Below the pieces are notes generated by a model. It was not told the origin of the DNA, did no database searches, and was given only the letters and a program-made list of their open reading frames with translations. This document shows, one piece after another, positions 1-64,000 of a stretch of 64,000 nt of DNA (position 1 is the first letter of the stretch; the number at the start of each line of letters is the position of its first letter). A program made the position numbers and the translations under genes. The DNA is taken from assembly GCA_015222805.1 (NCBI GenBank), contig JADFVZ010000125.1, forward strand, positions 24,342 through 88,341. Direction: 5' to 3'. This stretch comes from Pseudomonadota bacterium (GTDB taxonomy: Bacteria; Pseudomonadota; Gammaproteobacteria; Xanthomonadales; SZUA-36).

Positions 1-282
1 GATAAGGGGTTACTACTCATATATCTCTCATTCTCAGCACATATCCCAATGCCCTGTGCACTGAGATTGTTTATCTATAATTATTGGATGCAGAGAAGTT
101 TTAAGAAAACACTTGATTTTCACTTCACTGACCACGATATTAGTGGGTAGAAATTTGAACCTGCGGAAAGAAATCTTCCCATTTGCAGGTCTGCCTTACC
201 AACAATCCGGAGATCAACAATCCGGCACTAAATATTAGGTGCATAATTGCACCGTCAGCCAATGATACAGCAGGAGAACTCT
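1..282. other. Upstream region of trxA, no gene seen
   Basis: AT-rich non-coding stretch before thioredoxin. I see no convincing coding region. A short direct repeat of 'caacaatccgg' occurs near 199-222. The trxA promoter should lie here, but I cannot fix -35/-10 boxes with confidence. Confidence 0.4.
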
Positions 283-609
283 GTGAGCGAAAATATCAAG
301 CATATAACTGAAAGTGATTTTGATTCGGAAGTCCTCGGCGCCGATGGCCCGGTACTCGTAGACTACTGGGCCGAGTGGTGTGGACCCTGTAAAATGATCG
401 CCCCGGTACTGGATGAATTGGCCACCGAGTTCGAAGGCAAGATCACCATCACCAAAGTTGATGTCGACACCAACGCTGCCATTGCCCAGAAATACGGTAT
501 TCGCGGTATCCCGACCCTGATGATTTTCAAGGATGGCGAAGTCCACGGAACCCGTGTGGGTGCTGCGACCAAAGGTCAATTGAAAGAATTTATCGAGTCA
601 GCAGTTTAA
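283..609 (+). CDS. trxA: Thioredoxin 1
   Basis: Small cytoplasmic dithiol oxidoreductase of 108 residues, the usual thioredoxin length. The active site WCGPC is present with its two cysteines at about residues 33 and 36, in a context ([12 protein letters not shown]) typical of Trx1. The cis-proline loop ([13 protein letters not shown]) is also visible. I choose the GTG start at 283 because an AGGAG ribosome binding site sits 6 bases upstream (272-276) and the protein then begins at the usual place; an upstream in-frame TTG at 247 has no such site. It lies just before rho in the same direction, the arrangement common in gammaproteobacteria, but a hairpin separates them. Confidence 0.97.
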
Positions 610-626
610 ACCGTACATAGAATCTA

Positions 627-655
627 ATTAGCCTCCGCAGATTGCGGGGGCTAAT
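627..655 (+). terminator. Hairpin after trxA
   Basis: Twelve-base inverted repeat (ATTAGCCTCCGC paired with GCGGGGGCTAAT, one G-T wobble) starting 18 bases after the trxA stop codon. The following sequence is only weakly T-rich (TTTGCAGGGTTTTT), so it may be a modest terminator or an mRNA 3' stabiliser. Confidence 0.6.
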
Positions 656-839
656 TTGCAGGGTTTTTCTGGACTATGACCCTTTAACTGTGTTAAATTG
701 CCCTATCTTCCTGGCGGACCCGCCGGACCAGTTTCAAAACTATTCAAAAAAATAATATTAAATAAACAATTCACAGCATTTCCGCCTGATTTTCAATCGG
801 CCTGACAACAACCCTATATAAATCAAATAAATAACCTTC

Positions 840-2096
840 ATGAACCTATCAGATCTAAAACAAAAATCCATATCCGAACTATTTGAAATTGCCACCGAAA
901 TTGGCATTGATAACGTTGGTCGTTCACGTAAACAGGATATTATCTTTACAATCCTGAAAAAACTCGCCCGTAAAGGCGATGATATTTATGGCGACGGTGT
1001 ACTGGAAATCCTCCAGGATGGCTTTGGCTTCCTGCGTGGCCCATCCAGTTCATACCTGGCAGGTCCGGACGATATCTATGTATCACCAAGCCAGATTCGG
1101 CGCTTCTCTTTACGCACAGGCGATATGCTTGAAGGTAAAATCAGGCCACCCAAGGACAGCGAACGTTATTTTGCCCTGCTAAAAGTTGAAAAACTCAATT
1201 ACGAAACGCCTGACAAAGCCAAACACAAGGTTTTGTTTGAAAACCTGACCCCGGAGTTCCCGCGCAAGCAAATGATACTGGAACGCGGCAACGGCTCAAC
1301 TGAAGATATCACATCGCGTATCATTGACCTGATGTCACCGATCGGCAAAGGCCAGCGCGGCCTGGTTGTATCGCCACCGAAAGCCGGTAAAACTTTAATG
1401 CTGCAAAATATTGCTGCCAGCATCCGCGCCAACAGTCCGGATTGTAAAATGTTTATCCTGCTGATCGATGAGCGCCCGGAAGAAGTAACTGAAATGATGC
1501 GCTCGGTGGATGCAGAGGTTATTTCATCTACATTTGATGAACCGGCCACCCGCCATGTACAGGTAGCAGAAATGGTGATTGAGCGCGCCAAACGCCTGGT
1601 TGAACATAAACACGATGTAGTCATCCTGCTCGATTCTATTACCCGTCTCGCACGTGCCTATAACACTGTAGCACCCTCCTCCGGCAAAGTTCTCACCGGC
1701 GGTGTTGATGCCAATGCCCTACAGCGTCCGAAACGCTTTTTTGGTGCAGCCCGTAACGTAGTCGAAGGCGGTTCATTAACTATTATCGCCACCGCACTGG
1801 TAGATACCGGTTCACGCATGGATGAGGTTATCTACGAAGAATTCAAAGGCACGGGCAATATGGAAGTCCACCTGAGCCGGCGTATTTCTGAAAAACGTGT
1901 ATTCCCGGCCATCGACATCAACAAATCTGGCACCCGCCGTGAAGAGCTGATGATCGACCAGGACCTGATCCAGAAAGTCTGGATTCTGCGCAAGGTACTG
2001 CACCCCATGGATGAAATCCAGGCAATCGAGTTTGTTCTCGATAAGATGAAAGCAACCAAGACCAATGATGAATTCTTTAACTTCATGAAGCGGTAA
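840..2096 (+). CDS. rho: Transcription termination factor Rho
   Basis: Hexameric RNA-dependent ATPase/helicase that ends transcription. The 418-residue length is the standard gammaproteobacterial size. Domains in order: N-terminal helical domain (residues 1-45, begins [14 protein letters not shown]), cold-shock-like RNA-binding domain with GFGFLRG near residue 62, then the RecA-like ATPase core with Walker A ([10 protein letters not shown], about 178-187), Walker B ([10 protein letters not shown], about 260-270), and the Q and R loops ([21 protein letters not shown]). The ATG at 840 gives the canonical N-terminus. Sequence and base composition fit the chromosomal backbone, and its 3' end is the left neighbour of the accessory island. 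Confidence 0.99.
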
Positions 2097-2108
2097 TTAA
2101 CTTTCATT

Positions 2109-2161
2109 AAGCAATAAAAAACCCGATCACTATCCGAGGCGTTCAATAAAAGTGTTGAAAA
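2109..2161 (-). repeat. Left copy of island-flanking inverted repeat, outward terminator
   Basis: This segment matches the reverse complement of 29193-29244: a 19-base exact block (2109-2127) and a 26-base block with one mismatch (2136-2161). Between them the core is turned round: GATCACTATC here, GATAGTGATC in the reverse complement of the right copy. Read on the minus strand it is a hairpin followed by a TTTTTT run, so it would stop transcripts leaving the island toward rho. It starts 12 bases after the rho stop codon. Confidence 0.75.
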
Positions 2162-2166
2162 GAATT

Positions 2167-2199
2167 AACCTCTCAAGCATACTTTTGCTTGGGAGGTTT
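2167..2199 (+). terminator. Hairpin with TTTT after rho that overlaps the next ribosome binding site
   Basis: Inverted repeat AACCTCTCAAGC / GCTTGGGAGGTT with one wobble pair, followed by TTTT. It is the best candidate for the plus-strand terminator of rho. Its 3' arm contains the GGGAGG ribosome binding site (2191-2196) of the gene starting at 2201, so in any transcript that enters from rho the site would be buried in the stem. Confidence 0.6.
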
Positions 2200-2200
2200 T

Positions 2201-3907
2201 ATGCGTCAAGATCGTTCATACCCTAGAGTTCCAAGGGAATATCAAGGTATTCAAGTTAATCATTGCAAAAATTCAAATTGTAAATATTTTGGCATACCAG
2301 CTAAAACAGACTTTCACCAAGGTAAAGACAACTACCGCTTAACTGGCGGTAAGAGTTCAATCATTAGTTTGAAATGTAAATTCTGTGGAAAGTATTCTGC
2401 ACTAAAAAGCAATGAAGGAATTTATGAAGAATATCAACGTATATACAATCTACATAACCCCTCAGAGCTCATAAGTTGTAGAAACGAAAAATGCAAAAAC
2501 CACTTAACTAGTGTCACTGAGGGTAAACAGTTTTACTCCGCATATGGAAAAACAAAAGCAGGATCAAAAAGATATAAGTGTAAAGCTTGTGGAAAAATAT
2601 TTTCATTCAAGGGCCAAGCAAACTTAAGGCAACGTCGTAAAGACGTTAACTCTATGGTTTTTAGGTTGTTAGTTAATAAAGGAATTATGCGACGAATATG
2701 TGAAATTGTTGATATTCACCCTGCAACTTTATATTCAAAAATCAACTTTATTCATAAACAATGTGTCCTTTTCTCATCACACAAAGAACATAATTTCTTT
2801 AATGATCAGGAGATAAAAAGACTTTATGTTTCTACTGATAGACAAGAGTATGTATTCAACTGGGGTTCTCAATTAGATCGGAGAAATGTAAAGTTACATT
2901 CAATAGGTACAGCTGATAATGTCAGTGGCTTCGTGTTTGGCATGCACCTTGATTTTGATCCAACTATAAACTCTGAGGAATTGGAAAAAAAGGTTTCTGA
3001 AGTAAACGATTATGAATTACCAATTCCATATAGGAAATATGGTAGGTATTGGCTTCAAGGTGATTATGTTGATCATAGTCTCGGACTTCCAATAGGAAAG
3101 CCTTCACCACCTGTCACTGGGTCAGAAAATGAAGATGGCCGATTTGTTAATGAAAACCTTAAAAGACCATCAGTCGGTGTCCAAGTACGGATGGACTATA
3201 CTCAATTTGGGCACTTTTATTACTTGGCCGATTTATTTCAAAAAGTTGAAAAAGTAAGATTTTTTCTCGACAGAGAGCCAGGTATTGACGCTGCTGTTAG
3301 TTCAGCATTTAAAAACAAGGTTGCAAATTCTGATGTTGATGCGTTTTTTGTTAGTATCAATAAAAACCTCACTGTTGATCAGAAAAAAAGTTTAAAGGCA
3401 CAGGGAGGTAAAAATTTAAAAAGGTTTTTTGATGAAAACCCAGGACTTACTCAAAAAGAGGCAGAAATTGAATATTTGATTGAAGCAATTTCTGGTTTAA
3501 GCATAGATGAGCTTTCCAAGAACAGGATCAGTCACCCAACATCAAATATGAACGAACCTCAAAAAACGATTCAATGGATAACCCCACGTCTAAATTATGA
3601 GAATGAGCATGTTGCTCGGCTATACAGATTGGCAAGTTTACATAGTATTGACAGGTTTTTTATGCTTGTTAGAAGAAGGTTGTCTGTGTTTGAAAGACCA
3701 ATAGCTTCAGCAAGTAACCAAAATCGAAGTTGGTATGGTTACAGTGCCTACAACCCGGAAATTGGAATGAAGCTACTAGACATATTTCGTGTTTATTATA
3801 ATTACTCACTTATGGGAAAAGATAAAAGTGTTCCTGCAGCTCGTATTGGAATTGTTAACAAACCAGTTTCCTTAGAGGAAATACTAGAGTTCATTCCTAG
3901 TAAATAA
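2201..3907 (+). CDS. Zinc-ribbon protein with DDE-transposase-like core
   Basis: 568-residue protein, probably DNA-binding. Seen: two or three Cys pairs typical of zinc ribbons near the N-terminus (CKNSNC, CKFC, CRNEKC, CKAC), a helix-turn-helix-like stretch after them (KGIMRRICEIVDIHPATLYSKI), then a region resembling an RNase H-fold transposase: strand with Asp (YVSTDRQEY), a second Asp strand (RFFLDREPG), and a C-terminal end like integrase-type transposases (YYNYSLMGKDKSVPA). The usual catalytic Glu is not obvious; an Asp (SIDRFF) or the later FERP may stand there. The ATG at 2201 follows GGGAGG by 4 bases. It is convergent with the WYL regulator (7 bases between stops) and shares its AT-rich composition. 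No terminal inverted repeats of a self-mobile IS were found around it, so it may be a domesticated transposase or the island's own recombinase. Function inferred, not known. Confidence 0.65.
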   Translation: MRQDRSYPRVPREYQGIQVNHCKNSNCKYFGIPAKTDFHQGKDNYRLTGGKSSIISLKCKFCGKYSALKSNEGIYEEYQRIYNLHNPSELISCRNEKCKNHLTSVTEGKQFYSAYGKTKAGSKRYKCKACGKIFSFKGQANLRQRRKDVNSMVFRLLVNKGIMRRICEIVDIHPATLYSKINFIHKQCVLFSSHKEHNFFNDQEIKRLYVSTDRQEYVFNWGSQLDRRNVKLHSIGTADNVSGFVFGMHLDFDPTINSEELEKKVSEVNDYELPIPYRKYGRYWLQGDYVDHSLGLPIGKPSPPVTGSENEDGRFVNENLKRPSVGVQVRMDYTQFGHFYYLADLFQKVEKVRFFLDREPGIDAAVSSAFKNKVANSDVDAFFVSINKNLTVDQKKSLKAQGGKNLKRFFDENPGLTQKEAEIEYLIEAISGLSIDELSKNRISHPTSNMNEPQKTIQWITPRLNYENEHVARLYRLASLHSIDRFFMLVRRRLSVFERPIASASNQNRSWYGYSAYNPEIGMKLLDIFRVYYNYSLMGKDKSVPAARIGIVNKPVSLEEILEFIPSK

Positions 3908-3914
3908 AAAGTGA

Positions 3915-4784
3915 CTATTGAAATTTATATGTTTTGACTATGTCTTGATCGTTTAAACTTAGGTATATGTGATTTTCCGGTTTATCAAGTCTGATCCAAT
4001 ATAAAAAATATGGGATTAAGCACTCTCTAATTTCAACATCCCAAACCCAGTTCCCTTTGCTTTTCAGCATCCCATATTCCTTGGCAATTGCATTTTTCTG
4101 AGATTCTGAAAGTGTATTCTTGGGACTTATTTGAATTTTCTTGAAAGTATTAAACCTTTTATCTTCCGGCAAATCTATGACATCTGTTACATGACGAACT
4201 TTTGATGAGCCAAATCTATGTAAGACAAAATCTTTGTAAGCTTTTTCATCTTCGTCAAATGATCTGGCATGCCATCTGTATCCAGAGTAAATCAGTGATT
4301 GAGGCCAAATAATTTTTTTAGACGCTTCGGCATTCTTCATTGTTTGGTAGGTAATCACTAAACTACTTTTTTGAGAAATAGCTCTTGTAACATTTCTCAA
4401 GATAGGGGGCTCAAGATTACATTTAATTGGTGGAATGCCAAAAGCGCTTACTGTACCTGTTATAGATGAAATCACATCATAACTTTTTATCTCAGTATGA
4501 GTTTTCAATAAAGACAAATATTCTTCAGGCGATCCATTGCTGATTTGGGGTTTAAACTTTTTAGCAGGCTTATAAGCTCTGATTGAAACATCGTAGTCCA
4601 AGTTTTGAGGAAAGGATTTCCTATACAGCGTAAAGTCTTTAGTTATGTGGTTGCCACTGATTCCAAATACTTTTGCAACATCATTCCTTCCAACGGTTCC
4701 TTCCCAGTAGGCCATTGACTCAATGTAAAGCAACCTTTGCCTTTGAGCAAAACTAATTTCTTTAATTTTTGTAGCAGTTGTCAT
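3915..4784 (-). CDS. WYL-domain transcriptional regulator, BrxR/CapW-like
   Basis: 289-residue regulator of the kind that controls phage-defence operons. Known for the family: an N-terminal winged helix, a WYL ligand-sensing domain and a C-terminal WCX domain. Seen: an N-terminal pattern diagnostic for this subgroup (QRQRLLYIESMAYWEG then VGRNDVAKVFGISGNHITKD, residues 14-55, and FPQNLDYD), a WYL-type core in the middle (YSGYRWHARSFDEDEKAYKDFVLHR), and a C-terminal domain of about 90 residues. It is divergent from the methyltransferase gene, with an inverted repeat 14 bases before its own start. I infer autoregulation and control of the neighbouring operon. Confidence 0.82.
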   Translation of the reverse strand: MTTATKIKEISFAQRQRLLYIESMAYWEGTVGRNDVAKVFGISGNHITKDFTLYRKSFPQNLDYDVSIRAYKPAKKFKPQISNGSPEEYLSLLKTHTEIKSYDVISSITGTVSAFGIPPIKCNLEPPILRNVTRAISQKSSLVITYQTMKNAEASKKIIWPQSLIYSGYRWHARSFDEDEKAYKDFVLHRFGSSKVRHVTDVIDLPEDKRFNTFKKIQISPKNTLSESQKNAIAKEYGMLKSKGNWVWDVEIRECLIPYFLYWIRLDKPENHIYLSLNDQDIVKTYKFQ

Positions 4785-4797
4785 GTATAAAAGTATA

Positions 4798-4814
4798 CTA
4801 CATTAAATATGTAG
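4798..4814. promoter_or_regulatory. Likely operator of the WYL regulator
   Basis: Inverted repeat CTACAT-TAAAT-ATGTAG, 14 bases upstream of the regulator start codon and within the 144-base divergent region. Position and symmetry fit an autoregulatory site for a dimeric BrxR-like repressor. Inference only. Confidence 0.5.
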
Positions 4815-4902
4815 GGCAATATATTTATTTGCTGTAATTATAACATGTAATATACTGATTATATGTTGCATTAAATTGCATATGGATTTAAAATCAAAGA
4901 AT

Positions 4903-4920
4903 GGGTCTAGAGGGTCTAGA
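4903..4920. repeat. Tandem GGGTCTAGA direct repeat before the methyltransferase
   Basis: Two exact back-to-back copies of GGGTCTAGA end 8 bases before the methyltransferase start codon. Each holds the palindrome TCTAGA. The spacing would place a bound protein over the translation or transcription start. No strong ribosome binding site is otherwise visible for this gene. Confidence 0.5.
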
Positions 4921-4928
4921 ATTTAACA

Positions 4929-7900
4929 ATGAAACGAATTGATACAACACAGTGGCTTAACAAACTCGGATATGATCCGAGCAATGTTAGTTTGCCTGGA
5001 AGTGGTGTCGGACTGGATTCGCCCTACGCCCGAGAAATTAATCGATTACTTGATCCTGAAGCCATTTGTGCATCTGCTGTGGTTACTATGGATGAACACC
5101 CAGTTGTTTGTTTCATCGATAGTAATGGAAGAGGTGTCAAGAAAACGAAGTGGCTTGATAAGATCAGAAAAAAGATTTGGAATCAGAGTTTGGTTTCTTT
5201 AATTCTTGTTATCGACGATGATGAATTAACCGCTTTTCCCGTTAACAAGAAATCAAAGCCAGATGAAAAGTTGAAATTTGATTCAGCTGGCACAAGCAGC
5301 CAGTATTCAATGGCTGATATAAACACAGGTGAAATACAGAAACGACATCCTGATTGGTTTGACCCTGAAAACAATGTTGATCAGGTGCTTCTTTCCAATT
5401 TAAAACAATCCATCACTAAATTAAAGACCATGGGTGCAAGCGTTGATGATGCTCAATACCTCATGGGCCAATGCTTATTTGTTTCCTATCTCGAACACAG
5501 AGAAATAGTTAGTGACGAATACCGTAATCGAAGAGGTGTTGAGGGTCTTCACTCATTGATAAGCGCAAGAAATGGCAAAGGGTTGGAAAAATTATTTTTA
5601 TCTCTCAAAAAGAATTTCAATGGCGATTTCTTTGAGCTCAGAGAAAAAGGTCACTCTTATTGGACATCATTATCTGATGAAGTTTTTTCGCTCTTAGATG
5701 ACTTTTTGAACCGTGTGGACCTTAATTCTGGTCAATTATCTTTTTGGGGGTATGATTTTAGATATATTCCTGTTGAAATGATTTCTGGTATTTATGAGAC
5801 TTTTCTCGGAGATGATAAAGGTAATATTGGTGCCTACTACACGCCAAGGCATTTAGCCAACCTAACAATTGATCAAGCATTTGGTGAGAGTAAAGACATT
5901 ACTAAAGAAGTGGTGTTTGATGGAGCTTGCGGTTCTGGCATCTTATTAACTACAGCTTTTAGAAGAATAGTCTTAAGCTCAATGAGCAAAGGCAATGGTG
6001 ACCCATCTTTCAGAGAAAGAATTGATTTGTTGCTCAAATGTATTCGCGGAAGTGATATTAATCAATCGGCATGCAGGATAACGGTGTTTAGTTTGTATTT
6101 AGCACTTTTAGAGGACATACAACCTAAAGACATAGCTAGGCTGCAAGACGATGAAAAAATCAAACTCCCCAAATTGCTTGGTGAAATTATTGTTTGTGGC
6201 GAGAATGACGGTGATTTCTTTAATAAATCGCATAAGTTTATTACAGGTTCCAAAAACACTATCCTTGTCTCTAACCCACCTTGGTATGAAGCCAAAGGGT
6301 ATGAGAAAAATACAAGTTTCGAATTGTGGGCACAGTCAAATGAAAAAGAACTAGTCAGGCGACAAATTGCTTGCGCTTTTGCTCACAGATCATGTGATGC
6401 AGTTATTGAAAATGGGAGGGTTTGTTTAATACTTCCTGCTAGTATTTTAACAGCATCTACCAGTCAAGCATTTGTTTCACAGTTGCTCACAGAAATTGAA
6501 GTAGATCGAGTTATTAATTTCTCTGATATTAGGCGATTACTCTTTGCTAAGGCCATTCATCCTTGTGTGGTTATAAGTGGCAAAGTAAAATCCGGTTCTA
6601 ATTATGGAGTAGTTAAAAGTGATGAGTTCTGTGACTATTGGGTTCCTAAAGCGGATGTGAGTTTGGCTTTTGGCAGGCTTACCGTTCACAGCAGTGATCG
6701 TCACAGAATACTCACTCAAGATATATATTTTGACAATGAAATATTGCGCGTGTTTTTTTGGGGAAGCCAAAAAGACCACTCATTAATTTCTAAACTGAGA
6801 ATCAAAGGTCAAATAAATGACCTTGTTTCTCAAAAAGACTCCCGATGGACTATTTGTAAAGGTTTCCATCAAACTGATAGGTCAAAGGAACCATTACCCC
6901 CTGGGAAATTAAAGGCAATTCCATTCTTGGATTCTCGTAAGTTTCCAAAACAATCACCCATTTTAGACAGAGATATACTGGAAGAGTTTCCAGACTCCAT
7001 TGTCACTGTAGCTGATTATGGTTCAAAATCAGGTGCGGCATTTAGCGGTCCTCGGGTGTTATTTCCAGATGGAGCCACCAATAATTTTGAGGTAAAGGCT
7101 TTATTTACCAATATTGAGTTTTGTTTTAAACAAACAATTTCAGCAATAGTAGGACCTAGTGATGATAGTGATATATTACGATTCCTTACAATATACCTAA
7201 GATCTAAGTTGGCTAGCTATGTGCTATTCCATACTGCTTACTCATTAGCCAGTGAACGACCACACATTAAATTAATAGAAATAAGAGATTTGCCATTTGT
7301 ATTGCCAGAAGATCACTCTGATCCACAAAAAGCAAAAAAAATAGTCACTGAAGTTTCTAAAAAAGTAAAAGCGCTGAACAACGTAAACGTATTTGAATTT
7401 GAAAATAAATACAGAAAATTGAAATCTGAGTGTGAAAAATTAATTTTTGAATATTTCGGCTTAGATTATGCAGAACAAAGCATGGTCAATGATACATTTG
7501 AATATCTATTACCAAGTGTTCAACCCAATGCTTATAACAAAATAAAAACACCACTTTATTACCCAGTTTCTGAGAGTGATATTGACTCATACTCTCATGT
7601 TTTACTCCATGAGTTAAATGAATGGAGAGCAAAACTTGGAGGTAAAGGAAAAATAAAAATAGAAACTATTTATGATGATGCAACTCTTGCCTATACATTA
7701 GGCATAGTCAAGCTATCAATTTCCTCAACATCAACAATCTCTAGTTTCACAAATGATAATTCGGATGTGATGAGCATTCTTACTATTTTGAGAAACAATA
7801 ATGTGCTACCTATGCAAATCGCACATGGAAATTATCACCTGGGAAGTGATTTTTTAATTCACGCAGGAGAGCATATATATTTAATCAAACCACTTGTAAA

Positions 7901-7991
7901 ACGTTTATGGCTAAAAAACCAAGCTGTCCATGATGCTCAACGCATTGTTACATCAATCCAGACCAATCTGATGCCAGAGAATGCTAGATGA
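4929..7991 (+). CDS. N6-adenine DNA methyltransferase (type I/IIG/PglX-like)
   Basis: 1020-residue predicted adenine-N6 methyltransferase. Seen: a helical N-terminal third, then GAYYTPRHLANL (about 300-312) leading to SAM motif I DGACGSG (about 330-336), and catalytic motif IV NPPW (about 448-451). This is the N6_Mtase order of HsdM and type IIG enzymes; NPPW replaces the more usual NPPY/NPPF. The stretch from about 600 to 790 has the look of a target-recognition region (FHQTDRSKEP, IKLIEIRDLPFVLP), so specificity may be encoded in the same chain. There is no helicase or obvious nuclease motif within it. The stop codon overlaps the start of the next gene by 4 bases (ATGA), so the two are co-translated. 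AT-rich compared with the chromosome, as are its neighbours, suggesting acquisition as a block. Confidence 0.85.
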   Translation: MKRIDTTQWLNKLGYDPSNVSLPGSGVGLDSPYAREINRLLDPEAICASAVVTMDEHPVVCFIDSNGRGVKKTKWLDKIRKKIWNQSLVSLILVIDDDELTAFPVNKKSKPDEKLKFDSAGTSSQYSMADINTGEIQKRHPDWFDPENNVDQVLLSNLKQSITKLKTMGASVDDAQYLMGQCLFVSYLEHREIVSDEYRNRRGVEGLHSLISARNGKGLEKLFLSLKKNFNGDFFELREKGHSYWTSLSDEVFSLLDDFLNRVDLNSGQLSFWGYDFRYIPVEMISGIYETFLGDDKGNIGAYYTPRHLANLTIDQAFGESKDITKEVVFDGACGSGILLTTAFRRIVLSSMSKGNGDPSFRERIDLLLKCIRGSDINQSACRITVFSLYLALLEDIQPKDIARLQDDEKIKLPKLLGEIIVCGENDGDFFNKSHKFITGSKNTILVSNPPWYEAKGYEKNTSFELWAQSNEKELVRRQIACAFAHRSCDAVIENGRVCLILPASILTASTSQAFVSQLLTEIEVDRVINFSDIRRLLFAKAIHPCVVISGKVKSGSNYGVVKSDEFCDYWVPKADVSLAFGRLTVHSSDRHRILTQDIYFDNEILRVFFWGSQKDHSLISKLRIKGQINDLVSQKDSRWTICKGFHQTDRSKEPLPPGKLKAIPFLDSRKFPKQSPILDRDILEEFPDSIVTVADYGSKSGAAFSGPRVLFPDGATNNFEVKALFTNIEFCFKQTISAIVGPSDDSDILRFLTIYLRSKLASYVLFHTAYSLASERPHIKLIEIRDLPFVLPEDHSDPQKAKKIVTEVSKKVKALNNVNVFEFENKYRKLKSECEKLIFEYFGLDYAEQSMVNDTFEYLLPSVQPNAYNKIKTPLYYPVSESDIDSYSHVLLHELNEWRAKLGGKGKIKIETIYDDATLAYTLGIVKLSISSTSTISSFTNDNSDVMSILTILRNNNVLPMQIAHGNYHLGSDFLIHAGEHIYLIKPLVKRLWLKNQAVHDAQRIVTSIQTNLMPENAR

Positions 7992-8656
7992 TATCACCAG
8001 ATTGGCGTGATGTATTTCCATATGAAGAGGCCAGCCAGGTTATAGACGCCATAAAAAAAACCTGGGGTAAATTGGTAAAACGAAACTTTGAGGATTTTCA
8101 ACCCGAAACAGATGAGCCTAAGTTAACAATTCGATTAAAAATACTGCTTAGTAACATAAAGAATGAATTTGGACTTACAGGGTACTTCACTGCTGAGGGC
8201 GTAGAAGGTAAGCTGGATATGCGAAGTGGTAGTTTGGACAAAATGGGTAGAACAGACATCTTATATGTTTCTAGGGGGGTCGAGGAAGAATTCACATTTG
8301 AATTTAAAAAGCTAACAACCAAACCTGACAGCAGAAGAGCGTATCATAAATTTGGGATTATGCGATTTGTCACTGGAAAGTACAGTGATAAAAAAAACTT
8401 AGACTTCATGGTTGCGATCATCATCAAAGAAGCTGAGGCTGATGAAATACTTACTGGTCTGACTAAATCTTTTGCGAAGCCAGATATAAAATCAGCGCTG
8501 CATATGCTCACAAATGATGATGGGGATTTTGTCATCAAACCTTCTAGTGAGCTTCCAGATTCTGTAAACTTTGACACAAAACATGCAAGAACCCTTTTGC
8601 CTGATTCACCAGATATAACTATTTGTCACTTCCATGTCTCTCACATCAAAAACTGA
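7988..8656 (+). CDS. Putative PD-(D/E)XK nuclease partner of the methyltransferase
   Basis: 222-residue protein translationally coupled to the methyltransferase (ATGA overlap). Seen: a pattern fitting the PD-(D/E)XK nuclease core, with Asp at about residue 90 (GRTDILYV) and E-F-K-K at about 105-108 (FTFEFKKL), preceded by a helix-rich N-terminus. A C-terminal tail of about 90 residues has no motif I recognise. The context (WYL repressor, methyltransferase, overlap) makes it the likely restriction subunit. Alternatively it could be a modification-dependent or accessory specificity protein. I do not recognise a named family. Its stop is one base before a short transposon-end-like inverted repeat. 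Confidence 0.6.
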   Translation: MISPDWRDVFPYEEASQVIDAIKKTWGKLVKRNFEDFQPETDEPKLTIRLKILLSNIKNEFGLTGYFTAEGVEGKLDMRSGSLDKMGRTDILYVSRGVEEEFTFEFKKLTTKPDSRRAYHKFGIMRFVTGKYSDKKNLDFMVAIIIKEAEADEILTGLTKSFAKPDIKSALHMLTNDDGDFVIKPSSELPDSVNFDTKHARTLLPDSPDITICHFHVSHIKN

Positions 8657-8657
8657 T

Positions 8658-8702
8658 TGTTAATTTGCATCCAAAAGGTACAAATTTGAGTGCAATTCAA
8701 CA
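8658..8702. repeat. 45-base TGTT...AACA inverted sequence, transposon-end-like
   Basis: The two arms, read inward, are TGTTAATTTGCATCCAAA and TGTTGAATTGCACTCAAA, matching at most positions. Related copies occur at 24070 (plus: TGTTGATTTGCATCCAAA) and ending at 14671 (minus: TGTTGAATCGCACTCA). Ends starting TGT and repeated inside the element are typical of Tn7/Tn5053-type transposons, so this may be a fused pair of ends. Confidence 0.45.
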
Positions 8703-8721
8703 TTCTCCACTTATTGTATTG

Positions 8722-8910
8722 CTATAATCCCAGCTTGTTTCCCCTAAACGATTGGTCACCTGCCTCCCTCTGTTCAGCAGCCCAGCGACCGAGCATATTA
8801 CTATTAAGCCCAAGATTCCTCGCAGCTTCTGCACGACTATAATCCTGATCCAACACCAGGCTGACTGCGTCTAGCTTGAACTCCTTTGAATACTTCTTTC
8901 TTTTGCTCAT
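8722..8910 (-). pseudogene. IS3-family transposase OrfA, truncated
   Basis: First ~57 residues of an IS3/IS911-type OrfA: a basic start, then the helix-turn-helix (YSKEFKLDAVSLVLDQ and SRAEAARNLGLNSNMLGRW). A GGGAGAAG ribosome binding site precedes the ATG. Intact OrfA proteins are near 100 residues with a leucine zipper; here the frame leaves the family after FRGN and stops. No orfB follows. A decayed insertion sequence. Confidence 0.75.
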
Positions 8911-9087
8911 TTTACTTCTCCCAGTTAATTGAATTATCCCTTAACTGGGTTGTACAATCTATTGGGCCACGTCATGTCTTATAACAAGGCTGATCGATCG
9001 AGATAAACGTTTTAACGAAAAAGCATAGGTTAGTCTAAGGTAGGTAAGCGAATCTCCTAAGCTGAACAAGCACAATACAGAGGTTAA

Positions 9088-10581
9088 ATGCAGTTTCGTG
9101 CCAAGCAAATAGCCCCTCCAAAGGAGTGGGCAATCTTCGAGGATTTGTGCCACGCCCTATTCAAACAGGTATGGCAGGATCCGCTTGCGCAGAAGAACGG
9201 GCGGAGGGGGCAAGCACAGCACGGTGTCGATGTCTTCGGTTCACCAAACGATGACCTCCAGTTATACTTGGGCGTCCAGTGTAAGGGTAAAGACAGCAAC
9301 TACGGCAGCAAGGTCGTATGGTCGGAAGTGGTGGCGGAAATTGCTAAGGCGGAACAATTCTCTCCTAAACTGGACAAGTGGATATTCGCAACCACCGCTC
9401 CTGCGGATGCCAAACTACAAAAGGCTGCCCGGGAATTGTCCGTCGAGCGTAAGGCCAAAGGTCTATTTAGTGTCGATGTGCTGGCCTGGGAAGAAATCCA
9501 GGCCCTGATGGCTGGCGCGCCTGAAGTGATAACCGAGTTCTATCCTGAGCACGCCGACCACCTGCCGCAGGTGATCGAGGCATTGCGTGCCCTACCTCCG
9601 CTCGCAGAAAAAATCGCAAGCCTCGTTGAGAGGTTCAATGCGAAGCTACCTGAGCCTTCAAATCCGCACGGCCCCGCGCTTTGGGAAGTGGTGACGTTTG
9701 ATGGCGATCGCGGGCTAGGTCCTGCCTTAATGGGCTATTCGCTAGGGCCTTCTGACGCCACTGCGTGCCCGCGCTTGACCGAAGTCGGCACCATTCTATC
9801 GCAGCTGAAAATAGCTTATTCAGCGCGCCTTATTGGCGCGTCCGGAGCTGGAAAGTCGATTTGCTCATACCAAGCTGCGAAAGTGTTGGCGGCTAGGGGC
9901 TTCCAAGTACAGCGCCTGCTAGATCCTGAGGCCGACAATATCGCATTGGAGGCGGCATTACCCGGCAAGCGCCGTCTGTGTCTCATAGACGATGCTCACC
10001 TACTAAAACCTCATGTTCTTAGTAGAATAGAGGGTCAGGCTGATCCGGCTCTACTGGTCCTTACGACGCACAATGCTATTGAGGGCGTCAGCCATCGAGG
10101 TGCGATCACACTTGACCAGAAGCGTGCGGTAAAGACGATTGCAGCTGCTCTGCGAGCCAACTTGCCCAAGACCCTGGAGGCCGTGCGTCTCGCTAACGAC
10201 AATGTGGGTGAGCGCATGATGAACACCGATATCGGCGAACGCCTGGACCATGCGGAAAGCACTTCGGATCGTCCCTGGCAGTTCTGTTTCGTGCTTGGAG
10301 GTGGTTGGCGCCGATCAAAACAAGCAGCGGATTCAGCCCGTGCAGCTAATGCTGACCTCATCCTTGCGGCGGTTGCGATCCGGCAGCTGGCATCTCGCGA
10401 TGCGCGTGCGGTTCCAGGAGAGATTGTGGAAGTCTGTGCACGTGCCGGCATCGATGCCGGAATGGTCGATCAGGGATTGGAATGGCTGGGGAAGCAAAGG
10501 CTGATCGTGGGCGTGGCGGATTGTCGGGCTCCGCATCAGCGCTTCGCTACGGTCGTGCTCAAACGTATCCTAGAGGGGTAA
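9088..10581 (+). CDS. STAND-type NTPase with N-terminal PD-(D/E)XK nuclease (5' part of split gene)
   Basis: 497-residue predicted nuclease-NTPase, probable anti-phage sensor-effector. Seen: N-terminal Mrr/Cap4-like nuclease core with Asp at about 48 (HGVDVFG) and Q-C-K at about 64-66 (GVQCKGKD); P-loop GASGAGKS at about 250-257; Walker B LCLIDDAH near 300; then a winged-helix-like region ending near 497. Family knowledge: Avs-type and related STAND proteins have nuclease, NTPase and a C-terminal repeat sensor. The gene stops at TAA 10579-10581, but the same frame stays open straight through to 12204, so a C-terminal sensor of 530+ residues follows in frame. A single CAA to TAA change would explain the split; a natural two-gene design is possible. 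It is clearly GC-richer than both flanks, pointing to separate acquisition. The ATG follows AGAGG by about 6 bases. Confidence 0.8.
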   Translation: MQFRAKQIAPPKEWAIFEDLCHALFKQVWQDPLAQKNGRRGQAQHGVDVFGSPNDDLQLYLGVQCKGKDSNYGSKVVWSEVVAEIAKAEQFSPKLDKWIFATTAPADAKLQKAARELSVERKAKGLFSVDVLAWEEIQALMAGAPEVITEFYPEHADHLPQVIEALRALPPLAEKIASLVERFNAKLPEPSNPHGPALWEVVTFDGDRGLGPALMGYSLGPSDATACPRLTEVGTILSQLKIAYSARLIGASGAGKSICSYQAAKVLAARGFQVQRLLDPEADNIALEAALPGKRRLCLIDDAHLLKPHVLSRIEGQADPALLVLTTHNAIEGVSHRGAITLDQKRAVKTIAAALRANLPKTLEAVRLANDNVGERMMNTDIGERLDHAESTSDRPWQFCFVLGGGWRRSKQAADSARAANADLILAAVAIRQLASRDARAVPGEIVEVCARAGIDAGMVDQGLEWLGKQRLIVGVADCRAPHQRFATVVLKRILEG

Positions 10582-10611
10582 GGCAAGGGTGCGCGCGAGA
10601 AGGTCGCCACA

Positions 10612-12204
10612 ATGATAGAAGGCGTATTACGCGATCCGCAATTCCCGTATGCAGGTTTGCAAGTCCTTATACATGAACTCCGCTTCGGAAGTGGTAACTA
10701 CAGATGGACGCGCCTTCTCGGACAGCCCGGGGTTGAGGCTGTGATTGCGCGATGTTGGGCGGCCGAAGGTTCGGATCGCGGTTTTGCGGCACTCGCCCTT
10801 TCAGACCTGTGGGATTTCGCGGAGGGTGGGGCGACTGCCGTGGTGGGTCCAAATGTGTCCACACTGGCGAATTGGATTTCCAATCCCAGCGATGGCGCAT
10901 ACGGTTTCGGCCACATCTTGAACAATCTTGTTCAGCAGGATCAGAATGTTGCCGAGAGGGTCGTTGCAGCCACTGATCCGATCGCAATCGCGACAGCCTA
11001 TTCCAACGCCAACCCCGATACGGCATACGGTCTTGCCGATCTCTTGAGCAGCGTCGCCTATGTGAAGGTTGATGACTTCAACACCAAGGTTCGGACTGCT
11101 ATTGATCGGGACAAACTGCGCGAGCTCGCCAAGCACGAAGCCTTTCTTGAGGACGCCTTCATCTTCTCGAAATTCTGCGCTTCCGTAGTTTGGTTGGACG
11201 AGGATCTGGCGCTGGAAATGGCCGAACTTTTCGTGCCAACTGCGCAGCAAGTCCTAGCCAAAGACCCGGTGGAAGGATTTCATCAACTCAGCCGCGATTT
11301 CGCTTCGACCGTACTACGCGTGTTTGACGTGTTGCATGTGTATGTCGGGAAGCTGAAGCCGACTCGCCGTCAGTGGGTAATCGCGCGGCGCATGTGCGAG
11401 AAAATCGACCCCAAGCGGATCGCAGAACACATCTCGACGGTGCGCCCCCGGAATTTTCAGTCAGCAGGCTTCTTCCTTCATTTCCTCTGCCAGTCGGCAC
11501 CACGGAAATACGAAGCGGCCCTTTGCCAAGTCGATTGGAACAAGCTGGATTCGGTCATTGGCGATGATTGGGGGAATATGCCTCATGACACCGAGGTGCT
11601 CTTGGCCACCCTCTATTTGCGGCCATCGACGCGGCACCTTGTCCAAAAATTCATCTCCGACAGGGCCGACCGGATCGTGCATTTTCCACCGCGACTGATG
11701 CTAATGGTGCCGGAAGTTGGCCTCGCACATCTAGCCAAGGGCAACTCGCTTCGACTAGCCCAACACGGCCACTTGAGTTGGGACTTCGGCGGCATAGCCT
11801 TGGCCTTCATCGTAGATGCGCGACCCGAATTGGTTGAGCAGGCTGTCGGCCCCTTTGTTGATGAGATAGCGCGTGGGGTGACGAACTACAACCGAAACTC
11901 CACCGGCCAAGCAGAAGGTTTTGTTCGCGTGGTGATTGAGCATACGCCTGCCGTTTGGCACCAAATTTTAGCTAAACTTGATCCCGCTGTGGCTGAGAAA
12001 AATTTGGCTGAATGCCTCAGAGGAGACGTGGATCATCGGCGAACGGCAGCGGCCGTCATTGAGTCCGCAATGAGCTTGGATGGCCCCGTCAGCGGCATGG
12101 CTCGTCGTTTGCGGGCACGATTCCCAAATGCATCAACCGCGCCGACCGACACGCCGCGTTTCAGCAGACGGCGCGGGCGGGCGCGTCGGAAGCGCAAAGG
12201 ATAG
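10612..12204 (+). CDS. C-terminal helical-repeat part of the split STAND protein
   Basis: 530 residues from the ATG at 10612, though the frame is open from 10582, directly after the TAA of the upstream part. The sequence is rich in helices with repeated short units (LADLLSSVAYVK, LEMAELFVPTA, KYEAALCQVDW) and ends in a basic tail (RRRGRARRKRKG), consistent with a TPR/HEAT-like sensor but with no named motif I can recognise. It has the same GC-rich composition as the upstream part. A weak AAGG lies 9-10 bases before the ATG, so translation re-start is conceivable. I read it as either the 3' half of a nonsense-mutated 1038-codon gene or the second gene of a two-component system. Confidence 0.7.
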   Translation: MIEGVLRDPQFPYAGLQVLIHELRFGSGNYRWTRLLGQPGVEAVIARCWAAEGSDRGFAALALSDLWDFAEGGATAVVGPNVSTLANWISNPSDGAYGFGHILNNLVQQDQNVAERVVAATDPIAIATAYSNANPDTAYGLADLLSSVAYVKVDDFNTKVRTAIDRDKLRELAKHEAFLEDAFIFSKFCASVVWLDEDLALEMAELFVPTAQQVLAKDPVEGFHQLSRDFASTVLRVFDVLHVYVGKLKPTRRQWVIARRMCEKIDPKRIAEHISTVRPRNFQSAGFFLHFLCQSAPRKYEAALCQVDWNKLDSVIGDDWGNMPHDTEVLLATLYLRPSTRHLVQKFISDRADRIVHFPPRLMLMVPEVGLAHLAKGNSLRLAQHGHLSWDFGGIALAFIVDARPELVEQAVGPFVDEIARGVTNYNRNSTGQAEGFVRVVIEHTPAVWHQILAKLDPAVAEKNLAECLRGDVDHRRTAAAVIESAMSLDGPVSGMARRLRARFPNASTAPTDTPRFSRRRGRARRKRKG

Positions 12205-12524
12205 CTGTAAAGAATGATAGCCTTTTGAATCAGGCGCTGATGTCATCAGGTGTAAATGTACAAGAAAGCATCATACTAAAGCTCATTTAAGCCTTTGATT
12301 TTATTAATGGACATTTTTGAACTCAAGTGAAAGTATCATACTTACAAACTAGACCTTCCCTAATTTACTCAATTCTCTTACAAATAAGTATCATACTTAA
12401 TTTCAGTCTTGCTCAATAACTTAACAATACCGGCGCAAGCGCTTTGTGTGGCATTATGGATGCGTGATGCGCCAATTACCTTTATTGGAGCACTTTGTTC
12501 TGTTGTCCATCTTCGCAGCGCTAT
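12205..12524. other. Gap holding Tn7-like end repeats
   Basis: Non-coding 320 bases. Contents: a candidate Tn7-like left end with three AAGYATCATACT sites (12251-12399) and, nearer the HicB-like gene, a stretch (12430-12470) with repeated GCGC and TGCGTGATGCGCC motifs that I cannot assign. Confidence 0.6.
12251..12399 (+). mobile_element. Candidate Tn7-like transposon left end with three TnsB-type sites
   Basis: Begins TGTAAATGTACAAGAAAGC. Aligned with the known Tn7 terminus, the TGT, the ACAA.AAAG block and the ..ACT fall at identical spacing. Two more copies of AAGTATCATACTT follow at 12331-12343 and 12386-12398, each a near-perfect palindrome, about 55-65 bases apart, like the dispersed TnsB sites of a Tn7 left end. 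The likely partner end is at 15392. Flanking five bases (TCAGG, CATGG) do not match, so the pairing is uncertain. Confidence 0.5.
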
Positions 12525-13157
12525 CTAGGAAAAATTACCTGTAGATTTATCCCTTTTCCTCGTCACTAATTCATTTGCCCCATGAGTAACCACATTAGCC
12601 AGATATTCTGATCGGTTCATTCCGAGCCCTGCAGCTTTGTGATTAATGATATCTAATGCTCCAGATTTTATCGTCGCATTAATACGTATTGCAGGAACGG
12701 TTGGTACTTCGGGATTAATGCCATCTTTGGTGCGCTTTATCGGAATGCTAGGCCCAGTGTGTTTTATTAAACCTAACATACCAACATGGGCCAAATACTC
12801 AGAGCGGCTCATGCCGTGATCTGCGGCCTTAGTATCGGCGAGTTTTAATGTTTCCGGTTTGAACGTAAGATTAATCCGCTTGGTTGGCCCAAGCAGCGAA
12901 TCAATGTCGACATCAACATAGGCCAGAAAAGAGAACCCTTTATCACAATGAAGGTCCGATAATTTGACCTCGTATGCGGCTGAGGGCACGTCCAGACCAT
13001 CCCTGATCAAACACTCAGCGCGAAACACAATTGCTTCCTGCGCGTTTGAGATTGCTCCATCAATAGAATGGGCGCGTGTAGTGCACCTCGGAAGATCGGG
13101 CACCATCACATTAAAATTTATTTCATCATCCGTATGTACAATTACTGGATATCGCAT
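12525..13157 (-). CDS. HicB-like antitoxin/repressor with two ribbon-helix-helix domains
   Basis: 210 residues. Seen: an N-terminal HicB fold (MRYPVIVHTDDE, then VMVPDLPRCTTRAHSIDGAISNAQEAI, residues 1-50), followed by two tandem ribbon-helix-helix-type segments with matching ends: TKRINLTFKPETLK...GMSRSEYLA and AIRINATIKSGALD...GMNRSEYLA. Usual HicB has one DNA-binding domain and about 130-150 residues. The start at 13157 (MRYP) is chosen for its GGAGGT site a few bases upstream; a longer frame to 13181 lacks one. No hicA toxin gene is seen on either side, so it is an orphan antitoxin or a stand-alone regulator. Upstream decanucleotide repeats may be its operator. Confidence 0.75.
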   Translation of the reverse strand: MRYPVIVHTDDEINFNVMVPDLPRCTTRAHSIDGAISNAQEAIVFRAECLIRDGLDVPSAAYEVKLSDLHCDKGFSFLAYVDVDIDSLLGPTKRINLTFKPETLKLADTKAADHGMSRSEYLAHVGMLGLIKHTGPSIPIKRTKDGINPEVPTVPAIRINATIKSGALDIINHKAAGLGMNRSEYLANVVTHGANELVTRKRDKSTGNFS

Positions 13158-13208
13158 AGAACCTCCAACTAACAAAATCATTTACCTGAATAGCATGATA
13201 GATTAACT

Positions 13209-13238
13209 ATACACACTAATACACACTAATACACACTA
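13209..13238. repeat. Three tandem ACACACTAAT decamers, probable operator
   Basis: Three consecutive 10-base units (ACACACTAAT, ACACACTAAT, ACACACTACG) about 52 bases upstream of the HicB-like start. One unit per helical turn suits cooperative binding of ribbon-helix-helix dimers, making this a likely autoregulatory operator. Confidence 0.5.
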
Positions 13239-13278
13239 CGCCAAGGGAAAGCGTCAAGAAAAAGCCTCAAAATTGCAT

Positions 13279-13322
13279 ATTCCGGTTAATTTGAACACCG
13301 ATTCCGGTTTTATTTGAACACC
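13279..13322. repeat. IS21-type terminal repeats
   Basis: Two direct copies of ATTCCGGTT(T)(A/T)ATTTGAACACC (13279-13299 and 13301-13322), 30 bases beyond the end of the istB fragment. Multiple terminal repeats are typical of IS21-family ends, so this marks the right end of the truncated element. Confidence 0.6.
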
Positions 13323-13351
13323 TGATTTCTCAACGCATTCCGAAGTCTCTT

Positions 13352-13616
13352 TTAACTCAAGTGTTCATATTGGTCAACTCCTCCGATTAATTTCTGCATG
13401 GATTCACCTTTTAGTTTAAGCCGGTGTGAGTTGTGCATTAACCGATCCAGGATGGCATCAGCCAGCGTGTTATCACCGATGCTGGCGTACCATTTATCGG
13501 TTGGCAACTGACTGATGACAACCGTAGATGTGTGACCGTGACGGTCATCCATGATTTCCATAAGATCATTTCGATGCGCGGGTTTTAGTGCTTCAAGTGG
13601 TATCGCCAAGTTAACC
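13352..13616 (-). pseudogene. istB: IS21 helper ATPase IstB, 3' fragment
   Basis: About 87 codons matching the C-terminal end of IstB: RNDLMEIMDDRHGHTS, SQLPTDKWYASIGD, TLADAILDRLMHNSHR and LKGES are the hallmark segments. The P-loop half is missing. The frame is cut at 13617, where an IS6-family terminal sequence begins, so an IS6 insertion or deletion removed the rest. Confidence 0.85.
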
Positions 13617-13640
13617 GGCTGTAACTGCTAGAATCAGGCG
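13617..13640 (+). repeat. IS6-family terminal inverted repeat
   Basis: GGCTGTAACTGCTAGAATCAGGCG lies directly before the IS6-type transposase start. A diverged copy, GCTGTAACAACTAGAATCAGGTG, occurs at about 16328-16350, showing another end of the same IS in the island. Confidence 0.55.
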
Positions 13641-13962
13641 ATGAATACTTATAAGCGTCATAGGTTTCCTCCAGATATCATTAGTTACTCAGTTTGGCTC
13701 TACTATCGATTTAATCTCAGTCACCGGTATATCGAGGATCTCCTGGCCGAGCGGGGAATCACTGTCAGCCATGAATCAATCAGACTGTGGTGCATCAAAT
13801 TCGGTGCAAGATATGCGAGACGCCTGAAGCGCCGACACAGAGGCTATGGCGACACATTCTACATCGATGAAGTCTTCATAAAAATTAGCGGTGAGCAACA
13901 CTACCTTTGGCGGGCAGTGGATCAGGATGGTGTGGTGGTAGCTGTGTATCTCCAAAGAAAGC
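13641..13962 (+). pseudogene. IS6-family transposase, N-terminal fragment
   Basis: Starts with ATG at 13641. Residues 1-107 match the IS6/IS26 transposase: RHRFPPDIISYSVWLYYRFNLS, the helix-turn-helix (RYIEDLLAERGITVSHESIRLW), and the first catalytic Asp in GDTFYIDEVFIKI, then the strand LWRAVDQDGVVVAVYLQ. After about 13960 the frame leaves the family and ends at 14015. The second Asp and the Glu are absent, so it is inactive. Confidence 0.85.
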
Positions 13963-13964
13963 GT

Positions 13965-14172
13965 TTAGTTCGGGTAGAGGGTTGTACCTGGGTTGTTAAA
14001 ATAGTGTTCTTTTAGAATGCTTTTAATATGTTGGTCGCTCGCTTTGTCTGTAAACGCTTTGAGTGTTTGACCATTTTTCCAGCCAACCGTGTAATCGTCT
14101 AAGGACTTAGGTAGGGTTGACAGCCATGCTTCGGCGGACGGATGGAATACGCCATTCGTCCAAATACTCCTC
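13965..14172 (-). pseudogene. Unknown coding remnant on the minus strand
   Basis: An open frame of about 69 codons without a clear start, ending in TAA at 13965-13967. The sequence (for example FHPSAEAWLSTLPKSLDDY and VGWKNGQTLKAFTD) looks protein-like in composition. I do not recognise the family. It abuts the breakpoint of the IS6 fragment and is probably the 3' end of a gene truncated by the rearrangements. Confidence 0.35.
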
Positions 14173-14709
14173 TATTTATAATACTTACCTCTTACACGGC
14201 TAGCTCAATTTTGTATAAAAATATTAAAATTAAAACCCATATAATCAAAAGGTTATATTTAGTAAAAGAGCTCAGCTTTGACCCAATGTCACAGCATATC
14301 TGTATGAACCGGTTTTTACGCCTCCATCACCTTCTATGTTGAATTGTACTTAAATTTATACCGGCAATTGCTGTCGGAGAGTAATAAAGTATCATACTGA
14401 GTAATAAAGTTGCATACTGGATTTCTAGGCCATTGATAAATAATGATTAAAATATAAGGTCAGGCAAATTGTGCTTAGCCAGTATGATACTTTATTAATT
14501 ATGGACAAAAATACACCCATATAGAATGCGGGATACAGTGGGTTTAAGTATGAACCTTTATTACTCTCCGACAATTGCACTGAATAATGATCAGGGATGA
14601 ACTTGGTATTATATTGATTACACACTATATTGTCGTCTATATGCTGGTATGAATATGAGTGCGATTCAACAGTCTTGATAATTATTATTAGTCATCCTCC
14701 CAGCATCAA
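14173..14709. other. Non-coding stretch with mini Tn7-like element
   Basis: AT-rich. Holds the 202-base mini-element at 14372-14573 and, near 14658-14671, a minus-strand TGTTGAATCGCACTC motif related to the repeats at 8658 and 24070. A weak frame at 14142-14342 has no ribosome binding site or recognisable motif. Confidence 0.6.
14372..14573. mobile_element. 202-bp mini Tn7-like element with perfect 5-bp target duplication
   Basis: Starts TGTCGGAGAGTAATAAAG and ends with the reverse complement CTTTATTACTCTCCGACA. It is flanked by ATTGC on both sides (14367-14371 and 14574-14578), the 5-base duplication expected of Tn7-like transposition. The left end carries two TnsB-type sites (AATAAAGTATCATACTG and AATAAAGTTGCATACTG); the right end carries two more in inverted orientation (14481-14491 and 14547-14557). 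No gene fits inside. It is a non-autonomous element mobilised in trans. Confidence 0.75.
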
Positions 14710-15105
14710 TCACAACTTTGCCAGAGATAAGCCATAGAGCACAATTACTAATACGATGAACAAGCATAGGGCAGTAAACAGCCCAATTTTTCTGGCTCTG
14801 CTTATAAATCCGTAATAGATATCGTGGGAGCAATCTTCACTCGCCGACTTGGCAACCTCTGCAACTTCTTTTAGGCCTATCCAAACGCCCCATCCAACCA
14901 CGGCCACACATATGGAAGCAATTACAGAAATTAAAACTATAATAAGAAAGATGGCATTTTTAGTTTCATTGCTAGTATCAGCACTCAAAATGTACCCAGT
15001 TATGGCAACCAAAATAGCCAGATAAAAGGTAAACCCCTTCTGAATAGCCGAGCTAGCTTCTGAAATATTACTCCACATTAGACCTGCTAGTTCTGATGAT
15101 TTCAT
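14710..15105 (-). CDS. Small membrane protein, three predicted helices
   Basis: 131 residues. Three hydrophobic stretches are clear: about 26-42 (FTFYLAILVAITGYIL), 50-76 (AIFLIIVLISVIASICVAVV) and 108-128 (LFTALCLFIVLVIVLYGLSL). A polar segment of about 30 residues with Cys and His lies between the second and third. I recognise no family. The ribosome binding site is weak. It lies between two Tn7-like ends, so it may be transposon cargo; a membrane effector role in defence is conceivable but unsupported. Confidence 0.55.
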   Translation of the reverse strand: MKSSELAGLMWSNISEASSAIQKGFTFYLAILVAITGYILSADTSNETKNAIFLIIVLISVIASICVAVVGWGVWIGLKEVAEVAKSASEDCSHDIYYGFISRARKIGLFTALCLFIVLVIVLYGLSLAKL

Positions 15106-15245
15106 TTGTTACATAACCTTGAGGTAAGTTGAAGTCTGAAGCCTAGCGTAAGCTTATCCGTTTGGCCACTTATTATGTGACTTTTTGGACTTACCAGATG
15201 TCGTAGACAACACCAAGCTATTAATTGAGCGGGGCAAGGGGTTGT

Positions 15246-15392
15246 CAGTATGATGCTTTATTACTCAGAATAAACCAGAATTTAGTAAATTCAACTTTCA
15301 GTATGATACTTTATTTATTTCAGGTTGATTTTATTAACGGTGGAATGCGGGTTATAGGGGATCTCAGTATGAAACTTTAATACTCTCCTACA
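15246..15392 (-). mobile_element. Tn7-like transposon right end with three TnsB-type sites
   Basis: Read on the minus strand from 15392: TGTAGGAGAGTATTAAAG then TTTCATACTGAG, nearly the same as the mini-element end at 14372. Two further sites lie inside (15300-15310 and 15247-15257, consensus AATAAAGYATCATACTGA). The outer ACA touches the start of a subtilase gene fragment, so the transposon interrupted that gene. Confidence 0.65.
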
Positions 15393-15847
15393 CATGGACC
15401 ATTCTTGGTGGTGCCGGCACCGGCCAGGGAGTGGTTGATCTGGAACAGGGCTGGACCCTAAACCATGAAGACCTCACTGCTCATGGCGCCAGCTTATTAT
15501 TTGGCGTCTTACAAAACGGATCACGTCCACATGGTACCTCGGTTCTGGGTGAGATATGCGCCGTTGATAATACTGTAGGTTGTGTCAGCATAGCGTCGGA
15601 AATTGCCTCAGTGAACGTATCTTCCCATTCGGGCTCACTGGCTAATGTACCTGATGCCATCGTAGCGGCAATTGCCACTATGGATTTCGGTCAGGTGCTG
15701 TTGCTGGAAGTTCAAACCGTTGCACCGGCCGCACCGGTATTCGGAGCGCCAGTAGAACTGATTGATGAATCATTCGAGGCTATTCGCCTGGCTTCAGCCC
15801 TGGGGATTATCGTGGTTGAAGCCGGAGGCAATGGTGTCATTTTTGGT
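15393..15847 (+). pseudogene. Subtilisin-like protease fragment
   Basis: About 150 in-frame codons of an S8-type protease. Seen: GTGQGVVDLEQGW, the His motif HGTSVLGEI, and the strand IIVVEAGGNG that precedes the oxyanion Asn in many subtilases. There is no N-terminal signal, no catalytic Ser block (GTSMA), and no natural start or stop. The left edge is the Tn7-like end at 15392; the right edge is the AATAGATGAGACTG repeat at 15848. It is a gene remnant cut on both sides and is not a duplicate of the intact subtilase at 47.4-49.8 kb. Confidence 0.75.
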
Positions 15848-15883
15848 AATAGATGAGACTGAGTTGAAATAGATGAGACTGAG
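15848..15883 (+). repeat. Two AATAGATGAGACTGAG units, IS-end-like
   Basis: Exact 16-base copies at 15848-15863 and 15868-15883, 20 bases apart. Single copies recur at 16274-16286 and 16361-16374, and at 23905-23918 and 23928-23941 beside the istA remnant. Regularly spaced repeats at ends fit IS21-type terminal transposase sites. Confidence 0.5.
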
Positions 15884-15944
15884 ATAGTGATAAAGGCTCA
15901 ATCAGCAGCTTTTAGGTGAGAGAACCTGGATTGTGACGACAGTA
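15868..15944 (+). repeat. Dispersed ~77-bp repeat, copy R1
   Basis: Aligns with 16361-16437 over the full length at roughly 75-80 percent identity by eye: AATAGATGAGACTG, then ATAGTGAT, AATCAGCAGCTTT, AGGTGAGAGAA.CTGG.TTGTG and ACAGTA. Two more diverged copies lie at 22391-22462 and 28794-28867. It precedes the lipoprotein gene by 37 bases. Nature unknown: IS-derived end or recombination module. Confidence 0.5.
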
Positions 15945-15981
15945 TTACCATGAATACAGAGTTTAATAATAGGAGTATGTT

Positions 15982-16254
15982 ATGACAAGTAAAAGAACAG
16001 CTTTAATGATAATGTTGGTCACCATGGTACTAATAAGTGCTTGTGCAATGAAAAAACCCACAACAGGTGTTGGTCAATGTAAGACGCAGTGTTCACTGGA
16101 TTACCCAGAAAAATTAACTGAATGTAGAGACTACTGTGATTGTGCATACAAAGGAGCAAGTATTGCTGATAAAACAAATGGCTCCCCAAAAAAGACAACG
16201 GAACTGGCCTGTCGCGCAATAGCCAAAAAGGCGGGTGTAGTAATAACAGATTGA
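15982..16254 (+). CDS. Small cysteine-rich lipoprotein
   Basis: 90 residues with a lipoprotein signal: basic start, hydrophobic core (TALMIMLVTMVLISAC) and lipobox LISAC with Cys at about 21. The mature part is about 70 residues with six further Cys (GQCKTQCSLDYPEKLTECRD, YCDCAY, ELAC), suggesting disulfides and therefore periplasmic or outer-membrane location. AGGAG lies 6-7 bases before the ATG. It sits alone between repeats R1 and R2, like a cassette. No family recognised; export is the only firm inference. Confidence 0.75.
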   Translation: MTSKRTALMIMLVTMVLISACAMKKPTTGVGQCKTQCSLDYPEKLTECRDYCDCAYKGASIADKTNGSPKKTTELACRAIAKKAGVVITD

Positions 16255-16652
16255 GCTACTTGTCATTTATTGAAATAGATGAGACTAGATCATCTTTGGT
16301 AATCAATGAGACAAAATTAGAAAACAGCTGTAACAACTAGAATCAGGTGTCAATATCTGAAATAGATGAGACTGGGTTAGTGATGAAGAGCTAAATCAGC
16401 AGCTTTAGGTGAGAGAAGCTGGTTTGTGGTGACAGTAAATCTATAAGGAACGTAATAGGAGGCTGGTTACAGCCAATGCAGTAACTAAAGTGAATAGTGA
16501 AATGAAAACAAAACCAAAGGCTGTTGTGCAGGAATTCCTGTAGAGCAATAGTCCAAGGTATGTAGCAAAAAACATGAAAACTCTGGCAGGGTTGAAGCTC
16601 CCACTGAATGACAAATCTTCCTTGCATCAGAACTTTCCAAAGGAGGCGACTA
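16255..16652. other. Gap with IS ends and repeat R2
   Basis: 398 bases. Contains AATAGATGAGACT at 16274, a diverged AATCAATGAGACAA at 16301, an IS6-type end copy at 16328-16350, repeat R2 at 16361-16437, and the leader of the lipase gene. No coding region convinces me. Confidence 0.6.
16361..16437 (+). repeat. Dispersed ~77-bp repeat, copy R2
   Basis: Closest partner of R1 (15868-15944). It contains AGCTAAATCAGCAGCTTTA, which can fold as a short stem, and ends GGTTTGTGGTGACAGTAA. It lies 215 bases upstream of the lipase-protease pair. Confidence 0.5.
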
Positions 16653-18011
16653 ATGAAATGCGTAATATTTATACCGGGAATCATGGGCTCAGAGTTACGG
16701 CTCAAAAACTCCAACAAGAAGGTATGGCCGCCCAGTATTTTTGAGCTCACAATCGGTGGGTATGGTCGGATCAACGAACTGATGGACCCGGCTTTGGTGG
16801 CGACCAGGCCCATTGTTGCGATCGGGGGTTTCTATTCCGTCTATCGTTGCATACTCGATGATATCAAAACCTGTGGCTACACCAACTCTGGCGCGAGCGG
16901 GCGGAAATTTATTTCTTTTCCCTACGACTGGCGCCTCTCAAATTTGGAAACCGCACAGAAACTAGCCACCCTCCTGGACTCCGAAGATGCTTTCGATGAA
17001 CTGATTCTGATTGGCCACTCAATGGGTGGACTGGTGCTTCGCCTGCTTCTTGAAAGTGGTGAGTTTGATCACCGCCCCTGGTTCAATTCAATTACCCGGC
17101 TGATTACATATGGTACGCCGCACAATGGGGCTGCCGCTGCCCTGGAGCAGGTTACCGTTGGCGATAAAACCCTGGGCGTCAGTGCCGCAAACATCAAAAT
17201 GCTGGCCTCTGATCCAAGATACCCATCGGCCTATCAGTTAGTACCGCCGGCAGATACAGCGCTGACCATCAAGACCGCTGGTAGCGGTCAGACACCCGAA
17301 GCCATCGATTCATTCGACCCCGCAATTATCAGTGCCTTCGGTCTCAAGCAGAGTAATATTGATGCTGCGCGCGCCCAATGGGCTGCTTTGAATATAGATG
17401 ACAAACCTGCCCAAGTCGATTATTTTTCCTTCGTCGGTTCTGCGTTAAAAACTAAGTATCGGAACGACTGGAACGGAATCCAGCTCAGCACACAGGAACG
17501 CAAAGACAGTGGCGATGGCACGGTGCCGATCAGCAGCGCTATTAATATTAGGATCCCACACGCCTTTTCGCTCAAAAAGCACGCATCAATTTTTGAGGAT
17601 CGAACAACGCGTTTTGCGCTTTATCGAATGCTCGACGCACCTTCCGGCGTGAAGCCAATGTCCGCCGATACGGCTGCTGAGGTAGGTGACCCCACAGCAC
17701 TGGGGCTGAGTGTCAATAAGGAAAGCTACCAACCTCAGGACATTATCGAGGTGACGGTTTCCTACGTAGCGCCACAAACGGACCCGGGTGCAAACTTCGA
17801 AATATTTAAACTGGATGTTGAGTCTGATGAAGGTGATAGGCTGGAGTCTGTGAGTGAACCGATCAAAGTCACGTTTGAAGGGGCTGAAGTCGATAGCTTC
17901 ACTTTCTCTATCAAAATCGATCTTGAACCGGGCGTGTACGAGCTACGCACTAACAGGAAGGTAGATGACCCGGGAAGGACCCTTTTCATAGTATCAAGTG
18001 TTGAGGAGTAG
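16653..18011 (+). CDS. LCAT-like alpha/beta hydrolase (lipase/phospholipase)
   Basis: 452-residue cytosolic-looking hydrolase, no signal peptide. Seen: an N-terminal strand with the oxyanion motif CVIFIPGIMGSELR (residues 3-16), nucleophile elbow GHSMGG near residues 120-125, an Asp in SGDGTVPISSA near 285, and a likely catalytic His in LKKHASIF about 20 residues later. This is the lecithin:cholesterol acyltransferase/phospholipase A order. The last ~110 residues form an extra beta-rich domain, Ig- or macroglobulin-like (SVNKESYQPQDIIEVTVSY). The ATG at 16653 follows AGGAGG by 6 bases, which settles the start. The stop is only 4 bases before the start of the trypsin-like protease, so the two form an operon. 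I infer protease-controlled membrane or lipid attack, possibly an abortive-infection effector. Confidence 0.85.
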   Translation: MKCVIFIPGIMGSELRLKNSNKKVWPPSIFELTIGGYGRINELMDPALVATRPIVAIGGFYSVYRCILDDIKTCGYTNSGASGRKFISFPYDWRLSNLETAQKLATLLDSEDAFDELILIGHSMGGLVLRLLLESGEFDHRPWFNSITRLITYGTPHNGAAAALEQVTVGDKTLGVSAANIKMLASDPRYPSAYQLVPPADTALTIKTAGSGQTPEAIDSFDPAIISAFGLKQSNIDAARAQWAALNIDDKPAQVDYFSFVGSALKTKYRNDWNGIQLSTQERKDSGDGTVPISSAINIRIPHAFSLKKHASIFEDRTTRFALYRMLDAPSGVKPMSADTAAEVGDPTALGLSVNKESYQPQDIIEVTVSYVAPQTDPGANFEIFKLDVESDEGDRLESVSEPIKVTFEGAEVDSFTFSIKIDLEPGVYELRTNRKVDDPGRTLFIVSSVEE

Positions 18012-18015
18012 TGAA

Positions 18016-19137
18016 ATGCCCAGCCCTACGGATTTGATCAATGGCCTGTTTATGTGGGCCCTGAAATATGGCATTTTAACGGATGATGCAATGCGCGAAG
18101 CTTCGATGATTTCTGGCGATGCGGATTTGATTCCATTCGATGGTTCACACGCAGAATTTTTCAAGACCCGTAAGATCGTAAAGATCATTTCACGCAGCCG
18201 TGGCTCCACCTCGGTGATCTCTTTGTTCGCGAGGTTACCCATCGCGAGGACCAAGGCTACCAAATTAAAAGAGTTGTTTGATGACCGATATCACGAAGAG
18301 GGTTTTTCACTCGAGATTGATGTCGCCAAACCATTCAAGATTGATCAGAACATCAAGAGTACTATTAACCCGATTTACTACCACGATAGGCGCATTGCCT
18401 GTGGTTCGTCAGTTGGGTTGGGCAATCAACGCAATGCCGGCACTCTCACTGCATTGGGCAAAACGTCCAAAGAGGTTTTGATTGGTATTTCCTGCAACCA
18501 TGTAACGGGTGGTTGCAACACAGCCCGACCTGGCACGCCTATCGTCGTGCCGGGTATCCAGGATGTCAGTCCCGAAAACCCCGAAATATCTGTGATAGGT
18601 GTGCATGATTTTACCGGCCCCATGAGCCAGGGGCTTCCACAAGTGTTCGATATCTCGAAGAACTGCGATATTGCTTTTTTTCAGATCGATGATAAACAAA
18701 GTCAGTTGCTCAGTTCCATGCAGGGCAGCGATACTAATGCTTACGATACACCGACCAAATTTGCAAATGTAAAAGAAGGTCTTCTGGTGCAAAAGTGGGG
18801 AAGAACCTCTGGCCACACACAAGGCGAGGTCAAGAGAATTGTCAGCGACCCGGAATCAATCGAATACAAAGTAACCAGCTATTTCGGACCCACGAGTTCG
18901 CAAACATTCAACGGTACGGTCTACTTCAATGATTTTTTTGAAGTTGAGTCTATTGGTACTGACCCATTTTCAGTGAGTGGAGACTCTGGTTCTTTGGTGG
19001 TAACCGGGGGCAAAGGCAAGAAAATAAAAGTTGTCGGGATAATGATCGGCGGCAATGACTCTAAAAGCTACGTCTTGCCTCTAAAGCACATACTGAAAGT
19101 TCTCAAGGTACGACTAATTGGCAGCCATAATATCTAG
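18016..19137 (+). CDS. Trypsin-like serine protease, partner of the lipase
   Basis: 373-residue protein with no signal peptide. The first ~110 residues are not protease-like (SPTDLINGLFMWALKYGIL) and may be an adaptor or sensor region. The S1-type core follows with the triad visible: His in GISCNHVTGG (about 160), Asp in KNCDIAFFQID (about 216) and Ser in SVSGDSGSLVV (about 321). GAGGAG lies 8 bases before the ATG. It is co-transcribed with the hydrolase upstream. Trypsin-like domains with adaptor-type N-termini are known in bacterial conflict systems, where they cleave and activate a partner; that reading is inference here. Confidence 0.85.
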   Translation: MPSPTDLINGLFMWALKYGILTDDAMREASMISGDADLIPFDGSHAEFFKTRKIVKIISRSRGSTSVISLFARLPIARTKATKLKELFDDRYHEEGFSLEIDVAKPFKIDQNIKSTINPIYYHDRRIACGSSVGLGNQRNAGTLTALGKTSKEVLIGISCNHVTGGCNTARPGTPIVVPGIQDVSPENPEISVIGVHDFTGPMSQGLPQVFDISKNCDIAFFQIDDKQSQLLSSMQGSDTNAYDTPTKFANVKEGLLVQKWGRTSGHTQGEVKRIVSDPESIEYKVTSYFGPTSSQTFNGTVYFNDFFEVESIGTDPFSVSGDSGSLVVTGGKGKKIKVVGIMIGGNDSKSYVLPLKHILKVLKVRLIGSHNI

Positions 19138-19300
19138 TGCAATTCTTTATTCGACTTAAGATAATTGGCTCAGCATTCTTCACCTCTAGTTAGGTGGCCA
19201 AATTAACTATGCCACTACAATCCTATTAAAAAGAGCCAGTCTAATACCTCACCGGGAAGCTGGCTCAAATCATGAAGATGAATCTATATATTCAAAACTG

Positions 19301-20245
19301 CTATGAATTAAATGGGGTCGAATCAATCTTTATTGCCTCGAAGGTATGCCCATCTATGGTCTCTCCAAATATTCGATAAGCTCCTAAGCCACCCAGTGGA
19401 AAATTGAATTCACGAGAGACACCGAGCTGATCAAACCAAAAACCATCATTATTTTCAAAAGTACAAGTTGGCCCTCGTAATTGACCTTCCACCTCAACCA
19501 ATTTACAAGTAATAGTACCTATTATCAGTACTTCTGGGGGGGGGAAGTATCTTGCAACCGCATAAGTCACTTCACGGCCTGTCGGTGTCTCTCGAATATT
19601 TTTTTTCGTCAGCCTTAGCACTTCAGAGTAAAAAGCCCACTGATTACCAATAAGTAGAATATTGGTTACTGCTTCTCCATTGACATGGTATACAAAGGTC
19701 CATAGTCCATCAAGATTTGGTAACAAATACTCAGTTCTGTGTGGAAAGTCTGCAGTTGCTCCATGACCAAAAATAAAAGGTGTAATATTCTGCCAGGGGC
19801 CACCATCAAAACTAACACTGGCTAAGTTTTTGTGTCGAAACTTCATTTTCACACGACCATAGTCAGTAATGTCAAAACCTGTAACCTCACAATTAAAACA
19901 ATTGCTGTTTGAGAAGTGATTTAAGGTGGCATCGATCGTCCACATCACACCCACCTCTTCTGAAGGTGTTAGCGCAGCAGTAAATGTCAACCAGATTGCA
20001 GTACCCTCTTCATCGTAGCCATAGTAAATACCAGACACTCTGCCGTTTTGGGTATCAAAATTAAATCCCTGAGCGGTTTGGTCTTTGTTGTACCACACTC
20101 CGTTGGTTGGCTCAGTTCTCTGTGTGTATTGTTCACAATTGACGCAGGGGACCTCAACACCCGTCTGTGCTAAAGCAACAGAGGTGGGCACACCCAATCC
20201 AAATAACATCAATATGATAATTATCATCTTCAATTTCTTTTTCAT
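19301..20245 (-). CDS. Secreted protein of unknown function
   Basis: 314 residues. Signal peptide: MKKKLKMIIIILMLFGLG then a short polar region ending ALAQ. The mature part is beta-rich with paired Cys (CVNCEQ and CFNCEV) and aromatic repeats such as NGVWYNKDQTAQGFNF, DGLWTFVYHVNGEA and DGFWFDQLGVSREFNF, which look like three related sheets. The second of two close ATGs (20245) has the better distance from AAGGTGG. It starts 33 bases after the stop of the metalloprotease on the same strand, so both are likely one operon of exported products. No named family recognised. Confidence 0.65.
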   Translation of the reverse strand: MKKKLKMIIIILMLFGLGVPTSVALAQTGVEVPCVNCEQYTQRTEPTNGVWYNKDQTAQGFNFDTQNGRVSGIYYGYDEEGTAIWLTFTAALTPSEEVGVMWTIDATLNHFSNSNCFNCEVTGFDITDYGRVKMKFRHKNLASVSFDGGPWQNITPFIFGHGATADFPHRTEYLLPNLDGLWTFVYHVNGEAVTNILLIGNQWAFYSEVLRLTKKNIRETPTGREVTYAVARYFPPPEVLIIGTITCKLVEVEGQLRGPTCTFENNDGFWFDQLGVSREFNFPLGGLGAYRIFGETIDGHTFEAIKIDSTPFNS

Positions 20246-20277
20246 TTGCATGTCCACCTTATTCAATTGCTTACTAA

Positions 20278-22014
20278 CTATGGGCAAATATTATAGTAAT
20301 TTGCTGTTACTTGGGTACTATAAGCACCACAGCCTGCAGCATTACAAGCCGTTGCTTTGAGGTACCAGGTGCTACCCGGATTCACATTTACAGTTGTGTA
20401 CGTATTAGTGCCACTATACACAAGTGTAGGACTCGTAAAGCTCGATGATGTTGACATATACAACTTGTAATCTGTCGCGCTTGTTTGTGCGGTCCAGTTA
20501 ACGTCATTATAGCCATAACAAGGATCATACGCGACAGCAATTGGGTTAGGGGCTGCTGGTGGAGGCAGCGGGTCGTCATTATAGCTTGATACCGCAGTCA
20601 TTGCCGTCTCATACAACCATTTCTTCATGTTTCTACCATTTGGACCGTACGCACCCAACTGTACGCCGTTATAGGTCAATTGTGGGCTGGTAAAATAGTC
20701 AATTCGTTCACAGTTAGAAGGCAAACCATAAAAATAACAAGGAGCCGTATCATAAGATCCCATTATTGTCTGCCACGGCACAGTCGTCTCAGTCATTCCA
20801 CGCGCAAATACTGTGGTGCCATTGGTTGTGTTAGCCGTATCAGAATGAGAACCGCCGAGCATATGACCAATTTCATGTAAAGCCGTTATATCGGCTATGG
20901 CATAACCAGCTGCTGACAAGCCAAATGGGCTAGTCGAGCTATAAAGATATGCAATACCTCCCACACGTCCAGGTTGTCCTGGGAAACAGCCACTTGCGGA
21001 ATTATCACCAACCAATAAGAACGCAAGGTCGGCACCGGCAAGGTCCATTTCAGTGTCAATGTTTGCAAAAACCCCTACTTTTGCAGCCATATTATTTACA
21101 AGTATTGGTGTTTTGCACAACCCCGAAAATGTCGTAGAGACACCAGTAACGCCTACCGATGTCACCCACTTTGATGTAGGAACCAAGCTGCGGGCAAGCG
21201 CTGCATTCATCTCTGTAACAGTTTGACTAACTATTAAGCTTGGATTACTTACATCGGATGCATAATAAAACAAAATATCAACTCGGCCTGTCCCTTGCCC
21301 AGCACTTTGAGCTTGTACTGTGCTTTTTCCAGATTTACTAGCTTCTGTAGTCTGCATAGAAACCTCTGATGCTTGGTCACTGACAATCACATCTTCGCCA
21401 GTGTCGGCATTCATCATGGATTTATCGAGCTTGCTGATAATAAAACGAGATGAAGTATCATCTGTAGCTGTAATTAGATAGATATGCTTACCGTAATTAA
21501 TTTTCCCAATCACACCATTTGCGGATAGTGATAACGAAAAAAATGAATGCTCAGAACCTACAACATGGCCGCTATAGCTAACAACATCTTCATTTTTTAT
21601 TGGATTTTGTACTATTTCAACCGCTAAAAACACTGGATCAGTTATTCCAGGCAAATGAATCAAGATATCTTGGCCAGACATTTGAGCATTCTTCATATTA
21701 ACAATATCAAGGCCCTGATTTTTATTGTTGCTATTTATTGCATCCTCTTCGTTCACTCCTTTAATGATACTCAGAGCATCAACATTTATCGTTATATACT
21801 GAGAGTCCAGTAAAGCTTCTTCAAATCCTACACCAACCTGTTTGTATTCTGAGGTGTCTAATTTCTGCCCGCTAAGAGCAATCAGTGATGGTTGAGTATC
21901 TAGCTTTACTTTACTGGCTGCTAAGGCTGGATTAATAATGAGAAGACTAGTCAATAGCATCGAAGAAAGAATAGTGCGATTTAGAAATTGTCGATGTTTA
22001 CTTATTGTTTTCAT
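20278..22014 (-). CDS. Secreted reprolysin-like zinc metalloprotease
   Basis: 578 residues. A signal peptide (hydrophobic 15-31, ending PALAAS) is followed by a propeptide-like region to about 240, a zincin catalytic domain with the extended zinc motif HEIGHMLGGSH near residue 380 and a Met-turn (TIMGSY) about 30-40 residues later, and a C-terminal fibronectin-III-like domain (about 490-575, APNPIAVAYDPCYGYNDVNW). The HExxHxxGxxH motif with a Met-turn assigns it to the metzincins, M12-like. Cys pairs in the mature part suit secretion. It probably digests extracellular protein. Role in the island is unclear; it may be niche-related cargo. Confidence 0.88.
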   Translation of the reverse strand: MKTISKHRQFLNRTILSSMLLTSLLIINPALAASKVKLDTQPSLIALSGQKLDTSEYKQVGVGFEEALLDSQYITINVDALSIIKGVNEEDAINSNNKNQGLDIVNMKNAQMSGQDILIHLPGITDPVFLAVEIVQNPIKNEDVVSYSGHVVGSEHSFFSLSLSANGVIGKINYGKHIYLITATDDTSSRFIISKLDKSMMNADTGEDVIVSDQASEVSMQTTEASKSGKSTVQAQSAGQGTGRVDILFYYASDVSNPSLIVSQTVTEMNAALARSLVPTSKWVTSVGVTGVSTTFSGLCKTPILVNNMAAKVGVFANIDTEMDLAGADLAFLLVGDNSASGCFPGQPGRVGGIAYLYSSTSPFGLSAAGYAIADITALHEIGHMLGGSHSDTANTTNGTTVFARGMTETTVPWQTIMGSYDTAPCYFYGLPSNCERIDYFTSPQLTYNGVQLGAYGPNGRNMKKWLYETAMTAVSSYNDDPLPPPAAPNPIAVAYDPCYGYNDVNWTAQTSATDYKLYMSTSSSFTSPTLVYSGTNTYTTVNVNPGSTWYLKATACNAAGCGAYSTQVTANYYNICP

Positions 22015-22576
22015 ATCCTATTTCCCAAAGTGATAATAAAAGTGGGTTAAATCCCACAGTAATAGAGGAAAGGAATAACACCCTGCCCCCCTGAAATTAA
22101 CTCTAAATAGAGTCAATAACTCTAGTTCTAAAAGCCTGCAATACAGAAACCTTTAAGTTTGGTGTGCTGTGAATTTTTCGATGATCCTTTTTTAAACAAA
22201 GACATAATTATTAAAGCTGGCAGATCTCGGATAAGGAAATTGGCAACATTAAACCCCATTTAAATGCCTACCATAATATCTTGATCTAAACAGTCGTAGA
22301 ATTCTGTAAAATGCTTAGATACAGCTAATCTGATGAAAGTTTATCAATCCCCAGTTCGAAACAATAGGGTTCTTATTAGCTTAATTCAATGTACTTGATA
22401 CATATCATTTAGCAGCTAATCTATAGCGAAATAGTGAGAGAATTTAGCTTGTGGTGGCAGTACTTAAAAGGGTAAAATATTTTTTTCAAAAATTTAGTTC
22501 TTAATTGAGGTGAGAGCTACTTAAGCACTTGCTTTGGTGACTAATACAAATTTTCAATAGAACAAAAATTCGTATT
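22015..22576. other. Gap upstream of the metalloprotease, holds repeat R3
   Basis: 562 AT-rich bases. Repeat R3 sits at 22391-22462. The metalloprotease promoter must lie in the first ~150 bases but no clear boxes were fixed. A weak frame follows at 22577-22807 (76 codons, no ribosome binding site, no family); I do not call it. Confidence 0.55.
22391..22462 (+). repeat. Dispersed repeat, copy R3
   Basis: Diverged relative of R1/R2/R4: GTACTTGATA, GCAGCTAATC, AGTGAGAGAATTTAGCTTGTGG and TGGCAGTA. Closest to R4 at 28794-28867, with which it shares the CTTGATA start. Confidence 0.4.
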
Positions 22577-22787
22577 ATGTTAGTAAAATCCAGATCTAGT
22601 CTTCTTGATTCTTTGGTATGGATATCACAAGACACTCTCTTATTACAATTGATCCACTGTCATGCCCACTTAGAAATACACTTGACCCAGCTTGAGGATC
22701 GACTCGATGCTCTTGTAACGGCAACTACCCAGCAAAAAAGCTCGGCCACAGGCGGCTTCCAGCCGTCTGTCACCATAGGGTTTACAA

Positions 22788-22822
22788 TACCCAGGCAGCT
22801 TCGATAGCTTTATGCCTGGGTA
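22788..22822. repeat. Inverted repeat TACCCAGGCA / TGCCTGGGTA
   Basis: Perfect 10-base arms (22788-22797 and 22813-22822) around a 15-base loop that itself contains AGCT...AGCT. It overlaps the last codons of the istA remnant. It may be a small terminator or a REP-like stem; there is no T-run. Confidence 0.45.
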
Positions 22823-23768
22823 ATCACAGTGGCTGTGGATGGCCCGCACTTCTCCGCCCAGCGTATAAAGCGCTGCGGCGACCAGGCACTGTATTTTTGA
22901 TGGGACTTGGGCATGTGTTCACGTACTGTAGTGTGGCCACCTTTTGTAAAAGACCGCAGGTGGCTTGCCACCCGCTTGTTCCTGTAGAAGCACTCGACGG
23001 TGTTATCGGTAATACGCAGACCCAGTTGCTTTTTGATGAGCTGATACGGCACCGAGTAATAGTGCCGTTCGAACTCCACGTGATAATCAATATGTACCCG
23101 CACCTTTTTTCACTCGGCGTAGGTGTACACATTGGCTGGTCCAGGGAAGCAAACATCTCCTGGCGTGAACCCGGCAGCTTTTTGAAGGGTCGATTGTTAA
23201 GCCGGATCAATAGCTCCCGGATCACCTGATTGAGTTCTGCCAATGAGAAAAAGGTGCGATTGCGCAGTGCCCCCAGTACCGCAATAAATATCTGCGCTTC
23301 ACGTATCTCACCGGTATATTGATCAACCACTGGCATCGTCTGGCCGGCATAGTCAGCGAACAGTTCACCGGCGCGGTGATCCTGGCGCATCACCACATCC
23401 AGCTTGCCGCGCCATTGGCGATACATGTCACAGAACCAACTGTATTGATAACCACACGGGTGTTGCTCCAGGTATTCCTGCCACAACACTTCACCCACAA
23501 AGCCCACCGATACACCGTTTGGTAAACCAATCCGCCACTGGCTGTCGGGATGTGCATCCAATACCTGTGCCCGTTGAAACCGGGCGGGTTGTACACCCGG
23601 TAAAACACCCTTTTTAATCAGTATATTCTTGCTGGCATACAAGGTCTGTACAGGGAAGCCCTCTGTTGCTGCATACTCAGTCATACTTTTACCGGAGGCT
23701 TCGCAGGCCCGGATATGTTCTAGCCAATAACGCTGACGTGTCGTCAGCGTGGGAATTATATTTTGCAT
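22810..23768 (-). pseudogene. Chimeric IS66 TnpA / IS21 IstA pseudogene
   Basis: Reading from 23768: the first ~93 codons match the IS66 accessory protein TnpA (TRQRYWLEHIRACEASGKSM, EGFPVQTLY, WRIGLPNGVSV). The frame then runs into IS21 IstA (LWQEYLEQHPCGYQYSWFCD, MRQDHRAGELFADYAGQ with the first catalytic Asp). After FIAVLGA it jumps to LRNRTFFSLAELNQVI, an internal in-frame deletion that removes the second Asp and the Glu of the DDE triad. A frameshift near 23103-23120 moves the C-terminus to another frame (HYYSVPYQLIKKQLGLRI, ending VITQA at 22810). No istB follows. Confidence 0.85.
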
Positions 23769-23850
23769 CGCTCGTTACTCCTGATTACCAGGTGTATAGC
23801 GTGACGGGTAATCGTTTAGGAAAACAGGGTGGGGTTTACTTTGCGCTTAC

Positions 23851-23941
23851 AATTGATGAGACTGGCCGAACTAATAATCAGTCACTTATGCAATAAATAT
23901 TGGTAATAGATGAGACTGAATGACGGTAATAGATGCGACTG
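23851..23941 (+). repeat. GATGAGACTG repeats at the outer end of the istA remnant
   Basis: Three copies: AATTGATGAGACTGG (23851-23865), AATAGATGAGACTG (23905-23918) and AATAGATGCGACTG (23928-23941). The last two are 23 bases apart. Same motif as at 15848-15883; its presence upstream of istA supports it as the transposase-binding end of this IS. Confidence 0.5.
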
Positions 23942-23974
23942 CGTTACAAACTTTGAAAAGAGCCTGAAGATTTA

Positions 23975-24124
23975 GTGATCAAGCAAACCCGAAAGATTGG
24001 GCCAACTCGCCGGAGCGTATCTGGGGTCTATGTTTTTCGTGGAAAAGTGGGGATATCATTCGAGTCTACTGTTGATTTGCATCCAAATATATACCATTTT
24101 GAATCGCCCCGTGAGGTAACGTGA
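23975..24124 (+). pseudogene. TnsA-like transposon endonuclease, N-terminal remnant
   Basis: Open from a GTG at 23975. The first ~32 codons (KQTRKIGPTRRSVSGVY, then FRGKVGISFEST) resemble the start of TnsA-type endonucleases of Tn7-like transposons, which carry an SG...FRG...(F/Y)ES(T/L)LERDF pattern. Right after FEST the family match stops at 24070, where a TGTTGATTTGCATCC motif begins, and the frame ends at 24124. An end of another element may have cut it. Assignment rests on a short match. Confidence 0.5.
24070..24095 (+). repeat. TGTTGATTTGCATCCAAA transposon-end-like motif
   Basis: Close match to the left arm at 8658 (TGTTAATTTGCATCCAAA) and to the minus-strand arms at 8702 and 14671. 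It begins exactly where the TnsA-like match stops, as a transposon end would. Confidence 0.45.
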
Positions 24125-24352
24125 TACAAAGCACCTGCAAATTCCAGTCGAAGTGGACGTGCCATAGAAACCTTCTAAACTATAAATCGACCCTCAAATC
24201 AATCAGAAGGGTATACAAAATACAAGACCTGACCCCTTTCTTTTTTACCATCGAGAGGCTCCAGTCTTTTAAGCACTATCGCAAAAACACAGCTTGGTGA
24301 AAAAACTTTACGTGTTCAATCGATCCTGCCAATATCTGGTCTCCGTGCCGCA

Positions 24353-27300
24353 TCAACTTTGTAAGCTTGAAGAAAAGTAGCTCGGAAGTTCCAACAAAAC
24401 ATCATTAACAACCTGAATATTCTGTTCCAGGATCTTAGTACTAAAACCTTCTTGTGCAACACCGTTTTTAACCAATGCACTAGATAAAGTTTTACAAACT
24501 TCCCTATCCACAAATCCTTTGGAATAAAGCCACAATTCCAAACCACTTGATAGTCCGAGTTTGAGGCGTGTTTGCAATACCCTTACTCTATCAACAATTT
24601 TGTCTGTAAAGCCTTGCCCCTCTAATATATCCGCCAAAGCGCCAACATATAACATCGAGTCGAAAGATAGAGCACCATTTGCAAAATCAATCACATGATC
24701 CATCTTTATTCTACGTGCTTGGGTCTTGGCTTGATAATGAGCCTCTTTGTCTATTAACAGGCTTTGTAATTCGATATAACTGTCACCGGAAATCCATTTT
24801 TGGGCGAAATCCAGCAGAACTTTTTGTGGCTGAATCTTATTCATCAACACATTGTTATTTAGCAGGACTATTAGGGGCCAACACACTTGCAATAAGTCTT
24901 CCGGTGAGTCTGACAACTCCAAAATGAGAGCATTCTCACTGACCCACTCTTCTATCACCTGCAGTTGCTCAACGCCTAGAAGCGCTTTGCCATAATAGAC
25001 AAATTTTTCAGGGTCTAGACTTAAAACTCTTCTCGAGATCAAGTTAAAAGCATCAATAAAGATTAACTTTTCAGCTTCGTTCGCTAAGTAATACGCTAGA
25101 GTATTGCTAGCCAGTTCGACAAAGTATGATTGATCCACATCGGGGTTATCTTTGAGGTGCGACAGGAAATAGCTTTCAATACTTTGTATTAAGCTCTCCT
25201 TATAATCCATCTGCTCAAGCAATGAATCGATATCAATCTCTGCCTCTGTTGCAAGATCAATGCATTGTTCTCGGTAGTCTTTGGGGTTAGTTATAAATGC
25301 AATAACATCAAGGTGGATTTCTTCAAAATCAAACGGGGTAATTAGCTCTTTTAAGCTACTCAGACAGTCTTCCGTGTTCGTGAAATCGAGGAGGTGAATG
25401 GCTCTTTTCCACTTCCTCTGCCAATAACGGTGTCGCCGCAAATCATAGATTTCAGAATCTGTGAAAATAACACTCCCTTCAGTGTGATAACCCGCCCGCC
25501 CGACTCTACCGATTAGATTGTGGAAATCCCTGGCTGATATTTTCTGTCCTGCTTGAAAAGTACTGGATACGATTAAGTACTTTATCGGCAAATTCACGCC
25601 CTGAGCCAAAGTGGAAGTACAAACAACAAGGCAGGCCTTATTGTGTTCCATTGCCCACTCAGCAGAAACTCGTAGCCCATTCGGTATGTTTGCACTGTGA
25701 GGCAATATGCCCAACCTGATTGATTCTGAAAGGATATATTGACCTCCAAAATGCAAACTCGACAGATAGGAAATCTTGTCAAGCTCCTGTTGGTCGCTAC
25801 TCGCATTTGGAGGTGAAAGTTGAAGCCCTCTACTATAGTAATCGACAAGCAATTCACTTATTGTCGTCACCGTACTCTTAACGCCACAAAAAATTGCTAC
25901 GGGCCCTTGGTGACACAACCTGACACCTAAATAGGCTGCCATACTGGAAGCATTATTTCTTTCAGGGAATAGGCGATCCTTCCGCTCTGATCCTCTCGTG
26001 CCAAGGTTAATTTGTTCGATGACCCTCGGAACAAAAAAATCTCTATCAGCCTCTAATTCCTGATCTATGTAAACTAATCGGCCCAGGCTAGTTAGCCAAC
26101 TTACGAATGCTACACTTCTTACCGTTGGCAAGCAGTGTATGCCCTGCACCTCAACGCCAGCCTCACCATTAAGCCAATCCCCAATGGATTCTGCATTTGA
26201 CATCACGGCTGAAATCAGGATCTTCTGCGTTTCTTCACCCACACTTTCCTTGAGAGATGCCAGCAATAACTCATAGGTAACTCCCCTTTTACCAGTATCA
26301 AATTGATGCCCCTCATCAAAGATCAGCAAACCAATGGCATCCGCCAACTTCGGTTCGTGGCGCAGTAGATAAACCAGTTTCTCGGGGGTAGAAACTAGTA
26401 CTGACTTACGGTGCCGCGTGTCCTGCTCGGACTCACCCAATAGAAACCTTATGAAGTATTCTTCATCATCACTAACCAATGTAACATCTTGCAATTCATT
26501 AATATTGACATCTTCGCCATCAAACGCGAGAGCGAATGATGAAGAAATCTCCCTACACAATGCTCTGAATGGCGCTATAACCACGGCCAATGTTGCGCGA
26601 CCCGAGATAAAAGCACTGCGAATAATCAGTTCTGTCGATTTTGTTTTTCCTGTACTGGTCGGCATTTGTACAACCGCCGAAGTTCCGGACAATATTCCTT
26701 TTTCCCCCAACAGCTTTTGAGCCGGCCAGAACTCTTTGATGAAACCAGGTTTTTCTAATACGGAAAGCCAGTTACTGATGGATAAATCTGTATATTGAGG
26801 AAGACAGTTTATCGAGGAGTTTGCAATTTTCTTAAGGCTTAATGACACAATGACATCAATGAATAACAACTCCCTGTCATTCCCACATTCATAAGTATTT
26901 TTTCTTATAGAATGAGCAATCTCAAGAAATTGCGAGAATTGATATGAACGGTCAAAGTACCCTCTAAAAATTTCAATGAATGATTCGATGTCATTGACTA
27001 ATGGGCTGTCCTCAAGTCTGTAGAACTGATGTTCCATGTCGGATTTCAATAACCAAACCAAAACACCTTCAAGATAATTTGGTGTTAGCTCATCCATTTC
27101 ATATGGTAATTCTTTTGAAAGAACTAACGAGCTACCCGGCATATCCGCCAAATAGTATGCAGATGAACCAACTAGCCTTAAGTACTGCGAAAGGTTATCC
27201 GCAACATGAGATTGATCAAGTGCATCGAAATACTGGCTAACAGAAATCAGCTGGCTTTTTAGCTCTAAGTAACGCTCACCATGCATATTAGCAATTCGGG

Positions 27301-27466
27301 ACTCAATGGCAGCTAGTTCTCCCAAAATCCCAATGGTTGCTATGAGCAGGTTTTTTGGGTCTTGCACTAAAGTGATATGGTGACTTTCGTCGATACCAAA
27401 CTCATACATCTTTGCTTTTGATTTGGTTATCGCCATTAACTTCTTGGAGTTAGCTTCAAGCCTCAT
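24353..27466 (-). CDS. hamB: Hachiman helicase HamB
   Basis: 1037-residue superfamily 2 helicase of the Hachiman anti-phage system. Seen: a ~230-residue N-terminal extension, Walker A MPTSTGKTKS (about 265-274), motif Ia-like APFRALCRE, motif II DEGH (about 381-384), motif III-like ISAVMSN, motif IV-V (CTSTLAQGVNLP), motif VI IGRVGRAG (about 650), and a ~350-residue C-terminal helical region. The ATG at 27466 overlaps the end of hamA by 11 bases (ATGAGGCTTGA), which implies coupled translation; the longer frame to 27490 would begin inside hamA without advantage. With HamA it guards DNA and unleashes the nuclease on damage or infection (established for the family). Confidence 0.92.
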   Translation of the reverse strand: MRLEANSKKLMAITKSKAKMYEFGIDESHHITLVQDPKNLLIATIGILGELAAIESRIANMHGERYLELKSQLISVSQYFDALDQSHVADNLSQYLRLVGSSAYYLADMPGSSLVLSKELPYEMDELTPNYLEGVLVWLLKSDMEHQFYRLEDSPLVNDIESFIEIFRGYFDRSYQFSQFLEIAHSIRKNTYECGNDRELLFIDVIVSLSLKKIANSSINCLPQYTDLSISNWLSVLEKPGFIKEFWPAQKLLGEKGILSGTSAVVQMPTSTGKTKSTELIIRSAFISGRATLAVVIAPFRALCREISSSFALAFDGEDVNINELQDVTLVSDDEEYFIRFLLGESEQDTRHRKSVLVSTPEKLVYLLRHEPKLADAIGLLIFDEGHQFDTGKRGVTYELLLASLKESVGEETQKILISAVMSNAESIGDWLNGEAGVEVQGIHCLPTVRSVAFVSWLTSLGRLVYIDQELEADRDFFVPRVIEQINLGTRGSERKDRLFPERNNASSMAAYLGVRLCHQGPVAIFCGVKSTVTTISELLVDYYSRGLQLSPPNASSDQQELDKISYLSSLHFGGQYILSESIRLGILPHSANIPNGLRVSAEWAMEHNKACLVVCTSTLAQGVNLPIKYLIVSSTFQAGQKISARDFHNLIGRVGRAGYHTEGSVIFTDSEIYDLRRHRYWQRKWKRAIHLLDFTNTEDCLSSLKELITPFDFEEIHLDVIAFITNPKDYREQCIDLATEAEIDIDSLLEQMDYKESLIQSIESYFLSHLKDNPDVDQSYFVELASNTLAYYLANEAEKLIFIDAFNLISRRVLSLDPEKFVYYGKALLGVEQLQVIEEWVSENALILELSDSPEDLLQVCWPLIVLLNNNVLMNKIQPQKVLLDFAQKWISGDSYIELQSLLIDKEAHYQAKTQARRIKMDHVIDFANGALSFDSMLYVGALADILEGQGFTDKIVDRVRVLQTRLKLGLSSGLELWLYSKGFVDREVCKTLSSALVKNGVAQEGFSTKILEQNIQVVNDVLLELPSYFSSSLQS

Positions 27467-28298
27467 TTGCAGCCCTCTCATAAAGAGCATGAACCAAAGG
27501 CATTAGTTGCTCCCCTGTAATGACAATCAACTCAAGGGCGCCAGGTGCAACATGACTATTTGAATCAGATTCAGATAAGGTTTCGGGGCAAAAAGAAGTC
27601 TTTGTTATAACCGCAGCGGCACCATAGGAACGTTTATAAGGTTTATCTGGAGTTCTCTGAAACCGGCTGACAATGTCAAACCCAGTGTCATCGCCTTGGT
27701 CGAAAAGTCGTTGTTTTATGCCGTTCAGTGATTCTGCCAACCGAATCTCGTCTTTCGAAGAGTCTGTGATTGCGAGTTGCAAAACATTAGATTTGCTATT
27801 CTCAGACAACTTCGCTTTAACCTCGTAGATTATCAACTCATCATCTGTGCGCGGTTCGTTGTTGAGTTGTTTGAATCCTATTATATCTGATCCCTTTGAT
27901 GACTCGTTTCCAATGATTTTTCTGTCATATCGAGTTCTTGGCACATAATAATTACGTAGAAATTCAAGGTAATCTGCAATGAGGATTTCAGCAAAGTCAC
28001 CAGACCTTATACTCGGCCCAGGTTTCACAGAAGCACTGGGAAATTTCAATTCCAGTAGATACTCTGCACTTGTCATTCCATCTGGCTTTAAAGAAACCAG
28101 ATCGGCATCAAGGCAATAGTGGTTTCGAAAATGCCTTGCCCATGCGCTCATGATCCTTCCGTCATTCGCATCATGGCAAAACTCGAATACAGGAACATCT
28201 TTGCCGCATGATGTCCTTATGGTGCTTCCTGTTTCTTGCAGCCAAGCAAGATGTTCATTTGTCCATGGCATAGGATTGTTTCCAAGTTGTAGTGGCAT
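27456..28298 (-). CDS. hamA: Hachiman nuclease HamA (DUF1837)
   Basis: 280-residue effector nuclease. Seen: GDFAEILIADYLEFL (about 100-114), the PD-(D/E)XK-type core with Asp at about 138 (SSKGSDIIGF) and E-x-K at 159-161 (LIIYEVKAK), and the VPRTRYDRKI segment before it, all as in DUF1837 proteins. It lies first in a two-gene minus-strand operon with hamB. The ATG at 28298 is used here; an in-frame ATG nine codons later is possible. In Hachiman, HamB holds HamA inactive until phage DNA structures or damage trigger degradation of DNA. Confidence 0.92.
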   Translation of the reverse strand: MPLQLGNNPMPWTNEHLAWLQETGSTIRTSCGKDVPVFEFCHDANDGRIMSAWARHFRNHYCLDADLVSLKPDGMTSAEYLLELKFPSASVKPGPSIRSGDFAEILIADYLEFLRNYYVPRTRYDRKIIGNESSKGSDIIGFKQLNNEPRTDDELIIYEVKAKLSENSKSNVLQLAITDSSKDEIRLAESLNGIKQRLFDQGDDTGFDIVSRFQRTPDKPYKRSYGAAAVITKTSFCPETLSESDSNSHVAPGALELIVITGEQLMPLVHALYERAANEA

Positions 28299-28532
28299 AG
28301 TTAATGGTCTATGGCCTTTTGTCCTTTGGATTCTTTAAAAATTAATTACCATATACACGACGCTAAGAAGTTGGATTCCAACCAAGATTCTAGCTAACCA
28401 GGTAAATAGCATATATTCAGTGTTTTTTGAATTAATGAGGTTACGTCCATATAATGCTGTAAATTCATAAAAAAGCCATTGAGGCTTCCTGTAGGATTAA
28501 TTCACAACTAAAAATCTTATGGAGAGACCTCA

Positions 28533-28595
28533 ATGACTGAGTACGATATTAAATTGAACCCCACCACTTTGTCCAATCTTCTGACGGATTCAAAT
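28533..28595 (+). pseudogene. IS256-like transposase start, 20 codons
   Basis: A GGAGAG site followed by ATG and a short frame (TEYDIKLNPTTLSNLLTDSN then GLAQ) that resembles the opening residues of IS256-family transposases. It ends in TGA after 20 codons and nothing else of the gene remains. The match is short, so this is tentative. Confidence 0.35.
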
Positions 28596-28793
28596 GGCCT
28601 GGCGCAGTACTGAATTTACAGCAAAATTTGGACTTGACCGGTCAGGCCACGTTTATTCCCTATCCAAAAATGACCTTACAACCCAATCCAACTCCACCAT
28701 CGGTAAGTTATTAGATACTATGTAAGACTATGCTTAAACCAGCTTACATGACTGTTGGACTTGACCACACGCTGTTTATGAAAAGAATGGGGT

Positions 28794-28867
28794 CTACTTG
28801 ATAAGAGTCAGCTAATCAGCAGATTAGCACTTAAATATCGGGAGAATTCAGTTGCTGGTGACAGTTA
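28794..28867 (+). repeat. Dispersed repeat, copy R4
   Basis: CTACTTGATAAG, then a perfect small stem GCTAATC-AGCA-GATTAGC, GGGAGAATTCAG and CTGGTGACAGTTA. Related to R3 and, more weakly, R1/R2. Confidence 0.4.
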
Positions 28868-29157
28868 GAATAAGGGCTTTATTTAATACAAGAGTTCGCT
28901 GCATTGCCATCTGGTTCTCCCCAGTCTCATCTATTTCCAAAAATGACACCTTTTGCTCCTGCTCTTTTTATTCGCAGGATAGGATTACACATGGGTCAAT
29001 TTTTGGTGAAAATTAGGGAGTAAAGTGGATCACTCTTTACATGTTTTCCGTTGGTGGATATTTGAAGTTTTCACAGGATGGGGTTTAGCAATGATTGACC
29101 AGTATGCCTTGATAAGACATTGGAATCCGTAATTTGGCTGATAATTTTGTCATGCAA

Positions 29158-29185
29158 ACTCTCTGTGGTACTTACCACAGAGAGT
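29158..29185. repeat. 28-base perfect palindrome ACTCTCTGTGGTA...
   Basis: Two 13-base arms, ACTCTCTGTGGTA and TACCACAGAGAGT, separated by CT. It sits just inside the right border repeat. It could be a dimer-binding site, a terminator stem (followed by ATACAATTTTT on the plus strand) or a recombination site. Confidence 0.55.
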
Positions 29186-29192
29186 ATACAAT

Positions 29193-29244
29193 TTTTCAAC
29201 ACCTTTATTGAACGCCTCGATCACTATCGGGTTTTTTATTGCTT
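29193..29244 (+). repeat. Right copy of island-flanking inverted repeat, outward terminator
   Basis: Reverse-complement partner of 2109-2161. On the plus strand it contains CTCGAT-CACT-ATCGGG followed by TTTTTT, a well-formed rho-independent terminator that would stop island transcripts heading toward prpC. It ends about 145 bases from the prpC stop codon. Confidence 0.75.
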
Positions 29245-29388
29245 GCAGCATGGACAGGCAATGCACCAGGAATCAGTGTGCTTTCATCCAGGATGGTTTT
29301 CAGAGCAAAAACCCCGTTCCACTACCAGGCCTTAACGGGTCACAATATATGGCATTCAATATTCCCGGTAAACACCTGGTTGATTAGA

Positions 29389-30510
29389 TTAACTCCGGTC
29401 TTCAATTGAGTTAACCGTGCGATCATCCGGCCCTGTGTAGTCGGCCGTCGGGCGGATTATGCGGTTATTGGCACGCTGTTCAAAATCGTGCGCGGTCCAG
29501 CCAGTAATCCGTGACATCACGAATATCGGGGTAAACAGTCGGGTTGGAATACCCAGGAAATGATAGGCTGATGCATGGAAGAAGTCGGCATTGGCAAACA
29601 TGCCCTTCTCTTCTTTCATCACCCGTTCAACAGTTTCTGATACCGAGTAGAGAACTGTGTCACTAATTTCTTCAGCCAGGCGTTTCGACCAGCCCTTGAT
29701 AATCGCATTGCGCGGATCGCGTTTTTTGTACACCGCGTGTCCAAAACCCATGATTAATTCACGCGCCACCAGTTTACGTTTGATTTCTGTTTCAGCATGC
29801 TCAGCAGAATCCAGGGTTTCAATCAGGGCCATGGCTTCTTCATTGGCACCACCGTGGAGCGGACCGCGTAATGCACCGATAGAGGCAGTTACACAGGAGA
29901 ATAAATCTGACAATGTGGATGCGACCACCCTACCGGTGAAGGTAGAGGCATTAAATTCATGCTCTGCATATAATATTAATGAAACATCCATCACCCGCGC
30001 ATGCAGTTCGGATGGTTTTTCACCGTGTAACAGATGCAGGAAATGCCCACCGATAGAATCGTCATCGGTCTGGGTTTCTATTCTGATACCATCATGTGAA
30101 TAACGATACCAGTAGCAAATAATCGAGGGGAACGCAGCCATTAAGCGTTCGGCCACCTGCTGCTGGTTACTGAAATCGCCTTCGGGTTCGATATTGCCGA
30201 GGAAGGAACAGCCGGTGCGCATCACATCCATGGGATGGGTATCTGCCGGAATGCGCTCAAGTACATCGCACAATGCCTGCGGCAGTCCGCGCTGGCGGAT
30301 GCTGGCCGCCTTAAATTCATCCAGCTGCTGCTGGTTGGGCAGTTCGCCATGCCAGACCAGGTAAGCCGTTTCATAAAACGTGGCGTTTTCTGCCAGGTCG
30401 TCAACAGAGTATCCCCGGTAACGCAGGCTGTTGCCTTCAGCGCCAACGGTACAAATGCTGGTTTGACCAGCAGACTGGCCGCGCAGGCCGGCTTGTGGAT
30501 TGTCACCCAT
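29389..30510 (-). CDS. prpC: 2-methylcitrate synthase
   Basis: 373-residue citrate-synthase-fold enzyme that condenses propionyl-CoA with oxaloacetate in the methylcitrate cycle. Seen: YRGYSVDDLAENATFYETA near the N-terminus, the His-containing GALRGPLHGGANEEA, GFGHAVYKKRDPR with the second active-site His, and a C-terminal RIIRPTADYTGP. The short N-terminus and the prpB neighbour favour PrpC over the TCA citrate synthase GltA. It starts 11 bases after prpB and is the last gene of mdh-prpB-prpC. It borders the accessory island. Confidence 0.95.
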   Translation of the reverse strand: MGDNPQAGLRGQSAGQTSICTVGAEGNSLRYRGYSVDDLAENATFYETAYLVWHGELPNQQQLDEFKAASIRQRGLPQALCDVLERIPADTHPMDVMRTGCSFLGNIEPEGDFSNQQQVAERLMAAFPSIICYWYRYSHDGIRIETQTDDDSIGGHFLHLLHGEKPSELHARVMDVSLILYAEHEFNASTFTGRVVASTLSDLFSCVTASIGALRGPLHGGANEEAMALIETLDSAEHAETEIKRKLVARELIMGFGHAVYKKRDPRNAIIKGWSKRLAEEISDTVLYSVSETVERVMKEEKGMFANADFFHASAYHFLGIPTRLFTPIFVMSRITGWTAHDFEQRANNRIIRPTADYTGPDDRTVNSIEDRS

Positions 30511-30521
30511 GATAATTTTCC

Positions 30522-31406
30522 TTATTCAGTATTGTCTTTCTGCCCAGCAAACAGCTGATCCAGTTTTTGTTCATATTGGTGGTAACCGAGATACTCGTAG
30601 AGTTCTTCCCGGGTCTGCATGATTTCTACAACATTGCGTTGATGCCCGTCTTTCAGCAGGGCCTGGTAAACATTCATTGCCGCCTTGTTCATCGCCCGAT
30701 AAGCACCGCAGCAATATAAAACAATATCGACACCGACTTCACCCAGTTCGGGGGTGGAAAAGAGCGGGGTATGACCAAACTCGGTGATATTGGCCAGGAT
30801 TGGCACGCCGATTGCCTGACGGAACTTACGATAGTCCTCCAGCTCAAGCATGGCTTCCGGAAAAATCATATCCGCACCGGCTTCAACATAAGCAAGCGCA
30901 CGCTCGATTGTCGCATCAATACCTTCCACTGCCAGCGCATCCGTACGCGCCATAATCACAAAACCATCATCTGTGCGCGCATCAACTGCAGCTTTAATGC
31001 GGTCGGCCATTTCTGATTTGCTAACGACTTCCTTGCCCGGTCGGTGGCCACAGCGTTTCTGTGCTACCTGGTCTTCTATATGCATGGCAGCAGCACCAGC
31101 CTTACTGAGCGCACGTACTGTGCGGGCAATATTGAAGGCACCGCCAAAGCCGGTGTCTACATCCACCAGCAGGGGCAGGTCGCAGACATCGGTAATCCTG
31201 CGGATATCGATGAGAATATCTTCAAGGGCGGAGATGCCTAAATCAGGCATCCCCAGGGAATTGGCAGCAACGCCACCACCGGAGAGATAAATCGCCTTAT
31301 GCCCTGCATGTTTGGCCATGCGGGCGGTATAGGCATTTATGGTACCGACCACCTGCAGGGGTGCATGCCCGGCAACCAGTTGGCGGAATTGCTTACCCGC
31401 ACTCAC
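30522..31406 (-). CDS. prpB: 2-methylisocitrate lyase
   Basis: 294-residue TIM-barrel lyase that splits 2-methylisocitrate into pyruvate and succinate. Seen: [17 protein letters not shown], the Mg-binding DVDTGFG, the signature loop [12 protein letters not shown] with its catalytic Cys, and [18 protein letters not shown]. Length is normal for PrpB. Its ATG overlaps the mdh stop by 4 bases, so translation is coupled to mdh. It completes, with prpC, two steps of propionate degradation; prpD/acnD are not in this window. Confidence 0.97.
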
Positions 31407-32374
31407 AGTAAGTTGCTAACCGCATCGGCCTCTTCACGTAATTCCTTATCGGTGGCATCCATACGTTCACGGCTGAAATCTGAGATTTCCAGGCCCTGGA
31501 CTATTTCATACTCACCGTCTTTACAGACACAGGGGAAGGAGTAGATAACCCCAGGCTCAATACCGTAACTACCATCTGCAGGAACCGCCATGGAAACCCA
31601 TTCGCCTTCAGCTGTTCCCAGTGCCCAGCTACGCATATGGTCAATTGCAGAAGATGCTGCGGAGGCCGCTGATGAAGCACCGCGGGCTTTAATAATGGCT
31701 GCGCCGCGCTGCTGCACTGTCGGAATAAAGGTATCTACATACCAGTCACTATCGACTTCGAGTGCATGCCCGCCAATTTCAACACTGCTGATATCAGGAT
31801 ACTGGGTGGATGAATGATTACCCCAGATAGTCATCTTGCGGATATCGCTGTTATGCGCACCGGTTTTAGTTGCCAGTTGCGCCAGCGAGCGATTGTGATC
31901 AAGGCGGGTCATCGCCGTAAAGTTGCGCGGATTAAGGTCAGGTGCGGCCGCACGTGCAATAAGTGCATTGGTATTGGCCGGGTTGCCAACAACCAGGACC
32001 TTGATATCCCGACTTGAATGTGTGTTCATCGCCTTGCCCTGGGGACCAAAAATCTGGCCATTGGCTGAGAGCAAATCGGCGCGTTCCATACCGGGACCGC
32101 GGGGTCTGGCACCAACCAGCAAAGCGTAATCAGTATCTTTAAAAGCTACATTGACATCATCGGTTGTTACCACGCCCTGTAATAAAGGAAATGCAGAATC
32201 ATCCAGCTCCATGGCAACACCTTCAAGCGCGCCCAATGCCGGCGCAATTTCCAGCAACTGCAGGATAACCGGCTGGTCCGGGCCCAGCATATCGCCGGCA
32301 GCGATACGGAAACAAAGTTGGTAACCAATTTGACCAGCGGCGCCGGTGATGGCAATACGAACGGGTGCTTTCAT
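31403..32374 (-). CDS. mdh: Malate dehydrogenase (type 2, NAD-dependent)
   Basis: 323-residue cytosolic enzyme making oxaloacetate from malate. Seen: Rossmann loop [10 protein letters not shown] near the N-terminus, substrate Arg loop [21 protein letters not shown], and the catalytic His in [12 protein letters not shown]. The pattern is that of the MDH type 2 family, as in many proteobacteria. Start at 32374 ([11 protein letters not shown]) has GGAG at a proper distance; a longer frame to 32410 does not. As first gene of mdh-prpB-prpC it could supply oxaloacetate for PrpC. Confidence 0.96.
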
Positions 32375-32535
32375 GGGAGTTCTCCAAATATTGAGCTCTG
32401 TATAGAGCAATTAAAGGCGGTAAATAATGATCCTGAATATCTGTGCTATTGTACCGCAAGCTGAGTCGGGATTGCCCGATACTGGAACTACTTTAGTCTA
32501 AATATTGACACCAATTAAATGAGGCAGGTCAATCG

Positions 32536-34278
32536 ATGCTACATAAACCCACACTTTCCGGCTTTACACCACGAAAACTCACATTTTGCATCACTCTGGC
32601 ATTCCTCAGCCTGGGTTTACCTGCCCCGTCCCAGGCCGCGGACCGGGTTACCGGTAATCCCTTTGTAACCCGCTCTGAAGTTATCGCCACCGAGGCCATG
32701 GTTGCCAGCTCCCAGCCGCTGGCGTCACAGATCGGCCTGAACATACTAAAAAAAGGTGGCAATGCCATTGATGCCGCCATTGCCATGAACGCTGCCCTGG
32801 GTTTGATGGAACCTACCGGTAACGGCATGGGTGGTGACCTGTTTGCAATCGTCTGGGATGCGAAGTCACAAAACCTGTATGGCTTGAATGCCAGCGGGCG
32901 CTCCCCGCTGGGACTGACACGTGAATGGTTTATTGAAAACGGGCATAAGAAAATCCCTGCCTATGGTCCCCTGCCCGTTTCCGTTCCCGGCGCAGTTGAC
33001 GGCTGGTTTGAGCTGCATCAGCGGTTTGGCAGCCTGCCGATGGCTGATATTTTAAAGCCAGCCATTAATTACGCCCGCAAGGGTTTTCCTGTCTCCGAAC
33101 TGATCGCCTATTACTGGAACCTTTCAATTCCAGCACGCAAGCAATATCCGGGGTTTCTTGAGCAGTACACCATTGACGGACGGGCACCAAAGACCGGGGA
33201 AATCTGGAAAAACCCGAATCTCGCCAATACCCTGGAAAAAATCGCCACCAGTGGACGGGATGTGTTTTATAAAGATGAAATCGCCCACACCATTGCCGAT
33301 TATATGCAGGCCAACGGTGGCTTCCTCAGTTACGAGGACCTGAGTTTGCACAGCTCGGAATGGATCACCCCGGTTTCCACCAGTTACCGCGGTTACGATG
33401 TCTGGGAACTGCCACCTAACGGCCAGGGAATTGCAGCACTGCAGATATTGAATATCCTCGAGCCGCATGATTTGAAGAAAATGGGCTTCGGCAGCGCTGA
33501 CAGCCTGCACTTAATGCTTGAAGCCAAGAAAATCGCCTATGAAGACCGGGCAAAATTCTATGCGGACCCTGCCTTTAATAAAATCCCGGTAGAGATGCTG
33601 ATCTCCAAATACTATGCCGAGAAAAAAGCCAGCCTGCTGGATATGAAAAAAGCCGCGAAAAGCTATCCCAGTGGTGATCCCGAGGTCTTGCGCGATGGCG
33701 ACACCATCTACCTGACTACTGCCGATAAAGACGGCAACATGGTCTCGTTGATCCAGAGCAATTACCGCGGCATGGGCTCCGGCATGACCCCACCCGGGCT
33801 GGGCTTTATCCTCCAGGACCGGGGTGAGTTATTTACCCTTGAAGAAGGCCATTTCAACAGCTTCGAAGCGGGTAAACGTCCTTTCCACACCATCATCCCC
33901 GCCTTTATTACCAGAGACGGCAAGCCCTGGGTCAGTTTCGGCCTGATGGGTGGCGGCATGCAACCACAGGGACATGTGCAGATCGTTACCAACCTGATTG
34001 ACTTTGGGATGAACCTGCAGGAAGCCGGCGATGCTCCCCGGTGGCACCATTATGGCTCCAGCCAACCGGATGGTGGGGTGATGAAAGACGGCGGCACGGT
34101 TAACCTGGAAACCGGCTTTGATTACAAAGTCATCCGCGAACTGATGCGCCGTGGACATAAAATCGAATACGCCAACGGCCCATACGGTGGCTATCAGGCC
34201 ATTTTGAAAGATCCAGCCAATGACGTTTATTACGGTGCCTCAGAATCTCGTAAAGATGGCCAGGCGGCAGGTTACTAA
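32536..34278 (+). CDS. ggt: Gamma-glutamyltransferase family protein, exported
   Basis: 580-residue Ntn-hydrolase. A signal peptide is clear (basic start, then FCITLAFLSLGLPAPSQAA). Large-subunit features include GGNAIDAAIAMNAALG and EPTGNGMGGDLFAIVWD. The expected self-cleavage site and nucleophile Thr are in IYLTTADKDGNMVS near residue 394; the usual TTH is TTA here. MGGGMQPQGHVQ and DAPRWHH near the C-terminus are typical. Predicted periplasmic, cleaving glutathione or gamma-glutamyl compounds to give glutamate, which fits gdhA just downstream. A 39-codon copy of its C-terminus lies at 37161-37277. Confidence 0.93.
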   Translation: MLHKPTLSGFTPRKLTFCITLAFLSLGLPAPSQAADRVTGNPFVTRSEVIATEAMVASSQPLASQIGLNILKKGGNAIDAAIAMNAALGLMEPTGNGMGGDLFAIVWDAKSQNLYGLNASGRSPLGLTREWFIENGHKKIPAYGPLPVSVPGAVDGWFELHQRFGSLPMADILKPAINYARKGFPVSELIAYYWNLSIPARKQYPGFLEQYTIDGRAPKTGEIWKNPNLANTLEKIATSGRDVFYKDEIAHTIADYMQANGGFLSYEDLSLHSSEWITPVSTSYRGYDVWELPPNGQGIAALQILNILEPHDLKKMGFGSADSLHLMLEAKKIAYEDRAKFYADPAFNKIPVEMLISKYYAEKKASLLDMKKAAKSYPSGDPEVLRDGDTIYLTTADKDGNMVSLIQSNYRGMGSGMTPPGLGFILQDRGELFTLEEGHFNSFEAGKRPFHTIIPAFITRDGKPWVSFGLMGGGMQPQGHVQIVTNLIDFGMNLQEAGDAPRWHHYGSSQPDGGVMKDGGTVNLETGFDYKVIRELMRRGHKIEYANGPYGGYQAILKDPANDVYYGASESRKDGQAAGY

Positions 34279-34529
34279 GCCGGCAAAGCAGCTGGACCAA
34301 CCAGGACTTCAATAAGGCCAGCCAATTTTATCGGGAATACTCGATTAAAGCAGGATGAATCCCTGTTTAAGCAGCCATCATTACTACAAAGACAAGCTAA
34401 CTTGCTCTTTTTTCAATACTTTGCTTGATCTGTGACATGGCGATTTTCCATCGGAATGGCATTATTCAGTCAGTGCTGATGTCAACTATTTTCAGCATTG
34501 CTTAATACGAATGGAACGAGGAAAATTTT

Positions 34530-35897
34530 ATGTTAGATACTAGTCAGTTAAAAACAGAATCCCAGATACTGGACGACTTTATGCGGGTGGTTATACAAAG
34601 AAACCCTGCCGAAACTGAATTTCACCAGGCCGTACTGGAATTTGCCAAAGATGTTTTACCCTTTGTCGCCGAAAACCCTGAATACCAGGGGGCCAATCTT
34701 TCACAGCGCCTCACCGAACCGGATCGGGTTATCACCTTCCGGGTAACCTGGGAAGATGATGACGGGAAAATTCATGTTAATCGTGGATACCGGATTCAAC
34801 ATTGCAACGCCATCGGACCCTACAAGGGTGGCTTACGATTCCACCCATCTGTGTCCCTTAGTGTGCTTAAGTTTCTCGCATTCGAGCAGACTTTCAAAAA
34901 CAGCCTTACAGGCTTGCCAATGGGTGGCGCCAAGGGTGGTTCTGACTTTGACCCCAAGGGTAAATCAGACCGTGAGATCATGCGTTTTTGCCAAAGTTTC
35001 ATGACCGAACTCTACCGCCACATTGGTCCGGATACGGATGTTCCTGCAGGTGACATTGGTGTCGGCGGACGCGAAATCAGCTATCTATTCGGCCAGTATA
35101 AACGTCTGGTAAACCAGTTCACCGGCGTACTTACCGGTAAATCCATGGAATTCGGCGGCAGTCAAATTCGTCCTGAAGCCACAGGCTATGGCACCATCTA
35201 CTTTATGGAAGATATGCTCAGGCACAAAGGACAATCAATTAAAGGCAAGACCTGCCTGGTTTCCGGCTCCGGTAATGTTGCCCAGTTTGCGGTGGAGAAA
35301 TTAATTCAACATGGTGCCAAACCGGTAACTATGTCTGATTCATCAGGATTTATCCACGACCCTGCTGGTATCGATAATGAGAAATTGACCTGGATCACAG
35401 AATTAAAAAATGTTCGCCGCGGTCGCATCTCTGAGTATGCCGAAAAGTATGGCGTAGAGTACTTCCCCGGTCAGCGCCCATGGTCAATCCCCTGTGACCT
35501 GGCATTTCCCTGCGCTACCCAGAATGAAGTCAACCGGGAAGATGCTAAAACACTGGTTGGCAACGGCTGCATAGGTATATCTGAAGGTGCCAATATGCCT
35601 TCCGACATGGAAGCCATTGATGTTTACCTGGAGGCAAAAATCCTTTACGGTCCTGCCAAGGCAGCCAATGCTGGCGGTGTTGCAATTTCCGGACTTGAAA
35701 TGTCGCAAAACAGTCTGCGTATGTCATGGACCCGCGAAACACTAAACGACCACCTGGGTGACATCATGCGCAATATCCACGAAAGTTGCCTGGAGCATGG
35801 CACCGAGCCTGACGGTTACGTGAACTATCTCCGTGGTGCCAATATAGCCGGCTTCAAGAAAGTCGCCAACGCTTTGCTGGCCTATGGTGTAGTTTAA
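34530..35897 (+). CDS. gdhA: NADP-type glutamate dehydrogenase
   Basis: 455 residues, the size of hexameric bacterial GdhA. Seen: YKGGLRFHPSV, the catalytic Lys region LPMGGAKGGSDFDPKGKSD, PAGDIGVGGREISYLFGQY, the nucleotide-binding SGSGNVAQFAVEK, and ATQNEVNREDAKTLVGNGC. It interconverts 2-oxoglutarate plus ammonia and glutamate. GAGG lies 9-13 bases before the ATG. A strong hairpin follows the gene. Its position after ggt suggests a shared theme of glutamate supply, but a 250-base gap means separate promoters. Confidence 0.97.
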   Translation: MLDTSQLKTESQILDDFMRVVIQRNPAETEFHQAVLEFAKDVLPFVAENPEYQGANLSQRLTEPDRVITFRVTWEDDDGKIHVNRGYRIQHCNAIGPYKGGLRFHPSVSLSVLKFLAFEQTFKNSLTGLPMGGAKGGSDFDPKGKSDREIMRFCQSFMTELYRHIGPDTDVPAGDIGVGGREISYLFGQYKRLVNQFTGVLTGKSMEFGGSQIRPEATGYGTIYFMEDMLRHKGQSIKGKTCLVSGSGNVAQFAVEKLIQHGAKPVTMSDSSGFIHDPAGIDNEKLTWITELKNVRRGRISEYAEKYGVEYFPGQRPWSIPCDLAFPCATQNEVNREDAKTLVGNGCIGISEGANMPSDMEAIDVYLEAKILYGPAKAANAGGVAISGLEMSQNSLRMSWTRETLNDHLGDIMRNIHESCLEHGTEPDGYVNYLRGANIAGFKKVANALLAYGVV

Positions 35898-35913
35898 TAA
35901 AAACCATTCCATC

Positions 35914-35948
35914 GAGGTCGGGCTAAATACCTGTTTTAGCCCGACCTC
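35914..35948 (+). terminator. Strong hairpin after gdhA
   Basis: Perfect 14-base arms, GAGGTCGGGCTAAA and TTTAGCCCGACCTC, with a 7-base loop, 17 bases after the gdhA stop. The downstream sequence ATATTAG lacks a long T-run, but the TTTAG arm start and stem strength suggest a terminator. Confidence 0.7.
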
Positions 35949-35985
35949 ATATTAGCTAAACAACCCCGGGAATAGGAGAAACACG

Positions 35986-37062
35986 GTGAAAATAGCAGTA
36001 TTAGGAGCCGGTGCCGGCGGCACAACAATGGCATTTGATTGTGCCGCCCATGGACACGAAGTCAGCCTGTTTGATTTCCCGCAGTTCGCTGGCAATATCG
36101 AGGCAATCTCCAGTCAGGGAGGTATTCACTCAGAAGGAAATATCTCCGGGTTTAGCCACATTGCTTATGCGGGCCATGATATCGATAAAACCCTGGCGGG
36201 AGCCGCTCTAATCTATGTTGTCGGACCGGCCTATGCCACCGAGCCCTTTGGCAGGGCTGTAGCAGGAAAACTGCAGCAGGGCCAAACAGTGATCGTCAGC
36301 CCCGGATCCTGCGGTGGAGCACTTGCCTTTAAACGCTCTGCCGGCCTGGCCGTTGATGATGAAACCATTCGAGTCGCAGAGACCTCAACCCTGCATTACG
36401 CTGTTCGCCTGATTAAACCGGGACGAGTAAACGTATTCCTTAAACTCAGGGCTGGCAACCTGCTGGCAGCATTGCCGGGCGGTCATACCGCGGATATCCT
36501 ACAACTAATCCAGGATGTTTACCCTGGCATGGAACCCGCACACAATGTAATTCAAACCAGCCTGCAAAATGCCAATCCTGTGATCCATCCGGTAGTTTCG
36601 CTGGCAAATGCGGCTCGCATTGAAGGTACAGGCGGGGATTTTCTATTCTATGAGGATGGAGTCACTGATTCCGTCGGCCGCCTGATCGAGGCTGTCGATA
36701 AAGAGCGCATCAGCATCGGCAGGAAGATGGGTATTACGGTTTTGCCTGATCCGGAGCTGGGTATACGTCAGGGCTATATGCTGGAAAATAATTACGGTAG
36801 TGGTTACCGCGAAGCACCGGGCTTTTTAGGTATCGGTGCGCAGCCACAACTCGATCATCGTTATATCAATGAAGATGTAGGTTACGGCCTGGTGTTTATG
36901 TCAACTCTCGCCCGTCAGGTAGGTGTCGCTACCCCGACTATAGACGCAGTTATCCAGATGGCATCGATACTTATGGATCGTGACTATGCCGGCGAAGCAT
37001 TGCGTACACCCCTGAGTCTCGGCATTGGCGAATATACTGCTGCAGAACTTGCTACGCTTTGA
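35986..37062 (+). CDS. NAD/NADP octopine/nopaline-type dehydrogenase
   Basis: 358 residues with an N-terminal Rossmann motif GAGAGGTTMAFDCA and a C-terminal octopine-dehydrogenase helical domain (HPVVSLANAARIE near the substrate His, NNYGSGYREAPGF). Members make or oxidise opine-like N-(carboxyalkyl) amino acids. The GTG start at 35986 has AGGAGA 6-7 bases upstream. It follows gdhA and its hairpin; a link with amino-acid metabolism is plausible. The exact substrate cannot be read from sequence. Confidence 0.88.
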   Translation: MKIAVLGAGAGGTTMAFDCAAHGHEVSLFDFPQFAGNIEAISSQGGIHSEGNISGFSHIAYAGHDIDKTLAGAALIYVVGPAYATEPFGRAVAGKLQQGQTVIVSPGSCGGALAFKRSAGLAVDDETIRVAETSTLHYAVRLIKPGRVNVFLKLRAGNLLAALPGGHTADILQLIQDVYPGMEPAHNVIQTSLQNANPVIHPVVSLANAARIEGTGGDFLFYEDGVTDSVGRLIEAVDKERISIGRKMGITVLPDPELGIRQGYMLENNYGSGYREAPGFLGIGAQPQLDHRYINEDVGYGLVFMSTLARQVGVATPTIDAVIQMASILMDRDYAGEALRTPLSLGIGEYTAAELATL

Positions 37063-37415
37063 TTTATCGAAAGTTTGTGCACAGACAGCAAAGCTGATCT
37101 GCAGACGCCCGGATTGCTGGAATGGGATGAAGTCCGAGTAGTTACAAATACAGCTAATTAATCGAATATGCCAATGGCCCATACAGCGGCTATCAGACTC
37201 TTTTGAAAGACCCAGGTAATGGTGTTTATTACGGTGCCAGGGAGTCGCGCAAAGATGGGCAAGCCGCAGGATATTGAAAATATGACAGCAACATAACTTT
37301 TTCTTAAGATTACAGAAATACTTTGTAACAAAATAACACATTCCTGAAATGGATTTGAAACGGCTCCTGTATATATTGAAACCTGGAATCCACCAGACCC
37401 ATGCAGGAGATACCC
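37063..37415. other. Gap holding a remnant of a second ggt
   Basis: 353 bases between the octopine-type dehydrogenase and the beta-propeller gene. The only coding relic is the ggt C-terminal fragment at 37161-37277. After it comes AT-rich leader sequence. Confidence 0.7.
37161..37277 (+). pseudogene. C-terminal remnant of a second gamma-glutamyltransferase
   Basis: 39 codons ending in TGA that match the last 39 codons of ggt at 34162-34278: IEYANGPYSGYQTLLKDPGN then VYYGARESRKDGQAAGY, against IEYANGPYGGYQAILKDPAN in the intact copy. Most differences are conservative or silent. The bases before 37161 contain stops and no more ggt sequence. A once duplicated ggt, or a ggt exchanged by recombination, left this tail. 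Confidence 0.9.
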
Positions 37416-38753
37416 ATGCAAAGGAAGCCTACAGCTGGAATCAGCATACTCGCACCTGGCCTCTATGCCGCCCTACTCGCCTTATTTATTTTCCCTGCAA
37501 CACAGGCAGTTGCCGGAGATGGCCCGAAAGGCCCTGAACATCGCTATCGAAACCCAGGCTATAGCAATCAAGATGGCTACAACAGTGAAAACGCCTATGG
37601 AATTAAAAACCTGGCTTACTATGGCGACTGGGATTCAAATCGCGTCTTCATAATTGATGTTGATGAAATGAGCCTGGTAACAATCGTCGAAAATACCGGG
37701 GACGGGCCCTACGGCATAGACCAGCAAGGCAGCACAAAGGCTTATGCGTTAACCCGCAAGACTGAATCCCTGACCGTTGTTGACAACTATGAGATTGAAA
37801 ATGCTGGTGAGATTCCCCTTGAGCACAAGCCTCGCTCAACACATTTCAATTCGAACACCGGCCTGACACTGGTTGCTGGCGCCGACAAAGTGATGACCAG
37901 CATCATCCGTGTTAAACATGACAAAGTCGTGAAAGTCATGGGTTATACCGAACTGGCACAGCCGCATGATTACGGCGGCTCACTGGCAACCGGACACCCC
38001 ATGTGGGTGGATGATGAACGTTTTCTGATGCTCGACCGGGATGAACGCGAAATTCAATTATGGGACCGCAGGGGAAAACTCCTGTCAGTACTGGAAACAC
38101 CAACCTCTGTTCACCATGTTTTTCAGTCACCGCTGGATATGCAGAAAAACAAGATGACTTTCTACGCCGTTGCCGAAGGTAATCGGGATGAACTCGTGTC
38201 TCCCTCTATTTTACGCTTCAAAATCCACCGTGGAAAAATGCGCATCAGTGGAGAAGCAGTACTCAGCGAGTACGATACTGAAGTACTTGATGTAACTATA
38301 ATGGGCTCCCACCATGCAGACTTTCATCCAGATGGTGTACATATTTATATTGGTTCCGCCGAAGGCCATGTTTTTGTAGTCAATAAAAATACCATGAAAA
38401 TTATAACCATGATTGATACCGGCAAGGGCTCAGGTCACACAACTTTTATACCGATGCATGACCTGGCAATCGTAACCAACCACAACGACACCCACATGAC
38501 CGTGATTGATACCGTGGAACATAAAAAGCTGCAGGATATTGAGGTTGCCAGCTCCGCCGACCCTACCTATAAGTCCCAGTCACATACATCAGGCGTCAGT
38601 GCAGACATGCAGTATTTCTACAGTGCCGCCAGCCATGATGGTGAATTCTTTGAAATTGACCTGAACACGTTGGAAGTTTCGCGCCGGGTTTACCTGGGTG
38701 GCAATGTACTGATGGGCAGTTTCATCTGGGATGGTGATGCTGAAAACATGTAA
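37416..38753 (+). CDS. Exported beta-propeller (YVTN-like) protein
   Basis: 445 residues. A signal peptide (IILAPG-type core: SILAPGLYAALLALFIFPAT, cleavage near AVAGD) and then repeated propeller blades: DWDSNRVFIIDVDEMSLVTI, STKAYALTRKTESLTVVDNY, DGVHIYIGSAEGHVFVVNKN and NDTHMTVIDTVEHKKLQDI. His-rich loops (GSHHADFHPDG, SQSHTSG) could bind metal. The start at 37416 is set by AGGAGA 7 bases upstream. Function unknown: probably periplasmic ligand or metal binding. It stands alone with a hairpin before the next gene. Confidence 0.8.
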   Translation: MQRKPTAGISILAPGLYAALLALFIFPATQAVAGDGPKGPEHRYRNPGYSNQDGYNSENAYGIKNLAYYGDWDSNRVFIIDVDEMSLVTIVENTGDGPYGIDQQGSTKAYALTRKTESLTVVDNYEIENAGEIPLEHKPRSTHFNSNTGLTLVAGADKVMTSIIRVKHDKVVKVMGYTELAQPHDYGGSLATGHPMWVDDERFLMLDRDEREIQLWDRRGKLLSVLETPTSVHHVFQSPLDMQKNKMTFYAVAEGNRDELVSPSILRFKIHRGKMRISGEAVLSEYDTEVLDVTIMGSHHADFHPDGVHIYIGSAEGHVFVVNKNTMKIITMIDTGKGSGHTTFIPMHDLAIVTNHNDTHMTVIDTVEHKKLQDIEVASSADPTYKSQSHTSGVSADMQYFYSAASHDGEFFEIDLNTLEVSRRVYLGGNVLMGSFIWDGDAENM

Positions 38754-38845
38754 AGGGGATAAGCCTTAACCCTTTGCAGGGGAATATGCATACCTGCAGT
38801 ACAGAAAGGTCGTAATTTTTAGGTAAACATTGTACAATTGACCGG

Positions 38846-38872
38846 CTAAGCCGCCTGTATTTCAGGCGGTTG
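38846..38872 (+). terminator. Hairpin between the propeller gene and typA
   Basis: Stem AAGCCGCCTG / CAGGCGGTT with a 5-base loop, followed by GTTACTTTAT. It could end the upstream transcript or act in the typA leader. Confidence 0.5.
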
Positions 38873-38912
38873 TTACTTTATAACTTCAAACAATTTAAGC
38901 CGAATCAAGATT

Positions 38913-40739
38913 ATGATTAGTAAACTCCGTAATATCGCGATTATCGCTCACGTTGACCACGGAAAAACCACCCTGGTTGACTGCCTGTTAAAACAGTCGG
39001 GCACTATCGATACCCGCAAAGAAACCACTGAACGGATGATGGATTCCAACGATCTTGAAAAAGAACGTGGAATAACCATCCTTTCCAAAAATACTGCGAT
39101 TAAATGGGGCGATTACCGGATTAATATCGTGGATACCCCCGGACATGCAGATTTTGGCGGCGAAGTTGAACGTGTGCTCTCCATGGTCGATTCGGTACTA
39201 CTGCTGGTAGATGCGGTTGAAGGACCCATGCCGCAAACCCGCTTTGTGACCCAGAAAGCTTTTGAAATGGGTTTCAAGCCAATCGTTGTTATCAACAAAA
39301 TTGATCGTGACGGTGCCCGCCCCGACTGGGTTATGGACCAGACTTTTGATCTTTTCGATCGCCTCGGCGCCACCGAAGAGCAACTGGATTTTCCGGTAGT
39401 TTATGCATCAGCCATCAATGGCTACGCCAGCCTCAGCGATGATGTACGCGATGGAGATATGACACCGCTGTTTGAAACCATTATTAATGAGGTGAACAAA
39501 CCGGATGTTGACCAGGACGGTACATTCCAGATGCGCATCACTTCGCTTGATTACAACAGTTATGTGGGTATCATCGGCATCGGCCGGATTCAGCGCGGCA
39601 GTATCAAACCCGGCGCACAGATCAAAATTATTGATCGTGAAGAAAAAGTCCGTAACGGGAAAATCATGCAGGTGCTGGGCTTTATGGGGCTGGAACGGGT
39701 CGAGTTTAAAGAAGCCCACGCGGGCGATATTATTGCTGTAACCGGCCTTGACCCACTGAATATCTCCGATACCCTGTGCGACCCCTTGAATGTGGAAGCT
39801 TTACCACCACTCAAAATTGATGAACCGACCATCAGCATGACCTTCCAGCCAAACAATTCACCGTTTGCAGGCAAGGAAGGCAAATATGTCACCTCCCGGA
39901 ATATCTGGGATCGGTTAATGCAGGAAATTAAACATAATGTAGCCCTGCGGGTTGAAGAAACCGGTGGCGAAAAATTCCTTGTATCCGGTCGTGGCGAGCT
40001 GCATCTGTCAGTATTGATTGAAACCATGCGTCGTGAAGGCTTTGAGCTGGCGGTGAGTCGTCCGCAGGTTATTTTGCGTGAGGTCGATGGCCAGACACTG
40101 GAACCATACGAGCAACTCACTGTAGATATTGAAGACCAGCATCAGGGCGCAGTAATGGAAGCCCTGGGTGTGCGTAAAGGCGAATTACGCGATATGCTTC
40201 CCGATGGCCGTGGCCGGGTACGTATGGATTACCTGATTCCGGCACGTGGTTTGATCGGTTTCCGGACCGACTTTATGACCATGACCGCAGGTACCGGACT
40301 GATCTACAGTGTTTATGATCATTACGGCCCGTATAAAACCGGCGAAATTGGCCAGCGCCTTAAAGGTGTATTAGTTTCCAACGGTATGGGCAAGGCCCTG
40401 GGTTATGCCCTCTTCAACTTGCAGGAGCGCGGTAAATTATTTATCGGCCATGCTGTTGAGGTTTATGGCGGCATGATAATCGGCATTCACTCACGTTCCA
40501 ATGATTTAACCGTAAACCCGCTGAAAGCCAAACAGCTGAACAATATCCGCGCCGCCGGTACCGATGAAAACCTGGTGCTGGTACGGCCGATTGAATTCAC
40601 CCTGGAACAGGCGCTGGAATTCATCGATGATGATGAACTGGTTGAAGTAACCCCGAAGAACATTCGTATTCGTAAGAAGCACTTGCTAGAGCATGAACGT
40701 AAAAAAGCCGGCCGTGAGAAAGAAAAGACGACTGATTAG
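38913..40739 (+). CDS. typA: Ribosome-associated GTPase TypA/BipA
   Basis: 608-residue translational GTPase that helps 50S assembly and stress adaptation. Seen: P-loop [10 protein letters not shown] (about 12-21), switch [18 protein letters not shown] specificity motif ([15 protein letters not shown]), and the TypA-specific C-terminal domain ([31 protein letters not shown]). Length and start are standard. Convergent with the DAHP synthase gene; 122 bases lie between stops. Confidence 0.98.
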
Positions 40740-40861
40740 ACCTCTGTCATCCTGGCCTCTGAGCCGGAACATCCTTATAAAAGCACGGTACCCAATGAGG
40801 TCCCGGGTTCTGCTACTCGCAGCCCCGGGATGACACCGAGTTTTATTAACCTTTTTGTGGT

Positions 40862-42244
40862 TTAAACTCTATCCTGGGATGAACTCTCGATGCTGACAAT
40901 CTGCATCGCCAGTTCCAGCGCCTGTTCGTAGTTCAGGCGCGGATCAACCGTTGTGGTATAGGCCCTGGCAAGATCGGCTTCACTCAGGTCACGCGCGCCA
41001 CCGGTACATTCGGTTACGTTTTCACCGGTTAACTCAAGATGCACCCCACCCAGGTGGGTACCCATCTGCTGGTGGATTTTCACCGCTTTTTTCACTTCAC
41101 CACGAATCTTCCGGAAACGTCGTGTTTTAACACCATTAGCAACAGTTTCAGTATTACCGTGCATGGGGTCCGCCATCCATAACACCGGGGCATCCAGGCT
41201 TTGGACTTTTTCTATCAGCGGTGGCAGATGCTCTTCGATTTGGTCAACACCCATACGGTGGATCAGCACAATCCTGCCAGCTTCTTTATCCGGGTTCAGT
41301 GTTTTCAGCAACTCCTGCAGCCATTGGTCATCCATTCCAGGACCAATTTTGATTCCTATCGGATTCTGGATACCACGGAAAAACTCCACATGGGCCATGT
41401 CCATTTCTGCTGTGCGCATGCCTATCCAGGGGAAGTGGGTAGCAAGGTTGTAAAAACCTTCGGCATTTGGGACTTGCCGGGTCAATGCGGTTTCATACTG
41501 CAGATGCAATGCCTCATGCGAAGTATAAAAGTCAGCACGTTTCAAACTCCCCGCAGCGCGGCCGCTAATGGCTTCAACAAAGTGCAGTGAGTTACCAATA
41601 GACTCAGCCAGGCGCCTGAACTCATCCGCCAATTGCGAATGCTCAACCCAGCTTAGATCCCAGTACTCCGGGTGGTGTAAATCTGCAAAACCGCCATCTA
41701 CTAATGCGCGCACAAAGTTAATTGTCAGCGCTGAGTGATTATGCGCCTGCAGCAATCTTTCCGGATCAGGGTTGCGGGCTGCTCTGGTAAATGCCGGTGA
41801 ATTCACCAGGTCACCGCGATAACTGGGCAAGGTAACGCCATCCTGGGTTTCAGTATCGGAAGATCTCGGTTTGGCATACTGGCCGGCAAAACGACCAATG
41901 CGGGTTACCGGTTTATGCAAACCATGCAACAGCACCAGCGACATCTGCAACAGCACTTTCAGACGGTTGGTAATAATCGTCGGAGTGCAATCGGCAAAAG
42001 TTTCCGCACAATCACCACCCTGGAGGATAAAGCGTTCGCCGCGCTGGGCTTCAGCAATTTGTTGGCGCAGGTTGTTAATTTCCCAGGATGTCACCAGCGG
42101 CGGCAGGACCGAAAGCTTATTCAGTGACTGTTCCAGCTGAGCCGTATCCGGATAGCTTGCCTGTTGGGTGATTCGTTTCGTTTTCCAGCTATCAGGCTGC
42201 CAGTTTTGCGCTTGCCTGAGAGGAGATATTACTGAGTTATTCAT
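40862..42244 (-). CDS. Class II 3-deoxy-7-phosphoheptulonate (DAHP) synthase
   Basis: 460 residues. First enzyme of the shikimate pathway, plant-like (type II) form also found in Pseudomonas and Xanthomonas. Seen: metal-binding Cys in LQGGDCAETFADC, GRFAGQYAKPRSS, MADPMHGNTE with metal-binding His, and HLGGVHLELTGENVTECTGG. It is unrelated in sequence to E. coli AroF/G/H. Start MNNSVISPLRQ at 42244. Single gene between typA and dsbB. Confidence 0.95.
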   Translation of the reverse strand: MNNSVISPLRQAQNWQPDSWKTKRITQQASYPDTAQLEQSLNKLSVLPPLVTSWEINNLRQQIAEAQRGERFILQGGDCAETFADCTPTIITNRLKVLLQMSLVLLHGLHKPVTRIGRFAGQYAKPRSSDTETQDGVTLPSYRGDLVNSPAFTRAARNPDPERLLQAHNHSALTINFVRALVDGGFADLHHPEYWDLSWVEHSQLADEFRRLAESIGNSLHFVEAISGRAAGSLKRADFYTSHEALHLQYETALTRQVPNAEGFYNLATHFPWIGMRTAEMDMAHVEFFRGIQNPIGIKIGPGMDDQWLQELLKTLNPDKEAGRIVLIHRMGVDQIEEHLPPLIEKVQSLDAPVLWMADPMHGNTETVANGVKTRRFRKIRGEVKKAVKIHQQMGTHLGGVHLELTGENVTECTGGARDLSEADLARAYTTTVDPRLNYEQALELAMQIVSIESSSQDRV

Positions 42245-42283
42245 CTATACATCCAGTTTTCTATATGTGCAATAAAGTTGCTA

Positions 42284-42784
42284 TTAAGCTGTACTACGCG
42301 CCCGTTGCCACATCCACCAACTGCCCAGGAATATGGACAGGTAAGCAATTAGTGTCCACTCGGGCATGGTCAGGCCAATAAATTGCCAGCTGACTTCCGC
42401 ACAGCTGCCCGAACCTTTAAATATCATCCCCAGGGCCTCTGCCAGTGGAAAAACGTCCAGCATGTACTCTAGCCCAGGCCCGCAGTCGGGAACCTTATCG
42501 GCGGGCAAATGCTGGAGCCAGACATGCCGCCCGGCAATACCAATACCAGCAAGCGCTGTGAGGCTGATCAACAGGGTATAAAGCAGTCGCCCGAGTGCAG
42601 CCGGATTGTGAATTGCAGCGATCAGGGCAAATCCACCGATCAGCATAAATACTACACGCTGCAGGATACATAAGGGGCAGGGTTCGAGCAGGTCAACTTC
42701 CTGCACCCACATGGCATATGCCAGCAAACCGGCACAGCCTGCAAACAGCAAAAAAAACCATTTTCTAATCGTTAACCACTGCAT
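42284..42784 (-). CDS. dsbB: Disulfide bond formation protein DsbB
   Basis: 166-residue inner-membrane protein that reoxidises DsbA and passes electrons to quinone. Four hydrophobic segments are visible. Periplasmic Cys pairs: C36-P-L-C39 in EPCPLCILQR, and C101/C128 in PDCGPGLEY and GSGSCAEV, exactly the DsbB pattern. Start at 42784 (MQWLTIRKW) gives the usual length and first helix; the longer frame to 42910 would run into the hutU start. Divergent from hutU with 100 bases between. Confidence 0.95.
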   Translation of the reverse strand: MQWLTIRKWFFLLFAGCAGLLAYAMWVQEVDLLEPCPLCILQRVVFMLIGGFALIAAIHNPAALGRLLYTLLISLTALAGIGIAGRHVWLQHLPADKVPDCGPGLEYMLDVFPLAEALGMIFKGSGSCAEVSWQFIGLTMPEWTLIAYLSIFLGSWWMWQRARSTA

Positions 42785-42884
42785 TTCATCAGCCTGTTGT
42801 TTTCTGTCTGCCGAAGCGTTTCCAAGACAAATTGTTGGAGTATAATCGACATATCTTTGGATAAATAAATCAGTAGGTCGAATA

Positions 42885-44579
42885 ATGAATGTAAGCACCG
42901 GACAAAGCAAGCTTCAATCTCAATCTCCGGGGAAAATTATTGCCCCACATGGCAGTAAACTGACATGCCAGGGCTGGCACCAGGAAGCTGCGATGCGCAT
43001 GCTGATGAATAACTTGGATCCCAATGTTGCAGAAAAGCCTGATGAATTAATCGTTTACGGCGGTACCGGGCGGGCGGCGCGCAACTGGGAATCCTATCAC
43101 CGGATTATTGCCACCCTGCAGCGGCTGAAAAATGATGAAACCCTGATTATCCAGAGTGGTAAGCCTGTAGGCGTATTCCGGACCCATGATGAAGCACCGC
43201 GTGTGTTGATTGCCAATTCCAACCTGGTCCCCCGCTGGGGCAACTGGGACGTTTTCCGCGAGTTGGAGCAGCAGGGCCTGACCATGTACGGGCAGATGAC
43301 CGCCGGCTCATGGATATATATTGGCTCCCAGGGCATAGTCCAGGGTACCTATGAAACGTTTGCCGAGCTGGCGAATCAGGAATTCGGCGGCAGTATGCGC
43401 GGGCGCCTGGTGGTCACCGCCGGCCTCGGCGGCATGGGTGGTGCCCAACCGCTTTCGGTGACCATGAATGACGGCAAATGCCTGGCGGTCGAAGTTGACC
43501 CCTGGCGCATCGACCGCCGGGTTGAAACCGGTTATTGCGACCGTAAAGCCACCAGCCTGGATGAAGCGTTGCAGATGTTAAATGAAAATGATGAGCCGCT
43601 GTCAGTAGGTTTACTTGGAAATATAGCCGAGGTGCTGCCGGAACTGGTGCGCCGCGGCATCGTTCCCGATGTAGTTACCGACCAGACCTCGGCCCATGAC
43701 CTGCGTGAAGGCTATATTCCCGCCGGATATAGCCTCGAAGCTGCAGCAGAACTGCGCAGCAGCGACCCTAAAGGCTATGACAACCGGGTCCTAGACTCCA
43801 TGGTCACCCATGTTGAAGCTATCCTCGAACTACAGAAGCTGGGCTCGATCTGTTTCGATTACGGCAATAACCTGCGCGGCCAGGTGGCTGACCACCGCGG
43901 CCTTAAACAGGCCTTCGATTACCCCGGTTTTGTACCAGCCTATATTCGCCCCCTGTTTTGCAAAGGTGCGGGGCCCTTTCGCTGGGCGGCCCTGTCCGGA
44001 AATCCAAAGGACATTTATACGACTGACAAAGCCATTCTCGAATTATTCCCGCAGAAAACCTCATTACATCGCTGGATCGACAAGGCACAAAAACAGATCC
44101 AGTTCCAGGGCCTGCCGGCACGCATTTGCTGGCTGGAATACGGCGAACGCGCCGAAGCCGGTGAGAAGTTCAACTGGCTGGTGAAAAAGGGCCTGGTAGA
44201 TGCACCGCTGGTAATCGGCCGTGATCACCTGGATACCGGCTCTGTAGCCTCACCCAATCGTGAAACCGAAGCGATGATGGATGGCTCCGATGCCATTGCC
44301 GACTGGCCGCTGCTCAATGCCATGCTGAATACCGCCTGCGGTGCCTCCTGGGTCTCCCTGCATCATGGTGGCGGGGTTGGTATCGGTTATTCAATGCATT
44401 CAGGCATGGTCTGTGTTGCCGATGGTTCCGAGCAGGCCTCGCGGCGATTAAACCGCGTGCTGACAGCCGATCCCGGCACCGGGGTGATGCGCCATGCAGA
44501 TGCCGGCTATCCATTGGCAATCGAAACTGCAAATGAGCGCGGGGTAGATCTGCCAATGATTAACGGAGATGGAAAATAA
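42885..44579 (+). CDS. hutU: Urocanate hydratase
   Basis: 564-residue NAD-dependent enzyme of histidine degradation, turning urocanate into imidazolonepropionate. Seen: [34 protein letters not shown], the NAD-binding [14 protein letters not shown], and the active-site Cys region [13 protein letters not shown] plus [15 protein letters not shown]. First gene of hutU-hutH-hutI; hutH starts 2 bases after its stop. No hutC repressor gene is present in the window. Confidence 0.98.
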
Positions 44580-44581
44580 TC

Positions 44582-46090
44582 ATGGCTGCCACCCGATTAA
44601 GTATCGATAATCTTTATACCGACCTGGATACCAGTATGGCGGCTTTGAATGCCGACCAGTCCCGGGTCGAAGACTCACGGAAACTGGTTGAGCAAGCCCT
44701 GCAATCGGGTGAAGCACACTACGGCATTAATACCGGGTTCGGTATACTTGCGAATAAAAGAATCAGTGACGCTGAGCTTAACAAACTGCAGCGAAACATC
44801 TTGCTGAGCCATGCCTGCGGTGTCGGTGATCCGGTGCCTGAAAAAATAAGCCGCTTAATGTTGCGCCTGAAAATTCATTCGCTGGGGCTAGGCTTTTCCG
44901 GTATTTCCCGTACCACGTTCAAGCAGCTGCTGGCACTGGATAGTGCCGACATTATCTCAAGAATTCCCAGCCGCGGCAGTGTTGGCGCCTCTGGCGATCT
45001 CGCCCCGCTGGCCCATATGTGCCTGCCGTTAATCGGCCGCGGTGAAGTCTGGAATCTGACAGGTGATGGCTTTTCTCCGGCGGCTGAAAGCCTGGCAGAA
45101 CAGGGCCTGGAAAGCATTGAACTTAAGCCCAAAGACGGTCTTGCATTGATCAACGGCACCCAGCTAATGCTGGCCTACGGCAGTTATTGTACCGAGCGGG
45201 CACTCAGCTTATGCAAGGCCGCGGATATACTCGCCTGCATGAGCCTGGAAGCCCTCCAGGGCAGTGCGGCACCCTTTGACCCGCGTGTACATGCCGTACG
45301 CCCGCATAAGGGCCAGCAACAGGTCGCTGCAAATATCCGCAAACTGTTGGAAAATTCAGAAATTATGGATTCACACCGCAACTGCGGCAAGGTCCAGGAT
45401 CCCTACTCACTGCGCTGTGTACCCCAGGTTCACGGTGCCAGCAGGGATGCCTTTGATTACGTGGTTGCAGTGCTGGAAACCGAACTCAATTCGGTCACCG
45501 ATAATCCCCTGGTATTCGAGAACGGCGATATTATCTCCGGGGGTAATTTTCACGGCCAGCCACTGGCACTGTCGCTGGATTTTGCGGCCATTGCTTTAGC
45601 CGAATTAGCGAGCATTTCTGAGCGCCGCAGCTACTTGCTGCTGGAAGGCCATGACGGCCTGCCGACACTGCTGATGAGTGATACCGGGGTTAACTCCGGC
45701 TTTATGATTCCACAGTACACTGCAGCAGCCCTGGTATCGGAAAACAAAGTCCTCTGCCATCCGGCCAGTGTCGATTCCATCCCTACCTCACTGGGGCAGG
45801 AAGACCACGTCAGCATGGGCTCTATCAGTGCGCTAAAACTGCTGGGTGTATTGAAGAATGTGGAGCGCGTACTGGCGGTTGAACTTTTATGTGCTGCCCA
45901 GGCACTGGATTTCCGCCGTCCGATTAAACCCGGTGACGGCGTAGATGCAGCCTACCAGTTCCTGCGCAAAAAAATCAATCATGCCAGTGAGGATTATGAA
46001 GTCCGCAATGACCTGGATATCTGTGCAGAGATCCTCCGCAGCGGTGAACTGGTCGATGTTGTTGAGTGCGCCGTTAGCGAGTTTTCCTAA
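44582..46090 (+). CDS. hutH: Histidine ammonia-lyase
   Basis: 502 residues. Deaminates histidine to urocanate using the self-made MIO cofactor from Ala136-Ser137-Gly138 (RGSVGASGDLAPLAHM). Other signatures: YGINTGFGILANKRI near 48, GTQLMLAYG, QDPYSLRCVPQVHGA and DNPLVFENGDIISGGNFHGQP. GGAG within the end of hutU serves as ribosome binding site. It is the first reaction of the pathway although second in the operon. Confidence 0.98.
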   Translation: MAATRLSIDNLYTDLDTSMAALNADQSRVEDSRKLVEQALQSGEAHYGINTGFGILANKRISDAELNKLQRNILLSHACGVGDPVPEKISRLMLRLKIHSLGLGFSGISRTTFKQLLALDSADIISRIPSRGSVGASGDLAPLAHMCLPLIGRGEVWNLTGDGFSPAAESLAEQGLESIELKPKDGLALINGTQLMLAYGSYCTERALSLCKAADILACMSLEALQGSAAPFDPRVHAVRPHKGQQQVAANIRKLLENSEIMDSHRNCGKVQDPYSLRCVPQVHGASRDAFDYVVAVLETELNSVTDNPLVFENGDIISGGNFHGQPLALSLDFAAIALAELASISERRSYLLLEGHDGLPTLLMSDTGVNSGFMIPQYTAAALVSENKVLCHPASVDSIPTSLGQEDHVSMGSISALKLLGVLKNVERVLAVELLCAAQALDFRRPIKPGDGVDAAYQFLRKKINHASEDYEVRNDLDICAEILRSGELVDVVECAVSEFS

Positions 46091-46092
46091 GC

Positions 46093-47316
46093 ATGGACCT
46101 GCTGCATAATATTTCCCAGTTGGCTACTTGTCCCGTTAATGGTAAACAGGAAGAAATCGGCAGTATTAGCGATGCCGCACTGGTGTGGGAGTTCGGCAAA
46201 ATCTTATGGGTGGGAAAAGAAAATGCGTTACCGGACACATACCGCGATGCCCTGCCCCATGACTGCGGTGGCCGACTGGTCATTCCGGGACTGATCGACT
46301 GTCATACCCACCTGTGTTTTGGTGGTTGGCGCGGCAATGAATTTGCCCAGCGGATCGAAGGCAAATCCTACCTCGAAATAGCCGCCGCCGGTGGCGGTAT
46401 TGCCAGTACCGTCAAAGCCACTCGCGAATCCAGCTTTGATGTATTGAAACAAAAGGCCGCTGGACTGCTCGAGGAAATGCTGGCTCTCGGAGTGACCACA
46501 GTTGAATGCAAATCAGGTTACGGCCTCGATTATGACAACGAAATAAAACAGCTCGAAGTCTACGCTGCTCTGCAGCAGGAACAACCCCTGGATCTAGTAC
46601 CCACCTTTCTCGGTGCACATATCATTCCACCTGAATTTACTGAGCGCAGGGATGACTATATTGAGTTACTCACAAATAAACTGCTACCTGAAATAAAACG
46701 CAGGGAACTGGCAGAGTTTTGTGACTGCTATATCGACGAGGGTGCCTACACTGTAAGTGAAGGGCGGAAAATCCTTCAGGCTGCTCACGCTCTTGGTTTT
46801 GGCTTGAAAATCCATGCTGAACAGCTGACCCATACCGGAGCGGCCTCGCTGGCTGCTGAACTGGGGGCAGTCTCGGCTGAACACCTGGAGCGGATTACAG
46901 TAAAGGATCATAAGTTGCTGGCAGATGCAGGTACGGTTGCCGTTAGCTTGCCGCTGGCTTCAATGTACCTGAAAGATGATTATATTGATGCCCGCGGACT
47001 AATTGAAGCTGGCGTAGCAGTTGCCGTGGCCACTGATTTAAACCCGGGTTCGTCTCCCAGCGGGCACCTGCCCCTGGCTATGTTGCAGGCCTGTTTAAAC
47101 CAGGCGATGACGCCTGCTGAAGTGCTCAAAGGCGCTACCAGCATTGCCGCTAAAGCCATCGGCAGGGAAAATTTAATTGGTAGTTTGCTAGCCGGTTACC
47201 AGGCAGACATCACCATTATTGATGCCAAAGACATCAATCACTGGATGTACCATTTCCGCGCCAATGCCTGCGCTGCGGTGATTAAAAACGGGGTCTGGCA
47301 ACATAATCGACTGTAA
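46093..47316 (+). CDS. hutI: Imidazolonepropionase
   Basis: 407-residue amidohydrolase, third step of histidine degradation, opening the imidazolone ring to N-formimino-glutamate. Seen: metal ligands DCHTHLCFGG (His71, His73), CKSGYGLDYDNEIKQL, FLGAHIIPPEF, KIHAEQLTHTGAA with metal-binding His, and TDLNPGSSPSGHLPL. Starts 2 bases after hutH. The next enzyme (hutG or hutF) is not in the window. Ends with a terminator hairpin. Confidence 0.98.
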   Translation: MDLLHNISQLATCPVNGKQEEIGSISDAALVWEFGKILWVGKENALPDTYRDALPHDCGGRLVIPGLIDCHTHLCFGGWRGNEFAQRIEGKSYLEIAAAGGGIASTVKATRESSFDVLKQKAAGLLEEMLALGVTTVECKSGYGLDYDNEIKQLEVYAALQQEQPLDLVPTFLGAHIIPPEFTERRDDYIELLTNKLLPEIKRRELAEFCDCYIDEGAYTVSEGRKILQAAHALGFGLKIHAEQLTHTGAASLAAELGAVSAEHLERITVKDHKLLADAGTVAVSLPLASMYLKDDYIDARGLIEAGVAVAVATDLNPGSSPSGHLPLAMLQACLNQAMTPAEVLKGATSIAAKAIGRENLIGSLLAGYQADITIIDAKDINHWMYHFRANACAAVIKNGVWQHNRL

Positions 47317-47317
47317 A

Positions 47318-47345
47318 GTGGGCATAAATGCCCACCCTTGTATTT
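47318..47345 (+). terminator. Terminator of hutUHI
   Basis: GTGGGCA-TAAA-TGCCCAC stem directly after the hutI stop, followed by CCTTGTATTTTT. Confidence 0.75.
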
Positions 47346-47396
47346 TTGAGCCAGACACAGATTAGACGCCCCGTATGAGCTCATTTATCATGTGCT

Positions 47397-49769
47397 TTAG
47401 TCGCAGGTCAGGCCACAAATACTGCCCACCTTATCCACGCAGGCCTGGTTGAATTCGCTCAAACAGCATTCAGGATTACTGACACAGATCTGGGTCACGC
47501 AGGAATGACAGCCGTCCAGCATAGGTTCTACGCTAGTTTCACACAAACTCTGACCACAAACTTTAGCATTCATGATCCCACCCTGTTCTACTGTAAACCC
47601 ACCACCCAGGGAGATCCCCAATCCCGCCGCAAGGTTGAGTTCACCGTTCTGGGTAACATAAAGTGACGGATCGGCAATAATATTTTCGCAGGCTTCCATG
47701 GAAACCCCAGTGATATTCACCATTCCTGAGGCTGTGGTAACCTTGCAAGTGGTCACACAGCTAACGGTTACATTGCTGATATTTTCTCCATCCAGGTCGC
47801 CGCTTGCATTACCGACAGTACAATTTTGGTCTGGAATTGGCGGCTCAGAAAGAACGGTAACCAGATAACTGGAGCCATCGAGAAGCGCTGTGTCAAAAGT
47901 AAAAATGCCGTCGGTACTGATAGCCAGGTCATCCCCACCATTGTTTTGCAGCACCAAGCCATCGCCGGCAAGACCGCTGACGGTACCGCCAATCGTGTAA
48001 TCAGCGTTTGGACAGGTTGAACCGAAGCGCTGATTACCGAGATCCAGCGCATCTTTCAGCTGAACCAGGCCAAAACCGGTATGAGTATCCCAACCAGCAC
48101 CATAAACCTGTCCACTGAAATCATGGGTACCGCTCAGATCCCTGGCAGAGTCACGCAGCAACTGGCGCAATTGTTTATTGGTGATACTAGCAGGCCCACC
48201 ACAGGCATCCCAGGCCCAGGCCACACCGGCGGCGACACCGGGTGTTGCCATGGATGTTCCACTGATGGTTTTGTAACCACCGGAACAGCCGACGCAACCA
48301 GCACCGTCATCTACTAATACACGGGTTGGTAGCCCCAGACCATTGGCCTGCAATAACTGTCCTTCGGACTGGGTAATGGATACACCGGGTATGTTTGCAC
48401 CACTGGTACAGTTACCACCACAGGTCGCAGACAGCGTTCCAGCAACATTGTTGTATAAAACGACCGCCAGACCACCGATTGAAGCCACATTATTCATTTT
48501 ATCCGAAAAAAGTATGTCGCCGCGCTCACAGAGTACAATACTGCCGTTCCAACTGCCATCAACGTCACCCGCATCACAGAGGTTGCCATCAACAAGGCTC
48601 TGGGTAACATCACCTGCAGCGGTTTCAGCAATTTGCGATGCCGGATAATCTGTACCATCATTGGTTACCTGAATAATCGGCACATTACCATTTGGGCCGG
48701 CAGGTGGGCCGGGCCAGGTGCTTAGCACCTGTTCACCACCACCGGACAATTCAACCACATCCCACTCTGTATTTGCAGGCTGATTCAAGGGATCGTGACT
48801 AGTGGCGGGGTATTGTGAAAAATTTGCCACATTATCAGATTGTCGTACTGCTGCAACTGAGACCACCGATTCGTAACTTGCCGGATAACTTCTTACCTCT
48901 GCTCCAGCATTGTCACCATCATTACCTGCTGCGGCGATTGGAAGAATATTATGGTTATCATAGACATCCTGGAAAATGGCATCTTCAGTTGCGCTGAAGC
49001 CGCCACCCAGGCTCATACTGATAACATTGGCACCCTGGTCACGACAATATTCAACCGCAACACCCAGGTTGGAGTTACCGCTGGACCAAAGACCATTATT
49101 GCCAAATATTTTAACAATAATTAATTCTGCGCCACCCGGCATAACGCCGACGACACCAATCGAATTATTTACCGCATTTGCGGTTCCAGCCACATGGGTC
49201 CCGTGGCCATTTTCATCCTCGGTATAGGCTTCCCCAGGAATTTGCGACATACCACTGTGGGTAATCCCCTGGAAATCATCGTGCGCGGCCCAGAAACCTG
49301 TATCGATAATACAGAATTTCACACCGGAACCATCCGGTGCACCATTGTCTATTACCCCGTCACGGTCGGCATCCCAGACATCCCTCGCCTGAAACTGGTC
49401 AATATTCCAGGGAACAAGCTGGGCCTGTAGTTTGTATTCCGGAACAGGTTCAAGCAGTTTTACATTGGGTAATGATGAGAGGGCATTTACAGCTTGTTCC
49501 GGGAGTGATATTGCCAATGTGTCATAGCGGTCAAATTGGTAATCGACCCTGGCACCCAGGCCTCGAACAGCAGCTAACATACTGGCTTTTTTTCCTGCTG
49601 AAAAACGCAGATAAAATGCTTTGCGATTAGCTGTAGCCTGGGTGACCTGTATTGATTTGCTCTTTTCTGATTTAGCACCTGTCTGCGGAAGGATAACCGC
49701 CTGGCTGACACCAAAGAATAGCATCAGGGCAACAAAAGTAATTGTTGTTACTAAATTCCTAATTTTCAA
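47397..49769 (-). CDS. Secreted subtilisin-like serine protease
   Basis: 790 residues. Signal peptide (VTTITFVALMLFFGVSQA), propeptide to about 120, then S8 catalytic domain: Asp156 in FCIIDTGFW, His189 in GHGTHVAG and Ser in SGTSMATPGVA near residue 510. A protease-associated (PA) domain insert lies between His and Ser (LCERGDILFSDK, GLAVVLYNNV). The last ~200 residues hold a beta-rich domain and a Cys-rich tail with more than ten Cys (CHSCVTQICVSNPECC), probably disulfide-bonded. Single gene, facing hutI. Probably an extracellular protease for nutrient scavenging. Confidence 0.93.
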   Translation of the reverse strand: MKIRNLVTTITFVALMLFFGVSQAVILPQTGAKSEKSKSIQVTQATANRKAFYLRFSAGKKASMLAAVRGLGARVDYQFDRYDTLAISLPEQAVNALSSLPNVKLLEPVPEYKLQAQLVPWNIDQFQARDVWDADRDGVIDNGAPDGSGVKFCIIDTGFWAAHDDFQGITHSGMSQIPGEAYTEDENGHGTHVAGTANAVNNSIGVVGVMPGGAELIIVKIFGNNGLWSSGNSNLGVAVEYCRDQGANVISMSLGGGFSATEDAIFQDVYDNHNILPIAAAGNDGDNAGAEVRSYPASYESVVSVAAVRQSDNVANFSQYPATSHDPLNQPANTEWDVVELSGGGEQVLSTWPGPPAGPNGNVPIIQVTNDGTDYPASQIAETAAGDVTQSLVDGNLCDAGDVDGSWNGSIVLCERGDILFSDKMNNVASIGGLAVVLYNNVAGTLSATCGGNCTSGANIPGVSITQSEGQLLQANGLGLPTRVLVDDGAGCVGCSGGYKTISGTSMATPGVAAGVAWAWDACGGPASITNKQLRQLLRDSARDLSGTHDFSGQVYGAGWDTHTGFGLVQLKDALDLGNQRFGSTCPNADYTIGGTVSGLAGDGLVLQNNGGDDLAISTDGIFTFDTALLDGSSYLVTVLSEPPIPDQNCTVGNASGDLDGENISNVTVSCVTTCKVTTASGMVNITGVSMEACENIIADPSLYVTQNGELNLAAGLGISLGGGFTVEQGGIMNAKVCGQSLCETSVEPMLDGCHSCVTQICVSNPECCLSEFNQACVDKVGSICGLTCD

Positions 49770-49895
49770 AACATGCTCTCCTGCTTTATTTTTATAGCAG
49801 CTAGTATTAGATGGTCATTATTTTCTGTCTTTGCCTGTTTTTAATAGGCCGTGAAAAGAAATACGTTCAAAAAGCTAATAACCTCACCTGAACAA

Positions 49896-50135
49896 TCAAC
49901 TCTCGTCTTCAAAATCGAATTTGAGTGTGTCATTTTGATACTCAAACACCAACTGTGCGGCCTGCTCGTGTTGATTTTCCGGGACTCGCAAAATATATAA
50001 ATCTGCCGCCGGTAACTCACCGACACCGCCAACAAGGAAATTACCGGATGATTCCGCGGCAAATCCATCACTTTGTAGCAAGCCGAGAACAATCTGGGCT
50101 TCCAGGTAATTATCTGATTGGAATACTTTTTTCAT
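49896..50135 (-). CDS. DUF2007-type small protein
   Basis: 79 residues starting MKKVFQSDNYLEAQIVLG. The pattern LEAQIVLGLLQSDGFAAE, GVGELPAADLYILRVPEN fits DUF2007 (putative signal-transducing protein), a small alpha-beta domain common in proteobacteria. Start at 50135 is chosen as it matches the family; a longer frame to 50150 adds five residues. It lies just after the ribosomal operon terminator. Function not established. Confidence 0.8.
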   Translation of the reverse strand: MKKVFQSDNYLEAQIVLGLLQSDGFAAESSGNFLVGGVGELPAADLYILRVPENQHEQAAQLVFEYQNDTLKFDFEDES

Positions 50136-50176
50136 GTCTGCAGTTAACACTCGTACAGAAGTTTATCAAGGCAAAA

Positions 50177-50203
50177 AAAAGCCCGGTAATAACCGGGCTT
50201 TTT
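50177..50203 (-). terminator. Terminator of the ribosomal super-operon, bidirectional
   Basis: AAAAGCCCGGT-TATT-ACCGGGCTTTT stem with T-runs on both strands, 17 bases after the rplQ stop. A clear rho-independent terminator for the long minus-strand transcript. Confidence 0.93.
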
Positions 50204-50219
50204 AATAGTATTTTACTGT

Positions 50220-50606
50220 TTATTCAGCATCCACAACCGTATCGGCTGTAGGCCGGCCAACCAGTTCAACGATCGCCATCGGGGCTTTATCACCGGTACG
50301 GTAACCGCACTTGAGGATACGCAGGTAGCCACCGGGGCGTTCTACATAACGCGGTCCAAGATCAGTAAACAGTTTGCCCACTGCTTCTTTATCCCGCAGG
50401 CGATCAAACGCCAGGCGACGATGGGCGACGCTGTCTTCCTTGGCCAGGGTAATCAAAGGTTCTGCTACACGACGCAATTCCTTTGCCTTGGGCAAGGTGG
50501 TTTTAATGATTTCGTGTTTAAACAGTGACGAGGCCATGTTTTTAAACATAGCTTTACGATGTGAACTGTTACGATTTAATTGACGTCCTGATTTTCTATG
50601 ACGCAT
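50220..50606 (-). CDS. rplQ: 50S ribosomal protein L17
   Basis: 128 residues, standard length. Begins [20 protein letters not shown], the L17 signature, with [17 protein letters not shown] in the middle. Located near the exit tunnel of the large subunit. Last gene of the alpha operon, 27 bases after rpoA. Confidence 0.99.
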
Positions 50607-50633
50607 TGCAATATCCTGTTATTCAGTGGCGTC

Positions 50634-51623
50634 TTAAACGCTGGTTTGTAAAGAAGCTGGCGGCCAGTTTTCTAATTTCATCCCCAAAGACAGCTCATGT
50701 GATGCAAGCACATCTTTGATCTCAGTCAATGATTTCTTACCAAGATTAGGGGTTTTGAGTAGTTCAACTTCGGTGCGCTGTACCAGGTCACCAATGTATA
50801 GAATGCTTTCTGCTTTCAGGCAGTTGGTTGAACGTACGGTCAGTTCAAGATCATCAATCGGCTGCAGCAGGATCGGATCAACCTGGATTTCAGGCTCAAC
50901 CTCTTCAACCTTGGCACGTTTTTCAAAATCGATGAAGACAAACATCTGGTCAACAAGGATGTTGGCTGCAAGTTTAACCGCCTCTTCACAATCAACTGTA
51001 CCGTTAGTTTCGATATCCATGGTCAGACTATCAAGATTGGTACGCTGCTCAACCCGGGCCGCTTCGACTTCGTAAGATACGCGTCGAATCGGTGAGAAGG
51101 AAGCATCCAGCATCAACGCACCGATAGAGCGGGCTTCTTCTGATTCTTCCTTGCTGCGAATTGCAGGCCGGTAACCAACGTCTTTCTCGACCTTGATTTC
51201 CATGTTCAGGGAACCGTCTTTGGACAGGTTAGCCAGCACATGGTCCGGATTAACAACCTCAATATCGTGATCAACAATGATATCACCGGCAGTAACTGTA
51301 CCCGGTCCCTGTTTGGACAGGCGCAGTACGGCAGATTCATGCTCATGCATGATCAGGGCAACACCCTTGAGGTTAAGCAGGACTTCAATGATGTCTTCCT
51401 GCAAATTCTCAATGGTAGTGTACTCATGACTGACGCCATCAATAGTGACTTCAGTAATCGCACAACCCGGAATTGATGACAGCAGTACACGACGCAGGGC
51501 ATTACCCAGTGTGTGTCCAAAACCGCGTTCCAGCGGTTCCAGCTTAACCCGTGAACGGGTTGGGCTGATCTCGTCGACGATAACCCCAGTGGGTTTCAAC
51601 ATTTTTTCAGTAACATCCAGCAT
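50634..51623 (-). CDS. rpoA: RNA polymerase alpha subunit
   Basis: 329 residues, as in E. coli. N-terminal assembly domain ([21 protein letters not shown]) and C-terminal promoter/activator-binding domain ([35 protein letters not shown]) are both present and separated by an acidic linker. Expressed with ribosomal proteins, as usual. Confidence 0.99.
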
Positions 51624-51698
51624 GGATGCGGCCTCTCTGTATCAGCGACAAAAAAGCAGCCAGGGTAAAATCCACCCGACCACAGCTTGTCTGGGTTA

Positions 51699-52325
51699 TT
51701 ACTTGGAGTAAAGCTCTACAATCAGGTTTTCGTTGATATCAACCGGAAGGTCATCGCGCTCAGGCAATGATTTAAAAACACCTTCTTTCTTCTTGCTGTC
51801 GACATCTACCCATTCCGGAGCGAGATCCAGTTCTTTGGAAATACGCAGGGCTTCTTCAATCCGGAGCTGCTTTTTAGCTTTCTCACGAATGCTCACCTTG
51901 TCACCGGCTTTAACCTGGTAAGAAGCAATATTCACCAGTTTGTCATTCACCATGATGGATTTATGGCTAACGAGCTGGCGCGCTTCTGAGCGGGTTACTG
52001 CATATCCCATCCGGTAAACAACGTTATCCAGACGGCCTTCGAGCAGTTGCAGCAAGTTGCTGCCGGTAGCACCTTTAATCCGTGCTGCCTTTTTATAGTA
52101 ATTACGGAACTGTTTTTCCAGTACTCCATAAATACGACGAACTTTCTGTTTTTCACGTAACTGCAAAGCGTAATCTGACAGACGCTGGCGACGACCGCCG
52201 GCCTTGGTACCGGGTACCTGGTCAAGTTTACATTTTGATTCCAGTCCACGAACCGGGCTCTTGAGGAAGAGATCCACGCCTTCGCGACGAGCAAGTTTAC
52301 ATGTAGGTCCAATATATCTAGCCAT
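51699..52325 (-). CDS. rpsD: 30S ribosomal protein S4
   Basis: 208 residues. Begins [16 protein letters not shown] and carries the S4 RNA-binding domain ([36 protein letters not shown]). Start at 52325 is the conserved one; the frame is open upstream but without a family match. In E. coli S4 represses the alpha operon by binding its leader; conservation here is not tested. Confidence 0.99.
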
Positions 52326-52336
52326 GATTTCAGTCC

Positions 52337-52726
52337 TTACACACGACGTTTCTTGGGTGGGCGACAACCATTATGTGGAATGGGTGTCACGTCCAGGATG
52401 CTGGTAATTTTGTAACCGACGGCGTTTAACGCACGTACGGATGATTCACGCCCGGGGCCGGGGCCTTTAACACGTACTTCAAGGTTCTGCAGGCCGTAAT
52501 CCAATGCGGCTTTACCTGCATTTTCAGCTGCAACCTGTGCGGCAAACGGGGTGCTCTTACGAGAACCGCGGAAACCTGCACCACCAGCAGTAGCCCATGC
52601 AAGAGCATTACCCTGACGATCGGTAATCATGATAATAGTATTGTTAAATGATGCATGCACATGTGCGATACCATCAACAATCGTTTTTTTGACCTTTTTA
52701 CGAGGCTTGCTACTCGGCTTTGCCAT
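52337..52726 (-). CDS. rpsK: 30S ribosomal protein S11
   Basis: 129 residues. Signature [23 protein letters not shown] and the C-terminal [15 protein letters not shown] match S11. Basic N-terminal tail of about 15 residues. 11 bases from rpsD. Confidence 0.99.
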
Positions 52727-52744
52727 AATTGCTCTCGCTAATCC

Positions 52745-53101
52745 TTAACGTTTAATCGGCCGCTTCGGACCCTTACGGGTACGTGCGTTGTTTTTAGTAT
52801 GCTGTCCACGGACAGGCAAACCACGACGGTGGCGAATACCGCGATAACAACCAAGGTCCATCAGACGCTTGATATTCATCGCAACTTCACGTCGCAAGTC
52901 ACCTTCAACAAAAAGTTTGGCAACTTCTGAACGAATGTTTTCGACATCGGGATCGGTAAGATCACGAATTTTCACACTCGGTTCTACACCGGCCGCAGTA
53001 CAAATCTGATACGCCCGTGTACGGCCGATACCATAGATACTCGTTAAACCAACCCATGTGTGCTTCTGCACTGGTAAATTGACACCCGCTATGCGAGCCA
53101 T
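52745..53101 (-). CDS. rpsM: 30S ribosomal protein S13
   Basis: 118 residues. Begins [14 protein letters not shown]; signature [15 protein letters not shown] near the C-terminus. Head protein contacting P-site tRNA. First gene of the alpha operon proper, 110 bases after rpmJ; that gap could hold an operon promoter or the S4 control leader. Confidence 0.99.
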
Positions 53102-53210
53102 CGCATTCTCCTGAAATTTCTAGCCGGCCTGGATCCCCCTAACGGGATTAGCCAAACGGCGTATTGTAACCTAAATTTAAATATAATTAAAGACAATAGT
53201 CGACTAAAAA

Positions 53211-53327
53211 TCAACCTTGACGCTGTTTATGTTTCTTATCTTTACTGCAGATAACAAACAAAACACGTTTGCGTCGGACAATTTTACAATCTCGACAAAT
53301 TTTCTTTACTGAAGCTTGAACTTTCAT
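53211..53327 (-). CDS. rpmJ: 50S ribosomal protein L36, zinc-binding form
   Basis: 38 residues read directly from the minus strand: begins [20 protein letters not shown]. It has the zinc ligands C11, C14, C27 and H33, so it is the zinc-containing form. Between secY and rpsM, its standard place. Confidence 0.98.
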
Positions 53328-53372
53328 CGTCTTTCTCCGTGGTGCCCCACTATATGGGCACTCTATTAATAC

Positions 53373-54731
53373 TTAGCGCCGGACAACCCCGGAACGACCA
53401 TAAGATTTCAAATTGGTTTTCTTCATCACCCCATCGTACTGATGGGAAATCAGATGTGCCTGAACCTGTGACATGAAATCCATAATCACAACAACAATAA
53501 TCAACAACGAGGTACCACCGAAGTAAAACGGTACGTTCCACATTGCAATTAAGAAACCGGGTAGCAAACAAACTGCAACCAGGTACATAGCGCCGACTGC
53601 GGTCAGGCGTGTCAGCACCCGATCAATATATTCTGCGGTTTGTTTACCGGGACGGATCCCGGGGATAAACGCACCTGACTTCTTCAGGTTGTCAGCTGTT
53701 TCCTTGGAATTGAAAACAATCGCTGTGTAGAAGAAGCAGAAAAACACAATCAGCACAGAATAAAATACTGAGTACGGTAAAGTACCGGGTGTCAGCGCAG
53801 CAGAAATGTCCTGCAGCCAGCGCGCACCACTGGACTGGCCGAACCAGGTCGAAATCGTCGCCGGAAACATCACCAGTGCCGAGGCAAAAATAGCTGGAAT
53901 AACACCAGACATATTCACTTTCAACGGCAAGTGTGTGGCATTGTTCTGATAAGCCACCCTTCCCTGCCGACGTGCATAGTTAACCGTAATCTTGCGTTGG
54001 CCACGTTCAACAAATACCACAAAGGCAATCGTTGCAAAGGCCAGCACCGCCAGGAACAACACGATCAATGGTGACAGCTGACCATTTTGCGCCAATGATA
54101 AAGTACCACCGATTGCAGCAGGTAAACCGGCCACAATACCCGCAAAAATCAGCAGGGAAATACCATTACCGATACCACGCTCAGTAATCTGTTCACCCAA
54201 CCACATCAGGAACAGGGTTCCAGCGGTTAGCGAAACGATTGCTGTAAATATAAATCCAAAACCCGGTGCCATCACGATTGGAAGCGATGCACCCGCACTC
54301 TGGGCCTGCAACGCAAAAGCTACGCCACCACCCTGGAATGCTGCCAGTACTAATGTAAAGTAACGCGTGTACTGGGTGATTTTATTCCGTCCGGACTGAC
54401 CTTCTTTTTTCAACTGCGCCAGATGTGGAATGGCAGAGGTCATTAACTGGATAATAATTGAAGCCGAAATATACGGCATTACACCCAGCGCAAATAATGA
54501 AAAGCGTGACAACGCACCACCGGAAAACATATTGAAAATATCAATAATGGTGCCTTTCTGGGAGTCCATAAGGGACGCCAACGCTGCAGGATTGACGCCC
54601 GGTACCGGTACAAAGGTACCAATCCGGAAAACAATCAGTGCACCAATGACAAACATGACCCGCCGACGAAGTTCTTTCAGCCGACCCATGCTTCCCAATG
54701 TATCTGCGATATTTGACCCGCTAGCTGACAT
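53373..54731 (-). CDS. secY: Preprotein translocase channel SecY
   Basis: 452 residues with ten hydrophobic membrane segments. Recognisable: [19 protein letters not shown] in TM1, the plug region following, [14 protein letters not shown], and [17 protein letters not shown]. Core of the SecYEG channel in the inner membrane. Its start overlaps the rplO stop by 1 base (TAATG). Confidence 0.99.
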
Positions 54732-55162
54732 TATTCGACCTTACCACCCGCAGCTTCAATTGCAGCCTGTGCACCCTTGGAGGCTAACAGGCCCTGCAGG
54801 GTTACCGCACGGGTAATTTCACCGGTGTTAATAACTTTTACTTTCTTGATCCGCTGACTAATAAGGCCGGCATCAACCAGTACGTCAAAATCGATGACAT
54901 CCGCTTTTAGCACTTCGATCTGGTATAAACGAATTTCTGCAGAGAACTTCGCCTGGCGTGAAGCAAAACCGATTTTAGGCAGGCGACGCTGTAATGGCAT
55001 CTGACCACCCTCAAAACCGATTTTCACTTTACCACCGGAACGAGATTTCTGGCCTTTATGACCACGACCGCCGGTTTTCCCCAAACCCGAGCCGATTCCA
55101 CGGCCACGACGTTTAGCATTAGACTTGCTACCCGGAGCCGGGCTTAATGTATTCATCTTCAT
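54731..55162 (-). CDS. rplO: 50S ribosomal protein L15
   Basis: 143 residues. Begins [20 protein letters not shown], continues with the Gly/Lys-rich [20 protein letters not shown], as in L15. Ends in the typical [14 protein letters not shown]-like region ([16 protein letters not shown]). One-base overlap with secY. Confidence 0.99.
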
Positions 55163-55206
55163 TTTCGTACTTTCCTATATTGGGGCGCAAAAGAACCGCT
55201 GATAAA

Positions 55207-55392
55207 TCAGGCTTCTTCCACTCGTACCAGGTAATCTACTTTATTCACCATACCGCGTGTCGATGGTGTGTCTTCAACCACGACCGTTTGGTGCATGCGT
55301 TTGAGACCTAAACCAAGAACGGTCTGGCGGTGACTGCCAATGGTGCCGTTAGTTGAACGGACCAGGGTTACTTTCATCTGTTTCTTAGCCAT
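55207..55392 (-). CDS. rpmD: 50S ribosomal protein L30
   Basis: 61 residues from ATG 55392 ([13 protein letters not shown]), with [20 protein letters not shown] and the C-terminal [11 protein letters not shown]. Start overlaps the rpsE stop by 8 bases. Confidence 0.98.
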
Positions 55393-55897
55393 GATTCGCG
55401 AGTATCTCATCTACTGATTTACCACGTTTGGCAGCTACACTTTCAGGACTCTGCATGCTCTGCAGGCCTTTAATAGTAGCCCGAACGAGGTTGATCGGGT
55501 TATTGGAGCCATTACTCTTTGCCAGTACGTTGTGCACACCCACTGTTTCAAATACTGCACGCATCGCGCCACCGGCAATTACTCCGGTACCTTCAGATGC
55601 CGGCTGCATGTATACACGCGAGCCACTGTGACGTGATTTGATCGGATGCCACAAAGTATCACCTTTAAGAGTGATGGTGATCATGTTCTGACGGGCTTTT
55701 TCCATTGATTTCTGGATCGCTAAAGGTACTTCGCGTGCCTTGCCGTAACCAAAACCAATTTTGCCATTGCCATCACCGACTACGCTCAATGCGGTAAAGC
55801 CGAACTGACGACCGCCTTTTACTACTTTGGCAACACGGTTGACTGCAACCAGTTTTTCCAGCATGCCGTCGCCGATATCTTTATCTCTATTCGCCAT
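55385..55897 (-). CDS. rpsE: 30S ribosomal protein S5
   Basis: 170 residues. Double-stranded-RNA-binding N-domain ([20 protein letters not shown]) and the C-terminal domain ([20 protein letters not shown]). Decoding-fidelity protein. Overlaps rpmD. Confidence 0.99.
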
Positions 55898-55935
55898 TGT
55901 ATTTTTACCTGTTTATATTCTTTTCTATAACTAGC

Positions 55936-56292
55936 TTAGAACTGCAGGCCGCTTTCACGGGCTGCATCTGCCAGCGCTTTAATCCGACCGTGATAACGGA
56001 AGCCGGAGCGATCAAATGCTACTTCTTTAACACCTGCGGCCAACGCTTTCTCAGCAATCGCCTTGCCTACAGCAGTTGCTGCATCGATGTTTTTAGTTCC
56101 TTTTAAACCTTCTCGGATGTCTTTTTGCAAAGTTGATGCACTTGCAATCACAGTCTGCTCAGGTGTAATCACCTGGGCATAGATGTATTTCCCGGTACGG
56201 TGAACGCTTAAACGCGGCACTCCGAGAATCCGAATCTTGGCGCGAGTCTTGCGAGCGCGTCGAATACGTGCGGTGTTCTTGTTAATAGCCAT
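55936..56292 (-). CDS. rplR: 50S ribosomal protein L18
   Basis: 118 residues. Begins [20 protein letters not shown]; 5S rRNA-binding signature [16 protein letters not shown]; ends [20 protein letters not shown]. Usual length. Confidence 0.99.
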
Positions 56293-56322
56293 GCTGTTCT
56301 ATCCTTCCTGACAAGAACGCCG

Positions 56323-56850
56323 TTAGGCTTTCTTGGCTTCCTTACGTGCGACATATTCATCCGCGTAACGTACACCTTTACCTTTATAAGGTTCCGGCGG
56401 ACGATAGGCACGAACTTCAGCTGCAACCTGTCCAACTTTCTGTTTGTCGGTACCGCTAATAATGATCTCGGTCTGGCTAGGTGTTTCCACCTTAATACCT
56501 TCCGGAATGTCATAATTTACCGGATGGGAAAAACCCAGTGTCAGGTTCAGTTTATTACCCTGAACAGCCGCACGATAACCAACACCAACCAGCTTTAGTT
56601 TCTTCTCAAAGCCGTCAGTCACACCGATAACCAGATTGTTCAGCAATGCACGCATTGTGCCTGCCATGGCAACCGTGTGTTTTGTCGGTTCCTGGATTTG
56701 TAGAGTGCTGTCTTCCATTACCAGACTAATAGCCGGGTGCAGATTCAGTTCCATTTTGCCTTTCGGTCCTTTTACCTGAATATTCTGGCCATTGATGTTG
56801 ACATCAACGCCGGCAGGTATAGCGATCGGAGCTTTTGCGATACGAGACAT
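56323..56850 (-). CDS. rplF: 50S ribosomal protein L6
   Basis: 175 residues. Begins [15 protein letters not shown]; has the duplicated L6 fold and C-terminal signature [21 protein letters not shown]. Confidence 0.99.
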
Positions 56851-56862
56851 AGTAATTCTTCC

Positions 56863-57258
56863 TTATGACACGATGCAGAGCACTTCACCGCCGTAGCCGG
56901 CAGAACGTGCTTTTGCATCAGTCATTATACCCTTGGATGTGCTGATTACAGCAATACCGAGACCGTTTAAAACTTTAGGCAACTCTTCCTTGCCGCAATA
57001 TTTACGCAGGCCGGGACGGGAGATACGCTTCATACTGTCAATCACACCACGGCCCTGGGAATACTTAAGGGTAACCTCAAGTGCCGGCTTGCCATCAACT
57101 TCAATATTGCTGTGACCATTAATATAACCTTCATCCGCGAGGACTTCGGCAATACCAACTTTCACAGTTGAAAGCGGCATGGTTACAGTAACTTTGTTCA
57201 TCGCCTGGGCGTTGCGAATACGGGTTAGCATATCCGCTATAGGGTCGCTCATGCTCAT
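56863..57258 (-). CDS. rpsH: 30S ribosomal protein S8
   Basis: 131 residues. Begins [20 protein letters not shown]-terminal signature [21 protein letters not shown]. In E. coli S8 represses the spc operon by binding the rplE-region mRNA. Confidence 0.99.
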
Positions 57259-57301
57259 AATATCTACCTTCTAAATCAAGGGGTTTAAATAACCCGAATT
57301 C

Positions 57302-57607
57302 TTACCAACTGGCTTTACGCAAACCGGGAATATCACCACGCATACATGCTTCACGCAATTTGTTTCGGCTCAGGCCGAATTTGCGATAATAGCCATGCGG
57401 ACGGCCGGACAGTGCACAACGATTACGCTGGCGTGCCGGACTTGAATCGCGAGGTAATTTGGACAAGGCCATTACGGCTGCCTGTTTTTCCTCAAACCCT
57501 ACTTCAGGATTGGCGATAATCGCTTTCAATTCAGCCCGTTTACCGGCATATTTCTCTACCAGTTTGGCTCGTTTCAGCTCACGCTGGATCATTGACACCT
57601 TTGCCAT
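57302..57607 (-). CDS. rpsN: 30S ribosomal protein S14, zinc-free long form
   Basis: 101 residues. Has [20 protein letters not shown], the S14 signature, but lacks the CxxC pairs of the short zinc form. Confidence 0.99.
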
Positions 57608-57618
57608 GAATAATTCCT

Positions 57619-58164
57619 TTACTTATCTCTGAACGGGAAGTCGAAAGCTTTTAATAAAGCCAGGCCTTCTTCGTTGTTTTTCGCAGTAGTGGTTATGGTG
57701 ATATCCATACCACGAATCTTATCGATCTTATCGAAATCAATTTCCGGGAACATGATCTGCTCGGTTACACCCATGCTGTAGTTACCACGACCGTCAAATG
57801 ACTTACGATTCAAGCCGCGGAAATCGCGAATACGAGGGATGGAAACATTAACCAGTCGGTCCATGAATTCCCACATATTGTCGCGCCGCAAAGTAACCTT
57901 GCAGCCTACCGGCCAGCCGTCACGAATCTTGAACGTGGCAACTGATTTACGCGCCAGGCGTACAATCGGTTTCTGTCCGGCAATCAGGGTCATGTCATTA
58001 ACCGCATGCTCCATTACCTTTTTATTGGCGGCAGCTTCACCGACACCCATATTCAGGGTTATCTTGGAAATACGCGGTACTTCCATCACATTACTGAAAC
58101 CAAATTCTTCCATCATTTGTGGAACAACGGTTTCGCGATAGTGTTGTTGTAATCTTGCAATCAT
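57619..58164 (-). CDS. rplE: 50S ribosomal protein L5
   Basis: 181 residues. Begins [20 protein letters not shown]; signature [15 protein letters not shown]; ends in AFDFPFRDK. 5S rRNA-binding. Confidence 0.99.
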
Positions 58165-58175
58165 TATTCTAAGCC

Positions 58176-58493
58176 TCAGATATCAACGACTTCGCCGGTC
58201 GACTTAAATACACGCACCTTAGTGCCGTCTTCCAGGATTTTAAAACCAACCCGTTCGCCTTTATTGGCAGCAGGGTTGTACAGCATTACATTAGAACCGT
58301 GTATTGCAGATTCCTTTTCAATAATGCCGCCCGCTATATTACGTTGCGGATCCGGCTTGGTATGCCGTTTAACCATATTTACATTTTCAACGATGAACTT
58401 GTTGTTATCCATTGCCTGCAACACATGACCACGTTGGCCCTTGCTGCGTCCTGCAATAACGATTACTTCATCACCTTTACGAATTCTTTTCAT
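58176..58493 (-). CDS. rplX: 50S ribosomal protein L24
   Basis: 105 residues. Begins [19 protein letters not shown] (KOW motif), then [15 protein letters not shown]. Early assembly protein. Confidence 0.99.
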
Positions 58494-58507
58494 CTTCTTA
58501 CCCTGCC

Positions 58508-58876
58508 TTACAGCACTTCAGGTGCGAGGGAAACGATTTTCATAAACCTGCTGGTACGCAATTCGCGTGTAACAGGCCCGAAAATACGGGTGCCGATTGG
58601 CTCTAATTTCGGGTTCAGCAGCACTGCTGCATTGCCGTCGAAACGAATCAGTGAGCCGTCTGGACGACGAACACCCTGGGCCGTACGTACAACAACTGCA
58701 TCGTACACTTCACCTTTCTTGACCTTGCCGCGTGGAATAGCATCTTTAACGGTAACTTTGATAATGTCGCCAATCCGCGCATAACGCCGCTTGGATCCAC
58801 CCAGTACCTTGATACACTGCACTCGACGCGCGCCGGAGTTATCCGCTGCGCTCAGCATGGTTTGCATCTGAATCAT
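58508..58876 (-). CDS. rplN: 50S ribosomal protein L14
   Basis: 122 residues. Begins [20 protein letters not shown]; central [20 protein letters not shown] is the L14 signature; ends with SLAPEVL. Confidence 0.99.
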
Positions 58877-58907
58877 TGTTTAATCCTCAATTCCTGTGAA
58901 ACGAGCC

Positions 58908-59168
58908 TTATTGGGCACGTTCCAGAATTTCTACTACCTTCCAGGACTTTGTCTTTGACAATGGCCTGCACTGGGCAATTTTTACTTTATCGCCTTCACC
59001 GCAATCGTTGGTTTCATCATGCGCGTGCACCTTGGTGGAACGCTTGATGTATTTACCATACAGCGGATGCTTGACTTTACGTTCAAGCATGACAGTTACT
59101 GTCTTGTCCGCTTTGTTGCTTACAACACGACCGGTTTGGGTCTGTTGGACTTTTTCACTTGCACTCAT
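58908..59168 (-). CDS. rpsQ: 30S ribosomal protein S17
   Basis: 86 residues. Signature [22 protein letters not shown] and [18 protein letters not shown]. Start overlaps the rpmC stop by 4 bases. Confidence 0.99.
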
Positions 59169-59371
59169 GCCGTACTACCTTCTTTCTGTACTTGTGTCAG
59201 TACGGTTTTAATCCGCGCTATATCGCGGCGTACTTCCAGCAATAAATTGCTTCCAGCCAGTTGACCTGAACCTTTCTGCATCCGCAGGTTGAACTGCTCC
59301 TGAAGTTTGTTTTTCAACTCTTCATTCAGCTCAGTCACAGACTTCTGACGTAACTCGCTTGCATTATTCAC
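59165..59371 (-). CDS. rpmC: 50S ribosomal protein L29
   Basis: 68 residues, helical. Begins [20 protein letters not shown], ends with [14 protein letters not shown]. Overlaps rplP and rpsQ by 4 bases at each side. Confidence 0.98.
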
Positions 59372-59781
59372 AGCATTGACCTCGTAACAAAGGTGGTTTT
59401 AACCGCCAGTTTTGCAGCCGCACGGGAGAAAGCCTCACGTGCTATTTCTTCAGATACACCCTGGATCTCATAAAGCATGCGACCAGGCTGGATCGGGGCT
59501 ACCCAATACTCGACATTACCCTTACCTTTACCCATACGTACTTCTACAGGTTTTTTGGTAATCGGCTTGTCAGGAAACACCCGAATCCAGAGCTTACCGC
59601 CACGACGAACGTGACGCGTAATAGCACGACGGGCTGCTTCGATTTGACGAGCAGTAATAAACCCGCGAGTCGTAGCTTTCAGTCCATATTCACCGAAGCT
59701 TACGCGGTTGCCACGGTTGGCCATACCACGATTACGACCTTTATGGGTCTTTCTAAATTTTGTTCTTTTAGGCTGTAACAT
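59368..59781 (-). CDS. rplP: 50S ribosomal protein L16
   Basis: 137 residues. Begins [19 protein letters not shown]; signature [20 protein letters not shown]. Binds near the A-site. Confidence 0.99.
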
Positions 59782-59799
59782 CGCTGTTAATTCCTGTTA

Positions 59800-60486
59800 T
59801 TAATCCCGACGGCTGTTTTTGGCAGCCGCAGCTTCTGCTTTACGGGTAGTTTCATCCAGGTCAAATACTTCACCCTTGTAGATCCATACCTTGATACCCA
59901 GCACACCATAGGTAGTGTTGGCTTCAAAGGTGGCGTAATCCACATCTGCACGTAATGTGTGCAGGGGCACCCGACCTTCGCGGTACCATTCGGTACGGGC
60001 AATATCTGCACCGTTCAAACGACCCGATACCATTACCTTGATACCCTGTGCTCCGAGGCGCATGGCAGTACCAACTGAGCGTTTCATCGCCCGACGGAAC
60101 ATAATACGGCGTTCCAGTTGCTGGGCTATGCCTTCAGCTACCAGGTAGGCATCAATTTCAGGCTTGCGGATCTCAGCAACAGAGATGTGTACCGGAATAC
60201 CCATCAACGCACCAACATCTCGGCGCAAACGCTCAATATCTGCACCTTTCTTGCCGATCACAATGCCTGGTCGCGCCGTGTGGATAGTTATCCGGGCGGA
60301 CTTGGCAGGGCGTTCGATCTGAATCCGGCTTACAGACGCATCTTTCAACCGTTCCTGCAAAAATGCACGCGCTTTCAAATCTGATTTCAGATTTTCAGCG
60401 AAATCTTGTTTCTCGGCGAACCACTTGGCATTCCAGTCTTTGGAAATACCGAGGCGGATGCCTATTGGATGTACCTTCTGACCCAT
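59800..60486 (-). CDS. rpsC: 30S ribosomal protein S3
   Basis: 228 residues. Begins [21 protein letters not shown]-domain motif [17 protein letters not shown]-terminal [21 protein letters not shown]. Confidence 0.99.
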
Positions 60487-60501
60487 ATTCTCGTCCAGTC
60501 C

Positions 60502-60837
60502 TTATGCGTCGTCTGCGACGATTACAGTGATGTGGCTGGTACGCTTGAGGATCCGGGTGCCCCGGCCTTTTGCGCGGGCCCGACCACGTTTCAAAATCGG
60601 ACCTTCATCCACAAAGATTGTGCTGATTTTCAGTTCATCAATATCAGCGCCTTCGTTATGTTCGGCGTTAGACACCGCAGATAACAAAACTTTCTTGATT
60701 ATCTGTGCCGCCTTCTTGGTGCTGAACTTTAATAACTGTTCAGCCTGCTCAACCGGCATTCCGCGAACCTGATCCGCTACCAGTCGAACTTTCTGCGGAG
60801 AAATCCGCGCGCCTCTGAGTTTTGCTGCTGTTTGCAT
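60502..60837 (-). CDS. rplV: 50S ribosomal protein L22
   Basis: 111 residues. [21 protein letters not shown] near the start and the tunnel-loop signature [20 protein letters not shown]. Confidence 0.99.
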
Positions 60838-60849
60838 GTCTATACTCGC

Positions 60850-61119
60850 TTACGAACTGCGGTTTGCTGTATGACCACGATATGTACGGGTCGGTGCAAA
60901 CTCACCTAATTTATGTCCAACCATCTGCTCATTGATGAGCACTGGAATATGCATCCGTCCGTTATGGATGGCTATGGTCAGCCCTACCATTTCTGGAAGG
61001 ATCATTGACCTGCGAGACCAGGTTTTGATCGGACGTTTAACATTATTGGCAACAGCGTCTTCTACCTTGCTTGCCAGGTGATGGTCAACAAACGGGCCTT
61101 TCTTAATCGAACGTGGCAT
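60850..61119 (-). CDS. rpsS: 30S ribosomal protein S19
   Basis: 89 residues. Begins [15 protein letters not shown]; signature [17 protein letters not shown]. 5 bases after rplB. Confidence 0.99.
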
Positions 61120-61124
61120 ATTGG

Positions 61125-61958
61125 TTACCTGCTACCTTTGCTGCGACTGCGAACAATATACTTGTTCGATGTCTTATTCTTACGAGTCTTATAACCCTTG
61201 GTTGGAACACCCCAGGGGCTAACCGGATGACGACCACCAGAGGTACGTCCTTCACCACCACCATGTGGATGGTCAACAGGATTCATGGCAACACCACGAA
61301 CCGTCGGGCGAACACCGCGCCAGCGACTGGCACCGGCTTTACCGAGCTTACGCAGGCTGTGTTCCTGGTTGGAAACCTCACCGATGGTTGCACGACAGGC
61401 GGTAGCAATCTTGCGCATTTCGCCGGAGCGTAAACGCAGGGTCGCATACTGACCTTCGCGGGCAACATACTGGGCATAGGCACCTGCACTACGTGCAATT
61501 TGCGCACCCTTGCCGGGTTTCATTTCAACACAATGAACCAGCGTACCTAGCGGGATGTTACGCAGTGGCATGGAGTTACCCGGTTTAATCGGGGCCTCAC
61601 GACCGCTCATTACAGGATCACCGGCACGCAAATGGCGCGGGGCAATAATGTAACGGCGTTCACCGTCTGCATACAACACCAACGCGATATGTGCGCTACG
61701 GTTCGGATCGTATTCAATGCGCTCAACGCGCCCCTGGATACCATCTTTGTTGCGTTTAAAATCAATAACCCGGTAGTGCTGCTTATGCCCGCCGCCGATA
61801 TGGCGAGTGGTAATGCGGCCGTTATTATTACGTCCACCGGATTTGCTTTTCTTTTTCAACAGGGCCGCATGCGGAGTACCTTTGTGCAGGTGATCATGTT
61901 TGATCTGCACAACACCGCGGCGGCCTGGAGAAGTTGGTTTTGCCTTGACAATAGCCAT
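61125..61958 (-). CDS. rplB: 50S ribosomal protein L2
   Basis: 277 residues. Begins [17 protein letters not shown]; signature [19 protein letters not shown] with the conserved His near the C-terminus. Peptidyl-transferase neighbourhood. Confidence 0.99.
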
Positions 61959-61970
61959 TAGGTAATACCC

Positions 61971-62285
61971 TTATGCTGCCTCGCCGCCGTCAAGAAGATC
62001 GATAACCTGATCAGCCTGAACGCGAACGTAAGCTTTTTTCCAGTCATTCCGTTTGCCAGTACGCTGACGGAATGCTTTTGTTTTACCCTTGACCTTAACT
62101 GTCGTTACTGACTCAACGTTAACGCCAAACAACATTTCCACGGCACCCTTGATATCTGCTTTTGTGCTATCAACGGCAACCTGGAATACATACTGATTAC
62201 TGCTTTCGCCCACACGTGTTGACTTTTCAGTCACCCGTGGTGCAAGCAGTACTTTATACAGCTTTTCCTTACTCAGCGAACTCAT
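61971..62285 (-). CDS. rplW: 50S ribosomal protein L23
   Basis: 104 residues. [16 protein letters not shown] near the start and [18 protein letters not shown]. Docking site for trigger factor and SRP. Overlaps rplD by 4 bases. Confidence 0.99.
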
Positions 62286-62884
62286 GACAGCCTCTCCTGG
62301 ATTTTATTAATCGCAGCAACCGTCATTATCACTTTCTCTGAACGCACCAGGCTGACAGGATCAAGTCCTTCAGCATCCAGCACATAAACGGCTGGAATGT
62401 TACGCGCTGACAGGAACAGGTTGTCATTAACACTGTCACTAACCAGCAGACCTTTGGTAAAGTCATGAGCAGCCAGCATTTTGGCAAGCTCTGCGGTTTT
62501 CGGTGAATCCAGGTTGAAGTCTTCAATCACAACCAGGCGATCCTGACGGATCAGCTCAGACAAAATAGCCTGCATTGCTGCACGGTACATTTTGCGGTTA
62601 ACTTTCTGCGAGTGATCCCGAGGAGTTGCCGCAAAAGTAGCACCACCACCGCGCCAGATAGGTGAACGAATCGTTCCCGCACGCGCCCGGCCAGTACCCT
62701 TCTGTTTCCAGGGTTTTCTACCGCCGCCGCTTACGGCTGCACGGTTTTTCTGCGCCTTGGTACCCGCTCGCGCACCTGCCAGATAGGCAGTTACGACCTG
62801 GTGGACCAGGGCTTCGGAAAAATCACGGGCAAAGATCGCTTCATTGACCTTGATCGTGTTTCCGCCTGTTACTGTAAGTTCCAT
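62282..62884 (-). CDS. rplD: 50S ribosomal protein L4
   Basis: 200 residues from ATG 62884 ([13 protein letters not shown]); a second ATG is directly upstream (62887) but the second has the better distance from AAGGAG. Signature [18 protein letters not shown]. In E. coli L4 also represses the S10 operon. Confidence 0.98.
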
Positions 62885-62894
62885 CATGCGCTCC

Positions 62895-63533
62895 TTATGC
62901 CTTAGAGGACGGACGTACGAAAACGTGTCCACCTTTCGAGCCGGGTACTGCACCCTTAATCAGCAATAAATTGCGATCTGTGTCTACCCTGATAACTTCC
63001 AGGCGCTGTGTGGTTACCCGCACATTACCCATCTGTCCGGACATTTTCTTGCCCTTGAATACACGCCCAGGGGTCTGGCACTGGCCAATTGAACCGTTTG
63101 AACGATGCGACAACGAGTTACCGTGTGTGGCATCCTGCATTTCGAAGTTGTGGCGTTTAATACCACCCTGGAAACCTTTACCTTTAGAGGTACCGGTAAC
63201 ATCAACAATCTGCCCGATTTCAAATACATCAGCCTTGATTTCAGCACCGACTTCAATGTCGTTGCCTTCACCTTCATCCAGGCGAAATTCCCACAGGCCC
63301 TCACCAGCTTCAGCTTCTGCTTTAGCATAGTGCCCTGCCAGCGGTTTGCTGACGTGGTTGGCCTTGCGTGAACCAGTGGTTACCTGCAATGCACGGTAGC
63401 CGTCTGTTTCCAGGCTGCGAACCTGGGTTACCCGGTTCGGCTTAACTTCAATTACTGTGACCGGTATACCTTCACCAGCTTCGGTGAAGATTCGGGTCAT
63501 GCCGCGTTTACGGCCTACAATTCCGATAGTCAT
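62895..63533 (-). CDS. rplC: 50S ribosomal protein L3
   Basis: 212 residues from ATG 63533 ([16 protein letters not shown]), with another ATG just before it. Signature [20 protein letters not shown] with the Gln that PrmB methylates in relatives. Confidence 0.98.
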
Positions 63534-63546
63534 CATCAGAGCCCTA

Positions 63547-63858
63547 TTAGTAAACCTTGAGCTGAACGTCAACGCCGGCGGCGAGGTCCAGTTTCATCAA
63601 GGCGTCAACGGTTTTATCGTTAGGATCAACGATATCCATCAACCGCTTGTGGGTACGGGTTTCATACTGATCGCGTGCGTCTTTGTTGACATGCGGTGAT
63701 GTCAAAATAGTTACGCGCTCGATTTTAGTCGGCAGCGGGATAGGCCCGCGCACCTGAGCACCGGTACGTTTAGCAGTTTCAACAATTTCAGCGGCAGACC
63801 GGTCGATTAAACGATGGTCAAATGCTTTCAGTCGAATGCGGATTTTTTGTTCAGCCAT
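63547..63858 (-). CDS. rpsJ: 30S ribosomal protein S10
   Basis: 103 residues. Begins [20 protein letters not shown]; signature [20 protein letters not shown]. First gene of the S10 operon and NusE in antitermination. 60 bases after tuf, no long leader, so it may be co-transcribed with tuf. Confidence 0.99.
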
Positions 63859-63918
63859 TGAACTACTCCGAGTTGGCAGGGGTTAACCTGCCTCTCTTAA
63901 AAAAATAATTAATATGTA

Positions 63919-64000
63919 TTACTCGATAATCTTCGCAACAACACCGGCACCTACGGTACGGCCACCCTCACGGATCGCAAAACGCAGGCCTTCTTCCATC
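63919..64000 (-). CDS. tuf: Elongation factor Tu, C-terminal end only
   Basis: The last 27 codons of EF-Tu: EEGLRFAIREGGRTVGAGVV then AKIIE and TAA at 63919-63921. The gene continues beyond the window edge. Its place before rpsJ is the usual str-S10 arrangement. Confidence 0.97.
   Translation of the reverse strand, partial: MEEGLRFAIREGGRTVGAGVVAKIIE

Follow-up and report, generated by a model that had tools for sequence, protein, structure and literature searches.

A probable two-subunit restriction-modification module next to the transposase in a DDE transposon with intrinsic terminators as insertion sites

Introduction

Type IIG restriction-modification enzymes, among them the Eco57I/MmeI-like proteins, are defined by a nuclease that is fused to the methyltransferase. 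The regulators BrxR and CapW, which are wHTH-WYL-WCX proteins, typically control BREX and CBASS (PMC9122589, PMC12255303). Among mobile elements, the dfrG transposon Tn7491, known from Tn6198, Gram-positive plasmids, S. aureus phages and SCCmec, encodes a relative of the transposase described below (PMC10763498).

We analysed a stretch of 64,000 nucleotides from a Pseudomonadota bacterium (contig JADFVZ010000125.1), referred to here as the window, to which all coordinates apply. A first-pass annotation had singled out the interval 3915-8656 as a possible restriction-type system consisting of a WYL regulator, a methyltransferase and a small nuclease candidate. That annotation missed the context of the three genes, which the ends, target duplications, empty sites and transposase fold identify as transposon cargo lying beside the transposase. 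We consider it likely that the locus is a two-subunit restriction-modification module, repressed by its WYL protein, which forms the constant left cargo of a terminator-targeting DDE transposon.

Results

A methyltransferase gene overlaps the gene of a predicted nuclease

The open reading frame list and the coordinates agreed with the annotation for all three genes. The WYL-domain regulator (289 aa; 3915-4784, minus strand) is divergent from an adenine-N6 DNA methyltransferase (1020 aa; 4929-7991, plus strand) and convergent with the transposase. The gene of the small protein (222 aa; 7988-8656, plus strand) starts within the methyltransferase stop, the two sharing an ATGA at 7988-7991. Pfam models matched the WYL domain (E 6e-9) and the methyltransferase (Eco57I, 4e-13; N6_Mtase, 8e-12), and the latter indeed carries the catalytic NPPW that had been claimed for it, at residues 449-452, together with the motif I sequence FDGACGSG. 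The 222-aa protein gave no model match in Pfam, NCBIfam or PADLOC.

The assignment of this small protein to the PD-(D/E)XK nucleases was upheld by its predicted fold and its residues. The AlphaFold model (pLDDT 91.7, pTM 0.88) has an αβββαβ core with a helix at 43-61, strands at 91-94 and 101-109, a helix at 113-128 and a strand at 138-147. D90 and the ExK residues E105 and K107, all three already picked out by the annotation, are located on the sheet of this restriction-endonuclease-like core and are joined by a glutamate of helix A, E43; the four residues are invariant in 92 of 92 homologues with 20-45% identity. When the model was compared with the PDB by Foldseek, McrC came out best as a weak match (prob 0.92, E 0.018, TM 0.38), and BamHI, MunI, EcoO109I and other restriction-endonuclease folds followed below it, also weakly. 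By sequence and model, the 222-aa protein is a PD-(D/E)XK protein of no named subfamily with intact catalytic residues, and it is predicted to cleave DNA.

Methyltransferase and nuclease are inherited as a unit

Plasmid searches by tblastn, with one or the other protein as query, yielded loci in which both proteins are adjacent, at 20-45% identity, and a scan of the genome collection with the methyltransferase only yielded 80 loci, distributed over Proteobacteria and a few other phyla. As detected with a profile of the small protein, a small gene lies directly downstream of the methyltransferase in all 80 genome loci. The search for the three-gene set in other genomes, which the annotation had suggested, has thus recovered the methyltransferase-nuclease pair, and the ATGA overlap by which the nuclease candidate was said to be coupled is found again in 70 of 92 loci. 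Pairing is far above chance, and the two genes constitute a conserved two-gene unit. Resistance genes are close to the pair on two plasmids (L002 and L004), namely sul2 in Paracoccus, and OXA and aadA on the IncP plasmid pRSB223, whose annotation splits the methyltransferase into two ORFs.

Across loci, nuclease identities are correlated with methyltransferase identities (r 0.974), and between close relatives methyltransferase identity is even along the length. No recognition-domain swaps were found between close methyltransferase relatives, unlike in many enzymes that share one recognition domain. The absence of swaps and the correlation show that the pair is inherited as a unit, although the swap test does not prove that the nuclease relies on the methyltransferase to recognize its site. 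Co-divergence without swaps would also be expected if the 222-aa protein acted autonomously, as a type IIP-like restriction enzyme that recognizes its site by itself, and were kept to the same site as an independent methyltransferase with which it forms no complex. The separate genes and the presence of BamHI, MunI and EcoO109I among the weak structural matches agree with such an arrangement, which we nevertheless consider less likely: its size, its long C-terminal half and its conserved non-catalytic N-terminal domain make the methyltransferase resemble the modification/recognition subunit of a complex, and the nuclease is linked to it unusually strictly. For the two-subunit module that we prefer, the small size of the nuclease and its invariable position beside the methyltransferase make joint action of the two probable.

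The fused nuclease of type IIG enzymes is absent by sequence

The view that the system fits none of the common classes was too strong, given that the PADLOC model REase_MTase_IIG (PDLC03623), labelled type IIG, already matches the methyltransferase with 891 bits, even though the fused nuclease is absent. The protein has the gamma-type adenine methyltransferase domain with NPPY/F/W that is expected of type IIG, in which NPPW and DGACGSG are invariant or nearly so. Its N-terminal 150 residues are conserved in 84 full-length homologues, all of which have P58 and W84-N85-Q86, and neither D..ExK nor another conserved acidic motif is present in residues 1-150 of these homologues. The methyltransferase appears to be devoid of the nuclease that defines type IIG and, with no D..ExK at its N-terminus, the separate 222-aa subunit is the obvious candidate for the active nuclease. 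The PADLOC label matches methyltransferases whose nuclease is in the next gene, a nuclease that annotation pipelines will miss.

No HsdR, HsdS, Res, PglZ or DISARM gene adjoins the pair in the window or among neighbours in annotated records, in agreement with the earlier remark that HsdR, BREX and DISARM components and type III Res are lacking there. Adjacent genes for a methyltransferase and an endonuclease, with no ATPase or specificity subunit, are characteristic of type II systems with separate enzymes. Neither HsdS nor HsdR of type I is encoded in the window or among the annotated neighbours of the pair; as for BREX, no PglZ or BrxC is found near the pair in the window, and PADLOC similarity of the methyltransferase to PglX amounts to only 29 bits. 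Judged by its predicted parts, the module is type II-like, combining a methyltransferase similar to Eco57I/type IIG enzymes with a PD-(D/E)XK nuclease that is encoded apart from it, and is not a type IIG, BREX or type I system.

That weak similarity to PglX, together with the BREX and CBASS loci that BrxR/CapW regulators typically control (PMC9122589, PMC12255303), could be taken to indicate a BREX/PglX-like or abortive effector system, where the methyltransferase would mark self and the nuclease would be a triggered effector and not site-specific. We regard this as improbable, because annotated records have no PglZ, BrxC/PglY, BrxL or NTPase gene next to the pair and because nuclease and methyltransferase are directly coupled in every case.

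The WYL regulator is exchangeable

Among solved structures, BrxR (E 3.6e-30), CapW and their relatives match the WYL protein along most of its sequence, with E values of 4e-21 to 4e-30. Its full-length resemblance to wHTH-WYL-WCX proteins places it in the BrxR/CapW kind, as the annotation had proposed. Its gene accompanies the pair in 29 of 93 loci; a homologous same-strand gene takes its place in 36 others, the five tested members of this group being MerR-like at the edge of the Pfam cut-off, and a 158-aa gene of another kind occupies the regulator position in 3 loci. With MerR-like HTH or other small genes elsewhere, WYL control is, as far as these sequences tell, one of several solutions with a regulator exchangeable across lineages, and not the general property of the system that it had been thought to be. 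On the methyltransferase tree the WYL label requires 4 changes and the transposase label 6, compared with at least 14 for shuffled transposase labels.

The divergent promoter/operator region (4785-4928) is A+T-rich and contains imperfect palindromes, which make it a tentative candidate for the operator of the WYL protein; the palindromes of this region had no consensus across loci, and no common WYL operator was found.

The three genes are cargo of a transposon inserted in the rho terminator

The interval of the annotation proved too narrow, since the gene to its left (2189-3907, plus strand) encodes the transposase of the carrier element and accompanies the trio in most WYL-type loci: in 21 of 29 such loci the WYL gene faces a convergent gene encoding about 570 aa, the other 8 having no adjacent transposase. 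The listed TTG start at 2189 falls inside the left hairpin of the element, so that ATG 2201 is the more likely start. The 572-aa product has an IS1-like zinc-ribbon N-terminus, on which the NCBIfam model transpos_IS1 scored 33.8 bits against a cut-off of 100, too low for membership in the IS1 family, and an RNase H-like core. Foldseek matched its model (pLDDT 83.9) to ISCth4 (E 3.8e-4), then to Mos1, Mu and TnsB. D217 and D361 are invariant and the position of the catalytic glutamate is uncertain. Sequence and fold prediction characterize the protein as an RNase H-like DDE transposase. The candidate role of this gene as a fourth defence component was rejected in view of the ends, the duplications and the transposase fold. 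Of the genomes sampled, 5 of 369 from Gammaproteobacteria and 11 of 398 from Proteobacteria had members of the transposase family, counting the genome of the window.

The transposon itself spans 27,084 bp (2135-29218) and has the 23-bp terminal inverted repeats and the target-site duplication, here of 10 bp, of a DDE cargo transposon. On the left, the duplication copy GATCACTATC (2125-2134) belongs to the loop/arm of the rho intrinsic terminator, with a 1-bp register ambiguity, and is followed by the terminal inverted repeat GAGGCGTTCAATAAAAGTGTTGA (2136-2158, plus strand), a motif conserved upstream of the transposase in related loci, and by an inner hairpin resembling an intrinsic terminator (2167-2198, plus strand), AACCTCTCAAGCATACTTTTGCTTGGGAGGTT then TTATG. 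On the right, an inward, terminator-like inner hairpin (29159-29184, minus strand; coordinates by counting) precedes the terminal inverted repeat GAGGCGTTCAATAAAGGTGTTGA (29196-29218, minus strand), which differs from the left one at one position, and the perfect 10-bp duplication copy GATCACTATC (29219-29228), after which the rest of the terminator, GGGTTTTTTATTGC, continues.

The motif GAGsCGTTCAATTAAAGTGTTGA occurs upstream of the transposase in nearly all loci, with an inverted copy at the far end. An automatic search that reached no further than 1.5 kb beyond the nuclease detected no inverted repeats around the pair, most right ends being 2-20 kb further out. All seven elements whose ends were paired by this motif alone (window, L022, L024, L027, L043, L069 and L096) are flanked by a 10-bp direct duplication; 7 further elements came from searches that required the duplication and so lend it no independent support.

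Removal of the element and one duplication copy rebuilds an empty site, AATAAAAAACCCGATCACTATCGGGTTTTTTATT, which is the terminator behind rho, and in genomes of the same genus the terminator is uninterrupted at that place, as in L115 (CAATAAAAAACCCGATCTTAATGATCGGGTTTTTTATTG). To the right of the element, genes recognized by eye as 2-methylcitrate synthase, methylisocitrate lyase and malate dehydrogenase lie on the minus strand (29389-32410), so that the synthase gene converges on rho and the target is the bidirectional terminator common to both. The targets of 13 of the 14 delimited elements pass the terminator criterion, compared with 435 of 4000 random positions, and 12 of the 14 score at least 17.5, the 99% quantile of random positions being 13.5. 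The transposon family inserts into intrinsic terminators. Most ends of the 14 elements have an inward hairpin followed by T, which means that the element usually brings its own terminators. In openly readable papers we found no direct precedent for a terminator preference of this transposase family, of which only Tn7491 (dfrG) had been named.

In the module-bearing lineage the transposase gene strictly adjoins the WYL gene, which might suggest a domesticated, immobile transposase serving a defence locus, with the window not containing a moving unit. Matching ends, target duplications, insertion sites that differ across genomes and the intact terminator of same-genus genomes all speak for mobility, as do the copies of about 2 kb that consist of the transposase only (L096 and L099), and domestication is highly improbable.

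The module keeps its place while other cargo changes

Transposase, WYL, methyltransferase and nuclease genes occupy the left end in 7 of 7 module-bearing elements with both ends, and the remainder differs. Transposase and methyltransferase identities are correlated (r 0.937, Mantel p 0.0005), from which it follows that the four genes travel together. The module was absent from all 7 elements that were retrieved from sampled genomes by similarity to the transposase, irrespective of the methyltransferase; this and the 8 of 29 WYL loci without transposase make the module a trait of a sublineage that is not needed for transposition. Small family members of 2.0-3.0 kb were found on a P. aeruginosa plasmid, on a Marinobacter plasmid and in one genome (L096, L099 and L156), the first two being barely larger than the transposase gene.

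In the window, the variable side extends from 9088 to 28298. Its right end holds a complete-looking Hachiman pair, HamB (24353-27490, minus strand; 1045 aa, 1266 bits) and HamA (27456-28298, minus strand; 280 aa, 355 bits). At 9088-12204 (plus strand), an Mrr-like/STAND-like gene (9088-10581; 497 aa) and that of a 530-aa protein without family match may represent a further defence unit, and at 16608-19137 (plus strand) a 467-aa LCAT/lipase-like gene overlaps a 379-aa gene with a weak Nal1-type (trypsin-like) match, a possible effector pair. Transposase remnants are scattered over this side at 8715-8910, 13352-13609 (IstB/IS21 by Pfam), 13641-14015 and 22824-23768, the others being IS3-, IS6- or IS21-like by eye. 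Elsewhere, the right-side cargo comprises a PD-Lambda-1 relative (L069), an FRG-domain candidate (L026), a chromate transporter (L022) and a metal P-type ATPase with a MerR regulator (L024).

Restriction-modification genes exert a post-segregational effect. The fixed place of the module next to the transposase amid changing cargo suggests, as a hypothesis, that it also helps to keep the element. Carried further, the module might primarily stabilise the transposon, with loss of the element diluting the methyltransferase until the nuclease kills the cell, under selection that acts regardless of phages. The constant core in all seven delimited module-bearing elements, the matching histories of transposase and methyltransferase, and the occurrence of the pair on plasmids are all consistent with it; on the other hand, module-free transposons of the family exist and persist, and there are module loci without transposase. 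We therefore treat it as a serious but less probable option. Rather doubtful is the wider proposal that the unit serves the element itself, killing cells that lose it and methylating element ends or target terminators to time transposition, as distal cargo is swapped.

Discussion

According to the model that we favour, the methyltransferase would methylate the adenines of one fixed site in the host DNA, and DNA lacking this mark would be cleaved by the PD-(D/E)XK subunit, probably jointly with the methyltransferase and possibly in a complex with it. The divergent BrxR/CapW-type WYL protein may repress its own gene and the operon; the protein families are the source of the predicted cleavage, methylation motif and repression. 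The transposon would enter intrinsic terminator hairpins with a 10-bp duplication, supply its own inward terminators and have a right side where the cargo, for defence or metal resistance, varies. The likely benefit of the module to the host is protection against phages and incoming DNA; losing the element may also carry a penalty imposed by the module.

The findings point to a concrete carrier of a defence island: a DDE element that enters genomes harmlessly via intrinsic terminators, its own terminator replacing the broken one, and whose transposase is coupled to a restriction-modification unit while other cargo is exchanged. Moreover, some methyltransferases filed as single-chain type IIG are suggested to be one half of a split system, the nuclease being the unannotated downstream gene.

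Compared with type IIG enzymes (PDLC03623; Eco57I/MmeI-like), the methyltransferase has full-length similarity and the gamma-type N6-adenine motifs (Eco57I Pfam), but in every homologous locus examined whose sequence continues beyond the methyltransferase, an overlapping gene of its own encodes the nuclease. The 222-aa protein has the αβββαβ core with E, D and ExK in common with McrC and other PD-(D/E)XK restriction endonucleases; the match to McrC is weak, however, no McrB-like GTPase is near, and the protein is paired with a methyltransferase. The similarity of the WYL protein to BrxR/CapW structures (PDB 7t8k, 9c5g, 7tb5, 7tb6 and 7qfz) covers most of its length and its gene is likewise divergent from a defence operon, but by position it would control a methyltransferase-nuclease unit instead of BREX or CBASS, and a MerR-like HTH gene replaces it in other lineages.

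As regards the carrier, IS1 resembles it in the zinc-binding N-terminal domain of the transposase and in duplications of 9-10 bp, but here the transposase has about 570 aa, the ends are different and cargo is carried. In Tn7491 the transposase is homologous (24.5% identity over 548 residues), the inverted ends contain a GTTCA core and the duplication is short, being of 9 bp according to the comparison with phage phi 12. In that comparison, the dfrG transposon of the Staphylococcus phage phiSa2wa-st1633 (L102, against phi 12, L104) interrupts the phage structural-gene region with the 9-bp duplication CTATTCGAT, at a place that is not an obvious terminator, this being the one site looked at. Tn7491 differs in its size of 3.3 kb, its single resistance gene and its end sequence, and terminator targeting was not reported for it. 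On the basis of these sequence comparisons, we place the carrier element as a relative of Tn7491 and only a distant one of IS1.
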